From assembly GCA_017506865.1 (NCBI GenBank), contig JAFCMP010000076.1, positions 186,001 through 250,000 on the forward strand: a stretch of 64,000 nt of DNA, written 5' to 3'. This document shows, piece after piece, positions 1 through 64,000 of this stretch; the stretch's first letter is position 1, and the number at the start of each line of letters is the position of its first letter. The notes under the pieces are model-generated. The model saw only the letters and a program-made list of their open reading frames with translations. It had not been told where the DNA came from and made no database searches. Both the position numbers and the translations under genes were made by a program. This DNA comes from Tribonema minus (lineage: Eukaryota > Sar > Xanthophyceae > Tribonematales > Tribonemataceae).

Positions 1-3000
1 TGCTTTCGGCGTTCAGATCACACATCCTGACAACTTTATGCATGTACAAAAGTAAGCCGCTTGCAAGCATACATTGCGTTGTCATCTGCTGTGTAAGGTC
101 AGCCTTGTCCTGCATAGTGAAAACTAAAGCCGCTCTGCTATTGTGACCGTGCTGCGGTGAGCCGCTTCACCTACTCTTGTAATGCAGATAATGACATGTC
201 ATGCTAGTACTTGTAAAGCAGAGTATGTATGCTTGTCTAGTGCTGTTGTTGCAACACGACATAACAGTGCATGGCATCTTGAGCGACGGATGATGACTTC
301 ACGAGCCAAGTGTTGTCAAGCTGGCTCTGCCAGAGCCACCTGATGTCGAATTCTGACAAAGTCATCTACCTTTATAATTTTTGCATACAGACCTGGATTG
401 CAATTCCATGGCATGTGCTTGCCAGCTATATGGCATGTCTTTTGACATCAGGTTCACGAGGACAACTCCAAGGTGCGTGCATGTACATGTGCCTGATGTA
501 CTGTTGATGCTTCACCACTGACAGGACCACAACTCAAACATGATGCATGCATGCATGTGTGTTCACACTAAGGTCATGCGCGTAGGATCACAGCACCAAC
601 TGTAATGCGAGAAATACTGAAAGATGATCGAATCAGGTGTAGCAGAGCACCCGTTCTCCAAACAACCTGCTGAACGGGCATGCACCCTCTCTTGCAGCCG
701 CCTGTGCGTGTATGTGATGTTGGCCTCACAGTTTGAAACCGGTCAAGTGTGTCGCAAATTGAAATGGTAACACAAACTAATACTCAACACGGGGACGCAC
801 AACTCAGAAATGCATTTGTGCAGAAAAGAAAAGAAAGAGGGGCATTGATGAGGTGCCTGTTGTAAAAAACGGTGTGCCTTGACATAACAGTGCGTGTGTA
901 CACATCTGGGCGCAATGCGCAAATCCGCTGTGCTGTAATCGCACGTTGCAGGTGGTATAAGTACTTGGGCGGATGGTTGCCTGGCACCATGCAGAATATG
1001 CAGCTGCAAAACACGCCATCTTGCTGCTGGAATCTCCACGACATCTGCGACGTCAGATAGAGATAACATCGATCAGGTAATTTGCTAAATGATCATGGTT
1101 CCTGCTTGCAGCACACGAATACTGATAATGCTACGAACCTGAAACACTCTAAAATCAGGCTGTGTGCTGGTGCTCGTATGGAAAGGACGCAGTTTGTGCC
1201 TGCAGCGTACTTGTACCACCTTCACTAGCACAGACCGCAGAGGTTCAGGACTTGTGCATCAGTCACAGAAAAACATCTCATCCGCAGCATACTCACATCA
1301 GGGGCCAGTGATGCCCTCTTCGCAAGCAGCGGCCATGCATGCACGCACCTCATGCTAACTAGATCAACAGCAGCAGTTGAATAGCCTGATCATTTCAACA
1401 GCATGAATTTGATGGTCAGGACAAGGCATCGATTGCAATGCATATATCATGACAGCAACTACTGCTGAATCATAACCCTTGCAGTTGAGCTGTATTGATG
1501 GGCATAGCATAATGCTTATCCACCCTGCACTTCTGCAGGTGCATAAATCAAGCTCACCATTTGCAATGATGCCTTCAGCATGCGCAACATAAGCAACACC
1601 TGCCAGTGTTTATAATACACACAGGACAAAGGCTCCGGATAACTAACTTTGCAAGCAACATGAGCAGTTTCAAAACCACCTGCCTGTCTTGGAGCCAAGC
1701 ATATAGCCAGGCCTGCTCGCTGCAAGTGGCGCACACCAGCTGCTTGGTACTAGGGCGATTTGACAGTTCGTGAGGGTGCCTGCAGCTGTGCCTCGCTTGG
1801 AGCCGATCTCAGATGGTGGGCCTGCATAAGATTGCAATAGGATGGCCGTGAGGTGATAATGCGAACATGTTTTGAACACTGCATTGAGAACGCTATTGTG
1901 TTGTAAGACATTTAACAGTGCAACAAGTTCTTGAGTAGCGTATAGTGATTGCATTTGCCTGAGTCGCAAATGTTGCTCGTTGCGCCGCTGCGATGTGTGG
2001 ACAAGTCCAGTTATCCATTTGTGTTCATGCTGACGACAGCAATTTCAGCTGCCTGCAAGCATTTCACCATCTTCCAGCATTCCTTGACACTAGGCACAGT
2101 ATACTACCACAACACATGATGGTCATTGTCACTTTCTTCGACGTTGGTTAACATCAATGCACATTGGAACATTTCAAGCATTTCACCTCAACGGGCATGC
2201 GCATTCAGCTTAGGATTGACTGAGGCAGGTGGGAATGTTTGACCGTCTCCAGCATGCGCAATCCTGTCAAACCCAACGGTCTCCGTGCAAATCAGTGGTC
2301 CTTCATCTTTCTATTGCTCGGGAGCGTGTCCAATCACATCAACATGCACATGCATGACGCCACAACTCAGCCGCTCTGGCCTGCATTGATACATTTGAAT
2401 TTTGCAGTATCTCTGGCACTTTTCAGCTTTGTCTTCACGTGTGGGATACGCTTTCCAAAAAATCGTTTGTTGCTGTACCCCTAAATAACGACACGTGGTG
2501 TAGACTTGTACTAGATAATTGCCTTACGGTATGGTAGACCGCGTTGACGGTAGTGACTGAACACATTAACAGTGGAACCATAACATTTAGTGGAACCATA
2601 ACATGCAGTAAACGGAAGGTGCGTGTGTAAGCTGTCTCAATCACACTCTTCAACAGATAGCATCAGAACATCTGCCATGTGCCACCTTGAATGAGCACAT
2701 GTGGTCGTCAGAATATTGCACTGAAGTCGAAAAAAACCATGCGTTCCTATATTTATTTTGGCCCGCGCTTTCACTCTATTGTTGTACCGTATCCAGTGAC
2801 CGTTGCGCTGCTACTGCTGCGACTCCTGCAGAGCAACTGCTAGTGCGCTTGGCATGCACTTGCGGGCGACTAAGGCCAGGAGCATATGGGAATTGCGCAG
2901 CAACCACAAAAAAACCTGCATGTAGCATGCTAACATCAGCAGCAGCACGCACCAGCGGCTGCGTTTCAATTGCTGCTGTTGCTGCTGCTGCTGGTGGTGA

Positions 3001-3789
3001 GCCGATGCTTGCATCATTGCCTCCTTGTCTGCTTGACGTGGTAAACCAACTCTGTTTGGAGCCTGGTTCAATGCAATGTTGCGCGAACGGAGAGGTATTC
3101 ACACAGCGCCTCAGTAAAGCACACAAGCGAAAAAAGCCAGTTTGAGAGCCTTTAGTATACCGCTTTACCTGATCACTACACAACGCCGCTGTAATGCCGT
3201 TGGAGCGCTTTCGCCATTGCAACCAGTCTCCATGCCGCCATTGGCCTCCATTCGCCGCCCGCGCCTGTCTACAAAGTCCTTCTACTGCCTGTGAGACTGG
3301 GGCTGTCGCAGCAGCGGCCTCCCTTTGCCGCCAGCGCCTGCCACAGAGCCAGCCCTCCTACTGCCTGTTAGTTCTGGCGCTCACGTAGCAGCAGCAGCGA
3401 GGCGGCAGTGCTGAATGAATGGATGACGTGGCTCTGAGGCCTCAACATTGAATGGGTGAGGCTGGCCCATATGCGGGATCCAACAAGTATGGGACAAGCA
3501 CTCGCGCCGTGCACAAGCAGTAGCTCAGTCTCAAGTCATATCAAGGCAAGAGCCACAAAGCCTACAGCCTACAGGTCAGGTGCACATATGCTGCAGTTGT
3601 AAGCAGCTTTGAGCAACCACAGCTGCGTCACTGGCAGTGGTAAAGCAGCAACACACGAACGGCAAGCGCAACCTGAGCACAGCAGCCTGCTGCAGAAAGC
3701 TATCGTCGCCCTACAATGTCGCCAGCGATAATAACCATAGCCACTGGTCTCGCAGTTGTGGCAGTAATAGCAGCACCGCCAGCAGCAAT

Positions 3790-3830
<41 letters not shown>

Positions 3831-4985
3831 TGAGTGCTTGCTCTTTGTGCTGACTGCCAAATCTGGTTGCTGCTGCCGTGTATGCCGGTGCAGATTTCTA
3901 CATGTTGACTGAAATACTCCAAATTCTTGCAAACCAAGCACTGCATTCGCCACAGCATAGACAGCGCACGAAGGATAAGAGCAACAGTTGCAGACTTTCG
4001 CTTCGAAACACTTGCCTATGACAGCTGCCCGCACCAGCCACGCCATTGCATCGCCAGACCACAGACCGCTGGTGTTTTACAACAGAATGAGCCGTCAACA
4101 CGGCCTCCGCACTGTGCGTAGCGCCAGAAACGCAAGGGCGACTGCTGCGAACACGCACACTTCAAATGTGCACTTGCTGGGGGGTGTTCAACCCCCCTGG
4201 CCCAAATAGTTAATTGGGCCAGGCTGGCCCAAATATGGGATCCGGTCCTCCTCCATGTGCCCCCCCCCCCTGGATTCTGCCATGTGTGTCATGACACGGC
4301 CAGAGTACATCTTTTCCACAAAGGAGTGACATTCCATTGAGTTGCCTGTGCCAGTCCAATGGTTACGATGTTTGTCATGTGGTAAAGTCATTTGGAGCAA
4401 TTGGCAATGAGCATTGAGACACTTTGTCAAAAGGGTCTTGGGGCCTCGCGGCACCCTTGATTGTTAGTCATACAACTCTGCGGAGTGTTGTCCAAGGAAT
4501 GTGGTTAGAGAGCGGCGCCTGTGCGCGGCGACGGGGCAGGCGGCGGCAGCTGCTTGGCGGGAGCGGCGCGGAGGAGCAGGAGCAGGAGCAGCAGGAGGAA
4601 GGAGTTCGCAGCAGGGGTTCCAGTGTGCGGCCGGGGGACACCGGGGGGGGTAACACTAGCAAATAGAAGGGCGGGTTTTAGTAGATATGCTTGCTTTAGT
4701 GACAGCATCAGCCTTTGCAGCACCAGTGCCTGGCACTTAGTGATCCATGACCATTGTCCTCAGTTCTGGGCGCTGCTATCAGTAGCCCAGGCCTGCACAA
4801 AGCTGTTCACGGTTAGGACCATTTTGGCAGAGACACGGGAGGCCTCAAAGTGGGTCTGGACGTGTAGAGGCAATAGCTTAGGCACTTTGGTGCAGCATGA
4901 TACTGGGGACCAATCAGGGTTTGGGTGGGGGGTGTTGGGTTGGGTCGGACTCTTCGTAGCAACAGCATTGATACCTTTAGCACCA
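1..4985. other. No recognisable gene; intergenic or intronic sequence
   Basis: Only short, low-complexity open frames occur here, with no conserved motif or convincing splice-linked reading frame on either strand. The stretch holds CAG/polyQ-type tracts around 2970-3000 and 3801-3825, a short inverted-repeat patch near 4175-4235 (GGGGGGTGTT against its near complement, followed by duplicated GGCCCAA motifs), and a tandem-repeat unit at about 4720-4985. I see nothing that I would call coding. Confidence 0.5.
3801..3825. repeat. (CAG)n microsatellite
   Basis: An uninterrupted run of CAG triplets lies inside a longer CAG/CAA/CAN-rich stretch (about 3765-3832). Polyglutamine, polyserine and polyleucine open frames on both strands are by-products of the repeat. 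Confidence 0.9.
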
Positions 4986-4998
4986 GTGCCTGGTGCCC
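4720..4998. repeat. Tandem repeat unit interrupted by the retrotransposon (left part)
   Basis: The sequence from about 4720 (CCAGTGCCTGG, then a CTCAGTTCTGGGC block, GCCCAGGCCTGCA, a GGGTTTGG/GGGGTGTTGG block and a CTCTTCG block) recurs in the same order from 14744 to about 15000. The R2-like element entered at the start of the second unit. The identity of the repeat is unknown; it is not recognisable as rDNA. Confidence 0.6.
4986..4998 (+). repeat. Left target-site duplication of R2-like copy 1
   Basis: GTGCCTGGTGCCC occurs here and again at 14744-14756, exactly bounding the element. A 13-bp direct repeat is a usual outcome of target-primed reverse transcription. Confidence 0.85.
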
Positions 4999-5752
4999 TG
5001 CTGCTCGGGCGAGCGGCAGGAGGAGGCAGCGAAGGAGGAGCCGCTGGCGGAGCGGCGGCGCGGAAGGCGAGGATGCACAGGGGACACTGAGGGCACAGCA
5101 GCACCGCACGCTCAACCTGTCGGCCTGGCTACAGCCGAGGACTAGAGAGCGGATTTTCGCTCCACCGCGGGCCTGAGGCGAACAAGGCCAGACACGCAGC
5201 GTGGGTCGCCGGTGTAAGCAAGTAAGCCTCGCATTGATATTGCTAAAGCTACCTACGCACACAGCGACATCGGCCGAAGCACAAGAAGGGCAAACTAAAA
5301 AAAAACAAACAAAAAAAACAAAACATCAGACGATATCGCCGTCGACGGATCGGGAAGGGGGAACCTAGGGCACACTGGATCGCAGGGCAGTAGATAGCAG
5401 TTCACCAGATTAAGGTTTGAACGCTTGCTGACCAGCTTGATTTGCAGCCGCACAAGGGACCTCGCCTGGCAGAGACTGACTGCATTCAGCACACGCACAG
5501 ACACGACAGGACCACGACACTGCAGCGGCAAGGACACGAATTGCACAGCATTGCATTCAGCCCAGCTGCCTTGTGTTGGTCAGAGGCAGAGAGCTTGAGC
5601 ACACCGACTCGTTCCACCACCGCTCGTTTCACGACGGCGGGAGAAGCACCTCAACAGATACACCGGAGCAGGACGGGATCTTGAACTGAAAGTGGTATAG
5701 TTGTGCAGGGGAGTATTCGCGGTTGGCAGCCGCGCATTCGAGACCGAGCCTG

Positions 5753-5783
<31 letters not shown>

Positions 5784-5812
5784 CTCGCGCCTCAAAGTCG
5801 CCTTTCAAAGCT
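4999..5812 (+). other. 5' UTR of the R2-like element, with A-rich and T26 tracts
   Basis: Between the TSD and the first in-frame ATG (5813) there is no convincing ORF. An A-rich stretch (about 5298-5325, A and C only) and an uninterrupted run of 26 T (5758-5783) could pair within the transcript. The main frame is open through the T run, giving a spurious poly-Phe stretch, but it has no ATG upstream of 5813. Confidence 0.6.
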
Positions 5813-8800
5813 ATGGCTCTCCACTGGCTTACCAGCCCTGCCTCACGTGGGGAGGGGTCACCTCTGAAACGCAAACGGGAACAGCGCAACCACGGGCTGA
5901 ATACTGGCTTGTGGTGGTGGCAGGTCAAAGCTGCACGCCAATCTGACACACGCCGCAGACGCCGCCATGGTGTTGGCCGTTGGGTACGCCTAGTGATACC
6001 GCCGCCGCCACCGATCCCGGGCCCGCCGCCAATCCCGGGCCCGCCGCCGATCCCGGGCCCGCCGCCGATCCCGGGCCCGCCGCCGATACCGGGCCCCCCG
6101 CCGATACCGGGCCCGCCGCCGATACCGGGCCCACCGCCGATACCGGGCCCGCCGCCGATACCGGACCCGCCACCGATACCCGGCCCGCCACCACCTCAGC
6201 TGATGGCCCAGAGCTCTAGACCGCGGCCGATGCCAGAGGTGCCAGTGTGCAGTCAGGTTGCAGAGCTGTGCAGAAGCATGCGCAGACTACACTTGTCGTC
6301 AGCCGACTCGGACGAGCCTCAGGGCAGTGGCAGCCACGCGCACGTCAAGAAGCGCCGCCGCCATCTGTCTAGCCCAGGTGCCGCTAATCACTGTGACAGG
6401 GGATGCTCACAGACGAAGCGCCCGCGGCATCAGCCTGCCAGTGACTCGGAGTCTCAAGCGGCGAGTTTACGGGAGGCACTGCCGCCAGCAGCGATGATTG
6501 TACTGAGCTTGGTGGTACTACCGCCACCAGCGGCAAATAAACGCCGTCGGGCGACACTGCCGCCGGATTCACCAGTAGCGACAACGCCAATGCCAAAACG
6601 ACGTTCGCGGCGGAAAACGCCTTTAGTGACGGCTGCCACTGCCGCACCAGCGGCGGGGCCCGCACCGGCCAACCCGGTGGTTGCACAGCCACGGACGACT
6701 GTCACAGCCGCCGCTGCATGCGGTCGCAAGGTTACCTCCGACTTAACGGCGGCGGCAACGCCACGTGCGGCAGACATGGTGCCAAAACCGCCGGCAGGCG
6801 CTGCCGCATCAGATGGCCAACGCGGGGCAGCTGCATCCCGGCGGGGTCGGCGTCGCGGCGCCAGCGCCGGGCCGCCCCTGGGACGCCTCGGAAGCATTGG
6901 CAGCATCAACCGCCCAGAGTCGCCGTCTGGCAAACTGAGTGCGCTGGCAAAGGCGGTCACCACGACCGTGCCCGTACCGATGGAAGTTGGCGAACCTACC
7001 AGTGGGCCAGCGGGTCACCAGAGACGGATCACGTCGCGGCCTTCGCAGCCAGCTAGCAGCGGCGCCTCTCCCCAGTGGCATCCCGGTCCTCAGCCGATGG
7101 AGGTCACCGCAGCGGAAACCCCATGTACTGCAGACATGGTGACAACAGCACCAGCGGCCGCAGCGGCTGCTGCACCGGGCGGCGAACGTGGGGCGGCTGC
7201 ACCCCGGCGGGGTCGGCGCCGCGCCAGCGCCCAAAGCACTGGCAGCGTCACCCGTCCAGAGCCACAGTCTGGCGGTGCGCTGGCAAAGCCGGTCACCGTG
7301 ACCATGCCTGTACCGATGGAAGTTGGCGAACCTGGGCCGGCGGGTCACCAGAGACGAATCACGTCCCGGTCTTTGCAGCCAGCTGGCAGCGGCGCCTCTC
7401 TGTCAGGCGGCAGCGTCACCTCTGACGGTAACAGTCGCAACGGGCACCCAATATCCGGCATCACCGCTATGACAGTTTTGGCGCCCGCCAAGACACCCGC
7501 TGCCAACCGGAAGGTCAATATCCCGGGGCTGGACTGCCGCATGTGCGACAAGTTCATAGTGCGAGCAAATCCTCAGGCCCCGGGAAAGAATTGCCCAGCG
7601 GCACACGCATGTGCACACCAGCGCACGCGCCACACAGGGAAAGGGAAGCAATTTGCAGAACTGCATGTTCAGCTTTTCCTAGACCACCGACCAATATACG
7701 GCGGCCTAGAGCAGGTCTGCGACGGGTGCGGCAACCTCTTCATCAGACGCACAGCAGCAAGCGCCACGACACCATCTGGTGATCTAGGGGCCCTGGACCA
7801 GTGCGACGCGTGGCGCTGCGCCGACTGCCTCGCAGGCCCGGTCGCCGCGACAGCATGCACACTGTCAGGCTGTGACCGTGCATCAGGCCATGATCACATT
7901 GCTGACATACACACCCGACCAACGACATGCGCGGCGGCAGCGGGTGGTGCAGCTGTTGGTGGGGGGAATAGCCTGAAGCCAACAGCCGCGCTGCTCGCCG
8001 CCGCTAGCAAATGTGGTCCCATACGCAAATTCCTCGGATGCGAGCACCTGGGGGTAGACCCCAGGCAAGCCCATGCATCTACGTTGGACGGTGTGGCAGA
8101 TGCGCCGCTGCCGAGACTGACCCGGAGCAGCACAATGGGTGTGCTGCCTGGCGAAAGTCGTGCTAGCGATAGCGGCGCAACGATGTCAAGCAACGATCGT
8201 GTGCCCAGCACACCTGGCAGTGCCGCAGCTGCTGTCGCAGCGGGCGCTCAGTCTAGCGAATGCCCCAGGGACCCGACGGGATCACACTGGCAAGGCCTGC
8301 TGGGGGCGGCTGGCGCACTCGCGCGCAGGGTACGTGCACTGGCCCTTGCCCCCAATCGGGCACGCGTCACGGTGCTTTGCGCTTGGCCGACGGGTACCAA
8401 GCTTGGACCCTGCCGCACGTCACGCCGACTGCATATGCGGCCGGCGCCCAGCGACGCGCCAGCAACACAGACCCTGCTGGGCCGGACTTCCTGCGCACCG
8501 CTGGTGAGTCAGATGCATGACCTGACGGTCACGTTCAGCTTGCTCTCCCTCCGAGAAGAAGGTAATGACCTGGCAACGGTGTTTGACCAACTCTCCCTTA
8601 GGGAACCGGTCGTTGCCAGGTCGCCTCGCCAGCCAGCCGGGAAACGTGGTGAGTCAGACGTAACGCAGGCTGGTGATAACAGCACCCACGCAACAATGAC
8701 CGAGACAGCACCTGTCACGGCTATGGTTGCCAGTGGAAAGCGCAGTCGACGCAGAGGTAAACACAGACGGCGGACGCAGGAGCGACAGGCCCAGTGCGAC

Positions 8801-11800
8801 AATTCTCGTGCACCCCTGGCACCAGCCACCACACCGCCGAGGGGCGGTGCCTCTGCCCCCTCAGCACCAATATCCGGGCCGGCGAAGGTCACCACCGTGA
8901 CGGTGGCGACCCGGATACCCTCAACCGTGTGCCATACAGTCACCGTGGAGGAGCAGCAAGACGCGCTGGCAAAAGCCACCAACTATGGTTTTCCCACTTG
9001 GCACACGGGCCTGCAGGCACTCCACAAACAGGCGCTTGGGGAAAACACAGCGACGCTAGCACGTGGTGGGGAGCTTCGCCCCGTGAGCAACGTGGGCAAC
9101 GGCAACTGCCTGATTCATACAGCTCTACACGGCATAGACAGCGTCGCAGTTGAGCACGGACTGCCGGCCCCAGCACTGGTGATTGCCATGCGAGAGGCAC
9201 TGCTGGACGGGATGGTGGCATACGTCACGCAGGGGGCGGGCAAACAAGGGGCCAGCATGTCATCGATGCGTCAACTGACCGCGCATGCAGCAGCCCAACC
9301 TGCGTGTACACGTGAACAATTCGACACGTACGGGACACGCGCTCGCTGCCTCGCAATCGAGTACGGCACAAATGAAACGGACAGCGCGGACAGCGGGCAC
9401 ACGCTCCTGCTGCAACGCCTACAGGAAGAGGGCGTGTGGGGACGGCCCCTCGGTTTGTCTGTGTGGGCCATTGTTGCAGCGGTCTACGCGGTCTCGGTGA
9501 CGGTGTGGCAGGCCGAGCCTCAGGCCACTGGCAGCACGCAAAAATCAACAGGGCTGGTGCTGGCACAACTGATGGGGCTGCCAGCGGTATTCGCACCGGC
9601 AACTCCAGCTCAGCCTGACTGCCATCTGGATGTGCTGTGGACGCCGCCTGGGCTATATACAAATGTGGGACACTTTGAACTGCTTGTCGCCCCTGCGGCA
9701 GCTCCGCCCTTGCCAACCACTATGACAGCGTCGGCGACCACTCAAGCTAACAGCACCCACATCACGGCTCCGAGTCGGACACAGCCCCGTACTGCGCTGC
9801 AGTTGCCACAGCAGCCTGAGCCACTGAGGTGTCCTTTATGCACACTGGCATTTTGGCAGCTTGGTCAGAAAGAGGACAGCAAACAGCGAGGCAAACTGTC
9901 AGCTGCGAGCCGCATGGCACCGGTAGTGGCCCACTTCAACGGTGGTAGCTGCACGAGGTCGATGCTGAACCCTGAGGCGAGCACATCACACTGTCAGCAA
10001 AATCTGGCGGCAGCATACGCCAAGGGCATCCGGCAGCAGGTTGATCACGACCCATCCGGTGACCGTGCCCCTTCAGGCAGCAGTACCTGCAACACTGGGG
10101 CACACCATGCCAAGCGTGTGCAGGAGATGAGCACCATGTATGGTTGCACGGCAGAAGACTTCCTACGGGCGGTAAGGAAGCTGAGTGCATGCACAGGTGC
10201 CTGCGGTCTGGTCCATATGTCAGCCAGCGCGGGGCAGAGGCAATGCGCGCTGACCTCGCCATGCCACACGTGTCGACGGAATGGAAGCGCCCCCACGCGC
10301 GCACGCCCGGCAGTACCCCCGGGCCAGTCCGAGGGCGGGGGTGCGGGTAGCGACGGCGCGGCCGCGGCGGCGGGGGCTGCCGCAGCGACACCTCCAAAGC
10401 CACCGGCGGTGCCGGCTAGTGGCGCTGCCAACTCAAAGTCCAGCAAGAAACGCCCGGCGGCCACGGCAACCGGCGCGCAACGCCGGCGCCGAACGGCAGC
10501 TGCTGCAGCACCGCCTGGCAGCGCCGGCAGCCGCACTCAGTCTAACAGCCTAAGGCTGCAGGACAGCAGCCCCCCCCACGGGACGGCCGTGGGATGGGCG
10601 GACATGGACTTGGACCCGCCGGACGATGCCGCGTCACCGCCCCCCCCGACCACCACCACCAGTGGCAGGCCCTCAAAGCCCCAGTCACGAGCATCCCTGG
10701 CTTGGGACCTCTCGACGCCCTCGGTCGTCCACGCACTTGACCAGACCAATGAGGCGGATCTACTGCTGCTACGGTTCACCACGACTGCCAACCCCTTCCG
10801 CACTCAGCTGCAGTGCACCCAGTGGGCACGGCTAGTGGAGCACGCCACACGACTACTGGCGGACGCCACAGACAGTGCACGTGAGGCGGCACGGGTGCGC
10901 CTCCACCATGGTGCCGGGGCGTTTGCTCATCAGGTTTCTCAGACTCTAGTGCAGCGCGGCTACAGGCTGCTGCACCTGCTAGCAGCAATGGCCTTTGGTA
11001 GGCAACCGGAGGGAACCGGTATGCCGCCTGCGGCCCGGCTGGCAGCGTTGCTGTCTGGCGACTTTGCGGAGCTACTGAGAAAGACGCTGTCAGCAGCAGC
11101 GGCGCTGCGGGCCCCCAAACCAAACAACGCAGCTACGGCGTCGGCACAAACGAACTTCGATGCCGACTGGACGGAGGCTGACTCCAGGCAGCAAACAGCA
11201 TGCGCTGCCCTCTCAGGCAAGCGACGGGGGGTAGGCCTGGCTGCCGCACGACTAGAGGCGCGTGAAGCATGCGCCCCAGCAGACGAGGTCACGGCACAGG
11301 TGCTGGCAGCAAAGCACCCTGAAACTGGCACCCGGCCCGGGGTAGTCGATACGCCAATGGAGCAAGTGCGCGGCCTGGTACGCGACGCCCGGCGGCACTG
11401 CTTGCACGGCGCAGGGGTGGCAACGACCGCCGGGCCCGCTGGCAGCGGCAGTCCCGTCTTCGAATCGGGTCAGGCGCATGATCGCAGCGATAGGCCTGAG
11501 GATGCTGCCAGCGCAGCCGGACGGCGCCTCGAGGTGGAGGCGACAGACATACTGTCGACCTTGTCCGCAGCAGGGGCGGGGAAGGCAGGAGGGCTGGACG
11601 GCCTACGCTATGAACACCTCTTGATGGCCGCTGGGCCTGGTGCACCAGTGAAAGCAGCCACCCGCCCCGTGGGCAGTGCCTCGCCAGGACTAGCTGGTGA
11701 TTCAGAATCGGATGTGATGGAACCGGCATTCGCCCATCACCTGGCCAAGGTGTTCACGACGCTGCTTGTTGAGCCCGAACTGCTGCCGGAGCAATCGCAA

Positions 11801-14665
11801 CGGCTTCTCCGCGCCGCGGCCCTCTCAGGCATAGGACAGAAGCGGCGTCCGATCGCCTGCTCCAGTGTCTGGCGCAGACTCCTCGGGTCCACAGCGGCAC
11901 GGGGTGTCAAGGGCAAAATATCGGGGCTGCTGGCCTCCATGTCGCAGTTTGGCGTAGGATACCGGTCTGGCGTCGAGCATGTGGCAGCGCGCGCGCGCGT
12001 GTGGCACGAGCTGTATGGCACCACAATCCAGCTGGACTGTGAGAACGCATTTAACAGTGTGGATCGCGCCGCCATTGTGCGGGGACTTATGCTCTTCTGT
12101 CCGGAGCTGCTCCCGCACTTTGAGTCCGTATACTGTGGTGACACTGCCCCAGAGATGCGAGTGGAGGTGAACGGTGAAGCTCGCATTATCTGCTCCCACC
12201 TAGGGTGCCAGCAAGGGGACCCTCTAGGGCCGCTGTACTTTGCAGTGGCAGCGGCATTCCTACTCTTCTACCCTGATGGAGTGAGTGCGACGCCCGGCAG
12301 TATGCCGGCCTACGGCCACAGCACAGCGGAACCGCCAGCCCCGCACTGCGCTTTCCTGGATGACCTCAACGTGCTGCAAGCTGCCTACTTCGACGATGCA
12401 GCGGCCGCTGGGGTGGCAGAGGTGATCCGTCGGCTTGCGGCAGGGGGCCTACGCGTTCGACCAGACAAGTCGCTGGCCATTGCCATGCGCGGCACAGTGT
12501 TTGATGAAGCGGCCAGAGCACGCCTGCGCGCCCTTGACATACCGTTTGTGGACGCCACCATGCCAGAATCCAGTCAGGGCTTTACGTCGGTCGGGGTACC
12601 GGTAGGGCACCCAGCCTATGTGCATGCTGCCATGAGCAAGCATCTTGTTGACGCAGGGACATGGCGATTGTCGTGGCAGCTAGCTGGGATGGCGCGGCAT
12701 CACCTACAGGCAGCACAATTCATTCTGCGCAGGTCACTGACAAAGCGCATGGGCTTCTTAGCTCGGGTCGTTGACACGGCTTTGAGTGAGACATGGCTGC
12801 ACGCATTTGACGGGTTCTGTGCATGGACGCTTGAACGCATGCTGCACCTGCACGGCTGCGCTACCGCGGCAGTCATGAAGTCACACCTGCTGGCCGCCTG
12901 CACTGCTGGTGACAATGAGGTAGCCAGCAGTGGCAGCGTGCTGGTATTGCCGCGCTTGGGCCCGCCAGAACTCACGGACATCGCAGTGCCACTGCGGGCG
13001 TCACGGTTGCCGGAGCGACGAGGCGGTCTGGGCATGCCGCTTTTGGGGCTACTGGCACCAGCCGCATACACGGCCCAGGCATGCACAACACTGCGGCCTG
13101 CAATAATTCATGCCACTGTGGCAGCAGGGGCCCTGAGGCTCGGCACTGACGAACACGGCGCAGTCACCTGGTTCGCGCAGCACTCATGCGCAATACGCGA
13201 GGACCAGGGACTGCCGCCAATCATCGAGGCCGTGCGACGCTCTACGCGAGCGCTGACAGCTGATGGCGGCGAAAAATCACGCACAGCTGTGGCCGAGCAG
13301 CTCCCAGCATCGTTGCTACGGTGGGCAGCGGATACAACGGCCGCAGCGTCGACGCTCCCCACTGCGGTGCAAGCGATCTACGCCGCAACTGCCGTCACGG
13401 AGACGGGGACCACTGAGCCAGCCCCACACACCCACGGCATTGTGCCTGGCGCCGAGGCGGCCGCTGCGGCGGCGACCGTACCTGGCCCTCAAGCCGCTGC
13501 CGCGGCTGCCTCTTCCACGCCCGCTAAAACACAAACTAGCGCGGAAGAAAGCAGCTGCAGCGGCGGGCAGGAGGACGACGACGACGACTGGGAGGCCTAT
13601 GCTGACGAGATCTGCAGAAAGGTAGTGCCCCGCCGCCGGCGCGGTCACTTCACGCACGGACTACAAGCCGGCCTTTCAAATGTTCTTCGACGTCAATACG
13701 AGGACTGCCTGGTGGAGGACCTAGAGGCTGCCTCGGCTGGTGCCGTGGGCAAGCCGACGCAGGCTACACTTATTGGTGACTTGCGTGACACCAGCCGCCG
13801 CCGCCAACAGGCTAGCGCGCGGGTCCTGGCGCAGCTGCGCAGCCAGCGTGCGTCCGGGGCAATGGCGTGGATGAGCGTGCCACCCGCTGCCAATGACCGC
13901 CCGGGTGCGGCGCCCATGTCCAGTATGGCAGCAGCCACGATGATTATGGTTGCGATCTTTATAGACGGGTGGGGCATACAGGGCGAGGTGTGCCCATGGC
14001 GGTGCAGTGACGTGAGCCCCACCTCCACGCATGCGATCAGCTGCCCCAGCCAGCACATACGGGGGCACAACGCGACACACACTGCCCAAAAGCGGTGCCT
14101 ACAGCGCATCTTGAGACAGCACCATGTCTCTATTGTCCGCAATGAGGACGCTAGCGTCTTCAAGGTACCGGGGTATCGGGCGGACACAGTCATTGACCCA
14201 GGGTGTCTGCACTTTAGCAGTGCATACCGTAACAAGGGAATAGTGCTAGACACAAGTGTGCGCGCACCCACAGCGAGCTCGTACCTGACAGGCAAAACAA
14301 ATGCCTCGAACACGGACGGCTATGCTGCTGGGGTGGGGGAGGACGCGAAGGTCAAGCACCACACCGGCACCTTGACGTCATCTTGGGCTTTTGTGCCATT
14401 CGTGCAGGAGTCGTACGGACGGCTGGGCAAGCAGACAAGCCTTTTTGTTAAGGAGTTGGCAATGCACTCAGCACTGTGCTCAGGGGGGGGGAAGGCAGAT
14501 GTGTTACGCAAGGCCGGGTTAGCTAAGCGTCAGATCCACATTGAGCTGAGCATATCGCTGGCGCGGGAGTTGGCGGAGCGCGTCATGGCATACACACGTG
14601 GAGCGCGAATGCTGGGCTGTGTTGCGGCGCCGGTATCCAAACTCCTAGGGCACAGCGCAGACTAG
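5813..14665 (+). CDS. R2-like retrotransposon polyprotein: zinc fingers, OTU protease, RT, restriction-like endonuclease
   Basis: About 2,950 residues if translated from the first in-frame ATG. The N-terminus has a PPPIPG tandem repeat (about 62-126) and basic, low-complexity repeats. Cys/His clusters occur near residues 575 (CRMC), 636 (CDGC) and 1340 (CPLC). An OTU-type cysteine protease lies at about 1094-1290: GNGNCLIHTALHG with the likely nucleophile Cys about 1099, and GHFELL with the likely catalytic His about 1287. Reverse transcriptase motifs are LDCENAFNSVD (about 2074), QGDPLGP (about 2134) and FLDD (about 2181). The C-terminal endonuclease begins with a Cys/His knuckle (CPWRC, about 2727), followed by RADTVID and LDTSV (about 2790-2815), which resemble a PD-(D/E)XK core. 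The protein would bind its RNA, nick target DNA and copy itself in place. The OTU domain may process the polyprotein or remove ubiquitin; that role is inference. Confidence 0.85.
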   Translation: MALHWLTSPASRGEGSPLKRKREQRNHGLNTGLWWWQVKAARQSDTRRRRRHGVGRWVRLVIPPPPPIPGPPPIPGPPPIPGPPPIPGPPPIPGPPPIPGPPPIPGPPPIPGPPPIPDPPPIPGPPPPQLMAQSSRPRPMPEVPVCSQVAELCRSMRRLHLSSADSDEPQGSGSHAHVKKRRRHLSSPGAANHCDRGCSQTKRPRHQPASDSESQAASLREALPPAAMIVLSLVVLPPPAANKRRRATLPPDSPVATTPMPKRRSRRKTPLVTAATAAPAAGPAPANPVVAQPRTTVTAAAACGRKVTSDLTAAATPRAADMVPKPPAGAAASDGQRGAAASRRGRRRGASAGPPLGRLGSIGSINRPESPSGKLSALAKAVTTTVPVPMEVGEPTSGPAGHQRRITSRPSQPASSGASPQWHPGPQPMEVTAAETPCTADMVTTAPAAAAAAAPGGERGAAAPRRGRRRASAQSTGSVTRPEPQSGGALAKPVTVTMPVPMEVGEPGPAGHQRRITSRSLQPAGSGASLSGGSVTSDGNSRNGHPISGITAMTVLAPAKTPAANRKVNIPGLDCRMCDKFIVRANPQAPGKNCPAAHACAHQRTRHTGKGKQFAELHVQLFLDHRPIYGGLEQVCDGCGNLFIRRTAASATTPSGDLGALDQCDAWRCADCLAGPVAATACTLSGCDRASGHDHIADIHTRPTTCAAAAGGAAVGGGNSLKPTAALLAAASKCGPIRKFLGCEHLGVDPRQAHASTLDGVADAPLPRLTRSSTMGVLPGESRASDSGATMSSNDRVPSTPGSAAAAVAAGAQSSECPRDPTGSHWQGLLGAAGALARRVRALALAPNRARVTVLCAWPTGTKLGPCRTSRRLHMRPAPSDAPATQTLLGRTSCAPLVSQMHDLTVTFSLLSLREEGNDLATVFDQLSLREPVVARSPRQPAGKRGESDVTQAGDNSTHATMTETAPVTAMVASGKRSRRRGKHRRRTQERQAQCDNSRAPLAPATTPPRGGASAPSAPISGPAKVTTVTVATRIPSTVCHTVTVEEQQDALAKATNYGFPTWHTGLQALHKQALGENTATLARGGELRPVSNVGNGNCLIHTALHGIDSVAVEHGLPAPALVIAMREALLDGMVAYVTQGAGKQGASMSSMRQLTAHAAAQPACTREQFDTYGTRARCLAIEYGTNETDSADSGHTLLLQRLQEEGVWGRPLGLSVWAIVAAVYAVSVTVWQAEPQATGSTQKSTGLVLAQLMGLPAVFAPATPAQPDCHLDVLWTPPGLYTNVGHFELLVAPAAAPPLPTTMTASATTQANSTHITAPSRTQPRTALQLPQQPEPLRCPLCTLAFWQLGQKEDSKQRGKLSAASRMAPVVAHFNGGSCTRSMLNPEASTSHCQQNLAAAYAKGIRQQVDHDPSGDRAPSGSSTCNTGAHHAKRVQEMSTMYGCTAEDFLRAVRKLSACTGACGLVHMSASAGQRQCALTSPCHTCRRNGSAPTRARPAVPPGQSEGGGAGSDGAAAAAGAAAATPPKPPAVPASGAANSKSSKKRPAATATGAQRRRRTAAAAAPPGSAGSRTQSNSLRLQDSSPPHGTAVGWADMDLDPPDDAASPPPPTTTTSGRPSKPQSRASLAWDLSTPSVVHALDQTNEADLLLLRFTTTANPFRTQLQCTQWARLVEHATRLLADATDSAREAARVRLHHGAGAFAHQVSQTLVQRGYRLLHLLAAMAFGRQPEGTGMPPAARLAALLSGDFAELLRKTLSAAAALRAPKPNNAATASAQTNFDADWTEADSRQQTACAALSGKRRGVGLAAARLEAREACAPADEVTAQVLAAKHPETGTRPGVVDTPMEQVRGLVRDARRHCLHGAGVATTAGPAGSGSPVFESGQAHDRSDRPEDAASAAGRRLEVEATDILSTLSAAGAGKAGGLDGLRYEHLLMAAGPGAPVKAATRPVGSASPGLAGDSESDVMEPAFAHHLAKVFTTLLVEPELLPEQSQRLLRAAALSGIGQKRRPIACSSVWRRLLGSTAARGVKGKISGLLASMSQFGVGYRSGVEHVAARARVWHELYGTTIQLDCENAFNSVDRAAIVRGLMLFCPELLPHFESVYCGDTAPEMRVEVNGEARIICSHLGCQQGDPLGPLYFAVAAAFLLFYPDGVSATPGSMPAYGHSTAEPPAPHCAFLDDLNVLQAAYFDDAAAAGVAEVIRRLAAGGLRVRPDKSLAIAMRGTVFDEAARARLRALDIPFVDATMPESSQGFTSVGVPVGHPAYVHAAMSKHLVDAGTWRLSWQLAGMARHHLQAAQFILRRSLTKRMGFLARVVDTALSETWLHAFDGFCAWTLERMLHLHGCATAAVMKSHLLAACTAGDNEVASSGSVLVLPRLGPPELTDIAVPLRASRLPERRGGLGMPLLGLLAPAAYTAQACTTLRPAIIHATVAAGALRLGTDEHGAVTWFAQHSCAIREDQGLPPIIEAVRRSTRALTADGGEKSRTAVAEQLPASLLRWAADTTAAASTLPTAVQAIYAATAVTETGTTEPAPHTHGIVPGAEAAAAAATVPGPQAAAAAASSTPAKTQTSAEESSCSGGQEDDDDDWEAYADEICRKVVPRRRRGHFTHGLQAGLSNVLRRQYEDCLVEDLEAASAGAVGKPTQATLIGDLRDTSRRRQQASARVLAQLRSQRASGAMAWMSVPPAANDRPGAAPMSSMAAATMIMVAIFIDGWGIQGEVCPWRCSDVSPTSTHAISCPSQHIRGHNATHTAQKRCLQRILRQHHVSIVRNEDASVFKVPGYRADTVIDPGCLHFSSAYRNKGIVLDTSVRAPTASSYLTGKTNASNTDGYAAGVGEDAKVKHHTGTLTSSWAFVPFVQESYGRLGKQTSLFVKELAMHSALCSGGGKADVLRKAGLAKRQIHIELSISLARELAERVMAYTRGARMLGCVAAPVSKLLGHSAD
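6000..6192 (+). repeat. 18-bp in-frame tandem repeat coding PPPIPG
   Basis: About ten copies of an 18-bp unit (CCGCCGAT(C/A)CCGGGCCCG core) encode a proline-rich run near the N-terminus of the retrotransposon protein. The unit length is a multiple of three, so copy-number change keeps the frame. Confidence 0.9.
6765..7410 (+). repeat. Tandem duplication inside the retrotransposon N-terminal region
   Basis: Two consecutive segments (about 6765-7085 and 7125-7410) encode the same ordered blocks: RGAAA, an RRGRRR basic patch, VPMEVGEP and GHQRRITSR. They differ by small in-frame indels. This basic, Pro/Ala-rich part is probably disordered and nucleic-acid binding. Confidence 0.75.
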
Positions 14666-14743
14666 GCTGCTGCGTTGACGCAAGCTTTTCGATTGCATAG
14701 GCAACCCGGCCTCCCTTGGGCCTTTATAAATACAAGTCCATAC
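14666..14743 (+). other. 3' UTR / 3' terminal signature of the R2-like family
   Basis: The stretch after the stop codon (TGCGTTGACGCAAGC, then a TATAAATACAAG block, ending CCATAC) is repeated almost unchanged at 50410-50487 and, reversed, at 53235-53312 and from about 61285. It is probably the part recognised by the RT when priming. Confidence 0.85.
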
Positions 14744-14756
14744 GTGCCTGGTGCCC
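14744..14756 (+). repeat. Right target-site duplication of R2-like copy 1
   Basis: GTGCCTGGTGCCC, identical to 4986-4998. The host tandem repeat resumes directly after it. Confidence 0.85.
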
Positions 14757-15863
14757 AGCGATCATTTTGCCTAGAGGCGTGATTCAGACGTGTCAGCATG
14801 TTCCTCAGTTCTGGGCACTGCCAAAGGCGACCCAGGCCTGCATAACTCTTTTCCAAGACGGGACAAGTGTACCTCACGGCTGGGCAACCCTAAGTAGGGT
14901 TTGGTTGTGGGGTGTTGGTGGTAGTGTGAAGAGGGGGAAAGCCTGTTTGCGTTTGAGTCTCTCTTCGGAGAAGGAATGTTGCATTGAGTGCACATCTACA
15001 GAGAGGGCTTTTCGCGCCCCTTGCGAAGCGAAATTAATAAAAGTTCATGTAGACTCTGGTAGCAAGCATCTGGGCTGTTGTGTGCCCTGAGCGAGAATCA
15101 CCAAGAAGCAAAGATGGTTGACACTTGTGAAAGGAACTTATACAGATTCTCACCCCTACAGGTGTAGAGTCCACCACAGCAGGAAAGCTCAATGGGTTGC
15201 GGATAATTGATTGTTTTTGTGATTGGTCACTGTCACTGTCAACGTCAAACTGTTTGCTCTGAACTACTTGGCTTCACCATCACTATAGGCACCGCCAACA
15301 CGACTTTCTTGCCCCATACTACTCGACATGGCATCACTACAGTCAACAATCTGAAGGCGTCTGTGTTTAAACAGCTTGTATACGTAAATTCCTTTTGCCA
15401 GATAGATAGGTAACAAGGCACACATCTGGCAAAGGCCAGAAGGTGAAGTCGGTCACACAACAAGCTGATCAGCTTCACATGGGGGCCATGAGCTCCCGCT
15501 CTACGCCTCACGGTCATCGGTCTTCCCTGATGCACAGTTATGAATGACTATGTGTGATCTGGCCCTTTTCCTTCTGCCCAGCAGAACTCAAGCTGCATGG
15601 CTATTCCCTGTTGCCAAGTCTTGTATCCGTGACAGCTGCGACACACCTGCGCGTGCCAAGGTCTGTTGAGCACTGAGCACAACTAAGGCTGCTGAGCCAC
15701 TGCGCGTGCACAACTGCAACTGCAACAGGTGACGCACGGCACGGCTTGTGCGCGAGCTCACGCGCAGCTACCATGCTCAGCACACGGCGCTCGCCTGCTG
15801 TTGTCAAAGTTGGTACACACATTCTTGAAGTTTGGACTCCAGCGCGCTCATAGCTGCGCCGCG
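14757..15863. other. No recognisable gene; tandem-repeat remnant and 3' flank of the FAAL gene
   Basis: The first ~250 bases continue the host repeat that was split by the R2-like insertion. The remainder, up to the stop codon of the minus-strand FAAL-FAD gene, shows only short open frames and no motif. It probably includes that gene's 3' UTR. Confidence 0.5.
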
Positions 15864-16353
15864 TCAGAACGTGACCACGTTCTGCGGCTGCGGCTCAAAC
15901 AGCGCAGCGGCAGCGGCGGCGGCGGTGGCAGCGTTGGCAGCGGGCGCAGATGACGGCGCAAACGGCTGGTGCAGCGGCACCGCCCTCTCCAGCACGGGAT
16001 AAGCACCCGCCCCCGCCATGATCCTGTTGGCCGCCTCAATACCCGACCTCACCGCGTCCTCGTGGTGCCCGAGGCCTGAGGTCCACGCCCCCGCAAAGTG
16101 CGTGCGCTTGCGGCCCTGCAGCGCGGCAACGCTCAGCCGCAGCCGCTGCGCCTCCGGCGTGACGCTGGTGTGCGTGAAGGTGAAGCGCGCCTGGTCGCCC
16201 TCCACGACGTTGACGGCGCTGCGGTTGTAGTCGTACGTGCCGATGATGACGGTCTCGTTGTCGGTGGCGCTCGGCAGCGCGACGGACCACGGGAGGGTGT
16301 CGGTGACGCGCGGGTGGGGGGCGGAGCTGTCCGGGACGGTCACAAAGATGCAT
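15864..16353 (-). CDS. Exon 12: C-terminus of the FAD oxidoreductase domain and stop codon
   Basis: After a pyrimidine-rich acceptor (C12 tract then CCGCAG) it reads CIFVTVPDSSAPHPRV and the family C-terminal motif HFAGAWTSGLGHHEDAVRSG, followed by IEAANRI, which closes the FAD site. An Ala-rich tail precedes the TGA. The end coordinate is the end of the whole modular gene. Confidence 0.82.
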
Positions 16354-19300
16354 CTGCGGGAGGGGGGGGGGGGAGGGCATGAGCCAGCCAGTTCAGTGCA
16401 GTGGTGTTTTTGATGAACGACAGAGTGGAGAATGGCACAATCATCAGTCTAGTCTGGAAGTGGTAGCGTCTGTTGCAGATGGCGTTGCAACGCGAAAAGC
16501 GGCTGGTTCGCCAGCGCAAGTCAAAGTACTGGGAAGGGAACGTTGTGATCGCTGAACTCGAGTTAGAGGTCCTCGCTGAGTTCAACTACACGTGCACATG
16601 CTATCTGAGGGTCAGCTCGTGGTGTGGCTTGCATTGTGGCCTTTGACGCAGCATTTCGGCTTTCATAAAGTAAGACACGATTGCCACAAGTGCTTTGAAA
16701 CACACTCAACGCTTTTCAAACCTACGCTGGCTTGCACAGACAAGTTGGGTGCAAACTTACACCTCAAAACCTAAGCCGCAACCCTACCCCACATGCCCAA
16801 CAGCGCAGGCAGCAGCATGCAGCACGCCTCAGCCACCCTAAGCCTCACACCAAGTAGCACCAAACAAAGCTCAGCACCACCAGCCAACGCTCAGCATTAC
16901 CTGCCGTTGCGCGCGTGCGCCTTCCACCCCACCGGCAGCCAGCGCATGTCCCTGTGGAACACCACCGTCTCGCGCGTCTGCTCAAACCCGCACAGCACCA
17001 CCTCCGCAGATGCAGTCCCCCCCAGCGCATCCACGCACGCGCGCGGCGGCGCCGCCAGCACCAGGTGCCCGCAGTCCACTATAGTTGACAGGCCGCCGGG
17101 GCCAACGACGCGCACGGTGACCTTGTCGGAGGCGCTGTTGAGCGCTGATGCGGAGCCGTAACTGCCGTAACTGCCGCGCTGCAGCACCTCGGCGGTGCTG
17201 GAGGTGTGGAAGGTGACGCCGCGGGCCTCCAGCAGCGCCCTGAATTTGACCATGTAGTGGAGGGTGCAGACGGTGTAGGGGGTCTCGTGGGCGCGCGCGG
17301 CGTGGGTGCGCGCTGCGTACAGCCAGGCTACGAGCCGCGCGGGCGTCTTGAGGTAGTGATCGATGGAGTAGCCGCCTGGTGTCACGACGGGGGTGGGGTA
17401 AAGGCAGGTATGTAGGTATAAGGCAGGCAGGTAGGTAGGTGGTTGAGCGGTGATGTAAATAAGGAATGCAAGCGCGCGGGATGCCACAAGGCTGAGGTGC
17501 AGAACCGATCATCGTGAACAAGACAGAGCTGTCGCAAATTCACCCGCAGTCTACGTGAGCTACTGCTTCTCATTTCTGTATGCCCTCATGCTCACCTTGG
17601 CACTGTATCACGGAGCCAATGAGGTACAGCGCCACGAACGACATGCTGTACCCGTTGCCCTTGAGCCAGTCGCCAATGCTCATGCCGTCGGCATCCGCAT
17701 TCTGCCTGAGCCGTGCCATGTCCACACCAAACCTCTTCACCTCGTCCCTGTTTGGCCCGTTGCTCGGCAGCCCATCGGCAGTTACATGCATGACCAAGGG
17801 GGCCAGATCCCCCTCGTCACATACCCCCCCTCCCCCCTGGGAGGGGCCCAGGGGGGTCCTCTCTGCCCCCAGCTTATCAAACAGCGCGGTGGCGTTGGGG
17901 TACAGGGAGGGCACCGCAAAGGTGAAGCCGGGGTTGCGCAGGTGCCCCCCTAGCATGGTCCCCTCGCGCGCGTGCCCCCCTATGTGGGGGAAGCGCTCAA
18001 CGACGTGCACCGTGTAACCGAACTCGGACAGGGCCAGCGCGCAGCTGAGCCCTGCTGCGCCGCCGCCCACGATGCACGCGGTGCGCGCCGTCGCCGTCTG
18101 CGCCAGCTGTAAGGGGGCGGGCAGGGGAGGGGGGAGGGTTGGGAGATCATGGTTGAAGTGTAGGTGGTGCCAGAGCGGCCAGCTGCGAACCAGGATCGCT
18201 GTACTGGCGTGCGAATGCTGTGCACAGTGCTCAGTAATGCTGTGTGTGTTTCGCCGTCAGCGACCCACACAGTGTGTGCCATATACAAAACTGTTGCGTG
18301 TATGACCTCGATGCTGTGAAAACCCTGGTTCATCCCAATGTCGGCGGCAGCAAGCAACAGCGGCGGCAGCGACACCAGCAGCAGCATCACCAGCAGCAGC
18401 ACCAGCGCTGAAGTGCCGCACATGGTTTGAGCGTCTTGCTGAAGAGCAATACATGGTATGTGCATCCACTCAACCAGTGCAGTGTGTGAGCCACATTCAC
18501 ACACAGTTCGCATACTCATGCAGTGACTACACGCACTGGTGCGTTTCAGACACGTGCTGCAACGGCTCCAGCTGTAACTCACAGCCGCATTCAACACAAC
18601 TTCACACGGTTGTGCAGAGGCTAAATGCACTGGCGCGTTGCAGACAAATGCTGCACCTGTTCCAGCATGTGTGTCACAGCGCAGCATGCGTGCACACAAT
18701 AGTGCGGCCAGAGGTGTGCGTTTCACGCATCGCCATGGCACGGATGAGCTCAACTTCTGCCCTGCACTCGAGCCTGCACATTCACTTCAGCATACAGTAC
18801 TGGCGGTGTCTTGGACCAGTGCTGCAACAATGACAGCAATTTGCTGCCGTGACAAACCCTTAGGGCTACGTTTAGGATTAGGACTATGTCAAACGTTGTG
18901 TCCATGGAGCAAACTGTCAATGGGTTGCATGCTCAGGGCTAGGTGTAGGGGCAGAGTGCCTACAGCGCTGCAGGTCATACCCTTAGGGCTAAGTAAAGCG
19001 CTGAGGCTAGGGCTGGGGCAAGTGTGGCTGACACAAAAAGAGCCTTTGGTCGTTGCGCTTGAGGTGAACGCGTTAGGGCTACGGCTAAGGTCAGGGTTCG
19101 GGTTAGAGCGCATACATACACAACGCTCAGCGTACCGGCGTGGCCAGCGACCCCACCGACGGCTGCGGCAGCAGCAGCGACGCGGTCGAGTACGTGTGCA
19201 CGCTGTCCGCCGCGGTGTCGCAGTCGCTCTCATTGTCATCATCGCTGCTGCTGCTGGCCTCGTACGTGCGCGTGCGCGGCAGCAGCGCGGGCGTCGCAAA

Positions 19301-22300
19301 GCGGCCCGACCACACCAGCGCCGCGTCATTGCTCAGCCACAGCGAGCGCGCTGTGAGGCGCCGCAGCTTGACGCTGGAGCGCTTGCCCAGGGCCCCCGGC
19401 CGCACCTGCGGGGGTTGAGGGTGGGGGGTGGGGGCGGGGGGGTGGTTGTCTGAGTATTTGAGTAGGGCATGAGCATCTGAGGTGATTGTTGGTGGTCGAG
19501 GGCGGGGTTTGGGGCAGTGTCATTGTGAAGTGCAGCTTCTGCAATGTTGTGATGATTTGCCTGCAGTGTCCGTGTCACTGCTGACTAGCAGCAGGCATGC
19601 AGCTTGCGCTGCAGCTGTAGTGTCACCGTGACACGAATGGACAAGTTCACTGCCGCACGTGCATTCTTTCAGAAGGCTGAGCCAGCTCTGAAATCGAGCC
19701 TTGCAGCAGGCTGGGCGCAGATAATAACAAGTATGAGACTTGCCACCACTGCTAAACATATACGAGCATATGTATTTGCACAACGCAGAAGGAAAGGGAG
19801 AGGGGGCACGGTTCGAGCGCTTTGTCATTGCCTGCAACGATGTTGCCTTCAGTGCACGCATCTCAGTAGTTGGAACTCACCCTAAGGTGCCAAAACACAG
19901 GACAGCACGAGGTGAGACTGTGATTTAAGGTTGGGGTAACTGGCTTGACATGGCAGTGCCACGGTCCGGAGACTATAGCAACTCGATATTTTCATAGAAT
20001 GACAAACCGCAGCAGTTTCTGTCGGCCTTGCAACCTACTTGCAATGATCTTGATGCTATGCAGTGACCTGAGGCTCAGACCCGCCGTTCTTGGTGAGGAA
20101 CTTAAATTTCAAAACCAGAAGGTCATCAACAATGCAGCTTGGACAGCATTCAACCCACACCTAGCCTGTTTCCACTCTACAATCCGTCAACACTTACCAG
20201 GGCCACAGCGCTCACAGGCGTGCCGTGTGCGTGCGCAACGGTCGCGACGATGCGCTCGGCGAGCGCCGACAGTTCCCCGGCCTCCGTAACCGACGTCCTG
20301 CCGGGCGGGGCCCTCCGCAGCTCCGCCACCACCACCAGCGTCTCCGCCGCCACGGCCGGCACGCCATGATCCATGGCGCCAACCGCAAATACCACCACGC
20401 CTCCGTGATTGAGGTCCCGCGATACGCCTCGCACCGTGTCTTCAAAGTCGGTCAGCGAGCTCTTGCGACTGCCGCCGCCGCCGCCGTCAGTGCCCCCTCT
20501 GTTTGTGGCTTTGAGCAGGTCGCGCGTGGTGACCATGCGCGCGGGGTTCCCCTCAAAGGTGGTGTTGGGGGGGACGAAGGTACCCATGGGCAGCAGCGAG
20601 CGCGCGGAGAGGGTGGCATGCGCCTCTAAACGAGCGCCGGGTTCCACAATGGCGCCGTCGCCGACCTTGCTGTGCGCGCCCAGGGTAATGGGTGCGATGA
20701 CCTGCGCGAGAAGATCATCACAGCAGGGACAATGGTTTGGAATATGGGCGTGGGTATGGGTATGTGAAGTTGCTGTTGAAGCTGAGGTATGAGTGTGCCA
20801 CCGCCTGCGTTGCTGTGCACGTCCAGAGTTATGGGTTAGATGACCTGCGCGAGAGGATCAGTGCAGTAAAGAGGAGTTTGATTGTGGCCTATGGCAAGCG
20901 ATGGTAGGGAAAGCGTGCTGCAACTGTCTCATCGAATGAACATCAGCATGAAGGAGCAACGACCTGTGCGAGAGCACCATGACAACTGTGTAGTTTGAGG
21001 TATGGATACGTATACTTCGCAGTGTGTGAAATTGTGCTGTGTAGCGTCGAGCGCTGCATCAAAGTTGAAGTGCGGCGATGGCCATTGCAGTTGAAGTGTG
21101 GTGATAGCCATGCAGTTGCGTCCTGACGCGGCTGTTATCATGCTCAAGGTTAAAGTGAGGGTTAGGGTTAGTGTGCACTGAACGTTGTCAGAGCATATGC
21201 AACTTCAATAATGTGACCTATGGCTGGCGCTGCACAGGAAATAGTTTTGCATCTCCAGGATTTGTCAGTTGACTGAAGGATGTGGTGTTCAGCTTGTGTG
21301 CATGCAACTTGCAGGCAGTTGCCGTTCTTCTTAGACATGCTGCACTTGCCCTGGCGCACTGATTTGACGTTGGAGTGCACGTGCGAAGCATTTGAAAGTG
21401 CACATCGAGGTAATGAACTATACACGATGGGCATGGACACTCAATGCAGCAAACATTCAATGTACATGTGGCAACGGCGACAGGCACGCTGACGTAGGGT
21501 AGGGTGAGGGCTAGAAGTGAGATCTGGGTTAGAAACTGAGTACAGCATAGTCAGTGTGTACTCACCATGTACTGCTCGATGTACTTGTGGCAGGACACAT
21601 GCCCCCGGATGTTAGCGCCGTTACCAATGCGCAGCAGGGACGCGGAAGCTGTGGTGCGAGCTCGCACCTGCACAACATCACAAGACCAGAGGCCACGGTC
21701 ATTACTTAGTTGTAAGGTCAGCCACCGTGTTGATGTGAGCAAAGTGTGATCACCATGTATGCACTATTATGTGTGCGTACAAAGGAGCACAAGGGCAGCT
21801 CGTGTGCCAGGTGCTGCTGGTAATGCGGTGTGTTGAGGAGACTGCGTGAGCAGTTCTTATTTACTAGGATGCAGATGAGCTGCTACCTTACTCGCAACAC
21901 GTGTGCCTTTCTGAAAGATGTTTTACTGACACCCCTGTTGGCAAACCCCAGCAGATGAAGACTCAGTGCAAGAGAAGCCAGTGAGCAGCTAGCGCAAAGT
22001 GTACAGTCTTCAGTGAAAACGGGCTGTCAACGAGCATGCCTTAGGGTTAGGGTTAGGATTAGGGTTAGCACTGCGATTGCCTTGCACTGCTCAATCATGT
22101 ACAACATGTATGTTGTCTCAAATCATGAAGACCTCTTGACACGGCTTAAGGAAGGCACCTTGCGCCAGTACATGCTAAAACGAGATCACGTACTTCGACA
22201 CTACTTGGAAGCTGTTGTCCTATCACATCACATTTCAGTTCTGCAAAGCTCATCAGTTTCATTACAAACAGCAGCTCGCGCACCCAGCCGGCAATCCACT

Positions 22301-25300
22301 AGCCCAGACTGATCCAAATCCCGATCCCAGCGGGCTCGCGCCGCTGTGCACGCACGCCGCCGTCACTAGCATTCATGCTAACCGTAACCCTAACACTAAC
22401 CCACGCAAACCCTAGACCTAACCGCAACCCTAGCTTCAACCCTACCAGCCACAGCCCATCCCTACAACTGCCAGCGTAGTGGCACTCACATATGCGCCCT
22501 TTGCGACGTGCGCTCCCGCGGCGTAGTGCAGCAGCTGGTGCATGCGCGTGGCCCTCACGGGCGACAGCCACAGGGCAGGTATGTATAGCGCAGCATCGAG
22601 AAGCCACAACTTCAAGTGCACGGCAGTGTTCAGCGCATAGCGCCCCGGCCTCAGGGGGCGGCACCAGGAGAACAGCGCAATGCGGAGCGCTGCCACCAGC
22701 AGCAGCAGCGCGGTAGAGGTCATGGCCCAGTAGACAGGCACCAGCGCCGCCGCGACGCGCTCTCCGCCTGTTGGTTGCAGTGAGCAGGATAGCAGCGGTT
22801 TGTTGCAGCGTGATGGAATGGCTTGTCGCAGGTTTGGTATACGTGGCTGGCGGAGCTGCTGCGATGCGCTGAGGGGGCGTTGAGTGAGATGGCACCGGTT
22901 TGATACAGCGTGATGGGATAGCTGGTGGCAAGAGGAGAGCTACAAAACAAAAAAAAAGTGGGTCGGGCACATGTGGCCAATGAAGGGGGGCGCCGTGTGT
23001 CTGTGTGCCAGGTGCAGTTGCGGGTGCGGTAGGGATGAGCACAAGCTTGCGTCAGAGGAGTGTCACAGATTGTGAGAGTGTCACTGAGGCTGCTGGTGAC
23101 TTTGGCTGGCACTAAGTAGAGGTGGCGGACAGCGAAGGAAGCGCGAGAATGTGCACTACATACCATCCATGCACTTGTGAACACTGCTGCCTTACTACTC
23201 TATTCACCCAGCACGCCAACTTTGTCTTGTGCCGAGCGCATACACCAAAGTTTGAAGTAGCTGCTGCTTTCTGGTTGGTTGAACTGGCTGAACTGGCGGA
23301 GCTATAAACCCCAACATTTATGGGAGATTGGCGGCTAGAGTCTAGGGCAACCGTTGAAACAATAAGAAAGCGCGCTGACTCCGGAAATGCAGGCAGGATG
23401 AGAACTATGGCTAAGCTTAGGATCATAGCTATGTAGGGTCACAACACAGGGTTGGGGTGAAGGTAAGTGTTAGGGTATAATACTGTGTGCGTCAAGTCTG
23501 AGTTGCAGTGCGGGAGTGCCATGCCGCTCACCTGTGCTGTACACCCAGTTTGCAAGCAGCAGCGCAGGGCCCACTGCAACGCCAAACATTACTGGCACTA
23601 GCACGATGATGCCAAACACGCGAATCAGCGCCGCTGCCAGGCACGGAAGGGCGGACTCGCTGCGCATGCGGTCTGGTAGGGCCGCCAGAAACTGGTGCTT
23701 GCCTCCAGGTGATAGGCTGCCTGCGACATTTGGCACGCATGAACGCAAAGTTGCAGTTGAAGTTTAAATGTGTGCTCCAAACTGCGTAAACTTGATATCT
23801 TTAAGACTGCACATCAACAGTATGGCAGGGTGACCAGAAACTGGTGCTTGCCGCCTGGTCATAGGCTGCCTTGCGGCATTTGGTATGCATGAATGAAGTT
23901 ACAGTTGCGGTCAATGCCAAATTTGAACTTGTGGTCAATGGGGTTTGACATCACCGAGAAAGGCAACTTTGACATTGCATGAGGGCGCCGTTCCCAGCAA
24001 AACCCTAAGCTAACCCTAACCCTGACCTCAACCCTGCCGAGCGACAATCGCGTGAACTTCGCACTCACGCCGTGTCAGATTTTGGCACACATGCGCATAT
24101 GCAACATTCCAGCAAGCTTACAGCAAGCACCCTCGGTACTCTGGAGCGGACTCTGCGACAGCGTATTACGGTGCCACAGTCATGACCTGATTACACTGAC
24201 GCCATGGACACACTACGGCATACTTCAGATTACATGCTGCACAACGCAAGTCTAATTTGGTATACAGAAAGCACTCCAAGTACCTGGCGACGGGCTTTGC
24301 GACAGCGTGTTGCGGTGCGACAGGCGTGACCTGATAGCAGTGACACCATGACACACCATGGCATATTTCAACGAACATAGTGCACAACGAAAGTTCAATC
24401 CAGTGCAGACCAGGCTGCTGCGTAGAAGCAAACCTTGATGATTGCATAGGACACCCGGCCTCCCTTGGGGCCCTTCTGATAGATACAAGTTCAATTCAAT
24501 ACACGCGGTACCTGGCGGTCGGCTCTGTGACAGTGTGTTGCAGTGCGACAGTCATGCTTGCACTGACATACCATGGCATTTGCTCTATTCTTTCTCAAAG
24601 AACATGCAGCACAACGCGAGTTCAATTCAGCGCACGCGGTACCTGGCGACGGGCTCTGCGACAGCGTGTTGCGGTGCAAGTGCAATTCAGTACACACGGT
24701 ACCTGGCGGCGGGCTCTGCGACAGCGTGTTGCGGTGCGGCGGGAACTCCAGCCGCTCCAGTTCGCACGCGAGCTGCGCCAGCGTGATGTCGCCAAACAGC
24801 AGCGCTGTATCCACCTCCTCCAGACCCACCGCCGTCTGCAGCGACGCCTGCAGCTGCGAGATCTCCATGGAGGAGAGGCCCAGGTCTGCAACGGGGATGG
24901 AGGGGTCTGGGGGGTCCTCTTCGTCCAGGGGCTTGATGCGTAGGACCAGGCGTTGAAGTTCGCGCAGAACCTGCAGCAGAGCGCGCGAGGTGTGAGGTGA
25001 TGGGGTGTTGTTGAGCAGTGATGCGATGTCATGGCAGTCAACGAACTTGTGAAGGAACGAAGGAATATACTTCTACTTGAGCTCAGCTCAGCGTATGTTG
25101 AGGTTGGGTCCTGCTGAGCACTGAAGTGCACATTGCATGCAACTTTTGCGTGCCAGTGAATCAGGTGTTGCGGCTCACGCAGTAGCGCAAGAAAGCGCGT
25201 GAGGCGTGAGGCGGTGATGTGGTGTTGTTGAGCAATGATGCAATGTCATTGCAATCAATGAACTTCCTGAAGGACTACACTTGAAGATGCGCACAAGGAA

Positions 25301-28300
25301 AAAGTATAGAGCAGCAGAACAGACTCAACGCATGTTAAGGTTGATCAGCTGGGCACTGAAGTGTCGTTGAATGCGACCGTTCGTGTGTTGGTGGATCAGT
25401 TGTTACAGCTGCCGCTGCGGCACCTGCACGGGACCGCGCATGCAGCGCGGAGCGATGGCGCTATGTCATTGGTGGTGTGGTGTGGCGGCACTGCATTTGC
25501 GGGGGCGCGCATGGGAGGAGAGGGACCAGTGCCAAACGACGAGGAGAAGCAGGGGTCTTCTTGCGAACTGCTGCAGCGGCCACATCTTAATTGCTGCTGA
25601 TGCTTACCGTACTTCAACCAGTGCAAGTGTACTTCCCGCAGCGCAGCCCTTGATCACCTGTGCCTGGCGCTCCTCTCGCGTGTCCGCCCACACAATTGCC
25701 TCCTCACACGCAGCACCGCTCAGGCTGTGCCGCGCCCTGCCGCTGCACCCGCTGCCCCTTCTACCCCCCCTCTCCGGCGTGCAGCACCCCCCCCTCTGCG
25801 CAGCAGTGCCACCGCCGCCGCTGCCGCCGCTGCCGCCGCTGCTGCCGAGCTGCGCGCTGCCCCTGCCGCCGCTGCTGCTGCCACCGACGCCGCCGCTGCT
25901 GCCGAGCTGCGCGCCGCTGCTGCCGCCACTGCCGCTGCCGCGGCGCTCCACGGCCATGCGCGCTATGCACTCAAACGCGCCGGCTTGCCACATTTTGCGC
26001 GCCTCGGCGTGGCGCAGCTTGCCGGAGGACGTGCGCGGCACGGCGCCCGCGGGCAGCAGCGCGACAGCGCTCAGCGACACGCCGTGCTCCGCGCGCACCG
26101 CGGCGACGATGGCGCGCATCAGCGCTCGGCACGAGGGCTGCTGCCCTGGGCGCATCTCCGCCAGCGCGACCGCGCCCTCCACACCATTTTCACTGTTGTT
26201 GTCGTCGTCGGTGATTTCGGTGCCGAAGACTAGGACGCCGCCGGGGCGTATGTCGGGGGAGACGCGGCGCACGGTGGCCTCCATGTCGTGCGGGTGGTAG
26301 TTGACGCCGGCGCTACGTGTGAGGGGAGGGCGAGGGGGTTGGGGTAATGCGAAAGTGCGGAGTGAGGCTTAGGGGGTTGGGGGGAGGGTGTAGGGTCAGG
26401 TGTAGAGGCGTTCAGGTGCTGAGATAGGAGTGCAAAAGTGGAGGTTTTTGATGTGCAATGATCAGTGGTTGCAAGCAGTGTTAGTGTTGAGATCAGGGTT
26501 AGAGTGCGACATCGGCGCTGTGCACAGGTCAGGGTTAGGGTTCAGATTAGGGACATAGCAAGCCCCACTTGAGGTTCTGCACGTTTCGAGCTAGCATTAG
26601 CACCAAGTTCTTGGTGTAATTACGCATGTGTCTGGACTGCAAGATACATGCCATCATTGATGCTGGCTTCGCGTCATGTGCAGGGTTTCGACCACAGTGA
26701 GCTCATTTAGAGCAGGGATGCGTACATCGGAGCAGGCATGACAGTCTGTAACGCCTGATGTGTAATACTGGCGCTGCGCTCTGATCTACAGCCTTCTGCA
26801 GAAACTCACATGATGATGACGTCCTTGATGCGGCCGCTGATGTACAGCTCGCCACCCCTCTTGAACCCCAGATCCCCCGTCCTCAGGTACAGGGGGTCCC
26901 CCTCCCGCGCCCCCCGCAGCTGCGCGTGAAACGTCTCATTCGTCTCTATCAGCTGACCGTAGTACCCCGCGCACTTGCTGGGAGAATTCACCCAGACCTC
27001 CCCCTCCTCCCCCTGTGGCACCTCCGCGTGCGTCTCCGGGTTCACGATGCGCAGTTCAACGTCAGTACACGGCGCGCCGCAGCTGACCCTGCCTGGCCTC
27101 TCCTGAACCCCCCCTCCCCCCCCCCCCCCCGCCGCCGCCGCCCCCGCGCGCGCGAAGCACGTCACCTTGACCACGTGCTCCGCCAGCCCGTACCCCACCG
27201 TGTACGCCTCGGGCCGCAGCCCGCACCTCCTGAGCACTGCCACAACATTCGCCATCGATGCCGCGCCCACAGGCTCCGCGGCATCCACCGCCAGCGTCAC
27301 GCTGGACAGGTCATACTTTGCGGTGCCGGACGCGAGGGCAGCGCTCAGGCGGCGCGCGGCGAGCGCGAACGCGGAGTGCGGCCCCGCGAGCGCGCGCGCG
27401 CGGTAGGACGTCGCCAGCGCCAGCCACAGCAGCGGCGAGCGCGCGAAATCCGCGGGCGAGAAGAGCGCCGCGGTGCCCCCCGCGCACATGGCCGTCAGGT
27501 TCACGCCCGCGAGCCCGAGGTCGTGGTACTGCGGCAGCCAGGAGACGGCGACCTCGCCCATGTGGCGCGCGAACTCGGGCATGGCGGCGTTGTGGCGCAG
27601 CGCGGCGTGCGTGACCATGACGCCCCTGGGGTGCGCGGTGGAGCCCGAGGTGTACTGCAGGAAGGCCAGGCGCGCGAGCGGGTGGTCCACAGCGCTCAGC
27701 TGCAGCTGCAGCGACTCCAGGTCCGGCAGCGCGGGGGTGTTGTGGCGGTGCGACCCGCCGTCGCCGCTGCCGCCGCCGCCGCTGCCGCCGCCGCTGATGC
27801 TGCTATCGCCGACAGTGGTGCCGTTGGTGTGGGCGGTGGGGGGGCTGAGCCAGGAGCCGTCGGTTTCGCACCAGAGCCTGGCGGCGAGCTCCGGCCAGTC
27901 GTGGTCGCGCTGTCGGAAGGGGCGGCGCTGCATGAGCGCCGCCACCTTGAGCGCCTTGTGGTACGCCTTGGTGGTGAGGATGGCGGTGGCTGCGCAGTCC
28001 TGCAGGGCGTGTCACGGCATAAGAGCGCGCACATGAGTTGGGTTGAGGTTGCGGTGATAATTTTGGGTGAGAGCTCCTCAAGTGGGAGTTTGAACGAGGA
28101 TTAGGCGGTTGCCGTTGATTTGAAGGCTTGCAGCAGAACGGTACATGTCGTACACACGTACAACACATGGCACCAACTGCAGGGGTTGTCCGCATTGGTG
28201 GCCAGTCGCGTGTGTAAGAGAAGAAAGAAATAAAAGGCCAGCGCTGCAGCACTGCTCCGATGACGGTGGCTGCACAGTGCTGCAAGGGGGTGTAACGTCA

Positions 28301-29513
28301 CGTCACAAGCACGCACACGACAAGGCCAGTTCATTGCAGTGTGAAGGGCTAGGGCTTGTATTTGAATTCAGGCGCAGGATGATTGATTGGAGTTGTGATT
28401 TAGGTGAGGGTCTGCCAGGTTGAAGCTGCCGCGGTCGCTACACAGCGATATGACTTCCGATCGTGGCTCTTTGCACTTCACTGTGCCTATGCAAAGCCAG
28501 CTTGACGGACAAAGTGCCTCCGGTAACGTGCTTTGTTCAAAAAGCAGGTTCTGGCACCACTCCATGAAGCAGGACATCACATTATAGCGTGCAGGCACTG
28601 CTGAGCGCTGCCGCATCGTGTGCGTGATGAAGCCAAGCACTGCCACATCATGAGAAGGGGCAACGTTTAACTCCTCTGAGGGACGAGCACAAGTGGTACT
28701 GCACAGTATCGATGGGAATACTGTCGTACATTGTGATGAAAGCAGTGCTTTGGCTGTACAAGTACATGATTAAATGCTGGTCTTTAGTGCCGGACCCAGG
28801 GTGCTATTTTAATGCAGAATGGCGAGCCGCTTAGCTGGGTGCTATTGCGCATTTCAGTGCACCAATTTGAAGTTCTTGCGAATGTGGCAGGTGCAGTGCA
28901 GTGCCTACTCTCACTAACCTCTGCCTGCACCTCCAGCTCGTGATCACCTGAGATCTCAACAGGGCATCCACGTATCACCATCACGGTGGGTCCAGGAACC
29001 TCATGAATGTGCTTGTCGCCTTTGTCACCTTAAATGGCCTAGGTGAGTACAATAGCAATGCCTGCAATTGGGCCAGGTACGGATAGCAGACACCGACTGC
29101 TGCCTAGAGATCCTCACTGGTCAAAGTACTTTCGTTTAACTTGCCTTTACAATGCCGTACAGCCGGTGCGCGTCCGTCCCTATCCGCCGCGGATCGATGG
29201 GGCACACGGGCACCGCCACCACATTTGCCTTGAGACATGCCACAAACGCAACCATGAACTCCAGGCCCGGCGGGTACACCAGCACCGCGAAGTGACGCCC
29301 GCTAGAGGGGGTTTTGGCCGGTGATCCCCACGTTTGGTAGATGCGCAAGGCCATCTCATCGGTGAGCCTGTCGAAGGTGCTGTAGGTGTACTGCTCTGTC
29401 ACGGAACCGTCTGCGGCGTGCCATATGTAGAGCGGTTTTGTGGGCTGCAGGGCGGCCTGCTGCTTGAGCTCGTGCAGGATGGTGCGCTGGGGAGCGACGA
29501 CTGGCGTCGGCAT
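15864..29513 (-). CDS. Modular FAAL-ACP-membrane-beta-helix-ANL lid-FAD oxidoreductase gene (at least 12 exons)
   Basis: At least twelve minus-strand exons join into about 5.35 kb of coding sequence (about 1,780 residues). In order they encode a fatty acyl-AMP ligase, a carrier protein, hydrophobic segments, a left-handed beta-helix, a second degenerate ANL C-terminal subdomain and an FAD oxidoreductase. Phases match at every junction from the ACP exon to the stop (24703 to 15864), which argues for one polypeptide. The junction of exon 3 with the ACP exon does not match in phase by the simplest sites, so a short linker exon in about 25400-25580 may be missing. The FAAL would activate a fatty acid as acyl-AMP and load the ACP. 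The membrane/beta-helix part recalls the terminal region of Pls/PosA-type peptide synthetases. The FAD domain may oxidise the bound product; this is inference. An upstream in-frame TGA 24 bases before the ATG supports the start, but CCGCCAG before the ATG could also be a splice acceptor. Confidence 0.75.
16901..17375 (-). CDS. Exon 11: middle of the FAD oxidoreductase domain
   Basis: It continues in phase (Q + GGYSIDHYLKTP). It contains the segment that usually covers the substrate site and the return to the FAD fold (VDCGHLVLAAPPRA). The donor is AG/GTAATG, in phase 2. Confidence 0.78.
17596..18106 (-). CDS. Exon 10: FAD-binding N-terminus of the oxidoreductase domain
   Basis: ACIVGGGAAGLSCALALSEF is a Rossmann FAD-binding motif (GxGxxG type), followed by YTVHVVE with the ribose-binding acidic residue and then RFPHIGGHA. 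This is the amine-oxidase or NAD/FAD-binding (COG2907-like) pattern. The acceptor is CTTACAG and the donor AAG/GTGAGC, exiting in phase 1. Confidence 0.82.
18840..19112. repeat. Degenerate telomere-like motifs in the intron between exons 9 and 10
   Basis: CCCTTAGGGCTA, GCGTTAGGGCTACGG and CAGGGTTCGGGTTAG-type words recur here. They look like decayed TTAGGG arrays. Similar short patches occur in other introns of this gene, near 21145-21170, 22040-22066, 22376-22440, 24000-24035 and 26520-26550. Confidence 0.6.
19136..19405 (-). CDS. Exon 9: end of the degenerate second ANL lid
   Basis: Joined to exon 8 it reads AVALVRPGALGKRSSVKLRR, which aligns with AVALLPAGAVPRTSSGKLRH in the true FAAL lid. 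The GK of the A10 motif is altered (SVK), so catalysis by this copy is doubtful. A Ser/Asp-rich acidic linker follows. Both ends are in phase 0 (acceptor CCGCAG, donor GTACGC). Confidence 0.7.
20198..20701 (-). CDS. Exon 8: beta-helix acyltransferase-like repeat and start of a second ANL lid
   Basis: The first part (VIAPITLGAHSKVGDGAIVE, then FEGNPARMV) is a typical hexapeptide-repeat end. After a Gly/Ser linker the frame reads FEDTVRGVSRDLNHGGVVVF and then AETLVVVAELR. This is the same text pattern as the real FAAL lid in exon 3 (MEATVRRVSPDIRPGGVLVF). It is therefore a second ANL C-terminal subdomain without its own large N-terminal domain. The exon ends at CTG/GTAAGT in phase 0. Confidence 0.72.
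20660..20860 (-). repeat. Duplicated acceptor edge of exon 8
   Basis: The TTGCTGTGC block followed by ATGGGT and GATGACCTGCGCGAGA at about 20666-20713 recurs at about 20809-20856, and weakly near 20955-20975. The copies lie in the upstream intron. Confidence 0.75.
21566..21667 (-). CDS. Exon 7: first turns of a left-handed beta-helix
   Basis: This is a 34-codon exon (ASLLRIGNGANIRGHV) with the hexapeptide spacing of left-handed beta-helix acyltransferases. The acceptor is TGTGCAG and the donor ATG/GTGAGT. It is in phase 0 on both sides, so it links exon 6 to exon 8 without a break. Confidence 0.65.
22490..22767 (-). CDS. Exon 6: membrane segment and start of the beta-helix region
   Basis: It continues in phase from exon 5 (YSTG + GERVAAALVP). 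It holds a second hydrophobic helix (STALLLLVAALRIALFSW), a more amphipathic segment (LLDAALYIPALWLSPV) and the lead-in to the beta-helix, ending HVAKGAY at a GTGAGT donor. It exits in phase 0. Confidence 0.65.
23532..23720 (-). CDS. Exon 5: first hydrophobic segment of the Pls/PosA-like terminal region
   Basis: This exon encodes 63 residues containing a strongly hydrophobic stretch (VFGIIVLVPVMFGVAVGPAL), a probable membrane helix. The acceptor is GTCGCAG and the donor ACAG/GTGAGC. It enters and leaves in phase 1, matching both neighbours. Carrier protein followed by transmembrane segments is the order seen in Pls/PosA-type synthetases (NRPS terminal domain family); the resemblance is by architecture only. 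Confidence 0.65.
23690..23905 (-). repeat. Duplicated acceptor edge of exon 5
   Basis: AGAAACTGGTGCTTGCC, followed by GATAGGCTGCC and a CATTTGG block, is present at about 23691-23745 (real exon edge) and again at about 23836-23895. The second copy lies in the intron. Confidence 0.85.
24130..24760 (-). repeat. Five copies of the exon-4 3' boundary within exon 4 and its intron
   Basis: The motif TGCGACAGCGTGTTGCGGTG, preceded by ACCTGGCG(G/A)CGGGCTC, occurs at the real exon-4 donor (about 24701-24740) and again, with changes, near 24642-24677, 24508-24550, 24285-24320 and 24145-24180. Several copies are followed by the same ACC/ATGGCAT block. They are local tandem duplications that each carry a copy of the splice-site region. 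Confidence 0.8.
24703..24970 (-). CDS. Exon 4: acyl carrier protein (phosphopantetheine-binding) domain
   Basis: A short helical domain of about 80 residues carries DLGLSSMEISQLQ, the carrier-protein attachment motif. The second Ser of LGLSS (minus strand, about 24870-24877) is the likely 4'-phosphopantetheine site. It follows the FAAL, as in many FAAL-PKS and FAAL-NRPS proteins, so the activated acyl group would be transferred here. The acceptor is CTGCAG and the donor GTACCG. The exon exits in phase 1, which matches the next exon. Its 3' end and donor are duplicated several times in the following intron. Confidence 0.82.
24961..25270 (-). repeat. Duplicated segment upstream of the ACP exon acceptor
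   Basis: The sequence at about 24970-25065 (GTGAGGTGATGGGGTGTTG, GAGCAGTGATGCGATGTCAT) recurs at about 25195-25270 with substitutions. It is a tandem duplication of the ACP-exon acceptor side into the intron. Confidence 0.75.
25608..26312 (-). CDS. Exon 3: C-terminal lid of the FAAL and low-complexity linker
   Basis: The exon joins exon 2 in phase to read KDVIIIAGVNYHPHDMEATV, then a beta/alpha lid ending in PRTSSGKLRHAEAR, which carries the catalytic A10 lysine. After the lid comes a long Gly/Ser/Ala/Arg-rich linker produced by GCC/GCT repeats (plus-strand 25730-25960). The exon ends at a strong GTAAGC donor (25607). Its exit phase (2) does not match the ACP exon's entry phase (0). Confidence 0.8.
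26810..27999 (-). CDS. Exon 2: catalytic core of the fatty acyl-AMP ligase
   Basis: The ANL core motifs appear in order: YTSGSTAHPRGVMVTH (P-loop-type A3, with Arg where Lys is common), VSWLPQYHDLGL (FAAL-type A4), GYGLAEHV (A5), YLRTGDLGF (A7) and GRIKDVII (A8 hinge). The acceptor is CTGCAG at 28000-28005 and the donor is GTGAGT at 26809. A serine/glycine-rich linker (plus-strand 27730-27830) and a poly-Gly run encoded by a long C tract (plus-strand 27110-27135) are insertions in loops of the fold. The WLPxYHDxGL motif favours FAAL over acyl-CoA synthetase; substrate chain length cannot be read. Confidence 0.88.
27965..28290 (-). repeat. Duplicated acceptor edge of exon 2
   Basis: The acceptor region GCGGTGGCTGCGCAGTCCTG (about 27983-28002) is echoed as ACGGTGGCTGCACAGTGCTG (about 28263-28282) in intron 1, with weaker similarity on each side. 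Confidence 0.65.
29145..29513 (-). CDS. Exon 1: N-terminus of the fatty acyl-AMP ligase
   Basis: This exon encodes 123 residues that start the adenylate-forming fold (TILHELKQQA, then YTYSTFDRLTDEMA, then AVLVYPPGLEFMVAFVACL and VAVPVCP). This is the usual FAAL opening, in which the bound lipid chain replaces CoA. The exon ends AAG followed by GCAAGT. Using that GC donor joins it in phase with exon 2 (LYGIVK + DCAATAIL) and recovers the conserved ANL text, whereas the nearby GT loses a residue. Confidence 0.8.
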
Positions 29514-30800
29514 CTGGCGGGGAGTTTGCGGTCACAGACGAGGGGATAATTGAGGAAGATGGGTGAGATATAGCAGACAACAAATTGGCGCTGTAATAGC
29601 ATGTGTGCATGCCTGTGCAGGCATGTGCCTCTGTAAGCATGTTCACATCTGTGTTTTGACGCCAATGGTGCACCTCCGAGCTCGTCGGGGCCATATTGGG
29701 TGACCAGGTTTTGACTCAGACCTTGCAATGATCACTGGTTTCAGCAGCCCAACACACCGTGCTTGTGATGACAGGGGCACATATCAAGTCAGTGATACTG
29801 TCTCTGCTTTGCCGCTCCCGTACTGCAAGGCGCGCCAGGAGTGCACGACAGCAACACGCAGTGCCGTCTGCTCTTTGCTTGCGCACATCATTCCGCTTGC
29901 AGCTCAATTTTGTACCTGCTCGCACCATACTGTGCAACTTTGCAGCTTGTGAGACGCTGCAGCCATCAATCTGAGCATGCTGAGTAAAGGAGACCTGTAA
30001 ATCCAACACAAGCAGCCTCATGCGAAGGGCTTGGGCACCAAGCAACCCACATTCCTAGGCTGCAACTGCTGGCAGATCGGCGTCACTTCCGCACTTGTAG
30101 GCTCAATTGGGCTGCATGGAACCACCAGCCAATGTGATTGCCCGCTTGGCTTCAGTTCTAAGCTGCACCGCACACAAAGCGGTGTGTGCAGGACACATAC
30201 CTCCTCTTTGCTTCGCACGCGAGTTCAGTAGTCTGTTGCCAACCTCCTTCAAAGTGGGCAGTTAGATTCGATGTTTTTCATGTCATAAAAAATACACGCG
30301 TAGTACACAGCCTGAGCACCTGTGTCCGGAAGCATGTACTCCAAAGCTTTCTCTCTTCTCACAAGTCGTCCACGTCGCGTTTGCGCCTTCGGCGTGCGCG
30401 CTGGCATCAAAGTCTTTGTTGACCAAGACAACAACCACTCGGCTTCTCAATCACATAACACGGACATTTGCGGCATAATACTCGCCATCAGCTGCAACAG
30501 CACCACCAGGAACATCGTCATGAGCTGAGCGACTTTTCAGAAAACTCACGTGTGGCAGCTCCACTAGTATTGGCTCCCCTCCTGCTGGAAGAAGTTTGTA
30601 TCCCGGCATCGCCACGCCACGGCTGCAACGCGCTCTTCCCTATTCCTCGTTGTCCTACTTGAGCAGCATGGCACACAGGACTTGAAAGCGGCGACAGATG
30701 CGGATGAATATGAATATGAAAAAACGGTTACATTTCGTGAAACGGTTCGAAAAGTTCAGAACAGTGAGTGCTACATACTGCAGGGCTAGCTATTGTGCCA
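29514..30800. other. No recognisable gene; upstream region of the FAAL gene
   Basis: There are only short open frames without motifs on either strand. It should contain the minus-strand promoter of the FAAL gene, but I could not identify a core element. Confidence 0.45.
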
Positions 30801-31590
30801 GCTACTGGCGGCACCAGCAACTCAAAATGTACAGCAAACGCTTTCAACACCACGTCAGTGGTCAACCAAGTGCTCGCCAGCATGAGTGCATGCAGTGGCG
30901 GCTTGGTAATGGGGTCATAAGCAAGAGTGGGGGTGTGCATCCCCAAAGTTGCGGCTCGCGTATGCCTGGGGCTGCTGTCTAGATGGATGCAAAGGGGCGA
31001 ATCCTGGTGCGCCCAGCTCGTGCTCCATCTGCTATGCGTCCTTATTGCCAATCTGACATGTAGTTTCTGATACCAAGCTGCCAACACTCATCTGGGCTTT
31101 AGGGGTTTACTTCAGAGGAGAACCCCCGGCGAGGGGGGCAGCGCAAGGCTGTTGTAGTACTACTTGTAGAGTCTGAGACAGCCAGAGTCTGACATGATAC
31201 AGAAACGTGTATTACGTTGCATAAACGCTTTAAAAGGCTTGCAGCAAGTGACACATTGACGGCTTGTTGCATACACAAGCACTGCATGCTTGTCGAGTCA
31301 CATATGTATACCTAGGTGCTGATTCAACTCACCAACTGGGTAACATTGAACTCATATTACTTGTGCCTCATGGCAAGCACTGGTATACAGGCTGTGCTAG
31401 CAGCGATCCACTTCACTGATGGTTTCACCCTGCCAGTGCCACAAGCCTGAGGGCCTGGCCTGCAACAAACTCTGAAAGGCCCAAGCTGTAGAGGTTTGCT
31501 TGCCTCGCCCGCAGTGGCACATGGCCCTTTGCAAGCTCACACGCCTGGTCCAGAAGTGCGTGCGGCATTCACAATGAGGATAACGGCATG
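30801..31590. repeat. Dispersed duplicated block, copy 1
   Basis: The block shares ordered landmarks with 57216-58052: a CACCAGCAACTCAAA start, TTACTTCAGAGGAGAACCC, CAGAGTCTGACATGATACAG, GCCTGGCCTGCAACAAA, and CTGGTCCAGAAGTGCGTGCG just before the end. Similarity stops abruptly near 31590, where virus-like sequence begins. The block contains no recognisable gene. Confidence 0.75.
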
Positions 31591-32214
31591 TTGCAGAGCA
31601 TGTCAATCGCCATTACGCAGATGTGTGTCAACCTGTACTGTGACACTTTGACCATTTCTGGTTTGAGCGTGACGCTGCCATCAGGTAACTACAGCGCGAC
31701 GTCGCTCACGGCGGCGCTCGCAGCCGCGTACCCGACGCGCAGCGTTTCATTCAATGTGATAACGAGTCGAATCACTTTCGCGAGCGCTACCACCATGGTC
31801 ATCAGCGGAAGCATGTGCAGCATCTTGGGCATTGACGAGGGCAGCAGCGGCTTGCAGATATCATCAAAATATAATATCGACTTGTCAGCAACGCACTGCA
31901 TCAATGTATTCACCAGCCTCGCCAACGCGTCACTCGACGCCTCCGCGAACAGGAGGCGAGGTCTTCTCGCGTCCGTGCAAGTCAACGTCGGACCCCTTTG
32001 CGCACTGCACTACATCGATCCCGTCGGCGCCCAAGGAGGGCTCATCGACGCTCGAAGCGTCGCTGAATTTAGGTTTAACCTTTTTGACGATCGCGGGATG
32101 CCTTTACTGGCCAGCTGTGCATTTAATGCCATGATCAAATTTATACAGATCGCGACTGGCGTGCGCGACCTGAAGATCGAGCGCCCTGGTAGTCTGGCCG
32201 CCCCCATGATTTAA
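31588..32214 (+). CDS. Putative minor virion protein of the PLV-like remnant
   Basis: A 208-codon ORF. The protein is beta-rich with no signal peptide. The pattern LPSGNYSATSLTAALAAAYP, then FNVITSRITFASA, then CSILGID, and a late FRFNLFDDRGMPL, is one I associate with minor capsid or fibre-like proteins of small DNA viruses and related elements. The first ATG (31588) overlaps the host junction; ATG 31600 (MSIAITQ) may be the native start. It lies 30 bases upstream of the next gene in the same direction. Confidence 0.55.
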   Translation: MLQSMSIAITQMCVNLYCDTLTISGLSVTLPSGNYSATSLTAALAAAYPTRSVSFNVITSRITFASATTMVISGSMCSILGIDEGSSGLQISSKYNIDLSATHCINVFTSLANASLDASANRRRGLLASVQVNVGPLCALHYIDPVGAQGGLIDARSVAEFRFNLFDDRGMPLLASCAFNAMIKFIQIATGVRDLKIERPGSLAAPMI

Positions 32215-32244
32215 AATGTAGCGATCCAACATACAGTTTCTCAC

Positions 32245-32697
32245 ATGGGGTTCGGTGGATGGCTTGCCAAAAAAAAATTTCGGCCGGCGCAACGGGTTCT
32301 AGGCAAGACGCTTCCGCGGGGTATTTCAGCGGCGGCGAAGTGGATTGGTAAAAAAGCACTTCCTGTACTCCGTGTAGGCACGGGGATCATTCGGGATATC
32401 ACTGCGAATCCCCTCGCCCACGCGGCCGCGTCTGCGGTTCTAGGCCCCGAGGCAGCGCTCGCGATGAACGGGATTTCAGCGGGCGCGGCGTTCGCGAACA
32501 GCGCGACGCGCGCGGCTCCGAGCATATTGCAAGGGTTCAAGAGCCCACAGACCGCAGGGCAGAGCGTGCAGGACCTCGCGCACCTGCAACAGCAATACCA
32601 TAGTTTAAAACTCAGGCGATTTCAGGAAAAAAACGTTGACGTGAGTAAAGCGAGTGACGGATGTCGGTTCCGGCGTCTTTATCATACCCCCAGGTGA
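32245..32697 (+). CDS. Small basic, partly hydrophobic virion-type protein
   Basis: 150 codons. The N-terminus is rich in Lys/Arg (MGFGGWLAKKKFRPAQ), followed by an Ala/Gly-rich amphipathic stretch (LAHAAASAVLGPEAALAMNG) and a Gln/Leu helix. This composition resembles small core or membrane-active virion proteins encoded near capsid genes of adenovirus-like and PLV elements. The function is inferred from composition and position. Its 3' end overlaps the start of the capsid gene by about 37 bases. Confidence 0.5.
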   Translation: MGFGGWLAKKKFRPAQRVLGKTLPRGISAAAKWIGKKALPVLRVGTGIIRDITANPLAHAAASAVLGPEAALAMNGISAGAAFANSATRAAPSILQGFKSPQTAGQSVQDLAHLQQQYHSLKLRRFQEKNVDVSKASDGCRFRRLYHTPR

Positions 32698-33959
32698 AAC
32701 CAGTTTCTTGTCAGGCCATCAGTTCCAGATTTAGCAGTCCCCCGGTGTCTGGGACCTCATTCGCACCCGGTTCTATCATCTCTATAGATATCGCGAATTG
32801 CGGTGCTCGCAACATGTGGCTTGACCCGGCCCAACCCATGCTTTCATTCACGGTTTCATGCACTTTAGTGGGGGGGACCGCGCCTACTTGGGGTGCGCAC
32901 ACTTACAACTTTATTCAGACACTCACCCTGTGGAGTAGCGTGGGAAGTTCGCAATTGGAACAGGTGACCAATTGTAATGCCCTACATGCAGTATTACGCG
33001 ACTTATGCAGCTCACAAGATATGGTGAGGACTAGGGATAGCATTCTCCTAGGCAGTGACCCTACCAGACTGCGCTCGCCGGTTCAGAATGCCGCGGCTGT
33101 GACTTCCGTACAGTATAGCGTGCCCCTGATTTCAATAATCGGCCTGCTCTCCAACACGGACAGGATGATTGCGATTCACGCTCTTGGATCTCCCTTAAGG
33201 CTTGACATCGGAGGTTGCGCAGGCATCCACGGCGATTGCCTCGGGAGGCACAGTCCCTGCTACGAGTGCGACGGTTACACTTAGTAACATCACATTGGAC
33301 TGCAGCTACATCACTCTCGTCGACAGCGTGGCCGACCAGATCAAGAGTTTGACCGGAAATCGCTATGATTGGTCGTCCTCGCAATGGAAGACGTTTAGGA
33401 CGATCCACCCCGCTAACCAACTGAGCAATACGCTGATGATTCCGTCACGTGTATCCAGCATGAAAAGTTTAATCATCATTCAGCGTGAATCGGCAACAGA
33501 GTACAATATACTCTGTACAATATAGCTGCGTCGTCAGTCACCCAGAGAATCAGGAACCTGCTCAAACAATTCGCTGTTAGGATAGGTGGACAGTGGGTGA
33601 CTAGCATCCCAGTCCAATGTGGCGCTCAGGCTATTCCGGCCTACCTTGAAGCTACACGCATCTTTTCCAACCCGGCGAGCGAGAGTACATGCGGTCTTAT
33701 CGCCAGCGATAGTTGGACCTTGGACACCTCTGTCGCCCCAACAGGAACTAGCGTTGAGGGGTCATTTCTTATAGGCTCGGAGTTGGATGTGTTCAGCCAA
33801 CAGAAGCTCGTCAGTGGACACAGCACGTCAGCAAACGCCCTCGTGTGCGAGATCGCCTACTCTGCCGCGCCTCTGGCTGTCAATTTCGACTCGTTTTGCG
33901 AGAGTGATGCTCAGTTCCACATCGATGGCGCAACGGGCAGTATCATGGTAGCGGTTTGA
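32661..33959 (+). pseudogene. Putative major capsid protein gene, two frameshifts
   Basis: The reading frame runs 32661-33205, then shifts near 33196-33205, continues to about 33500, then shifts again and ends at 33959 (about 430 codons in all). The second shift coincides with a 14-bp tandem duplication (33502-33515 repeated into 33516-33524). The protein begins MSVPASLSY and contains GSIISIDIANCG, YNFIQTLTLWSSVGSS and later VRIGGQWVTSIPVQCG, a beta-rich jelly-roll-like pattern. A length of about 430 residues is at the short end for PLV capsid proteins. It is the largest gene in the cluster and sits where PLV capsid genes usually do. The alternative is another structural protein. Confidence 0.55.
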
Positions 33960-33967
33960 GCAGGTGA

Positions 33968-34412
33968 AATGTAAAGGCAATGTAAATGATAAATTGTTTT
34001 TTTCATTATGACAATCGTCACAATCTCCAATGTTTTTGAAATGTATCGTTATGAAATGATGCCCGAGAGTAACCGCCAACCCCAACGTGGCGGGTATCAA
34101 CACTCGCACTTTGAGACGGCGCGGCACTCTGTCGCAGTAGAACGTGCCCTGCGCGCTGTCCGATGTGCTGGCGAGCGCGACGGTCACCCAGCTGTCGCTG
34201 CCCGTGGTCGACGTGTCGAGACACCGCGCGATCTCCGGCGCGCTGAATTGCAGCGCGTACGCGACCGTACCCGTCAGCGAGGGGGCGATGAACGAGACGG
34301 ATGCGCGGTACGGACCGGGTTGCATCTCGGGCACCTGGCACTCGAATTGACAAGGCGCGTCGAACGCATTGACGGCATAGCGTGATCGCACTGTGAGGGT
34401 GTAGTCCATCGT
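33968..34412 (-). CDS. Putative beta-rich virion protein, convergent with the capsid gene
   Basis: The likely start is MDYTLTVRSRY (ATG about 34412). The protein is beta-rich (GPYRASVSFIAPSL, TVAYALQFSAPE, FYCDRVPRRLKVRVLIP) and looks like a second capsid or penton-type protein. The frame stays open into the antisense of the capsid gene (to 33828), so its native stop may be lost. My end point is approximate. Confidence 0.45.
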
Positions 34413-34592
34413 TTTGTCTACCTGCAATATTAAAATCACTGACAGCCTCCGGGTGCTGTGTGGTGAAACTCCGGGTGCTGCTGACCATTTTGACAATTTG
34501 ACCACTTTGACCATTTGACAACTCACCAAATTCAACGACTTTGTTCAATGACCATATTTAAGATAGGGTTTATTATAAGGGGAGGGTGATAT

Positions 34593-34988
34593 GGTAGGGT
34601 TAGGTTGAGAGTAGGGAGGGGGTAAGGGTGAGGGTACCGGGTAGGGTTAGGTTGAGAGTAGGGAGGGGGCAAGGGTGCGGGTACCGGGTAGGGTTAGGTT
34701 GAGAGTAGGGAGGGGGTAAGGGTGAGGGTACCGGGTAGGGTTAGGTTGAGAGTAGGGAGGGGGTAAGGGTGAGGGTACCGGGTAGGGTTAGGTTGAGAGT
34801 AGGGAGGGGGTAAGCGTGAGGGTTAGGGTTAGGGTTAGGGTTCGGGTTCGGGTAGGGTGGGGGTAAGGGTGAGGGTACCGGGTAGGATTAGGTTGAGAGT
34901 AGGGAGGGGGTAACGGTGAGGGTACCGGGTAGGATTAGGTTAGGGTTAGGGTTAGGGTTAGGGTTGGGGGGGTGGGGGGGTGGGGGGG
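34593..34988. repeat. Telomere-like tandem array (47-bp unit plus pure TTAGGG runs)
   Basis: About six copies of a 47-bp G-rich unit (GGGTAGGGTTAGGTTGAGAG, a GGGAGGGGGTAAGGGTGAGG core, then GTACC) alternate with perfect (TTAGGG)n runs at about 34819-34841 and 34938-34965. The array ends in a G-rich block (34966-34988). It lies between the virus remnant and the PPR pseudogene. G-strand polarity is on the plus strand throughout. Confidence 0.88.
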
Positions 34989-35000
34989 TACCTACCCCCG

Positions 35001-35030
35001 TGGAGTGTCATAAATGTTTATGACACTCCA
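35001..35030. repeat. Perfect 14-bp hairpin at the end of the telomere-like array
   Basis: TGGAGTGTCATAAA, two bases (TG), then TTTATGACACTCCA. The arms are perfect inverted repeats. It begins about 12 bases after the G-rich end of the array, preceded by GGGGGTACCTACCCCC, itself an imperfect palindrome. Confidence 0.9.
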
Positions 35031-35316
35031 GAGTGTAGCGGCATGTGTGCACGCACGCTTTGCGTCAAACTCCTGGGCTGCTTTCTAGTCAAATGTCTCG
35101 GCATTGGCAGCGGCGCACCAACTCGAGTTGCCCTCTATCCTACGACGCAAACAGCATGGGCCTTAGTGAGGCACACCTTGAGCGGAACTGCGCGTGGCCC
35201 TGGAGTTGCAGCATGACAGCCGTTGTACTGGCACCGCCATCAACTGACAGTCCTGCGAGCTTCTGACGAGGACAGTATCGCTAGCAATTTCACAATGCGA
35301 CAGCAGCACACTTCAC

Positions 35317-35961
35317 GTGCCAGTGGAGGCAAGCCGTCGCCACCAGGCTCATCGGCCAATAGGATTCACACTCTGGGCAGACAGAAAGTGGAATGATGCT
35401 CTCCAAATCTTCGAGAGCATTGAGGAGCCCACTGCTCTGGAAGTGAGGGCGCTGCTCGCCACCATGGCCTACAATCATCAGCCCCGGCACGCCATGATCG
35501 CTCTGAGACAGTTGCGCAACACAGGAGCTGTGGCCTTCCATGACTATGAGCTCGCCATTCATGCGCATGCAAACGGTTCACCCATGCAAGCCTTGGAGCT
35601 GCACGAGATGGAGCGGGAGGGGTTTGGCTGGACTCAACGTGCATGCAGCACTGTGCTGCTAGCGTGCGGCAAAGCGGGGCGGCTCAATGCCGCACTGCAG
35701 CTGATTGACGAGATGGAAAAGCGCACCTTCAGCCCTAACGATGTAGATTATCTCAAGCTCATTGAGGCATGTGTCCGCGGCAAGAATGTGATTCGTGCTG
35801 GCGACAGGGGTGGCAGCAAGCAAGCCTTGGAGTTCCTGCAGCGTATGCAAGACAAGGGTCCTGTGCCTGACATTCGGCATTATGCTGCTGCGATGAAGGT
35901 TTGCGTGACGGAGGGAGACTCGGCCAAAGCTGTCAACATATTTCGGAGTATGCGAGATCAG
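35317..35961 (+). CDS. PPR-Smr copy A, exon with five PPR motifs
   Basis: Repeats are visible as helix pairs ending in spacer motifs (FSPN, PVPD). The donor CAG/GTGATC leaves phase 0 and joins MRDQ to GIKPN of the next exon, recreating a complete PPR boundary. Further open frame to 35994 (VIVMKTYVCV) is intron read-through. Upstream homology to copy B persists, but with stop codons. Confidence 0.75.
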
Positions 35962-36226
35962 GTGATCGTGATGAAAACATATGTTTGCGTGTAGGTAGCA
36001 GTGCATTGTGGTGGCACAAAGAACCCCCTGTGTATCATTCAATTTTTTTCCAAAGTTTCTGCTGCCATCTTGCTGCCAAGATCACATGGTTGGCAGTATT
36101 GCAGAGCCTGGTTATAGCTGAGAGTCGTTCAGCCAGGCTGCAGATCGTGAAGGGAAAACAATGTTATGTTGCTATAGATTTATTTTTTGGGGTCAGTGAC
36201 AATGGTAAGGGTCAGGGTTAGGATAT

Positions 36227-36586
36227 TGAAAAAAGGTTGGGGTTATATTTGTTATATGTATGTTAAGCCTGTCTTACTTATGGATAAGGCAGCGTTGGCT
36301 TGGGCTGATGTAGAAGGGTCCATGATGGTTGATGGTTGTTGGCTTCAGTTGTCTCTATCCTGAAGCCGTGGTATCCTAGCTGACTGACAAGAACTGAGGC
36401 CTTGCAAGCGCAACCCTTCATCTGGGGAGACTCAAGAGTCTCACCGGTTAAGGGGTTTTCCTGCAGTGTCCCCCTAGTTCAAACCAATTGCCCTGGGCCC
36501 TAATAACGGCCGAATATAATAGAGTTTAACATCATAAGCCAGAAGGCTACATAAATAGTTTACTTTACATACAGCTGCCCGTGTCA
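36227..36586 (-). repeat. 3' LTR of the Ty3/gypsy element
   Basis: Begins TGAAAAAAGGTTGGGG and ends GCCCGTGTCA on the plus strand. It matches 47260-47620 over its full length with few changes. Confidence 0.9.
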
Positions 36587-36605
36587 ACTCCCCCTTCTCA
36601 TGATT
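36587..36605 (-). promoter_or_regulatory. Polypurine tract before the 3' LTR
   Basis: The minus-strand reading is ATGAGAAGGGGGAGT immediately before the LTR TG, the usual plus-strand primer of LTR retrotransposons. Confidence 0.7.
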
Positions 36606-36839
36606 TCTCTGTCCCCAGAGAAACGCATAGCACCACAGGGATCAACGTTGCTACAGTTCTACGTTAGCGCATGTGTAATTCAATTTACTTCACCTCTACA
36701 CCCAACCTCTACAGACCCTCGTATAGAGTATCCACATAGGTATTGTGCAGCGCAATATTCGTTAAAGGCGCCGCTGCACAGCTCGAGGATAGCTTCATGT
36801 CACAGGGCCGGCCAGCCACTGAGCACATGCGTGGTGTAG

Positions 36840-39800
36840 CTACCTCACATCACCATCGCTCAAATCTATGTCATCGCCTCCACTGGGTGAATCTGAACCT
36901 CCCTGACCAGACTCCTGGCCCAAGGGGAACTCTTCTGCGACCTTGGTCAGCAGTAGGTTCCAACTGGACATAGGGTCTGCCTCAGCCTGCTCGCTAGTAA
37001 CTGCGGTGCTGTAGTAGTCAGGCCTCAGCCGCACGGTGGTTAAACGCGTGACTGGGTGCCCGTTGTAATGCACGCGAAATGTGTACTTGCCGGCCCGGGG
37101 CAAGTATTCCTTGAGCACTGCACGGCTCCAATCAGTTGCACTTTTGACTCTCACGGTCTGACCATGGTAAGTCGCACCAAAGTCTGGTGGGATCCCAGGG
37201 CACATTTCCTGCACCACCTTGGGGCTAGAAACCGTGACGCCCAGATCCTTTGCGCGCTGCTGAGTGGCTTCAGCCAACGCAATTGCGCATTGCAACTGCC
37301 GCTTTGTGAAGTCCTCCCAGTCACCATCTTCATAGCGCACGCGCCAGTACGGTGCGAGGTAACCAGTGATGGTTCCCCATAGGTACTTGACTTGTTGCTT
37401 AAGCGCGCCGCGCTCCTCACGCACCACCTTAGTACCTCTCGGGAGTAGGGCCAGCGCAGCTTCTTTCGTGGCTACGCGCCGGTCCTCCCGTGGTATCCTC
37501 ATGGCGTAGTCAGGCATGTCATTCACATGCTTCAACTCGTAGAGCGCGTGAAAAGTATCGAGCGTCCAAGGCATGGCAACCTCGAGTGCATCGTCCTCTG
37601 TCTTCCATGTGCTCAACGTACCATCTCTGAGCAGCCAACGGTAGTCCCACGAACCATTGGGGTTGTACCGGCGGTCTACCAGCCTCTCTAGCCAGCCATC
37701 CTTGGGCAGTTGCTTAATGTCTTCCTCATTAAGCACCGCGTAGGGCTTGTCAAGTTCCATGACACTTGGCCTTAAATGAAAAGGCTTCATGTTGGTCACA
37801 TGTGCCCGCGTGCGACGCACACGGCGCCCCATCATGCGGCATGAAAATGACAACCCAGATCCGCCAGTTTCCTCTGCTACCACCCATGGTCCAATGAATT
37901 TAGGGTCCAGCTTCCTGGAGCGTCCCTTGGCAGGCTTCTGCTTGATCATGACCAGGTCCCCAACTTTAACCTTCATTGCGCGCTTGACCGCTTCATTAGC
38001 CTTGTCAACTCTGCGCGCCTTGATGCCATATGCCTCATCAATATCCTTTTGTGCCATTTTGAGGTTGAAGCGCTTGCGTTCAATCTCAGAATGTAAGTCA
38101 CCACCATGCACTTCATCAGGGAAGGTTTCGAATGGCAGGGACGGCTCGCGGCCATACACACAGTAGAAAGGGCTAAGGCCTGTTTCTTCTCTGGGGGTGG
38201 ACCAGAGAGCAAACTGCACAGCATCAACGCCCTCATGCCAATTCTGTTGGTCTTGTCAACCGAGGCAGTCAGAATGGCCATGATGCGTTCATTTTGCCGT
38301 TCAGCGACCCCATTTGCCTGTGGGTGGTATGCACTTGTGTCAATTATCATGATCCTGAAAATTGAGCACAAATCGCGCACCACAATGTTCAGAAACTCCT
38401 TGCCTTGGTCCGACACCAGCTCCTCTAACATGGATCCCATTTCTAGGATTACCTTGTACAAGAGCCTTGCAACCGTATGCATGTCCTTGTTTTTAATTGG
38501 CATGAGCCAGCAAAATGCAGAGCGTGCCTCAATTACTGTCAGCAGCCCTATGTGCCCCTCTGAGGACACCACCGAGGTCATGGTGATGTCAGTGTGCGCT
38601 CGCTGAAACATGCGAGTTGGCAGTGTTAACATCATCTTGGCCTTGCCAGTCGTAGCCTTCTTGCGCTGTAGGCAAGACATGCAACTAGTGACATACGTGT
38701 GCACATCGCTGCTGATGCGAGGCCAGTAAAAGCGCTCAAACAGGCGGACATACGTGGCGCTTGCGCCTGCGTGACCGGCCGTGGCATCGTCATGCCCCAG
38801 CCTCAAAACCAGAGGGCGCAGCGCGGCGGGTACAAACCATTGGCGCAGCACCATCCCGCGTTTGGGGTGGCTGGTGGCCAGATGTACCAGCAGGCCGTCC
38901 TCCTCGTGACAGTACCAGTGACGGTTCACCATTAAGTGTGCAGCCAGCTCACTATCCTGCGGGTATATATTGTCCCTCAGAGTGCGTGACACTGCCTGAC
39001 ACAAGGGGTCCCGCTGCTGGAGCTCAATAAACGCTTCCCGGCTTAGCACTGCCGGCACAGGCGTGGTCCCGTCAACTGGTTCAGGGACCAGTTCATGGCT
39101 GGGCCTGCTGAGTGTGCGCTTACGGCGTGGCTCCGACACTCCCTCTGTTCGCTGCGGGGGGATGGCGCCCCCTGGTAGCGGTACAGCGGTGTTGGCAGCG
39201 ACCCGGCGGCGCTTGGCAGATATGCTCGCAGTCTTGCTAGATGCCGGGGAGTCCCAGTCCGACTCTGCCGCCTCATCCATGCATGCATTAGCATACATAT
39301 GCAAAGTAGCTGGACTGAAAGACATCGACGCAGTCTCTCCATCCGTCCACGAAGAGTCTTCCTCGTCCAGCTCACATAGCAAAACATTGACCTATTGGAC
39401 CGTAAGCGTAGCCAGCCTGGCTGCTATGCTTGAGTCCTCACTTGCATTCTTCATGGCTAGCTCATTGAGCGAGAAGGGAGTGCCCCACTCATTGCTCACC
39501 AGTTTGCCCCTGAAGTTAGCAATTTTAATTGCCGCTGCAGAAACATGTGACCCATGGTTGGTCGCCTTTGCTTGGTCAGCAAACTCCCCTAAGGGCGCCG
39601 CAAACTCTTCCACAAAATTTGCAAACTTCACCCCTGAAGGTGGTGCTGCAAAGCATGGGATTGAGTCTGACCATTGCTCGTCTGCTTGCTCATACTCTCT
39701 AGGAGCGTCCAACTCTTTTTGCATAGGGAGCCTGGACAGGCCGTCTGCATTTGAGTTCACCAGGCCTGGTCGGTGTTGTACGGTAATGTCGTACTCCAGC

Positions 39801-42759
39801 AGCCTCATAGCCCACCGCATAAGCTTGCCATTGTGGTCCTGCAAAGTCAGCAACCATCGTAAGGCCGCCGCATCTGTAACCACTGTGACTGGGTTGCCCC
39901 ACACGTAAGGTCGGTAATGGTTGAGTGACAGCACGACGGCCAGGCACTCCAGCGCGGTAGCGCCAAGTTTGGCGTCTTGTGTGGAATTAATTCTTGAAAA
40001 GTAACCCACTACCACTTCCATTTCCTCCTTCCCATTTACTGTGCGCCTGCGGCCTGCCGCGGGGGCAGCTTCTTTGCCACTATGTGCCTGCACTGGTTTA
40101 AATTGTGTCAAAATGCCACTAGTGGCAGTTTGAGATGCATCAGTGTACAGCACAAATGGTAGTGAGAAGTCGGGGTGTGACACCAGTTTTGCCTCACACA
40201 TTGCCTTTTTTAATGCCTCAAAGGCATCGCGCCTGCGCCTATCCCATACCATTTCTGCATCACTCTTGGTCAGCTCCACAAGTGGGGCTGCCAATGTTGC
40301 AAAATCTTGAACATACCGCCGGTAATAGTTGAAGCAGCCCAGTACTGTACGTACTAGCCCCTTGTCAGCTCTCCCTTTGGCATTCAATGGTGCGCTCATG
40401 TCAGACATTGCCTGAACCTTTTCTGGGTCTGGACGAATGCCCCCTGATCCCACAATGTGACCAAGGAACTTGATCTCAGTTTGGAACCATTGGCATTTGT
40501 GCCGCGCCACACTTAGACCAGCGTCTTTGATGCGTGATAGGACGTCACGGATATGCGCAAGGTGCGTTTCCATGGAGTCATCATATATCAAGACGTCGTC
40601 GACGTAAACCATGGCATATGCACCTAGGGCAGCGCCCAAAGTGTTGTGCATCAAGCGTGTGAATTGCGCAGGCAAATTCACAAGCCCAAAAGGTGCCACT
40701 GTGTACTGCCATAGCCCTCCATCAGGTGTGCGGAATGCCGTTTTAGGCTTGTCACTTTCGCGCAATGGTATCTGATGGTAGCCTGCGGCCATGTCGACTG
40801 AGGACACGTACCGTGCGCCCTTCATTTGATGCACCATATCATCGATGTTGCCTAGACCTCTGCTGTCGCGCTTCGTAACAGCGTTGAGACGGCGGAAGTC
40901 CACGCAAAATCGTATCTTATCACCTTGCCTTGCTAGTACTGGGTTGCATGCCCATGGACCATTGCTAGGTTCCACTTGCTTGTGCACATGAATGGCCTTG
41001 ACATGTTCCATGATGTACTCTGCCTCCTTTGCGCCCACCTTCTAGCCTTTTCAGCGATGGGCATTGCATCACCAGTGTCAATCTCAAACTCCATGAGATA
41101 TGTCACTGTGGGATTTTTGGGGTCCTTTGCAAACACGCTCGCGAATTCGTTGCACACATCCACCAGATGCTCAGCATATGGCCTACCATCGGGGGCTTTC
41201 ATATCATGAAGGTCACCTTTGGTGGGTAGCATCTCGCGTAGCTCTACCTCAGTGCAGGGTTCCTGTGTGGTACGACTGCGTTCTGTGCCTGGTGTAGCAG
41301 CAGACACATTAGCAGCACCATAGGTACCAGCAGCCTTCTCCAATGCAATTGCTCGCAGCGCCGCGGTTGCAGCGTAGCTGAACTCGCTGTTCGGGTGGTG
41401 AGCTGCAGCCACCTGCAAGAGCTGTTGCTCAAGCTTGGTCGCAGATGCGTCCTCCAACTCAATGATATCCTCAGGCGAAGCCGGCCGTGCCTCACCAATG
41501 AAGGTGTTTCTGGCCATAAGCACCGGCTGGTCTGAGAAGTTTACCATGCGTGCGCGCACAGAGTTGTGCGCGCCAACAATATCCACCGACATGGCGGCCT
41601 TTACGCCCCTTTCTTGCAACTTCAACATCGTCTGAGACATTGCGGGTTGTATTACTGCCGAGTAGGGGCTCAGCCCTTTCACTGGTGGGTGTAATGCAAC
41701 TTCAACGTTCACCTCGGTGTGCGCTGGAATGAGTATGTCATTCACCAGGCACACGGCACGATGCGCAGGGGGGGCTGGTACCTTGGGGCTAATTTTCACA
41801 GCCCCTGCGGTCTTAGCGCCTTGCCATACAGTCCCATGCGCTGCCTCGCCGCCTAGCATCTTCAACTTTGGGCCGTCCGATCCTAACGGCTGGTATGTCA
41901 AATCCTCATAGTCAAAGAGGGTTTTGTACATGCCAAAGAAGTCGCTGCCTAGAATGGTGGTGATGGCCAAGTCCACAAGGTAGAACTTGTGCCGCACCAG
42001 CTTGTTACCAAACCGTAAGGTGAGGTGCAAAGCGCCCACAATCTTGACCTGTGTGCGACTGTCTGCCAGTTCTATGACTGAATGGTCCCCCTTCTCAAGA
42101 GGGCATGTCGTCCCTGGAGATAGCTCATCCGCCGTTGCTTTTGCCATGATGCCTGCCTCAGCGCCGGGGTCCAGCAATGAGACAAAGTCTCGTTCTTTGA
42201 ACCCACGTTGGTGCTGCACGCGTGCCTTCAGCCTGGCAAACCGCTGCTTGCTGGGCTGGCCACTTGGCAACACAACTGTCTCTCCCGGCCTCACCGAGGC
42301 GGGATCAACTTCAGCGGCTTGTGAGCGGCTCTCTTCATCGTGTAGCTTGGCAGCCACAGCGCTCACGCGAGGGTTGCCTAGCCCTCACCTGCGAGTTGCC
42401 TCATGCACCGTGTCGTCAAACTGATGCTCGTCTTCACTGGCGTATGCACCTTGTGAGGAGCCGCTAGGGTGTGACTGCACAAGTTCATCTTCCTCAACTT
42501 CATCAACATCAGAGTCTGAGTCATTTCACGAGTCATTGAGCGCTGTGCAAGACCAAGGACCTGTGTTCAAACCTTCTGCACATATCATATCAGGGGTGAC
42601 TGCATACTGCCAAGCACTGTATCGTGCGGTGACAGCCGCAACCCTAGCCTGCACCTTGCCTTGCTCAGTAGGAGTCTCTGCCACATGCATGTAATCTTCA
42701 GACCCTGGCAGCATCCATTCAGGGGGGGGATGCACTAGGGTCATGGTCCAGGCGGACAC
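36840..42759 (-). pseudogene. Ty3/gypsy pol: protease, RT, RNase H, integrase, chromodomain-like tail (degraded)
   Basis: The pol frame opens at about 42759, overlapping the gag-methyltransferase ORF by about 40 bases in a frame reached by +1 shift. Protease: LLDPGAEAGIM (DPGA in place of the common D-S/T-G-A) and TTILGSDFFG. RT: VDFRRLNAV, YHQIPL and MVYVDDVLIY. RNase H: LYTDAS with DAAALRWLL. Integrase: an HHCC finger (CMSCLQRKK end), then HTDITM, SDQGKEF and HPQANGVAERQNE as the D, D, E residues. The tail (VDRRYNPNGSWDYRWLLRDG) resembles a chromodomain. Lesions: TGA near 42526 and 42386, a frameshift near 41040 between protease and RT, TAG near 39392 between RNase H and integrase, and a frameshift near 38219 in the integrase tail. 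Confidence 0.85.
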
Positions 42760-45700
42760 CCCGGGGACAAGGGGCGCCTACTTGAAGATCAAGCATGCCA
42801 GATTCCACAAGCCCAACGGCAATGTGAAAAGCCATGCGTGGCATGACTAAGTTAACAAGCCATAACTTCATGTCCTCAATGGTGGCCTTGCATGGCAAGT
42901 CACGTGTGAAGGTGAGCAGGACAGCCATTTCACGCAATGACAGTACTCTTGCATTTTGCACAGGGCCAGCATCATGTTCATCATCAGCCACATAGTCAGC
43001 CAGATCCACTGGTGGTTTTCCAGGGTTCCGCCTGACCGGGCTGGGCATGCAGTCATCGGCATCATACACACTCTTGGGACCCTTCACGCGAGATTTCCAA
43101 AAGAAACAGCGCTCAGGGCAGCGAAGAACACGCCGTACGGACATGGGTAATGATGAACGCTGAATTGCATTAATTAACGCCCCGAACCGTGCCATAGCGG
43201 TCGTGACACCAACCCCTGCCCGCGCAATCACCACATACACCCGCCGCCGGTGGCACGCTATGCTAAAATCTGACCCCTTCAGCTTGCTGACATAGAGACA
43301 GTAGCCGTGGGCCAGCAGCAAAGCCTGCGCGCGCGCCCACGCCTTGGAGCTGAGCATGGAGACCACATTCTCGATGACACAGCAGCGCAGCTTCGCCCTC
43401 ACAATTAGCCGCGCCGCCATGACCGTCACCTCCGCCGCTGCCCCCTCAACGCCACTCCCGTTTGCATAATCTGTGCACGGGGGGGACATTGTGGTGAGGT
43501 CAGGATCCAGTTCAGCCAGTGCTATGGCTACTGCATCATCGCTCAGGCACGCGTTCAAAACCTTGTGGGTGCCAGGGTGCAGTTCGTGGTACGCCTCACA
43601 CACGCGGGGGCACTTGTCAACAGCAAGTTGAGTGTCCACCACAAGGCCTGCCACACTTGCCTGCTTTAACCCCTCGTCCCAGCCACCAATGCCGCAGCAT
43701 ATGGAGGCGTGTGTCACATGCCGCGCTGCACCCGCCACTGGCATGCCAGCATCAGAGTCCTGTGTCACAGCGGTAGCACAGACAGGCGATTCGCTTGCAT
43801 TAGGTATGGTAACCGTATGCGGCGAACCAGTGTTTGATAGGGGAGTATCGTTTGCACTATCACCTTCAAGTTGCATGTTAGCATCAGCGGTAGACTGCGA
43901 CACTTCCGCGAGGGAAGGTACGCTGGGTAACGAAGGATGCAACATAGCCAGCAATACGACGTCATTGTGCCCGGGCGCGCGCTCACGTGGTGAGGTTGCG
44001 ATGGACGCGGAGACGCATATATCACGTTGACCAAAAACATGTTCAAGTTCAACTGCGGCGCGCGCACCGCTGGTGCCACCCCCTGAGAGGGGCGCGTGCG
44101 CGCGCGCGAGCGAAGTAGACTCACCCTGAGCCCTCTGCCAGGCCACAAAGGCCATCATCTTGTGATACTCGTCCGCCTCCGCCGGCGTTGGCGCAGCGGC
44201 AGCAGCCGCCGCTGCCACGACGGGCGCCTGCAGCATAGCAGCCGGGGGCGGAAAAGGGGGGCGAGGACCGTACCGCGTGTACTGATTCGCCTGATGCGCC
44301 GGCGGCGCGCCGCGCGGCTCACCGCGCGGCCCGCCGTACGGTGCGGCGCGGGGGCGGCGGGCAGGATCAAACGCCGGGCAGTTGGGCGTGTTGCGATGCA
44401 TGTCAACGGAGGTGCCGCGCGGCAGCGTTGTCTGGCAGTCAAAGCATACCCAGTGAGAACGCGGGTTAAACTGCACCATGCCTGAATTGCAATGCTCAGG
44501 CGCGGGGGGCCCACGCCTGGCGGGCGCGGCTGCCGGAGCCAACTTGGCGGCTACAGCAGCAGCTCGCACCTCCAAGGCTTTCTCCTTTTTGGCAAGGCGC
44601 CTCTCCTTGTCCGCCAGCGCCTTGTCCTTGCGCGCAATCTGCGAGGCAGAGGGTGGCTGGCGCGGCGCGTCACTTGCTTGCGACGCGTCGTCGCGCAAAC
44701 TCTCAAGGTCAGAACCATCCTGCGACGTGGGTCCGCCCTTGCTCGCGGCATGGGCTTTCCCGTTCCAGGTGCGCTCAATGTGCTCCTGAATGCTCGCAAG
44801 ACCAGCGTCCTGCCAGCCCCTCCCCAGTGCAACCCTAGCGGCCGTCCGCTCCTTGGATGAGATGAAGCGTAAGTTGTGAAGCTTTTCAGAAAACTCACGA
44901 GGACTTTCGCTACCACCTGCCTGTACGACCATGTTCCGCACGCGGAGAGCCAACTCCCCAGGGCTCTCGCTCGGGAGACGCCTGGCTTGAAGTAGAGAGT
45001 TGTACACCTTCTCTTGGGCAGCTTCAGATTTGAAGTGCTCAATTATGGCTGCACAACGTTCTGCGTACGTTAGCTGCTCCCACCCCTTCCGCTTGCCGAC
45101 CTCTAGGGACAGTAGGCGCACAGTTGAAAGAATTAAGGATTTGTCCTTCGACGCCTTTATGGCCACACTTAGAGCGTGGACCTTGACGTCCTCTGCCACG
45201 GAGCGCAGCGCAGCGGTGAGTGAGTCAAGCCTGGTGACACATACACCTACGCGAGAAGAGAGGTCGGCTACGCCGGCTCTCCTACCAGCCTTCGCATAGA
45301 CGTCTCCCTTGCCCCTGTTAGCAGCGTCAGCGCCGTCCGCTGGGGACGGTTCACTGCCATCGTCGCTGGGGGTCGTGGTGATCCCAGTGCTCGACGACGC
45401 AGTATGAGACATCTGAATCGAGGCCGCCACGCCAACGCAGGGCGGGGCAACCTGGACCAAACGCCCTGCCTGCAAGTGCTGCACCAGCTGCACGTTCTCG
45501 AACGCCTTGAGACGGCGCAGTGTATCTGCATTGCCAAGATCGCAATCCATGATTGCGTCGAGTTCTATGCGAGCAGTCTCCAAAGCGCTGAATCTCTGTG
45601 AGTACGCGCAGCGGTCAACTTCTACCTGCTCCATGCTCGCCTTAAGCCGTGGAAGCTGGTACGTGATCGCATAGAGGTCCGTCTTGTACATTGTACGTTC

Positions 45701-46147
45701 AGGGGAACCCTCCTTGCTAGCATCGCGCAGGCCACGCAACACCTCAGCCTGGGCGTCAAGGTCCTGGAACCTTTCTTGCAGCTGTAACTCGTCTGCAGAC
45801 AGTCTCGCCGAGGCAGACGCCCCGGACTTGCGTGAGGCTGCCAGCAGCTCGAGCAGCTGGGTATAACGCGCTTTGGATACGGTTAGACCGGCGCCAGTCT
45901 CACCCGCATCAGAGCTGGCGTCGTCACCGGCGCCAGCGCATATCTCGTCGTCGAGCTCCGCCTCTCGCTCGCTACCGCCAATGGCCGGCGCAGGAGGGGT
46001 GGCAGGCTCCTTTGACGACTTGGACTTCTTCACGGGCTTCTCCGGCTTGTCAGCCGGTGCCGCATCAGCCTTGCCCTTACTCCCCCTTTTTCTCGTGGAG
46101 GAGTCCGAGTCTGCACATGGAACAGGATCATGTTTTGAGTCTCTCAA
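42719..46147 (-). CDS. Gag-like protein fused to a C5-cytosine DNA methyltransferase
   Basis: The ORF is 1,142 codons long and intact. Residues 1 to about 450 are charged and coiled-coil-rich with a retrotransposon-gag look. A Cys/His knuckle follows (WVCFDC with HRNTPNC, near 590). Residues about 810-1110 hold the C5-methyltransferase motifs in order: I CCGIGGWDEGL (SAM), IV MSPPCTDYANGSG (catalytic Cys), VI CVIENV, VIII RRRVYVVIARAG, IX LREMAVLLTF and X LVNLVMPRMAFHIAVGL. All key residues are present, so the enzyme may be active. It would methylate DNA, perhaps the element's own copies or host silencing targets. Ty3/gypsy elements that captured cytosine methyltransferases have been described in algae and dinoflagellates; orthology is unchecked. 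Confidence 0.88.
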   Translation of the reverse strand: MRDSKHDPVPCADSDSSTRKRGSKGKADAAPADKPEKPVKKSKSSKEPATPPAPAIGGSEREAELDDEICAGAGDDASSDAGETGAGLTVSKARYTQLLELLAASRKSGASASARLSADELQLQERFQDLDAQAEVLRGLRDASKEGSPERTMYKTDLYAITYQLPRLKASMEQVEVDRCAYSQRFSALETARIELDAIMDCDLGNADTLRRLKAFENVQLVQHLQAGRLVQVAPPCVGVAASIQMSHTASSSTGITTTPSDDGSEPSPADGADAANRGKGDVYAKAGRRAGVADLSSRVGVCVTRLDSLTAALRSVAEDVKVHALSVAIKASKDKSLILSTVRLLSLEVGKRKGWEQLTYAERCAAIIEHFKSEAAQEKVYNSLLQARRLPSESPGELALRVRNMVVQAGGSESPREFSEKLHNLRFISSKERTAARVALGRGWQDAGLASIQEHIERTWNGKAHAASKGGPTSQDGSDLESLRDDASQASDAPRQPPSASQIARKDKALADKERRLAKKEKALEVRAAAVAAKLAPAAAPARRGPPAPEHCNSGMVQFNPRSHWVCFDCQTTLPRGTSVDMHRNTPNCPAFDPARRPRAAPYGGPRGEPRGAPPAHQANQYTRYGPRPPFPPPAAMLQAPVVAAAAAAAAPTPAEADEYHKMMAFVAWQRAQGESTSLARAHAPLSGGGTSGARAAVELEHVFGQRDICVSASIATSPRERAPGHNDVVLLAMLHPSLPSVPSLAEVSQSTADANMQLEGDSANDTPLSNTGSPHTVTIPNASESPVCATAVTQDSDAGMPVAGAARHVTHASICCGIGGWDEGLKQASVAGLVVDTQLAVDKCPRVCEAYHELHPGTHKVLNACLSDDAVAIALAELDPDLTTMSPPCTDYANGSGVEGAAAEVTVMAARLIVRAKLRCCVIENVVSMLSSKAWARAQALLLAHGYCLYVSKLKGSDFSIACHRRRVYVVIARAGVGVTTAMARFGALINAIQRSSLPMSVRRVLRCPERCFFWKSRVKGPKSVYDADDCMPSPVRRNPGKPPVDLADYVADDEHDAGPVQNARVLSLREMAVLLTFTRDLPCKATIEDMKLWLVNLVMPRMAFHIAVGLVESGMLDLQVGAPCPRGVRLDHDPSASPP

Positions 46148-47259
46148 ACGTACACCTCACCATCAATTACTAAGATATTAATCAGCCTGAGAGAGCAACA
46201 TTAGTACTCATCAAGAGAGCCTTCTCTTGGAACATGGGATGTCCCTGTGCGTTCGCCCGTGCAATTAGCCAGCCCGGGACGTGCACAGAACACACCGGCA
46301 CTCCCATGAGATGCAGGTGGTTGCCAGACATAGCCACGCAAGTCAGTAGAACCACGGGCTCCCGCAACCGTGTCAACTGCGGCATGCTATGTTTCATGCA
46401 TTTGGTTCTAGTGCGGCAGCGGCAGAGCAGATTTACTGTTGTTGCTGCGCAAGCACCATATGCACACCTGTTTATCGTCGTCGTTAACGCTGTTGCCTAG
46501 CTGATTGTGGCCTGCACCAATTCAAAACCTCCGGTATGCAACCGTTACCTAGATAAGTTGCTCTGGGTAGCCACTTCAAGCGAGCGTCGACGCATTCGCA
46601 AGACGAACTGTGATCATCAGCTCGATTACACCATCATCAGATGGTGCCGAGAAACAAAGGGTGGGGGGTGATGGGTAACCTCGCAAGCCCACTAATGCCC
46701 GTGCAAGTCAGTACGGGAGAACCCGTACCGCAGCTTTCGACAGTCAGCCTCAACATCTCAATTACACAGCGTTAACAGCCGACGTCATGCGAAGCAAATA
46801 CGGGTGTGTGAGCCGCTGCTAAGCATGATTCCTCCGACACAGGCACTGGAGCTAGGGCGGCTCACGCAGCATACAAGCACTGCTGCTCAGTGTTCACTTG
46901 GTAGCGACAGCTGGCACAACCAAGCAAAGGATGCGGCATGCAGGCGCATAATTACAATGTGCATGCACACCGACCCCTGCGCTAAATTCCTCCCCGTAGC
47001 CGCCTCCAGTTAGTACGAGCGGTAACCAACACTCAGCGCGTCCGCCTCGCGAAGGGCCGATACTGAATGATTGAACGATTCCTATTCAGTCAATTGGCCT
47101 ACGTAAAAGGAGCGGGAAAACAACGTTGGCGCTCCAGAGCACGTGTGATGAGGGCAAGCGAGGGCTAACGATACGGTATTGAGTGAGCACGTGTAGCTTG
47201 GTTCATCAGGGCCCGCCAGGCGAAGCAAGGGATGGGTAAGGACTGTCTGTAGGTGGCCA
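46148..47259 (-). other. Ty3/gypsy 5' leader with primer-binding site
   Basis: Next to the 5' LTR the minus strand reads TGGCCACCTACAGACAG, a TGG-starting primer-binding site (tRNA not identified). The remaining ~1.1 kb up to the gag ATG has no convincing ORF. Confidence 0.7.
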
Positions 47260-47620
47260 TGAAAAGAGGTTGGGGTTATATTTGTTATATGTATGTTAAG
47301 CCTGTGTTACTTGTGGATGGGGCAGCGTTGGCTTGGGCTGATGTAGAAGGGTCCATGATGGTTGATGGTTGTTGGCTTCAGTTGTCTCTATCCTGAAGCC
47401 GTGGTATCCTAGCTGACTGACAAGAACTGAGGCCTTGCAAGCACAATCCTTCATCTGGGGAGACTCAAGAGTCTCACCGGTTAAGGGGTTTTCCTGCAAT
47501 GCCCCCCTAGTTCAAACCAATTGCCCTGGGCCCTAATAACGGCCGAATATAATAGAGTTGAACTATCATAAGCCAGAAGGCTACATAAATAGTTTACTTT
47601 ACATACAGCTGCCCATGTCA
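47260..47620 (-). repeat. 5' LTR of the Ty3/gypsy element
   Basis: Starts TGAAAAGAGGTTGGGG and ends GCCCATGTCA (plus strand). The host intron text GTATTATTCAATGCATTTTC resumes directly after it. Confidence 0.9.
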
Positions 47621-47720
47621 GTATTATTCAATGCATTTTCAGACTTGAGGGGTAGTTTCTCGCATGTCTGCAACATTATTATCAATAGGAGGTGTTGAAG
47701 AAGTTTTCATGTTGGCACAA

Positions 47721-47729
47721 GTCCATCAG
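47721..47729 (+). repeat. Left TSD of R2-like copy 2
   Basis: GTCCATCAG, repeated at 50488-50496. Copy B of the intron has ACAAGTCCATCAGTC at the matching place with no insert. Confidence 0.85.
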
Positions 47730-50487
47730 CAGCGCGCGCGCGCGTGTGGCACGAGCTGTATGGCACCACAATCCAGCTGGACTGTGAGAACGCATTTAAC
47801 AGTGTGGATCGCGCCGCCATTGTGCGGGGACTTATGCTCTTCTGTCCGGAGCTGCTCCCGCACTTTGAGTCTGTATACTGTGGTGACACTGCCCCAGAGA
47901 TGCGAGTGGAGGTGAACGGTGAAGCTCGCATTATCTGCTCCCACCTAGGGTGCCAGCAAGGGGACCCTCTAGGGCCGCTGTACTTTGCAGTGGCAGCGGC
48001 CTTCCTACTCTTCTACCCTGATGGAGTGAATGCGACGTCCGGCAGTATGCCGGCCTACGGACACAGCACAGCGGAACCGCCAGCTCCGCACTGCGCTTTC
48101 CTGGATGACCTCAACGTGCTGCAAGCTGCCTACTTCGACGATGCAGCGGCCGCTGGGGTGGCAGAGGTGATCCGCCGGCTTGCGGCAGGGGGCCTACGCG
48201 TTCAACCAGACAAGTCGCTGGCCATCGCCATGCGCGGCACAGTGTTTGATGAAGCGGCCAGAGCACGCCTGCGCGCCCTTGACATACCGTTTGTGGACGC
48301 CACCATGCCAGAATCCAGTCAGGGCTTTACGTCGGTCGGGGTACCGGTAGGGCACCCAGCCTATGTGCATGCTGCCATGAGCAAGCATCTTGTTGACGCA
48401 GGGACATGGCGATTGTCGTGGCAGCTAGCTGGAATGGCGCGGCATCACCTACAGGCAGCACAGTTCATTCTGCGCAGGTCACTGACGAAGCGCATGGGCT
48501 TCTTAGCTCGGGTCGTTGACACGGCTTTGAGTGAGACATGGCTGCACGCATTTGACGGGTTCTGTGCATGGACGCTTGAACGCATGCTGCACCTGCACGG
48601 CTGCGCTACCGCGGCAGTCATGAAGTCACACCTGCTGGCCGCCTGCACTGCTGGTGACAATGAGGTAGCCAGCAGTGGCAGCGTGCTGGTATTGCCGCGC
48701 TTGGGCCCGCCAGAACTCACGGACATCGCAGTGCCACTGCGGGCGTCACGGTTGCCGGAGCGACGAGGCGGTCTGGGCATGCCGCTTTTGGGGCTACTGG
48801 CACCAGCCGCATACACGGCCCAGGCATGCACAACACTGCAGCCTGCAAAATTCATGCCACTGTGGCAGCAGGGGCCCTGAGGCTCGGCACTGACGAACAC
48901 GGCGCAGTCACCTGGTTCGCGCAGCACTCATGCGCAATACACGAGGACCAGGGACTGCCGCCAATCATCGAGGCCGTGCGACGCTCTACGCGAGCGCTGA
49001 CAGCTGATGGCGGCGAAAAATCACGCACAGCTGTGGCCGAGCAGCTCCCAGCATCGTTGCTACGGTGGGCAGCAGATACAACGGCCGCAGCGTCGACGCT
49101 CCCCACTGCGGTGCAAGCGATCTACGCCGCAACTGCCGTCACGGAGACGGGGACCACTGAGCCAGCCCCACACACCCACGGCATTGTGCCTGGCGCCGAG
49201 GCGGCCGCTGCGGCGGCGACCGTACCTGGCCCTCAAGCCGCTGCCGCGGCTGCCTCTTCCACGCCCGCTAAAACACAAACTAGCGCGGAAGAAAGCAGCT
49301 GCAGCGTTGGGCAGGAGGACGACGACGACGACTGGGAGGCCTATGCTGACGAGATCTGCAGGAAGGTAGTGCCCCGCCGCCGGCGCGGTCACTTCACGCA
49401 CGGACTACAAGCCGGCCTTTCAAATGTTCTTCGACGTCAATACGAGGACTGCCTGGTGGAGGACCTAGAGGCTGCCTCGGCTGGTGCCGTGGGCAAGCCG
49501 ACGCAGGCTACACTTATTGGTGACTCGCGTGACACCAGCCGCCGCCGCCAACAGGCTAGCGCGCGGGTCCTGGCGCAGCTGCGCAGCCAGCGTGCGTCCG
49601 GGGCAATGGCGTGGATGAGCGTGCCACCCGCTGCCAATGACCGCCCGGGTGCGGCGCCCATGTCCAGTATGGCAGCAGCCACGATGATTTTGGTTGCGAT
49701 CTTTATAGACGGGTGGGGCATACAGGGCGAGGTGTGCCCATGGCGGTGCAGTGACGTGAGCCCCACCTCCACGCATGCGATCAGCTGCCCCAGCCAGCAC
49801 ATACGGGGGCACAACGCGACACACACTGCCCAAAAGCGGTGCCTACAGCGCATCTTGAGACAGCACCATGTCTCTATTGTCCGCAATGAGGACGCTAGCG
49901 TCTTCAAGGTACCGGGATATCGGGCGGACACAGTCATTGACCCAGGGTGTCTGCACTTTAGCAGTGCATACCGTAACAAGGGAATAGTGCTAGACACAAG
50001 TGTGCGCGCGCCCACAGCGAGCTCGTACCTGACAGGCAAAACAAATGCCTCGAACACGGACGGCTATGCTGCTGGGGTGGGGGAGGACGCGAAGGTCAAG
50101 CACCACGCCGGCACCTTGACGTCATCTTGGGCTTTTGTGCCATTCGTGCAGGAGTCGTACGGACGGCTGGGCAAGCAGACAAGCCTTTTTGTTAAGGAGT
50201 TGGCAATGCACTCAGCACTGTGCTCAGGGGGGGGGAAGGCAGATGTGTTACGCAAGGCCGGGTTAGCTCAGCGTCAGATCCACATTGAGCTGAGCATGTC
50301 GCTGGCGCGGGAGTTGGCGGAGCGCGTCATGGCATACACACGTGGAGCGCGAATGCTGGGCTGTGTTGCGGCGCCGGTATCCAAACTCCTAGGGCACAGC
50401 GCAGACTAGGCTGCTGCGTTGACGCAAGCTTTTCGATTGCATAGGCAACCCGGCCTCCCCTGGGCCTTTATAAATACAAGTTCATAC
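47730..50487 (+). mobile_element. 5'-truncated R2-like copy 2
   Basis: It corresponds to copy 1 from about 11985 (just before RT motif A) to the 3' terminus, with scattered substitutions and a perfect 9-bp TSD. Truncation at the 5' side fits incomplete reverse transcription. The coding frame is 47744-48880, then a 1-base deletion near 48850 (CTGCAAAATT versus CTGCAATAATT in copy 1) shifts it; the frame resumes to the stop at 50409. RT motifs from LDCENAFNS on and the whole endonuclease are present, but without an N-terminus it is not autonomous. Confidence 0.92.
47744..50409 (+). pseudogene. RT-endonuclease coding remnant of R2-like copy 2
   Basis: It carries RT motifs B (QGDPLGP) and C (FLDD) and the C-terminal CPWRC/RADTVID/LDTSV endonuclease. 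One frameshift near 48850 separates them. It has no start context of its own. Confidence 0.88.
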
Positions 50488-50489
50488 GT

Positions 50490-51050
50490 CCATCAGAGGC
50501 ACACACATTGTGGTGGCAACAGGATCCTCATTGCTGTATGCAATTGTTGTTCATGTCCAATGACTGAAACTTTTCATGGTGTAGGTATCTTGCGCACGAT
50601 TTGCATTAAGTTGAGGACGATCCTATGCTGCATTCGGTGCTGCCTATAAGTGTAAATGTGACCTTTGCAGCCGTTGGTTTCTGCCTTTCTTTTACGAAAG
50701 GATGATGTCAGATGGCCATGCTGTGTTGTACACTGCTCATGTTGACCACAAGTCCATCAGAGTCGATTGTTATTAATACACTTTGTGGTGGCACAATGAC
50801 AGTCACTGTTGCATGCTGCATGCAACAGTGCATGCATGCAATTGTTGCTCACGTCCAGTGACTCAAACATGTTATGTGCAGGGATTTTGAGCACGGTTTG
50901 CATGTGTTGTGGGCAATCCTGTGCCGTATTTGCCAGTGGTGCTGCTGCTGCTGCCTTTATATTTGCACTAAGTCTTGAAGTTTGTAGCCGATGTTGGTTT
51001 CTGCTGCTTCTGTGAGATGACCATCATGCTGTGTTTTACACCTCGCATTC
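50490..51050 (+). repeat. Tandem duplication in the 3' part of the PPR copy A intron
   Basis: Two ~260-bp units start with the CCATCAGAG text and share ACACA(T/C)TTGTGGTGGCA, ATGCAATTGTTG(T/C)TCA and GTTGGTTTCTGC blocks. Copy B has one unit (63500-63725). Confidence 0.75.
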
Positions 51051-51117
51051 ATCGACAAACTTGTTAAGCTTCAATGGGCCATGTGACCAAAACATCGATG
51101 CGTATGTCGTGCTGCAG

Positions 51118-51470
51118 GGCATCAAACCGAATATACGGAGCTGGGGTGCGCTCTTGGATGCCATCGGTAAAGCGGGTCAGGTAGCCGACATGATGGCATG
51201 GTATGGGGAGATGCTCACAAGTGGCGGAGTGAAGCCCAATATTATCATTATGACAACTCTGCTGGATAATGCTGGGAAAGCGAGGGAGCTGGGCGTTGCT
51301 GAGGGCATCTGGAGAGAGATGCGTGACCGCCAACTGGAGCCTGATGTTTGGAGCTACGCTGCATTGATAACCTGCTATGCAATGGCAAAGCAGCCGGACA
51401 AGGCGGAGGATGTGCTTGCGGAGATGGTCCAGTCTGCCACCATCAAGCCGAATGCCATCACGTTCAATAG
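51118..51470 (+). CDS. PPR-Smr copy A, exon with PPR motifs 6-8
   Basis: The exon reads GIKPNIRSWGALLDAIGKAG, then VKPN, LEPD and IKPN repeat ends. The acceptor is CTGCAG and the donor AATAG/GTGCGT, in phase 2. It aligns closely with the start of copy B at 63825-64000. Confidence 0.8.
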
Positions 51471-52979
51471 GTGCGTACAACTGAATATGCTGATGGATCT
51501 GGACTACAAAGTGTGTGGTTTGCTGAGCTTGCAGTGACTACAGATCACTAAACCTGAGGGTCTGCAGCTGAACTTTCACGCCGTGCCGTGACTGTCACAC
51601 TGCAACATGTGGTACATAGCATGAAAACACAGTCGGTCAGTGCACTCTCCAGTCAGCGCGGTGCCCCGTCAGCTGCCTATACCTTTAATATATCATGTAC
51701 GATCTTGAAAAGTACCACTCTGCCTCAGCGCTAGCGCCTGAGCTCCAACAGCCTTGGCACAACTGAATCCAAGTTTGGGACCAGGCATAAATACTATTAG
51801 TTGCGTTGAGACTAGCTGCGCCGAGGCTAGTTCCGCTGAGGCGCAACTAGCTCTACTACCATCAACAGCCTCAAGTGCTTCTTCATTTTTTTTTTCAGGG
51901 CCTGAGTGCGCTGTTTCCTCAGGACTAAGGAGTAGGGTTAGGATCAGCACTACCCCTAGTCAGGACCGTAATCCTAGTAGCTAGGACTTGTGAGTAACAT
52001 CTTGTCTGACAATGAGTGGATGATATGAGTAAGCTCATGGGGTGCGCCAGATGTGCGATGAGGCCTCGGGACATGAGCTGGTGCAAGTGGCGCTTCTAAT
52101 TGGCAGAACCTCAAAGGCACAATTGTTCTTAAGGCTCTTACTACCCTGCAGTGCACCTGCGTGTATTGACATAGTCCGATGCGGTCTTCGTGCTGGCGCA
52201 TGCGGAGGATTTGTTGAAATTCTTAGAAGTGCAGTGCATCAGCAATCAATAAACTCCGTCCTTGAAAATGTAACATTACATCGAGTGCATTTTCCATATA
52301 CATCACATTTGCACCATAAAAGGAGTGCCACGTGTGCAGTACAAACCTCAGTGATTACTGCATTGCCTGTCCAACTCTGAGTGTCAGCACTGCTGCATAT
52401 GCATATATACTTTGCAGAATATAACAGTTTTTGGCAATTTTGGCACAAAATGAAGCCAAAAACCAGGAATCAGCAGGGGGCATGAGGAGGAGGGGGGTGA
52501 TGGTCCTGGTGTGCAGTCACACGCGGCGCAGTCTCTGGCTGACATGCAGCAGTCACACCAACGTGGCCCAAGGTGGCACGTGGAGCTTGCAGCTCAGGCG
52601 AAGACTGATTGCAAAATGGACCTTACAGCCCAGGCGGAGCCTGTGCTCGCGCAAAATCGATTATGTGCGCTTCACATCGCATCCCGTCGTCCAGCCCTCA
52701 GCTACTTATTACTAAACTAGATGTGTTGTTTGGTGTTAGCATGAGCAAAATGCCATACAATGTCCATGACACAAAATGTTGCCATGGCTTGCAAGTGCAC
52801 CTTGCAGCACTTTGAGCGTCACATGTTGACTTCTTGCCATGCTGAAGGCCACGCAGTTGCGGTACTGGGGCAGCTCCGTTATTCTTGCAGGTTCCATTAT
52901 TGTGCTTTCACAGTATCATGCATATGCTGAACACGATGCGTCCTGCCTTGCTGCTTGTGCGCCCCCCTTGTACTATCAG
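51471..52979 (+). other. Intron of PPR copy A; no gene seen
   Basis: About 1.5 kb between the PPR exons. It holds simple repeats and short palindromic words (TAGTTGCGTTGAGACTAG and GCTAGTTCCGCTGAGG, about 51798-51842). No coding signal was seen. Confidence 0.6.
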
Positions 52980-53234
52980 CATTATGAAGGCATACATGAA
53001 CGACAAACGCCTGGATGAGGCTGAGCGTGTCATCGGCAGGATGCGTGCTGCTGGGGTGGAACCAATCCTTGGCACATGGACAGGCATAATTCATGCAGCA
53101 GATGCTGATGGTGACGTTAAGAAGGTGGACCAGCTGTACCGCGATGCTCTGTCGTCAAAGGCCATCGATCCGTACAGGCTATGGCTCAGCAGTGCCATCA
53201 AAGATTCCACTGGTAATACTCTGCCCGAGGGTAC
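52980..53234 (+). CDS. PPR-Smr copy A, exon with PPR motifs 9-10 (interrupted)
   Basis: Joined to the previous exon it reads ITFNSIMKAYMNDKRLDEAE and then a last repeat (GTWTGIIHAADADGDV). The coding frame continues to LPEGT and is then broken by R2-like copy 3. The exon's last four bases lie at 54425-54428, followed by a GTGAGT donor. In the present allele the frame runs into the element's 3' UTR and stops at about 53316. Confidence 0.78.
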
Positions 53235-54418
53235 GTATGGACTTGTATTTATAAAGGCCCAAGGGAGGCCGGGTTGCCTATGCAATCGAAAAGCTTGCGT
53301 CAACGCAGCAGCCTAGTCTGCGCTGTGCCCTAGGAGTTTGGATACCGGCGCCGCAACACAGCCCAGCATTCGCGCTCCACATGTGTATGCCATGACGCGC
53401 TCCGCCAACTCCCGCGCCAGCGATATGCTCAGCTCAATGAGGATCTGACGCTTAGCTAACCCGGCCTTGCGTAACACATCTGCCTTCCCCCCCCCTGAGC
53501 ACAGTGCTGAGTGCATTGCCAACTCCTTAACAAAAAGGCTTGTCTGCTTGCCCAGCCGTCCGTACGACTCCTGCACGAATGGCACAAAAGCCCAAGATGA
53601 CGTCAAGGTGCCGGTGTGGTGCTTGACCTTCGCGTCCTCCCCCACCCCAGCAGCATAGCCGTCCGTGTTCGAGGCATTTGTTTTGCCTGTCAGGTACGAG
53701 CTCGCTGTGGGCGCGCGCACACTTGTGTCTAGCACTATTCCCTTGTTACGGTATGCACTGCTAAAGTGCAGACACCCTGGGTCAATGACTGTGTCCGCCC
53801 GATACCCCGGTACCTTGAAGACGCTAGCGTCCTCATTGCGGACAATAGAGACATGGTGCTGTCTCAAGATGCGCTGTAGGCACCGCTTTTGGGCAGTGTG
53901 TGTCGCGTTGTGCCCCCGTATGTGCTGGCTGGGGCAGCTGATCGCATGCGTGGAGGTGGGGCTCACGTCACTGCACCGCCATGGGCACACCTCGCCCTGT
54001 ATGCCCCACCCGTCTATAAAGATCGCAACCATAATCATCGTGGCTGCTGCCATACTGGACATGGGCGCCGCACCCGGGCGGTCATTGGCAGCGGGTGGCG
54101 CGCTCATCCACGCCATTGCCCCGGACGCACGCTGGCTGCGCAGCTGCGCCAGGACCCGCGCGCTAGCCTGTTGGCGGCGGCGGCTGGTGTCACGCAAGTC
54201 ACCAATAAGTGTAGCCTGCGTCGGCTTGCCCACGGCACCAGCCGAGGCAGCCTCTAGGTCCTCCACCAGGCAGTCCTCGTATTGACGTCGAAGAACATTT
54301 GAAAGGCGGGCTTGTAGTCCGTGCGTGAAGTGACCGCGCCGGCGGCGGGGCACTACCTTTCTGCAGATCTCGTCAGCATAGGCCTCCCAGTCGTCGTCGT
54401 CGTCCTCCTGCCCGCCGC
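53235..54418 (-). mobile_element. 5'-truncated R2-like copy 3, inside a PPR-Smr exon
   Basis: The minus-strand copy starts within the endonuclease-proximal linker (match to copy 1 from about 13566) and reaches the shared 3' end. It is flanked by GGGTAC at 53229-53234 and 54419-54424. Coding remnant 53313-54353 encodes the CPWRC/RADTVID/LDTSV region, intact in frame. It disrupts the host exon two codons before its splice donor. Confidence 0.9.
53313..54353 (-). pseudogene. Endonuclease-domain remnant of R2-like copy 3
   Basis: The 346-codon frame contains the whole C-terminal restriction-like endonuclease but no RT. It is almost identical to the ends of copies 1 and 2. It is probably not translated. 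Confidence 0.85.
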
Positions 54419-55303
54419 GGGTACTGTGGTGAGTGCAATATACGCAAGAGACAACTAAACTTGAAACACATAATATAATCTAGCACCAGGTCCTGCTAAT
54501 GATGGTAATTATGACAGTTCGCAGACAGAAAGCAACTGCCCAGTTCACTTGCAGCTGCTAACAAGTAAGTTTTAGCATGTCAGCCAGGCATGTACACAAT
54601 ATGCATCAAGCTGAATGGCTGACATGGACGATTCCTTCGTAGACGCCTCTTGCCTGGCGTTTGCATGTATATGATACCTCGAAGAACATGGCAAAAAACT
54701 GTTGTGTGGCGTTCTCAGGCTACTTTGAAGGGTACGCATTCATTATGCGTGCCACTAAAACACATACTTCGAAGTACTTCGAAGAACGCCAGACTTGGCA
54801 ATTTGCAGAAGCGCATCAATCGGCGAGTAGGTCACGTGGTCTCAAAACTGCACAGCTATAGGTGCACAGATTTATCTGAAACATCATCCACACAACTTTC
54901 ACGAGGTGATGCGTAGATTATGTTCATCTGATCAAAAACAGATCCCGGACTTTGGGCCTGGCTGACAGCCATCCAATTCAGCTGGGTTGTCTAAAGTCCG
55001 GATGTCCGTACATCTTCTCTACGTGGATCATTATGCATAATGGTAGGGTTCCAGGAGTCCCTTGTTGATCCGTGTCAACGCTTCACATGGCTTCTATGTA
55101 CAGCTTCACTCCTGCTGCATTTCACTATGATCATCATGATGGCATGGATGATCATGCAGCTGATGCAAGTGGCAATAGTGTTTTGAGACTTGGTACTTTT
55201 GCGCCAGCTCCTGTACACTTTTGTGTTGCATGTCATTTCATTTTGTCCTTGGCTGGATAGATTTTAACTGTACAGCATGTGCTTTTTGTCCCTTGTGCCT
55301 CAG

Positions 55304-55540
55304 ATGGATCTATATGGTCTGGATAGAGCCACAGGCCAGGCTGCCATTCGGCATGAGCTGCGGGTGCGGCAAAAGGAAAAGGCTGCTGGCAGATGCGAAA
55401 AGCCACTCTACATCATCACAGGCCAGGGCGGCGGCATTGTAAGAAATGCAGTCTCTGACACACTCAAGTCCCAGGGTATCCAACACGTCGTGCCCGCAGC
55501 GCAGCCCGGCATAATATATTGTACCTTACAATTATCATGA
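55304..55540 (+). CDS. PPR-Smr copy A, Smr domain exon
   Basis: After acceptor GTGCCTCAG the frame reads MDLYGLDRATGQAAIRHELR (the L-D-L-H-G motif, here MDLYG), then PLYIITGQGGGIVRNAV (TGxG motif) and QHVVPAAQPGIIY. This is a Smr (small MutS-related) domain. Phase 0 fits the donor at 54429. Smr domains in this context may act as RNA or DNA endonucleases. The end may be a splice donor rather than the stop. Confidence 0.8.
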   Translation: MDLYGLDRATGQAAIRHELRVRQKEKAAGRCEKPLYIITGQGGGIVRNAVSDTLKSQGIQHVVPAAQPGIIYCTLQLS

Positions 55541-57215
55541 TATTTATCATAGAAGTATGTGTGGGCAATGTTGTTGAGTGTGCCACTGGACCAGCATGCA
55601 TTGACAGGATGGCCAACATTATATTTTCATGTTGCAGCTTGCAGGTGTGCGCTTGGCACTGCCAATGGCAAGTTACAGCTTTCTGCTGAGTCGTGTTTTT
55701 GCGAGCATCGCCCACAGTGTACCACGTACATGACACTGTCATGCTATATATATATATATGTACATGCCTCCAGCAAATGACAATTGAGCATGTGGATGAT
55801 CTCAATTGATTTACTCAAAGTTTGCGCCTCTCTGATGGCTGCTTCTGCTTTGATCAACGCGCATGCGCACTGTCAGGCAGGTGTAGCATGTACGTATGCA
55901 TGCTATTGCGTTATGCCTGGCACTTAGGCAGCTAGTGCAGCAAAGTATATTCTACAACTATATTTGGTGCGTTTCCATTGGCATTCATGACCATGGCATT
56001 GCATTTTAACCTGCCAGTGTACCGCAAGTGATCAACTGAGCACAATAGGTTGCTTCGGTGATTGGCCTGGCAATCCGGCTGTTGCTGAACGTTCTGCACA
56101 AATCTTTTTTACTGTTACACAACGGTCATGTGCATCAGCATCAAAACACTTTGTCTGCAGAATTCAGGCCGACTGCGCCATGCACATGCAGAAGACTGAA
56201 GCTCCTGGACACGCATGCACTTATACACATGTAAGCAATTCAACATGAAAACCCAGAATGTTACGAAGTTCATGCTTCACACATGTGTATGCGTGGTCTC
56301 AAAGCACCATGTCTGCTCCGGAGTGCTAGTAGAACAGTAAGCCAACGACTTCGCAGTGATCTTTTTGAATATTTCAAACATGCGCAACATACGCTCCGCA
56401 AGGACGGCTACCCCTAGAAATTTCTTTGAAGAAAACGAAGGTCAAGCATGACCCCAATAATCGTTGCGTTGTCATAGGCGCGCATGATTTGCTCTGGGAT
56501 TTTTCTTTCAAGCTGCCCCCAAGAGAGGGCATGGCTGTGGCCTTTGTGCAGGACTTGTGCGGACTAAAATAAAGCCAATAGCGGTAGACACAACAGAGAT
56601 CCCAAACTTGTTGTCCACTTGGCAAGCAATAAAGTCGACAATGCCAGTGACACATGATGATGCTCGAAGAATCATGATGATCACAACGAATGTCACAACG
56701 GGTGCGATGATTGAAGAATGCCATGGCGCAGTGATTTTCTTACAACGCATCACTGGCTGTCAAGCAGCTGGGGCTGCCATGGCATACACTGTCATCAAGC
56801 AGGCGACCAGTCACGGCATCTCCTGCAAGCTCAGGCTGCGTAAAACTGTGGAGCCCTGCAGCGGTCCTTCCAGTCCCCCTCTTGTTTCTTTCTTGTGAGC
56901 TTGACTGTTCAAGCAGGCATGCACACGAGTTCTTTTGACACATGCAGCTGCCTAGGCTGACGAGTGACATGTATGTGCACTATTGCCACCAGCCTGAGGC
57001 CTAATATGGGCCACCGGCCGACAAGACGCACACTGTGGCACATGATGATGGGGTTTGTGACACGCATTCGGTACTTGTCCATTTGTTGATTGTTCAGCAC
57101 TCTGATCCCTGCCAATTCACTTGCCTAAAACTGAGTTTAAGTGACCACATTTGACGACAGTTACACAAGCATGCACATGTGAAGTGGCTGCAGCATGCTG
57201 GCAGGCATCGATAAA
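55541..57215. other. No recognisable gene
   Basis: It holds a TA dinucleotide run near 55743-55758 and short open frames. A minus-strand frame near 56508-56753 has hydrophobic text (APVVTFVVIIMIL), but no splice context or family match, so I do not call it. Confidence 0.45.
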
Positions 57216-58052
57216 GTGACCAGCGGCACCAACTCAAATGGCAAACGCTTCCAACACGACGTCAATATGATTGCATGCAGTGCGGCGGCTTGGGTATACT
57301 AGGCTAGTAGGGTCAGGTGCAAAGGCGAGGGTGCACGTGCTTGTGCATCCCAGGTTTCGCTTATGCTGGGGCTGCTGTCTATATATAGATGCATTCAAAC
57401 TTTGAAGGGGCGGACTCCGGATCGGATATCCTGGTGCGCCCAGCTCGTGGTCCACCTGCTATGCGTCCTTAATGCCAATCTGAGACTTAGTTTCTGGTAC
57501 TGAGCTGCCAATAATCATCTGGGCGTTTTGGAAGCTTACTTCAGAGGAGAACCCGCCGGCGAGGGGGGCACTGCAGCGCAAGGCTTTTGTAGTAGAGTCT
57601 GAAAATGCCAGAGTCTGACATGATACAGAAACGTGTATTACATTGCATAAAAAGCATTGAAAGGCTGGCAAGCAAGTGACACGTGTTCACTTGTGTGAGT
57701 GTTCAGCTGCACGTTGACAGCTTGTTGCATACACAAGCATGCTTGTCCAGTCACATGCATACCATTAGGTGCAGATTCAACTGGCCAACTGAGTAGCATG
57801 GATCTCAATGACATATTACCTGTGCCTCATGGCACGCACTCGTTAACAGGCTGTGCTAGCAGCGAGATACTTCGCATGCTTTCACCCTGCCACAATAGCC
57901 TGGCCTGCAACAAAGTTTGAAAGGCCCAAGGTGCGAACTTTGAGCTCTGCTCACCACGCCCGCAGTGGCACATGGCAGTTTGCAAGCTCACACGCCTGGT
58001 CCAGAAGTGCGTGCGGCATTCACAATGAGAACAACAGCATGTGGGCTCGCAG
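57216..58052. repeat. Dispersed duplicated block, copy 2
   Basis: Counterpart of 30801-31590, with the same ordered landmarks. After GCATTCACAATGAGAACAAC it continues as GCATGTGGGCTCGCAG, where copy 1 switches to virus-like sequence. Confidence 0.75.
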
Positions 58053-58419
58053 CAGCGACGCACTCGCCGCCGGCCGCTGCCCCAGAAACACAAATTTGAA
58101 AGACAGCAAGGCTAGCACACCGTACCAATGCCGCGAGCAAAGGCAACACAGGCAGCTGTAAGGCGACACAAAATCCCTGTGTGATGAAAAGGAGTGATAT
58201 TATATCGTAAGCATGAAAACCTGGACTATGCCAGCTCAGCATCGCTGAGTCATCGCGCTCCAAGTTCTCGAACAGATCTGGAAATATCTCGAAGAAAACC
58301 ACAAGGGAACATGCAACTTCAAGTGCACAACTTGAAGTGCAACTGACTGCAAACCAAACTAGCGCTCATTTCAACAGACCTCAGGCTCGTGTGCTTTCAC
58401 TGCCGCCGGCCAGCAGCTG

Positions 58420-58555
58420 GCGATTGTGGTCCTGCAGCGTCAGCAATCACCCGAGCGCTGCTGCGGCCTACATAACCTTCACCGGAGTGTTCCACACGTA
58501 GGATCTGAAGTTGTGGACTGCGAGCACCTCACAGACCGCAAGGCACTCCTTGACC
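58420..58555 (-). pseudogene. Relic of a Ty3/gypsy RNase H segment
   Basis: GATTGTGGTCCTGCA(G)CGTCAGCAA, then CACACGTAGGAT and AGGCACTCC, align in order with 39828-39945 of the intact element (the RNase H LTLQDHN and YVWGNPV region). Stop codons and many substitutions show that it is old. Confidence 0.6.
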
Positions 58556-59034
58556 AGCATTGTGTGTCAGGTTATCAGGCTTTCAGAACAAGTTGCACGT
58601 ACGTTACTTTATCGTCAGAGCAAAAACTTTAGAGCGAGAAGACGCACAACATAAGATATTTACGCTGCAAAGGTCCGACACATACAATAGAATACATGTT
58701 TTTCCTACTGTTGGTTAGTATCCTACTCGGCCCAGGCTATGCAGCCCTCAGGAGGGTGCGGATAGGAGGATGCTTTCAGTCTAGATGATTTGAAGCTTCA
58801 AAGTTTCCAGCCAGCCAGACGAGTGGACAAGAAGAGCTGTCCCGAGCCCACAAGCCCCTAGCCTAAGCTAGGTTGAGGGTTTGGCAACTCCACTACACAC
58901 CCCGATTGTTCCTTGTCATCTTGAAGGTATATCTCTTGTACTAGTAGCTCAGATTTGAACTTCCTGGCGGGCAGCGGCGGCGGCGGCGGCGGTGGCAGCG
59001 CGCCGGTGGCGCGCGCGCGCAGCGTGTCGAGTAC

Positions 59035-59264
59035 CGGAGCACCGCGCGCACGCTGCCGAGCTCGCACAGCTCGAGCTGCGCGTACAGGTGGCCACCCGCC
59101 TGCGACGCGCACACGATTGCAACGACGTGCGCGCTGCTGCTGCGCACCGCGGCGTGCTGCAGCGCGTGCACCTCAGCAAGCGCGCGTGCGCGGTTGCCAT
59201 GCCCGCGGAACACGTGCTCCGCGCGCTTGACGGCGTACTGGCACCACTCTGCCGCGCGGCGCAC
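59035..59264 (-). CDS. Isolated protein-kinase N-lobe exon, WEE1-like
   Basis: The frame reads QYAVKRAEHVFRGHGNRARA, an LAEVHALQHAA helix, SSAHVVAI, and then GGHLYAQLELCELGSV. These correspond to the catalytic Lys strand (AVKR), the alphaC Glu (EV) and the hinge (ELCE), a spacing seen in WEE1/MIK1-type kinases. A splice donor GTACTC follows at 59034. A glycine loop and a C-lobe were not found nearby, so this is a gene fragment or part of a gene whose other exons I missed. Confidence 0.45.
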
Positions 59265-59559
59265 CTCCGTTGCCGGTGGCCGGATGATGCAAGTGGTGTA
59301 TCTTTACCCAAAGACTGTGTAGTGGTCATAGCTGCAATTTGCGTAGTGCTTGCCAAATGTGCATGTGTCAGTACTGCTTTGCTGTTGCATGGCATTACGA
59401 CGCGCCGCCGCAGTACTATCGGTTGATTTACAGCGCCTGCTGGCTGATGCAGCACCTGCTGTCGTCCACAAACATACACGCGAGTGATGCGTGATTTCCA
59501 GCGCCAACACCCCCTTGCGATTCCCGGAAGTTGGCCAACATGCCTGCGACCATTCTTCA

Positions 59560-60160
59560 CCCCCTCCGGGGGCGTCTCACCTCGCTAGTGCAGCCCCCCT
59601 CAACTCTCAGACTGCACGCCTCAGGCTGACACACACTGACATGAGACGCCTGATGGCGCAGCAGGCTTCTCACTGCTTGCTGCATGGACTGTCAATAGGG
59701 CTCGGTCCCGCGTGCAGCAATACAACGCAGTTCCCTGATCTCGCGAAAAGAGGGCGCTTTTCCTCGGTAGCGCAGTCACAAATGTTCTTGGAGCCCCATG
59801 AGCAGCGCCATACTCTCACCAAGATAGCGGCAGCGGCGCTAATCGGTCATCAGCTGTGCTGCAGCTGGTACGCTTGCCGACGGACAGCGTAATGTAGTTC
59901 GCACTTTTCTCTCACAGCCAAGTAGCGTTGTTGTGCACCTCTCTTGCACCCGCCATGGCTACAACACGGCGCTTGATGCCGCTCGCGTCACCGGGGTTTT
60001 CAGACAAACCACCTCCATAACAGCTGTCAGATCGCTCGCGCATGGAGTAATAAAGGTAAGGTGAGGTCCGTTCCCCTTTTCTCTCGAGGGAGGTGGCGGC
60101 CACGGAACTCGGGGGACGGCTACTTCACGTTTGAAGTATTCACACTTGGGACGAGACGAG
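59560..60160. other. No recognisable gene
   Basis: Short open frames only, with no motif. It contains a CCCCCTCCGGGGGCGTC-type palindromic patch near 59557-59576. Confidence 0.45.
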
Positions 60161-60440
60161 TAAACGAGTACGAGTGCTGTACGAGTACTGGTATGACAAT
60201 CGTGTACGAGTACTCGTCCTGTATGAGTACTGCCTCCAAAATGATGTACGAGTACTCGTCCTGCACGAGTATGGCCTTCGAAATCATGTACGAGTACTCG
60301 TCCTGTACGAGTACTGCCTCAGGATCCATGTACGAGTACTCGTACTGCACGAATTCTGCCTCCGAAATCATGTACATACGAGTACTCGTACAGTACGAGT
60401 ATCTCTGTAAGAGTGTTCTACGAGTACGAGTACGAGTTTT
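60160..60440. repeat. 42-bp minisatellite with palindromic core (array 1)
   Basis: Units begin GTACGAGTACTCGTCCTG and repeat every 42 bases at about 60203, 60245, 60287 and 60329, with degenerate ends. The core CGAGTACTCG is a perfect palindrome. As 42 is a multiple of three, frames stay open across the array on both strands (14-residue MYEYSSCTSTASEI-type repeats). I regard those ORFs as by-products. Confidence 0.9.
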
Positions 60441-61060
60441 TCGACGTAAATGCCTCTTCATGTTTGATTATGCGAAAGGTTTTCAAGTTCTGCCGTGGGC
60501 GCGATCGCGCGTGATGCATGCTCCTTAAGTAGTACTGATGCTCTTGACTCCCTTAAAGGAGGTTGCTGATAGAGCACGTCAGCGTGCTGTCGCCATGCAC
60601 AGACCCACAGACGTCGTATGCTCAACTGGTGCCTCAACCTTGATGCGCGGCTTTTCTCATTGTCGCCTTTGCGCATAGTCCAAGGCTAAGGCTACTGTAG
60701 TCCTTTCAAATAGTCCTATGGAGGACCTATTGGAGGTGAGTCTAGCACTGGGTATCCACCTCCGCCCGACCGGCTCATGTTCCGAACAAAATTGACACAC
60801 ACACTGAGCTGATTCAGGACGCATCAACGGGGTACTCGTGGTACTCGTACAAGCACTCGTGGTACTCGTACTTTTTATTGATTCTCGCTCAGGGCGCGAA
60901 AAAGCCCAGATGATTGGCATCTAGCTGTAAGGAATCTACATGTCGTATGACAGTCTGAAAGTGTCGCAACGACAACCACTCAAACGCCGCCGCCGCCAAA
61001 TGGCATCTCGGGGTCCTCCCCACGTACATGGACGAGTACGAGACATTACTCGTACTGTAG
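60440..61060. other. No recognisable gene; scattered minisatellite half-units
   Basis: Half-units such as GGTACTCGTGGTACTCGTAC recur near 60832-60875. Nothing coding was seen. Confidence 0.5.
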
Positions 61061-61284
61061 GGCATTTATGTACGAGTACTCGTCCTGTACGAGTACGGCC
61101 TCCGAAATGATGTACGAGTACTCATCCTGTATGAGTACGGCCTTCGACATCATGTACAAGGCGACACACCTACAACATGGCATTTCCACAGCCACAAGTG
61201 GAATATAATAAAAGTACGAGTACTCGTCCTGTACGAGTACGGCCTCCAAAATCATGTACGAGTACTCGTACAGTACGAGTACAC
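61060..61284. repeat. 42-bp minisatellite with palindromic core (array 2)
   Basis: Units at about 61072, 61114 and 61215 match array 1. A 60-base unrelated spacer lies between the second and third. The array directly abuts the 3' end of R2-like copy 4, and more CGAGTAC text follows the copy at 62083-62110, so the copy landed inside the minisatellite. Confidence 0.85.
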
Positions 61285-62077
61285 ATGGACTTGTATTTAT
61301 AAAGGCCCAAGGGAGGCCGGGTTGCCTATGCAATCGAAAAGCTTGCGTCAACGCAGCAGCCGAGTCTGCGCTGTGCCCTAGGAGTTTGGATACCGGCGCC
61401 GCAACACAGCCCAGCATTCGCGCTCCACGTGTGTATGCCATGACGCGCTCCGCCAACTCCCGCGCCAGCGATATGCTCAGCTCAATGTGGATCTGACGCT
61501 TAGCTAACCTGGCCTTGCGTAACACATCTGCCTTCCCCCCCCCTGAGCACAGTGCTGAGTGCATTGCCAACTCCTTAACAAAAAGGCTTGTCTGCTTGCC
61601 CAGCCGTCCGTACGACTCCTGCACGAATGGCACAAAAGCCCAAGATAACGTCAAGGTGCCAGTGTGGTGCTTGACCTTCGCGTCCTCCCCCACCCCAGCA
61701 GCATAGCCGTCCGTGTTCGAGGCATTTGTTTTGCCTGTCAGGTACGAGCTTGCTGTGGGCGCGCGCACACTTGTGTCTAGCACTATTCCCTTGTTACGGT
61801 ATGCACTGCTAAAGTGCAGACACCCTGGGTCAATGACTGTGTCCGCCCGATACCCCGGTACCTTGAAGACGCTAGCGTCCTCATTGCGGACAATAGAGAC
61901 ATGGTGCTGTCTCAAGATGCGCTGTAGGCACCGCTTTTGGGCAGTGTGTGTCGCGTTGTGCCCCCGTATGTGCTGGCTGGGGCAGCTGATCGCATGCGTG
62001 GAGGTGGGGCTCACGTCACTGCACCGCCATGGGCACACCTCGCCCTGTATGCCCCACCCGTCTTTCAAGATCGCAAG
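61285..62077 (-). mobile_element. 5'-truncated R2-like copy 4
   Basis: The minus-strand copy spans the last ~0.8 kb of the element (match to copy 1 from about 13950) to the 3' terminus. The TSD cannot be resolved, because both flanks are minisatellite. It encodes only the endonuclease (CPWRC to the C-terminus). The open frame around it, 61046-62335, is a chance chimera. Confidence 0.85.
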
Positions 62078-62229
62078 TACTTGCGTACGAGTGCTTCTAC
62101 GAGTACGAGAAACGAAATGACTTGTCTCGTCCCAACTGTGCATGCAAGTATTGCTGAAAGTTGAGCTTCGTCGAAGAGTTTTTTTGCGACACGTAGTGAG
62201 GCGGCTGCAGCTCGGATACGTATGCACGT

Positions 62230-63138
62230 ATGTTCCGGACCAAGCTCCCTGTCCCTGGCCGCTATCTCGCCAGATGTCTCGGCAGTGGCAATGGCGTAAC
62301 AACGCGAGTTTTCGTTCTTCCAACGCAGACAGCATCGGCTTTGGTGAAGCACACCATTAGCGGAGATGCTTGTGACCTTGGTGCTGCAGCACGAGAGCCG
62401 CCGTACTCGCATCGCCATCACCTAACTGTCCTGCAGCGAGCCTCGCACGAGCACGGCATCGTCAGGAACTTTACAACGAGGCAGCAGCACACTTCACGTG
62501 GAGGCAAGCGTCCATCAACATCACCGGCCAGTAGAATGCGCGCTTTGAGCGGACAAGGACGCTGGCAAGCCGCTCTTCGAGTGTTCGAAAGCATTCAGGA
62601 GCCCACTGCTCTGGAAGTGAGGGCGCTTCTCGCCACCATGGCCTACAATCATCAGCCCCGGCACGCCATGATCGCACTAAGACAGCTGCAGGGTTCAGGA
62701 GCCATGATCTGCCGCGATTATGAGCTTATCATCCAAGCTTATGCAGACGAGTTGCCTTTCGAAGCCATGGAGCTGCTGTACGAGATGGAGCGGGAGGGGT
62801 TTGGCTGGACTCATCGTCCATGCAGCATTGTGCTGCTAGCGTTCGGCAAAGCGGGGCGGCTCAGTGCCGCACTGCAGCTGATTGACGAGATGAAACAGCG
62901 TGGCATCAGCCCGAACGATGTAGATTATCTCATGCTCATTGTGGCATGTGGTCACGGCAAGAATGTGATGCGTGCTGGTGACAGGGGTGGCAGCAAGCAA
63001 GCCTTGGAGCTGCTGCAGCGCATGCAGGACACGGGTCCTGTGCCTGACATTCGGCATTACGATGCTGCGATGAAGGTGTGCGCGACGGAGGGAGACTTGG
63101 CCAAGGCCATCAACATATTCGAGAGTGCGCGGGATAAG
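62230..63138 (+). CDS. PPR(-Smr) gene copy B, first exon
   Basis: Starts MFRTKLPVPGRYLARCLG, basic and hydroxylated, possibly an organelle transit peptide. It then carries five PPR motifs parallel to copy A (ALEVRALLATMAYNHQPRHA, GFGW, ISPN, PVPD). The frame is open from the ATG, unlike copy A. By analogy with copy A the exon ends at AAG followed by GCAATG (a GC donor), giving SARDK joined to GMKPN. Reading on to 63261 would be intron. It probably binds organelle RNA and continues past the window. Confidence 0.78.
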
Positions 63139-63824
63139 GCAATGGTGATGGAATCATATGTTTGTGTAGGTAGCAGCATTGCACAAGGCCTTGAAGGAAC
63201 CCAGGGCCTGTGCACCATCTCTGCTGTCATCTGGCTGCCAAGATTGCATCGCCATGGTTAGCAGTATTGCATAGCCTGGTCATGTCGATTATGGCCGAGA
63301 GTTGTTCAACAAGGCTGCAGATCGTGAATGATAACAATGTCATGCTGCTACAGGCTTTTCTGTTCAGGGTTAGTACGGGTCAGGGTTAATGGTTAGGGTA
63401 TCACTCACCGCATTTTCAGACTTGACGGGTAGATTCTTCATGGCTGCAACGTCATTGTCAGTGGGATGTGTTGAAAAGCTTGTCATTTTAGCCACAAGTC
63501 CATCAGTCTGAGAGGCCACACACATTGTGGTAGCACAAGGACAGTCACTGTTGCATGCAATTGTTGCTCATGTCCAGTGACTCAAATCTGTCACCTGCAG
63601 GGATGTAGAGCACGATTTGTACGTGTTGTGACATTCTGTGCTGCATTTGCTATGGTGCTGCCTATAGGTACACACTTCACCTTTGCAGCCTATGTTGGTT
63701 TCTGCCACTTCTGTCATGCTGTGTTTTACACCAGGTGCTAGCATTCAACGACAAACTTGGTTGGCTTCTGAATCAGTCACTGTGGGCCATGTGTACTCTG
63801 ATTGGCGCGCATTTTGTGCTGCAG
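63139..63824 (+). other. 686-bp intron of PPR copy B
   Basis: It begins GCAATG where copy A has GTGATC, and ends TGCTGCAG. It contains AGGGTTA telomere-like words near 63366-63400. It has no transposon, so it represents the pre-insertion state of the copy A intron. Confidence 0.75.
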
Positions 63825-64000
63825 GGCATGAAACCGAACGAACGGAGCTGGGGTGCGCTCTTGGATGCCATTGGCAGAGCGGGTCAGGTGGCCGAAATGA
63901 TGGCATGGTATGCAGAGATGCTCACAAGTGGCGGACTGCAGCCCAACAATGTCATACTTAACAGCATGTTGGCCCATGCTGGGACAGCGGGGGAGCTGGG
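63825..64000 (+). CDS. PPR(-Smr) gene copy B, second exon (runs off the window)
   Basis: Reads GMKPNERSWGALLDAIGRAG and then MLTSGGLQPNNVILNSML, matching copy A's 51118 exon. It is truncated by the window edge, so the Smr domain cannot be confirmed for this copy. Confidence 0.78.

What the first reader, a model, noticed from the sequence alone, without database searches (positions are those of the whole stretch)
31592..34548. Endogenous PLV-like virus fragment carrying only virion genes
Four compact, intronless, capsid-type genes lie in a ~3-kb island bounded on one side by a duplicated host block and on the other by telomere-like repeats. No replication or integration genes are visible. If confirmed, it is a structural-gene-only remnant of an algal dsDNA virus, possibly from an undescribed lineage given the short capsid gene.
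Basis: partly seen in the sequence, partly recalled or inferred. Interest (0 to 1): 0.8.

Follow-up and report, generated by a model that had tools for sequence, protein, structure and literature searches.

The report
Broken piece of an algal virus
A yellow-green alga's genome carries about two dozen copies of a little-known small DNA virus, and the stretch examined here is a dead fragment of one copy that keeps only some of its shell genes, while other copies still carry copying and integration genes.

Summary
The island is real: a decayed end piece of an endogenous Polinton-like virus (PLV) in Tribonema minus (Xanthophyceae). The capsid gene occurs at 25 places found in this genome, 11 with an unbroken frame of 420 aa or more. 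All ten copies I read have a packaging-ATPase, a penton and a capsid gene in the same order. 'Virion genes only' comes from truncation: other copies carry rve integrases and replicases, and one spans 17.2 kb between terminal inverted repeats. In the window copy the penton lacks its 5' end, the MCP is frame-shifted and two stops are lost. The lineage is sparse: an MCP profile found seven Tribonema and six unnamed proteins, and none in IMG/VR or INPHARED. One copy seems to hold both an rve integrase and a tyrosine recombinase, a pair that a 2025 study put down to nested retrotransposons. New member of a known kind.

The parts
31001..31590 (.). host left flank, paralogous to 57428-58042; homology stops where virus homology begins
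   Evidence: alignment to 31591; virus homology from 31591
31591..32214 (+). penton (minor capsid) gene, 5' end missing (about 46 codons)
   Evidence: 83% identity to the C110 gene; fold of the C110 gene
32245..32697 (+). small conserved gene H, role unknown; normal stop lost, runs 37 nt into the MCP
   Evidence: 101/124 residues identical to C110
32661..33959 (+). major capsid protein gene, disrupted by two frame-shifting length changes (+1 and +14 nt relative to C110)
   Evidence: fold of the intact C110 relative
33828..34409 (-). small conserved gene I, role unknown; normal stop lost, so the frame runs on into the MCP
   Evidence: 87% identity to C110; start 34409
34470..34520 (+). last virus-like stretch, 51 nt, 88% to copy C511 at +2266
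34563..34989 (+). telomere-like minisatellite (47-nt unit with TTAGGG runs) and G-rich tract
35001..35030 (.). 30-nt palindrome between the array and the host flank
35076..36226 (+). host right flank, paralogous to 62257-63401, with a PPR-repeat ORF at 35317-35994

Best explanation
The island is the truncated, pseudogenised end of an endogenous PLV of a lineage with many copies in Tribonema minus. SHOWN: homology to 24 other places in the genome; ATPase, penton and MCP genes in the same order in all ten copies read; rve integrase in the five copies where one was tested; replicase families in three copies and a related domain in two more; one copy of 17.2 kb between terminal inverted repeats; purifying selection between closely related intact copies; lesions in the window copy. 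INFERRED: the copies stem from repeated insertions; in life the virus inserts its linear genome with the rve integrase, replicates it with a helicase-bearing replicase, packages it with the A32-like ATPase into icosahedral capsids of jelly-roll MCP with penton vertices, and can leave as virions. Here a deletion or break repair removed everything left of penton codon ~47 and joined the rest to host DNA on one side and a telomere-like array on the other, after which frame-shifts and stop losses accumulated. The fragment most likely has no function now.
Against: The MCP model is poor (pLDDT 49.6; residues 235-415 below 50), so one jelly roll is shown, not two; whole-model TM-scores to the matches are only about 0.2-0.4 with rmsd near 20. 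Pox_A32 was below its cut-off or absent for C110, C146, C154 and C2. dN/dS was higher in other comparisons (integrase 0.14-0.24; MCP of C2 and C290 0.25) and most distant pairs were saturated. The frame-shifts could be assembly errors, as Bellas et al. 2023 warn for such loci (part of the results read). The paralogous host segment holds other DNA at this place, so there is no clean empty site and the event is not dated. N/S change on the window branch is not clearly higher than on the C110 branch (57/120 against 32/88, Fisher p 0.37, gene I left out because its frame was wrong in that script; with it, p 0.009).
Confidence: 0.87

Rival explanations
1. The genes come from another group of jelly-roll dsDNA viruses (virophage, mriyavirus-like or a phycodnavirus-type giant virus) and only resemble PLVs.
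For: Giant-virus capsid proteins are the best solved-structure matches; several unnamed predictions rank just below TVS1.
Against: TVS1, the namesake of a PLV group (passage), is the top prediction for both MCP and penton; an element of 17.2 kb with rve integrase and TIRs fits a PLV or Polinton, not a giant virus.
Confidence: 0.1
2. The island is a mobile virion-gene cassette that other copies move in trans.
For: Copy C154 is only 6.6 kb between 268-nt inverted repeats, with no integrase recognised.
Against: In the window copy no terminal repeats were found, it begins inside the penton gene and its MCP is broken; C154 itself has an ATPase and a replicase-like ORF.
Confidence: 0.03
3. The capsid genes were domesticated by the alga and are kept for a host function.
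For: Most codon changes on the window branch are synonymous (120 S against 57 N, gene I left out).
Against: Frame-shifts and two lost stops; the same pattern follows if the virus lineage was under selection until a recent loss.
Confidence: 0.02
4. The ORFs are chance frames or ordinary host genes.
For: No Pfam hit above cut-off and no convincing PHROG hit for the window ORFs; the window has 20 ATG frames of 200 aa or more.
Against: Collinear homologues with intact frames under purifying selection and capsid folds.
Confidence: 0.01

Closest known systems
Polinton-like viruses, TVS group (Tetraselmis viridis virus S1)
   Same: Top predicted-structure match for both MCP and penton; module of MCP, minor capsid protein and packaging ATPase; TIRs in two copies; one copy in the 14-40 kb range.
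   Different: MCP of about 427 aa against 616 aa for the matched TVS1 protein; no named PLV among the sequence-level matches; a standalone rve integrase in all five copies tested, which the 2015 and 2021 papers call exceptional or rare in PLVs (passages).
Maverick-Polintons
   Same: rve integrase, TIRs, jelly-roll MCP, penton and A32-like ATPase.
   Different: No protein-primed DNA polymerase B seen in the large ORFs scanned; replicases match AEP/DUF5906 or CyRepA1 instead.
Mavirus-type virophages
   Different: No mavirus-like polymerase seen in the ORFs scanned; helper dependence and protease not tested.
Mriyaviruses (yaravirus, Pleurochrysis endemic viruses)
   Same: Small relatives of giant viruses with jelly-roll MCP and, in many, a penton-like minor capsid protein (passages).
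   Different: Genomes of 35-45 kb against 17.2 kb here; affinity not tested by tree.

Membership tests
Polinton-like virus | double jelly-roll major capsid protein | tested here: inconclusive
   First jelly roll clear; second half not modelled. Length fits.
Polinton-like virus | penton-type minor capsid protein | tested here: met
Polinton-like virus | A32-like packaging ATPase | tested here: met
   Met for the family: 6 of 8 relatives scanned above the Pox_A32 cut-off, though only 1 of 5 Tribonema proteins scanned; the gene is absent from the window fragment.
Polinton-like virus | element of about 14-40 kb, often with TIRs | tested here: met
   Met for 1 of 10 copies: C522, 17.2 kb between 106-nt TIRs. 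C154 has inverted repeats but is 6.6 kb. The other 8 showed no convincing flanking pair in the 19-20 kb read around each; their full ends were mostly not reached.
Polinton-like virus | no capsid maturation protease | not tested
   No dedicated protease search was made.
Maverick-Polinton | rve integrase | tested here: met
   5 of 5 tested
Maverick-Polinton | protein-primed DNA polymerase B | tested here: inconclusive
   Pfam on the replicase ORFs of C522, C524 and C490 and on ten C110 ORFs showed none; not every ORF of C522 was scanned and parts of other copies were not fetched.
Virophage | dependence on a giant-virus helper | not testable with these tools
   Needs infection experiments; PMC13236599 reports phaeovirus-type recombinases in Tribonema (passages).

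The most novel reading that the evidence does not exclude
A PLV lineage of xanthophytes in which a standalone, virus-specific rve integrase and a tyrosine recombinase coexist in one element (C522, within its TIRs; possibly C524), placed tail to tail with ends overlapping by 29 nt, while the replicase is exchanged between copies that share the same capsid module. The C522 recombinase is nearest to the ResT/TelK telomere-resolvase catalytic domain, and the C522 termini hold paired palindromes of about 36-40 nt, so the second enzyme might resolve or close genome ends and not integrate.
Probability: 0.3. Interest if true: 0.7.

Novelty: new member of a known kind. Interest (0 to 1): 0.48.

Why it matters
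It adds a lineage of small endogenous DNA viruses in an algal class (Xanthophyceae) for which my searches found no description. It shows that a 'capsid genes only' locus can be the torn end of a larger element. It also gives a set of relatives with intact genes in one sequenced alga in which dual integration enzymes and replicase exchange can be tested.

Tried and rejected
Pfam and PHROG scans of the window ORFs found nothing of use. Sequence searches of solved structures with the MCP, the ATPase and the recombinases gave only chance hits. Five IMG/VR scans with MCP and ATPase queries found no relative; these are pattern-limited. INPHARED gave no match to the MCP (the other genes were not tried). 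Rfam found nothing at its gathering scores in the window.

Telomere targeting: telomere-like tracts lie 1.9-2.5 kb beyond the MCP start in the window copy and in C110, C490 (other strand) and C146. Of the ten fetched copies 3 have a tract in +1.8 to +2.6 kb against 0.29 expected from 7 tracts in 196 kb (Poisson 0.003). But the interval was chosen after looking, C511 and C522 have none, C290 and C171 have theirs at 4.6 kb or more, and the window has six tracts outside the island, a background at which about 0.8 would be expected and 3 would be only marginal (by hand, about 0.04). The genome-wide rate could not be obtained. Left as a hint.

A family of recombinases: the candidates of C522, C524 and C171 do not find each other above noise. 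C522 is supported by Pfam ResT-TelK (5.4e-6, 0.5 bit under its cut-off), a PHROG integrase (0.0032) and NCBIfam XerA (0.0066, far under its cut-off). C524 rests on motifs I recognised by eye (recalled) and C171 on a Pfam match of 0.083.

The TV-Pol label for the shared N-terminal replicase domain in my notes is recalled; no call names it for these proteins.

Full report
What is there. The window is G000:C76:186001-250000 of a 158-Mb genome. Database names of proteins on contigs of matching length identify Tribonema minus, a xanthophyte. The finding covers an island between two host stretches that are duplicated further along the window (31001-31591 = 57428-58042, 77.5%; 35076-36226 = 62257-63401, 77.7%). 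The paralogous segment holds other DNA in between, so it shows no clean empty site. Virus homology starts where host homology stops (31591) and runs to 34435, with a last 51-nt piece at 34470-34520. Then come a telomere-like 47-nt array (34593-34941) and a short palindrome.

It is one of many. The first capsid piece of the window matches 31 stretches in its own genome. Six places give two rows each, so I count 25 places, the window included; two pairs (C37/C469 and C44/C75) look like the same sequence held twice. Eleven of the 25 have an unbroken frame of at least 420 aa. The tool calls counts of large families lower bounds. I fetched about 9.5 kb on either side of ten of these eleven (C112 left out). 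In all ten, an ATPase gene and a penton gene precede the MCP on the same strands at similar distances; the C490 penton is in two pieces and the C290 ATPase is cut short. Gene H fell into two similarity groups (10 of 10 copies between them). Gene I was found in 8 of 10 (not C2, C290), on the minus strand in five and the plus strand in three. In the C110 type the order is: replicase-like ORF, rve integrase, genes B, C, D, ATPase, gene F (minus strand), penton, gene H, MCP (plus), gene I (minus).

Integration and replication genes sit in the other copies. rve is above cut-off in 5 of 5 integrases tested. C524 has an AEP_C962R primase with DUF5906, and C490 has DUF5906. C522 has a 1068-aa protein with a CyRepA1-like region (1.7e-18, below that model's equivalog cut-off), also matched by a PHROG helicase (1.4e-6). 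Its N-terminal domain is related to ORFs of C110 and C154 (E 4e-10 for C522 with C110, 9e-12 for C154 with C110). C522 is bounded by inverted repeats of 106 nt, 80% alike, 17.2 kb apart; each end holds two palindromes (sequence shown, repeats within the ends).

State of the window copy. Relative to C110 it lacks the penton 5' end, has +1 and +14 nt in the MCP, and has lost the stops of genes H and I. The three closest intact copies differ at synonymous sites by 0.7-1.5 yet keep MCP dN/dS of 0.09-0.16; the integrases give 0.14-0.24, the C2/C290 MCP pair 0.25, and most distant pairs are saturated. So at least this clade diverged while under selection. Leaving out gene I, whose frame was wrong in that script, the window branch shows 57 N and 120 S against 32 N and 88 S for C110 (p 0.37; with gene I p 0.009), so loss of function is recent or not detectable this way. 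An assembly error cannot be excluded for the frame-shifts; Bellas et al. 2023 (PMC10120064, first part of the results read) describe such artefacts.

How unusual. A profile of the MCP among 5.8 billion proteins found 13: seven from Tribonema and six without a named organism on contigs of 1.7-6.8 kb (a word-based first step limits reach). The ATPase profile found 19, two of them from Tribonema and 17 without a named organism. IMG/VR scans with MCP and ATPase queries and an INPHARED scan with the MCP gave none. PHROGs had nothing for the MCP, a weak terminase match for one ATPase (4.6e-5) and the helicase match above. In print, endogenous PLVs are numerous in protists (PMC10120064). That paper's main text does not name Tribonema, but its supplementary tables, which could list it, were not readable here. 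No held paper has both 'polinton-like virus' and 'xanthophyte', and a search on Tribonema with polinton, virophage and endogenous-viral terms showed no such report among the 20 listed of 177. PMC13236599 reports phaeovirus-type recombinases in Tribonema (passages). The lineage looks undescribed as far as these searches reach, but of a known kind.

Two integration enzymes. C522 has, inside its TIRs, the rve integrase (32% identical to C110's over 357 aligned positions, N-terminal extension included) and, tail to tail with a 29-nt overlap, a likely tyrosine recombinase. No [YF]xDD reverse-transcriptase motif was found in the ORFs of 80 aa or more scanned around the two. [quoted passage not shown] If the C522 recombinase is confirmed, this is a departure. 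C524 has the same arrangement with the same 29-nt overlap, but its recombinase rests on motifs alone.

Verdict. The fragment itself is ordinary decay; the family it belongs to is the finding.

Noticed in passing
L019, L020 (C522): -7797 to +9417 around the MCP start: 17.2-kb element with TIRs holding paired palindromes, an rve integrase and a ResT/TelK-like recombinase tail to tail.
   Followed up: partly
L017, L018 (C154): -4168 to +2462 around the MCP start: Compact 6.6-kb copy between 268-nt inverted repeats (92%) with ATPase, penton, MCP, two gene-I copies and a replicase-like ORF, but no integrase recognised.
   Followed up: partly
window 34563-34989; L010, L013, L015 beyond gene I: Telomere-like tracts 1.9-2.5 kb past the MCP start in the window copy, C110, C490 and C146, but not C511.
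   Followed up: partly
window 36840-39382 (-): Retroelement with H2C2 zinc finger and rve core and a weak Tudor-like match (below cut-off), fitting the Tudor-bearing Gypsy that PMC12477816 mentions in Tribonema (passage).
   Followed up: partly
window 11984-14745 and 47729-50489; inverted pieces 53230-54418 and 61285-62076: Repeats at 98-99% identity; the last piece translates to the same protein as part of an 1848-aa ORF beside C110 with a reverse-transcriptase match just below cut-off, so probably a dispersed non-LTR retrotransposon.
   Followed up: partly
window 60164-60401 and 61068-61157: 42-nt minisatellite rich in CGAGTACTCG-type palindromes.
   Followed up: no
P0007 (contig length of C146): The public gene model fuses penton and MCP into one 654-aa protein, which may hide the capsid genes from searches.
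   Followed up: no
window, place not located: The longest ATG frame of the window is 2950 aa; not examined.
   Followed up: no
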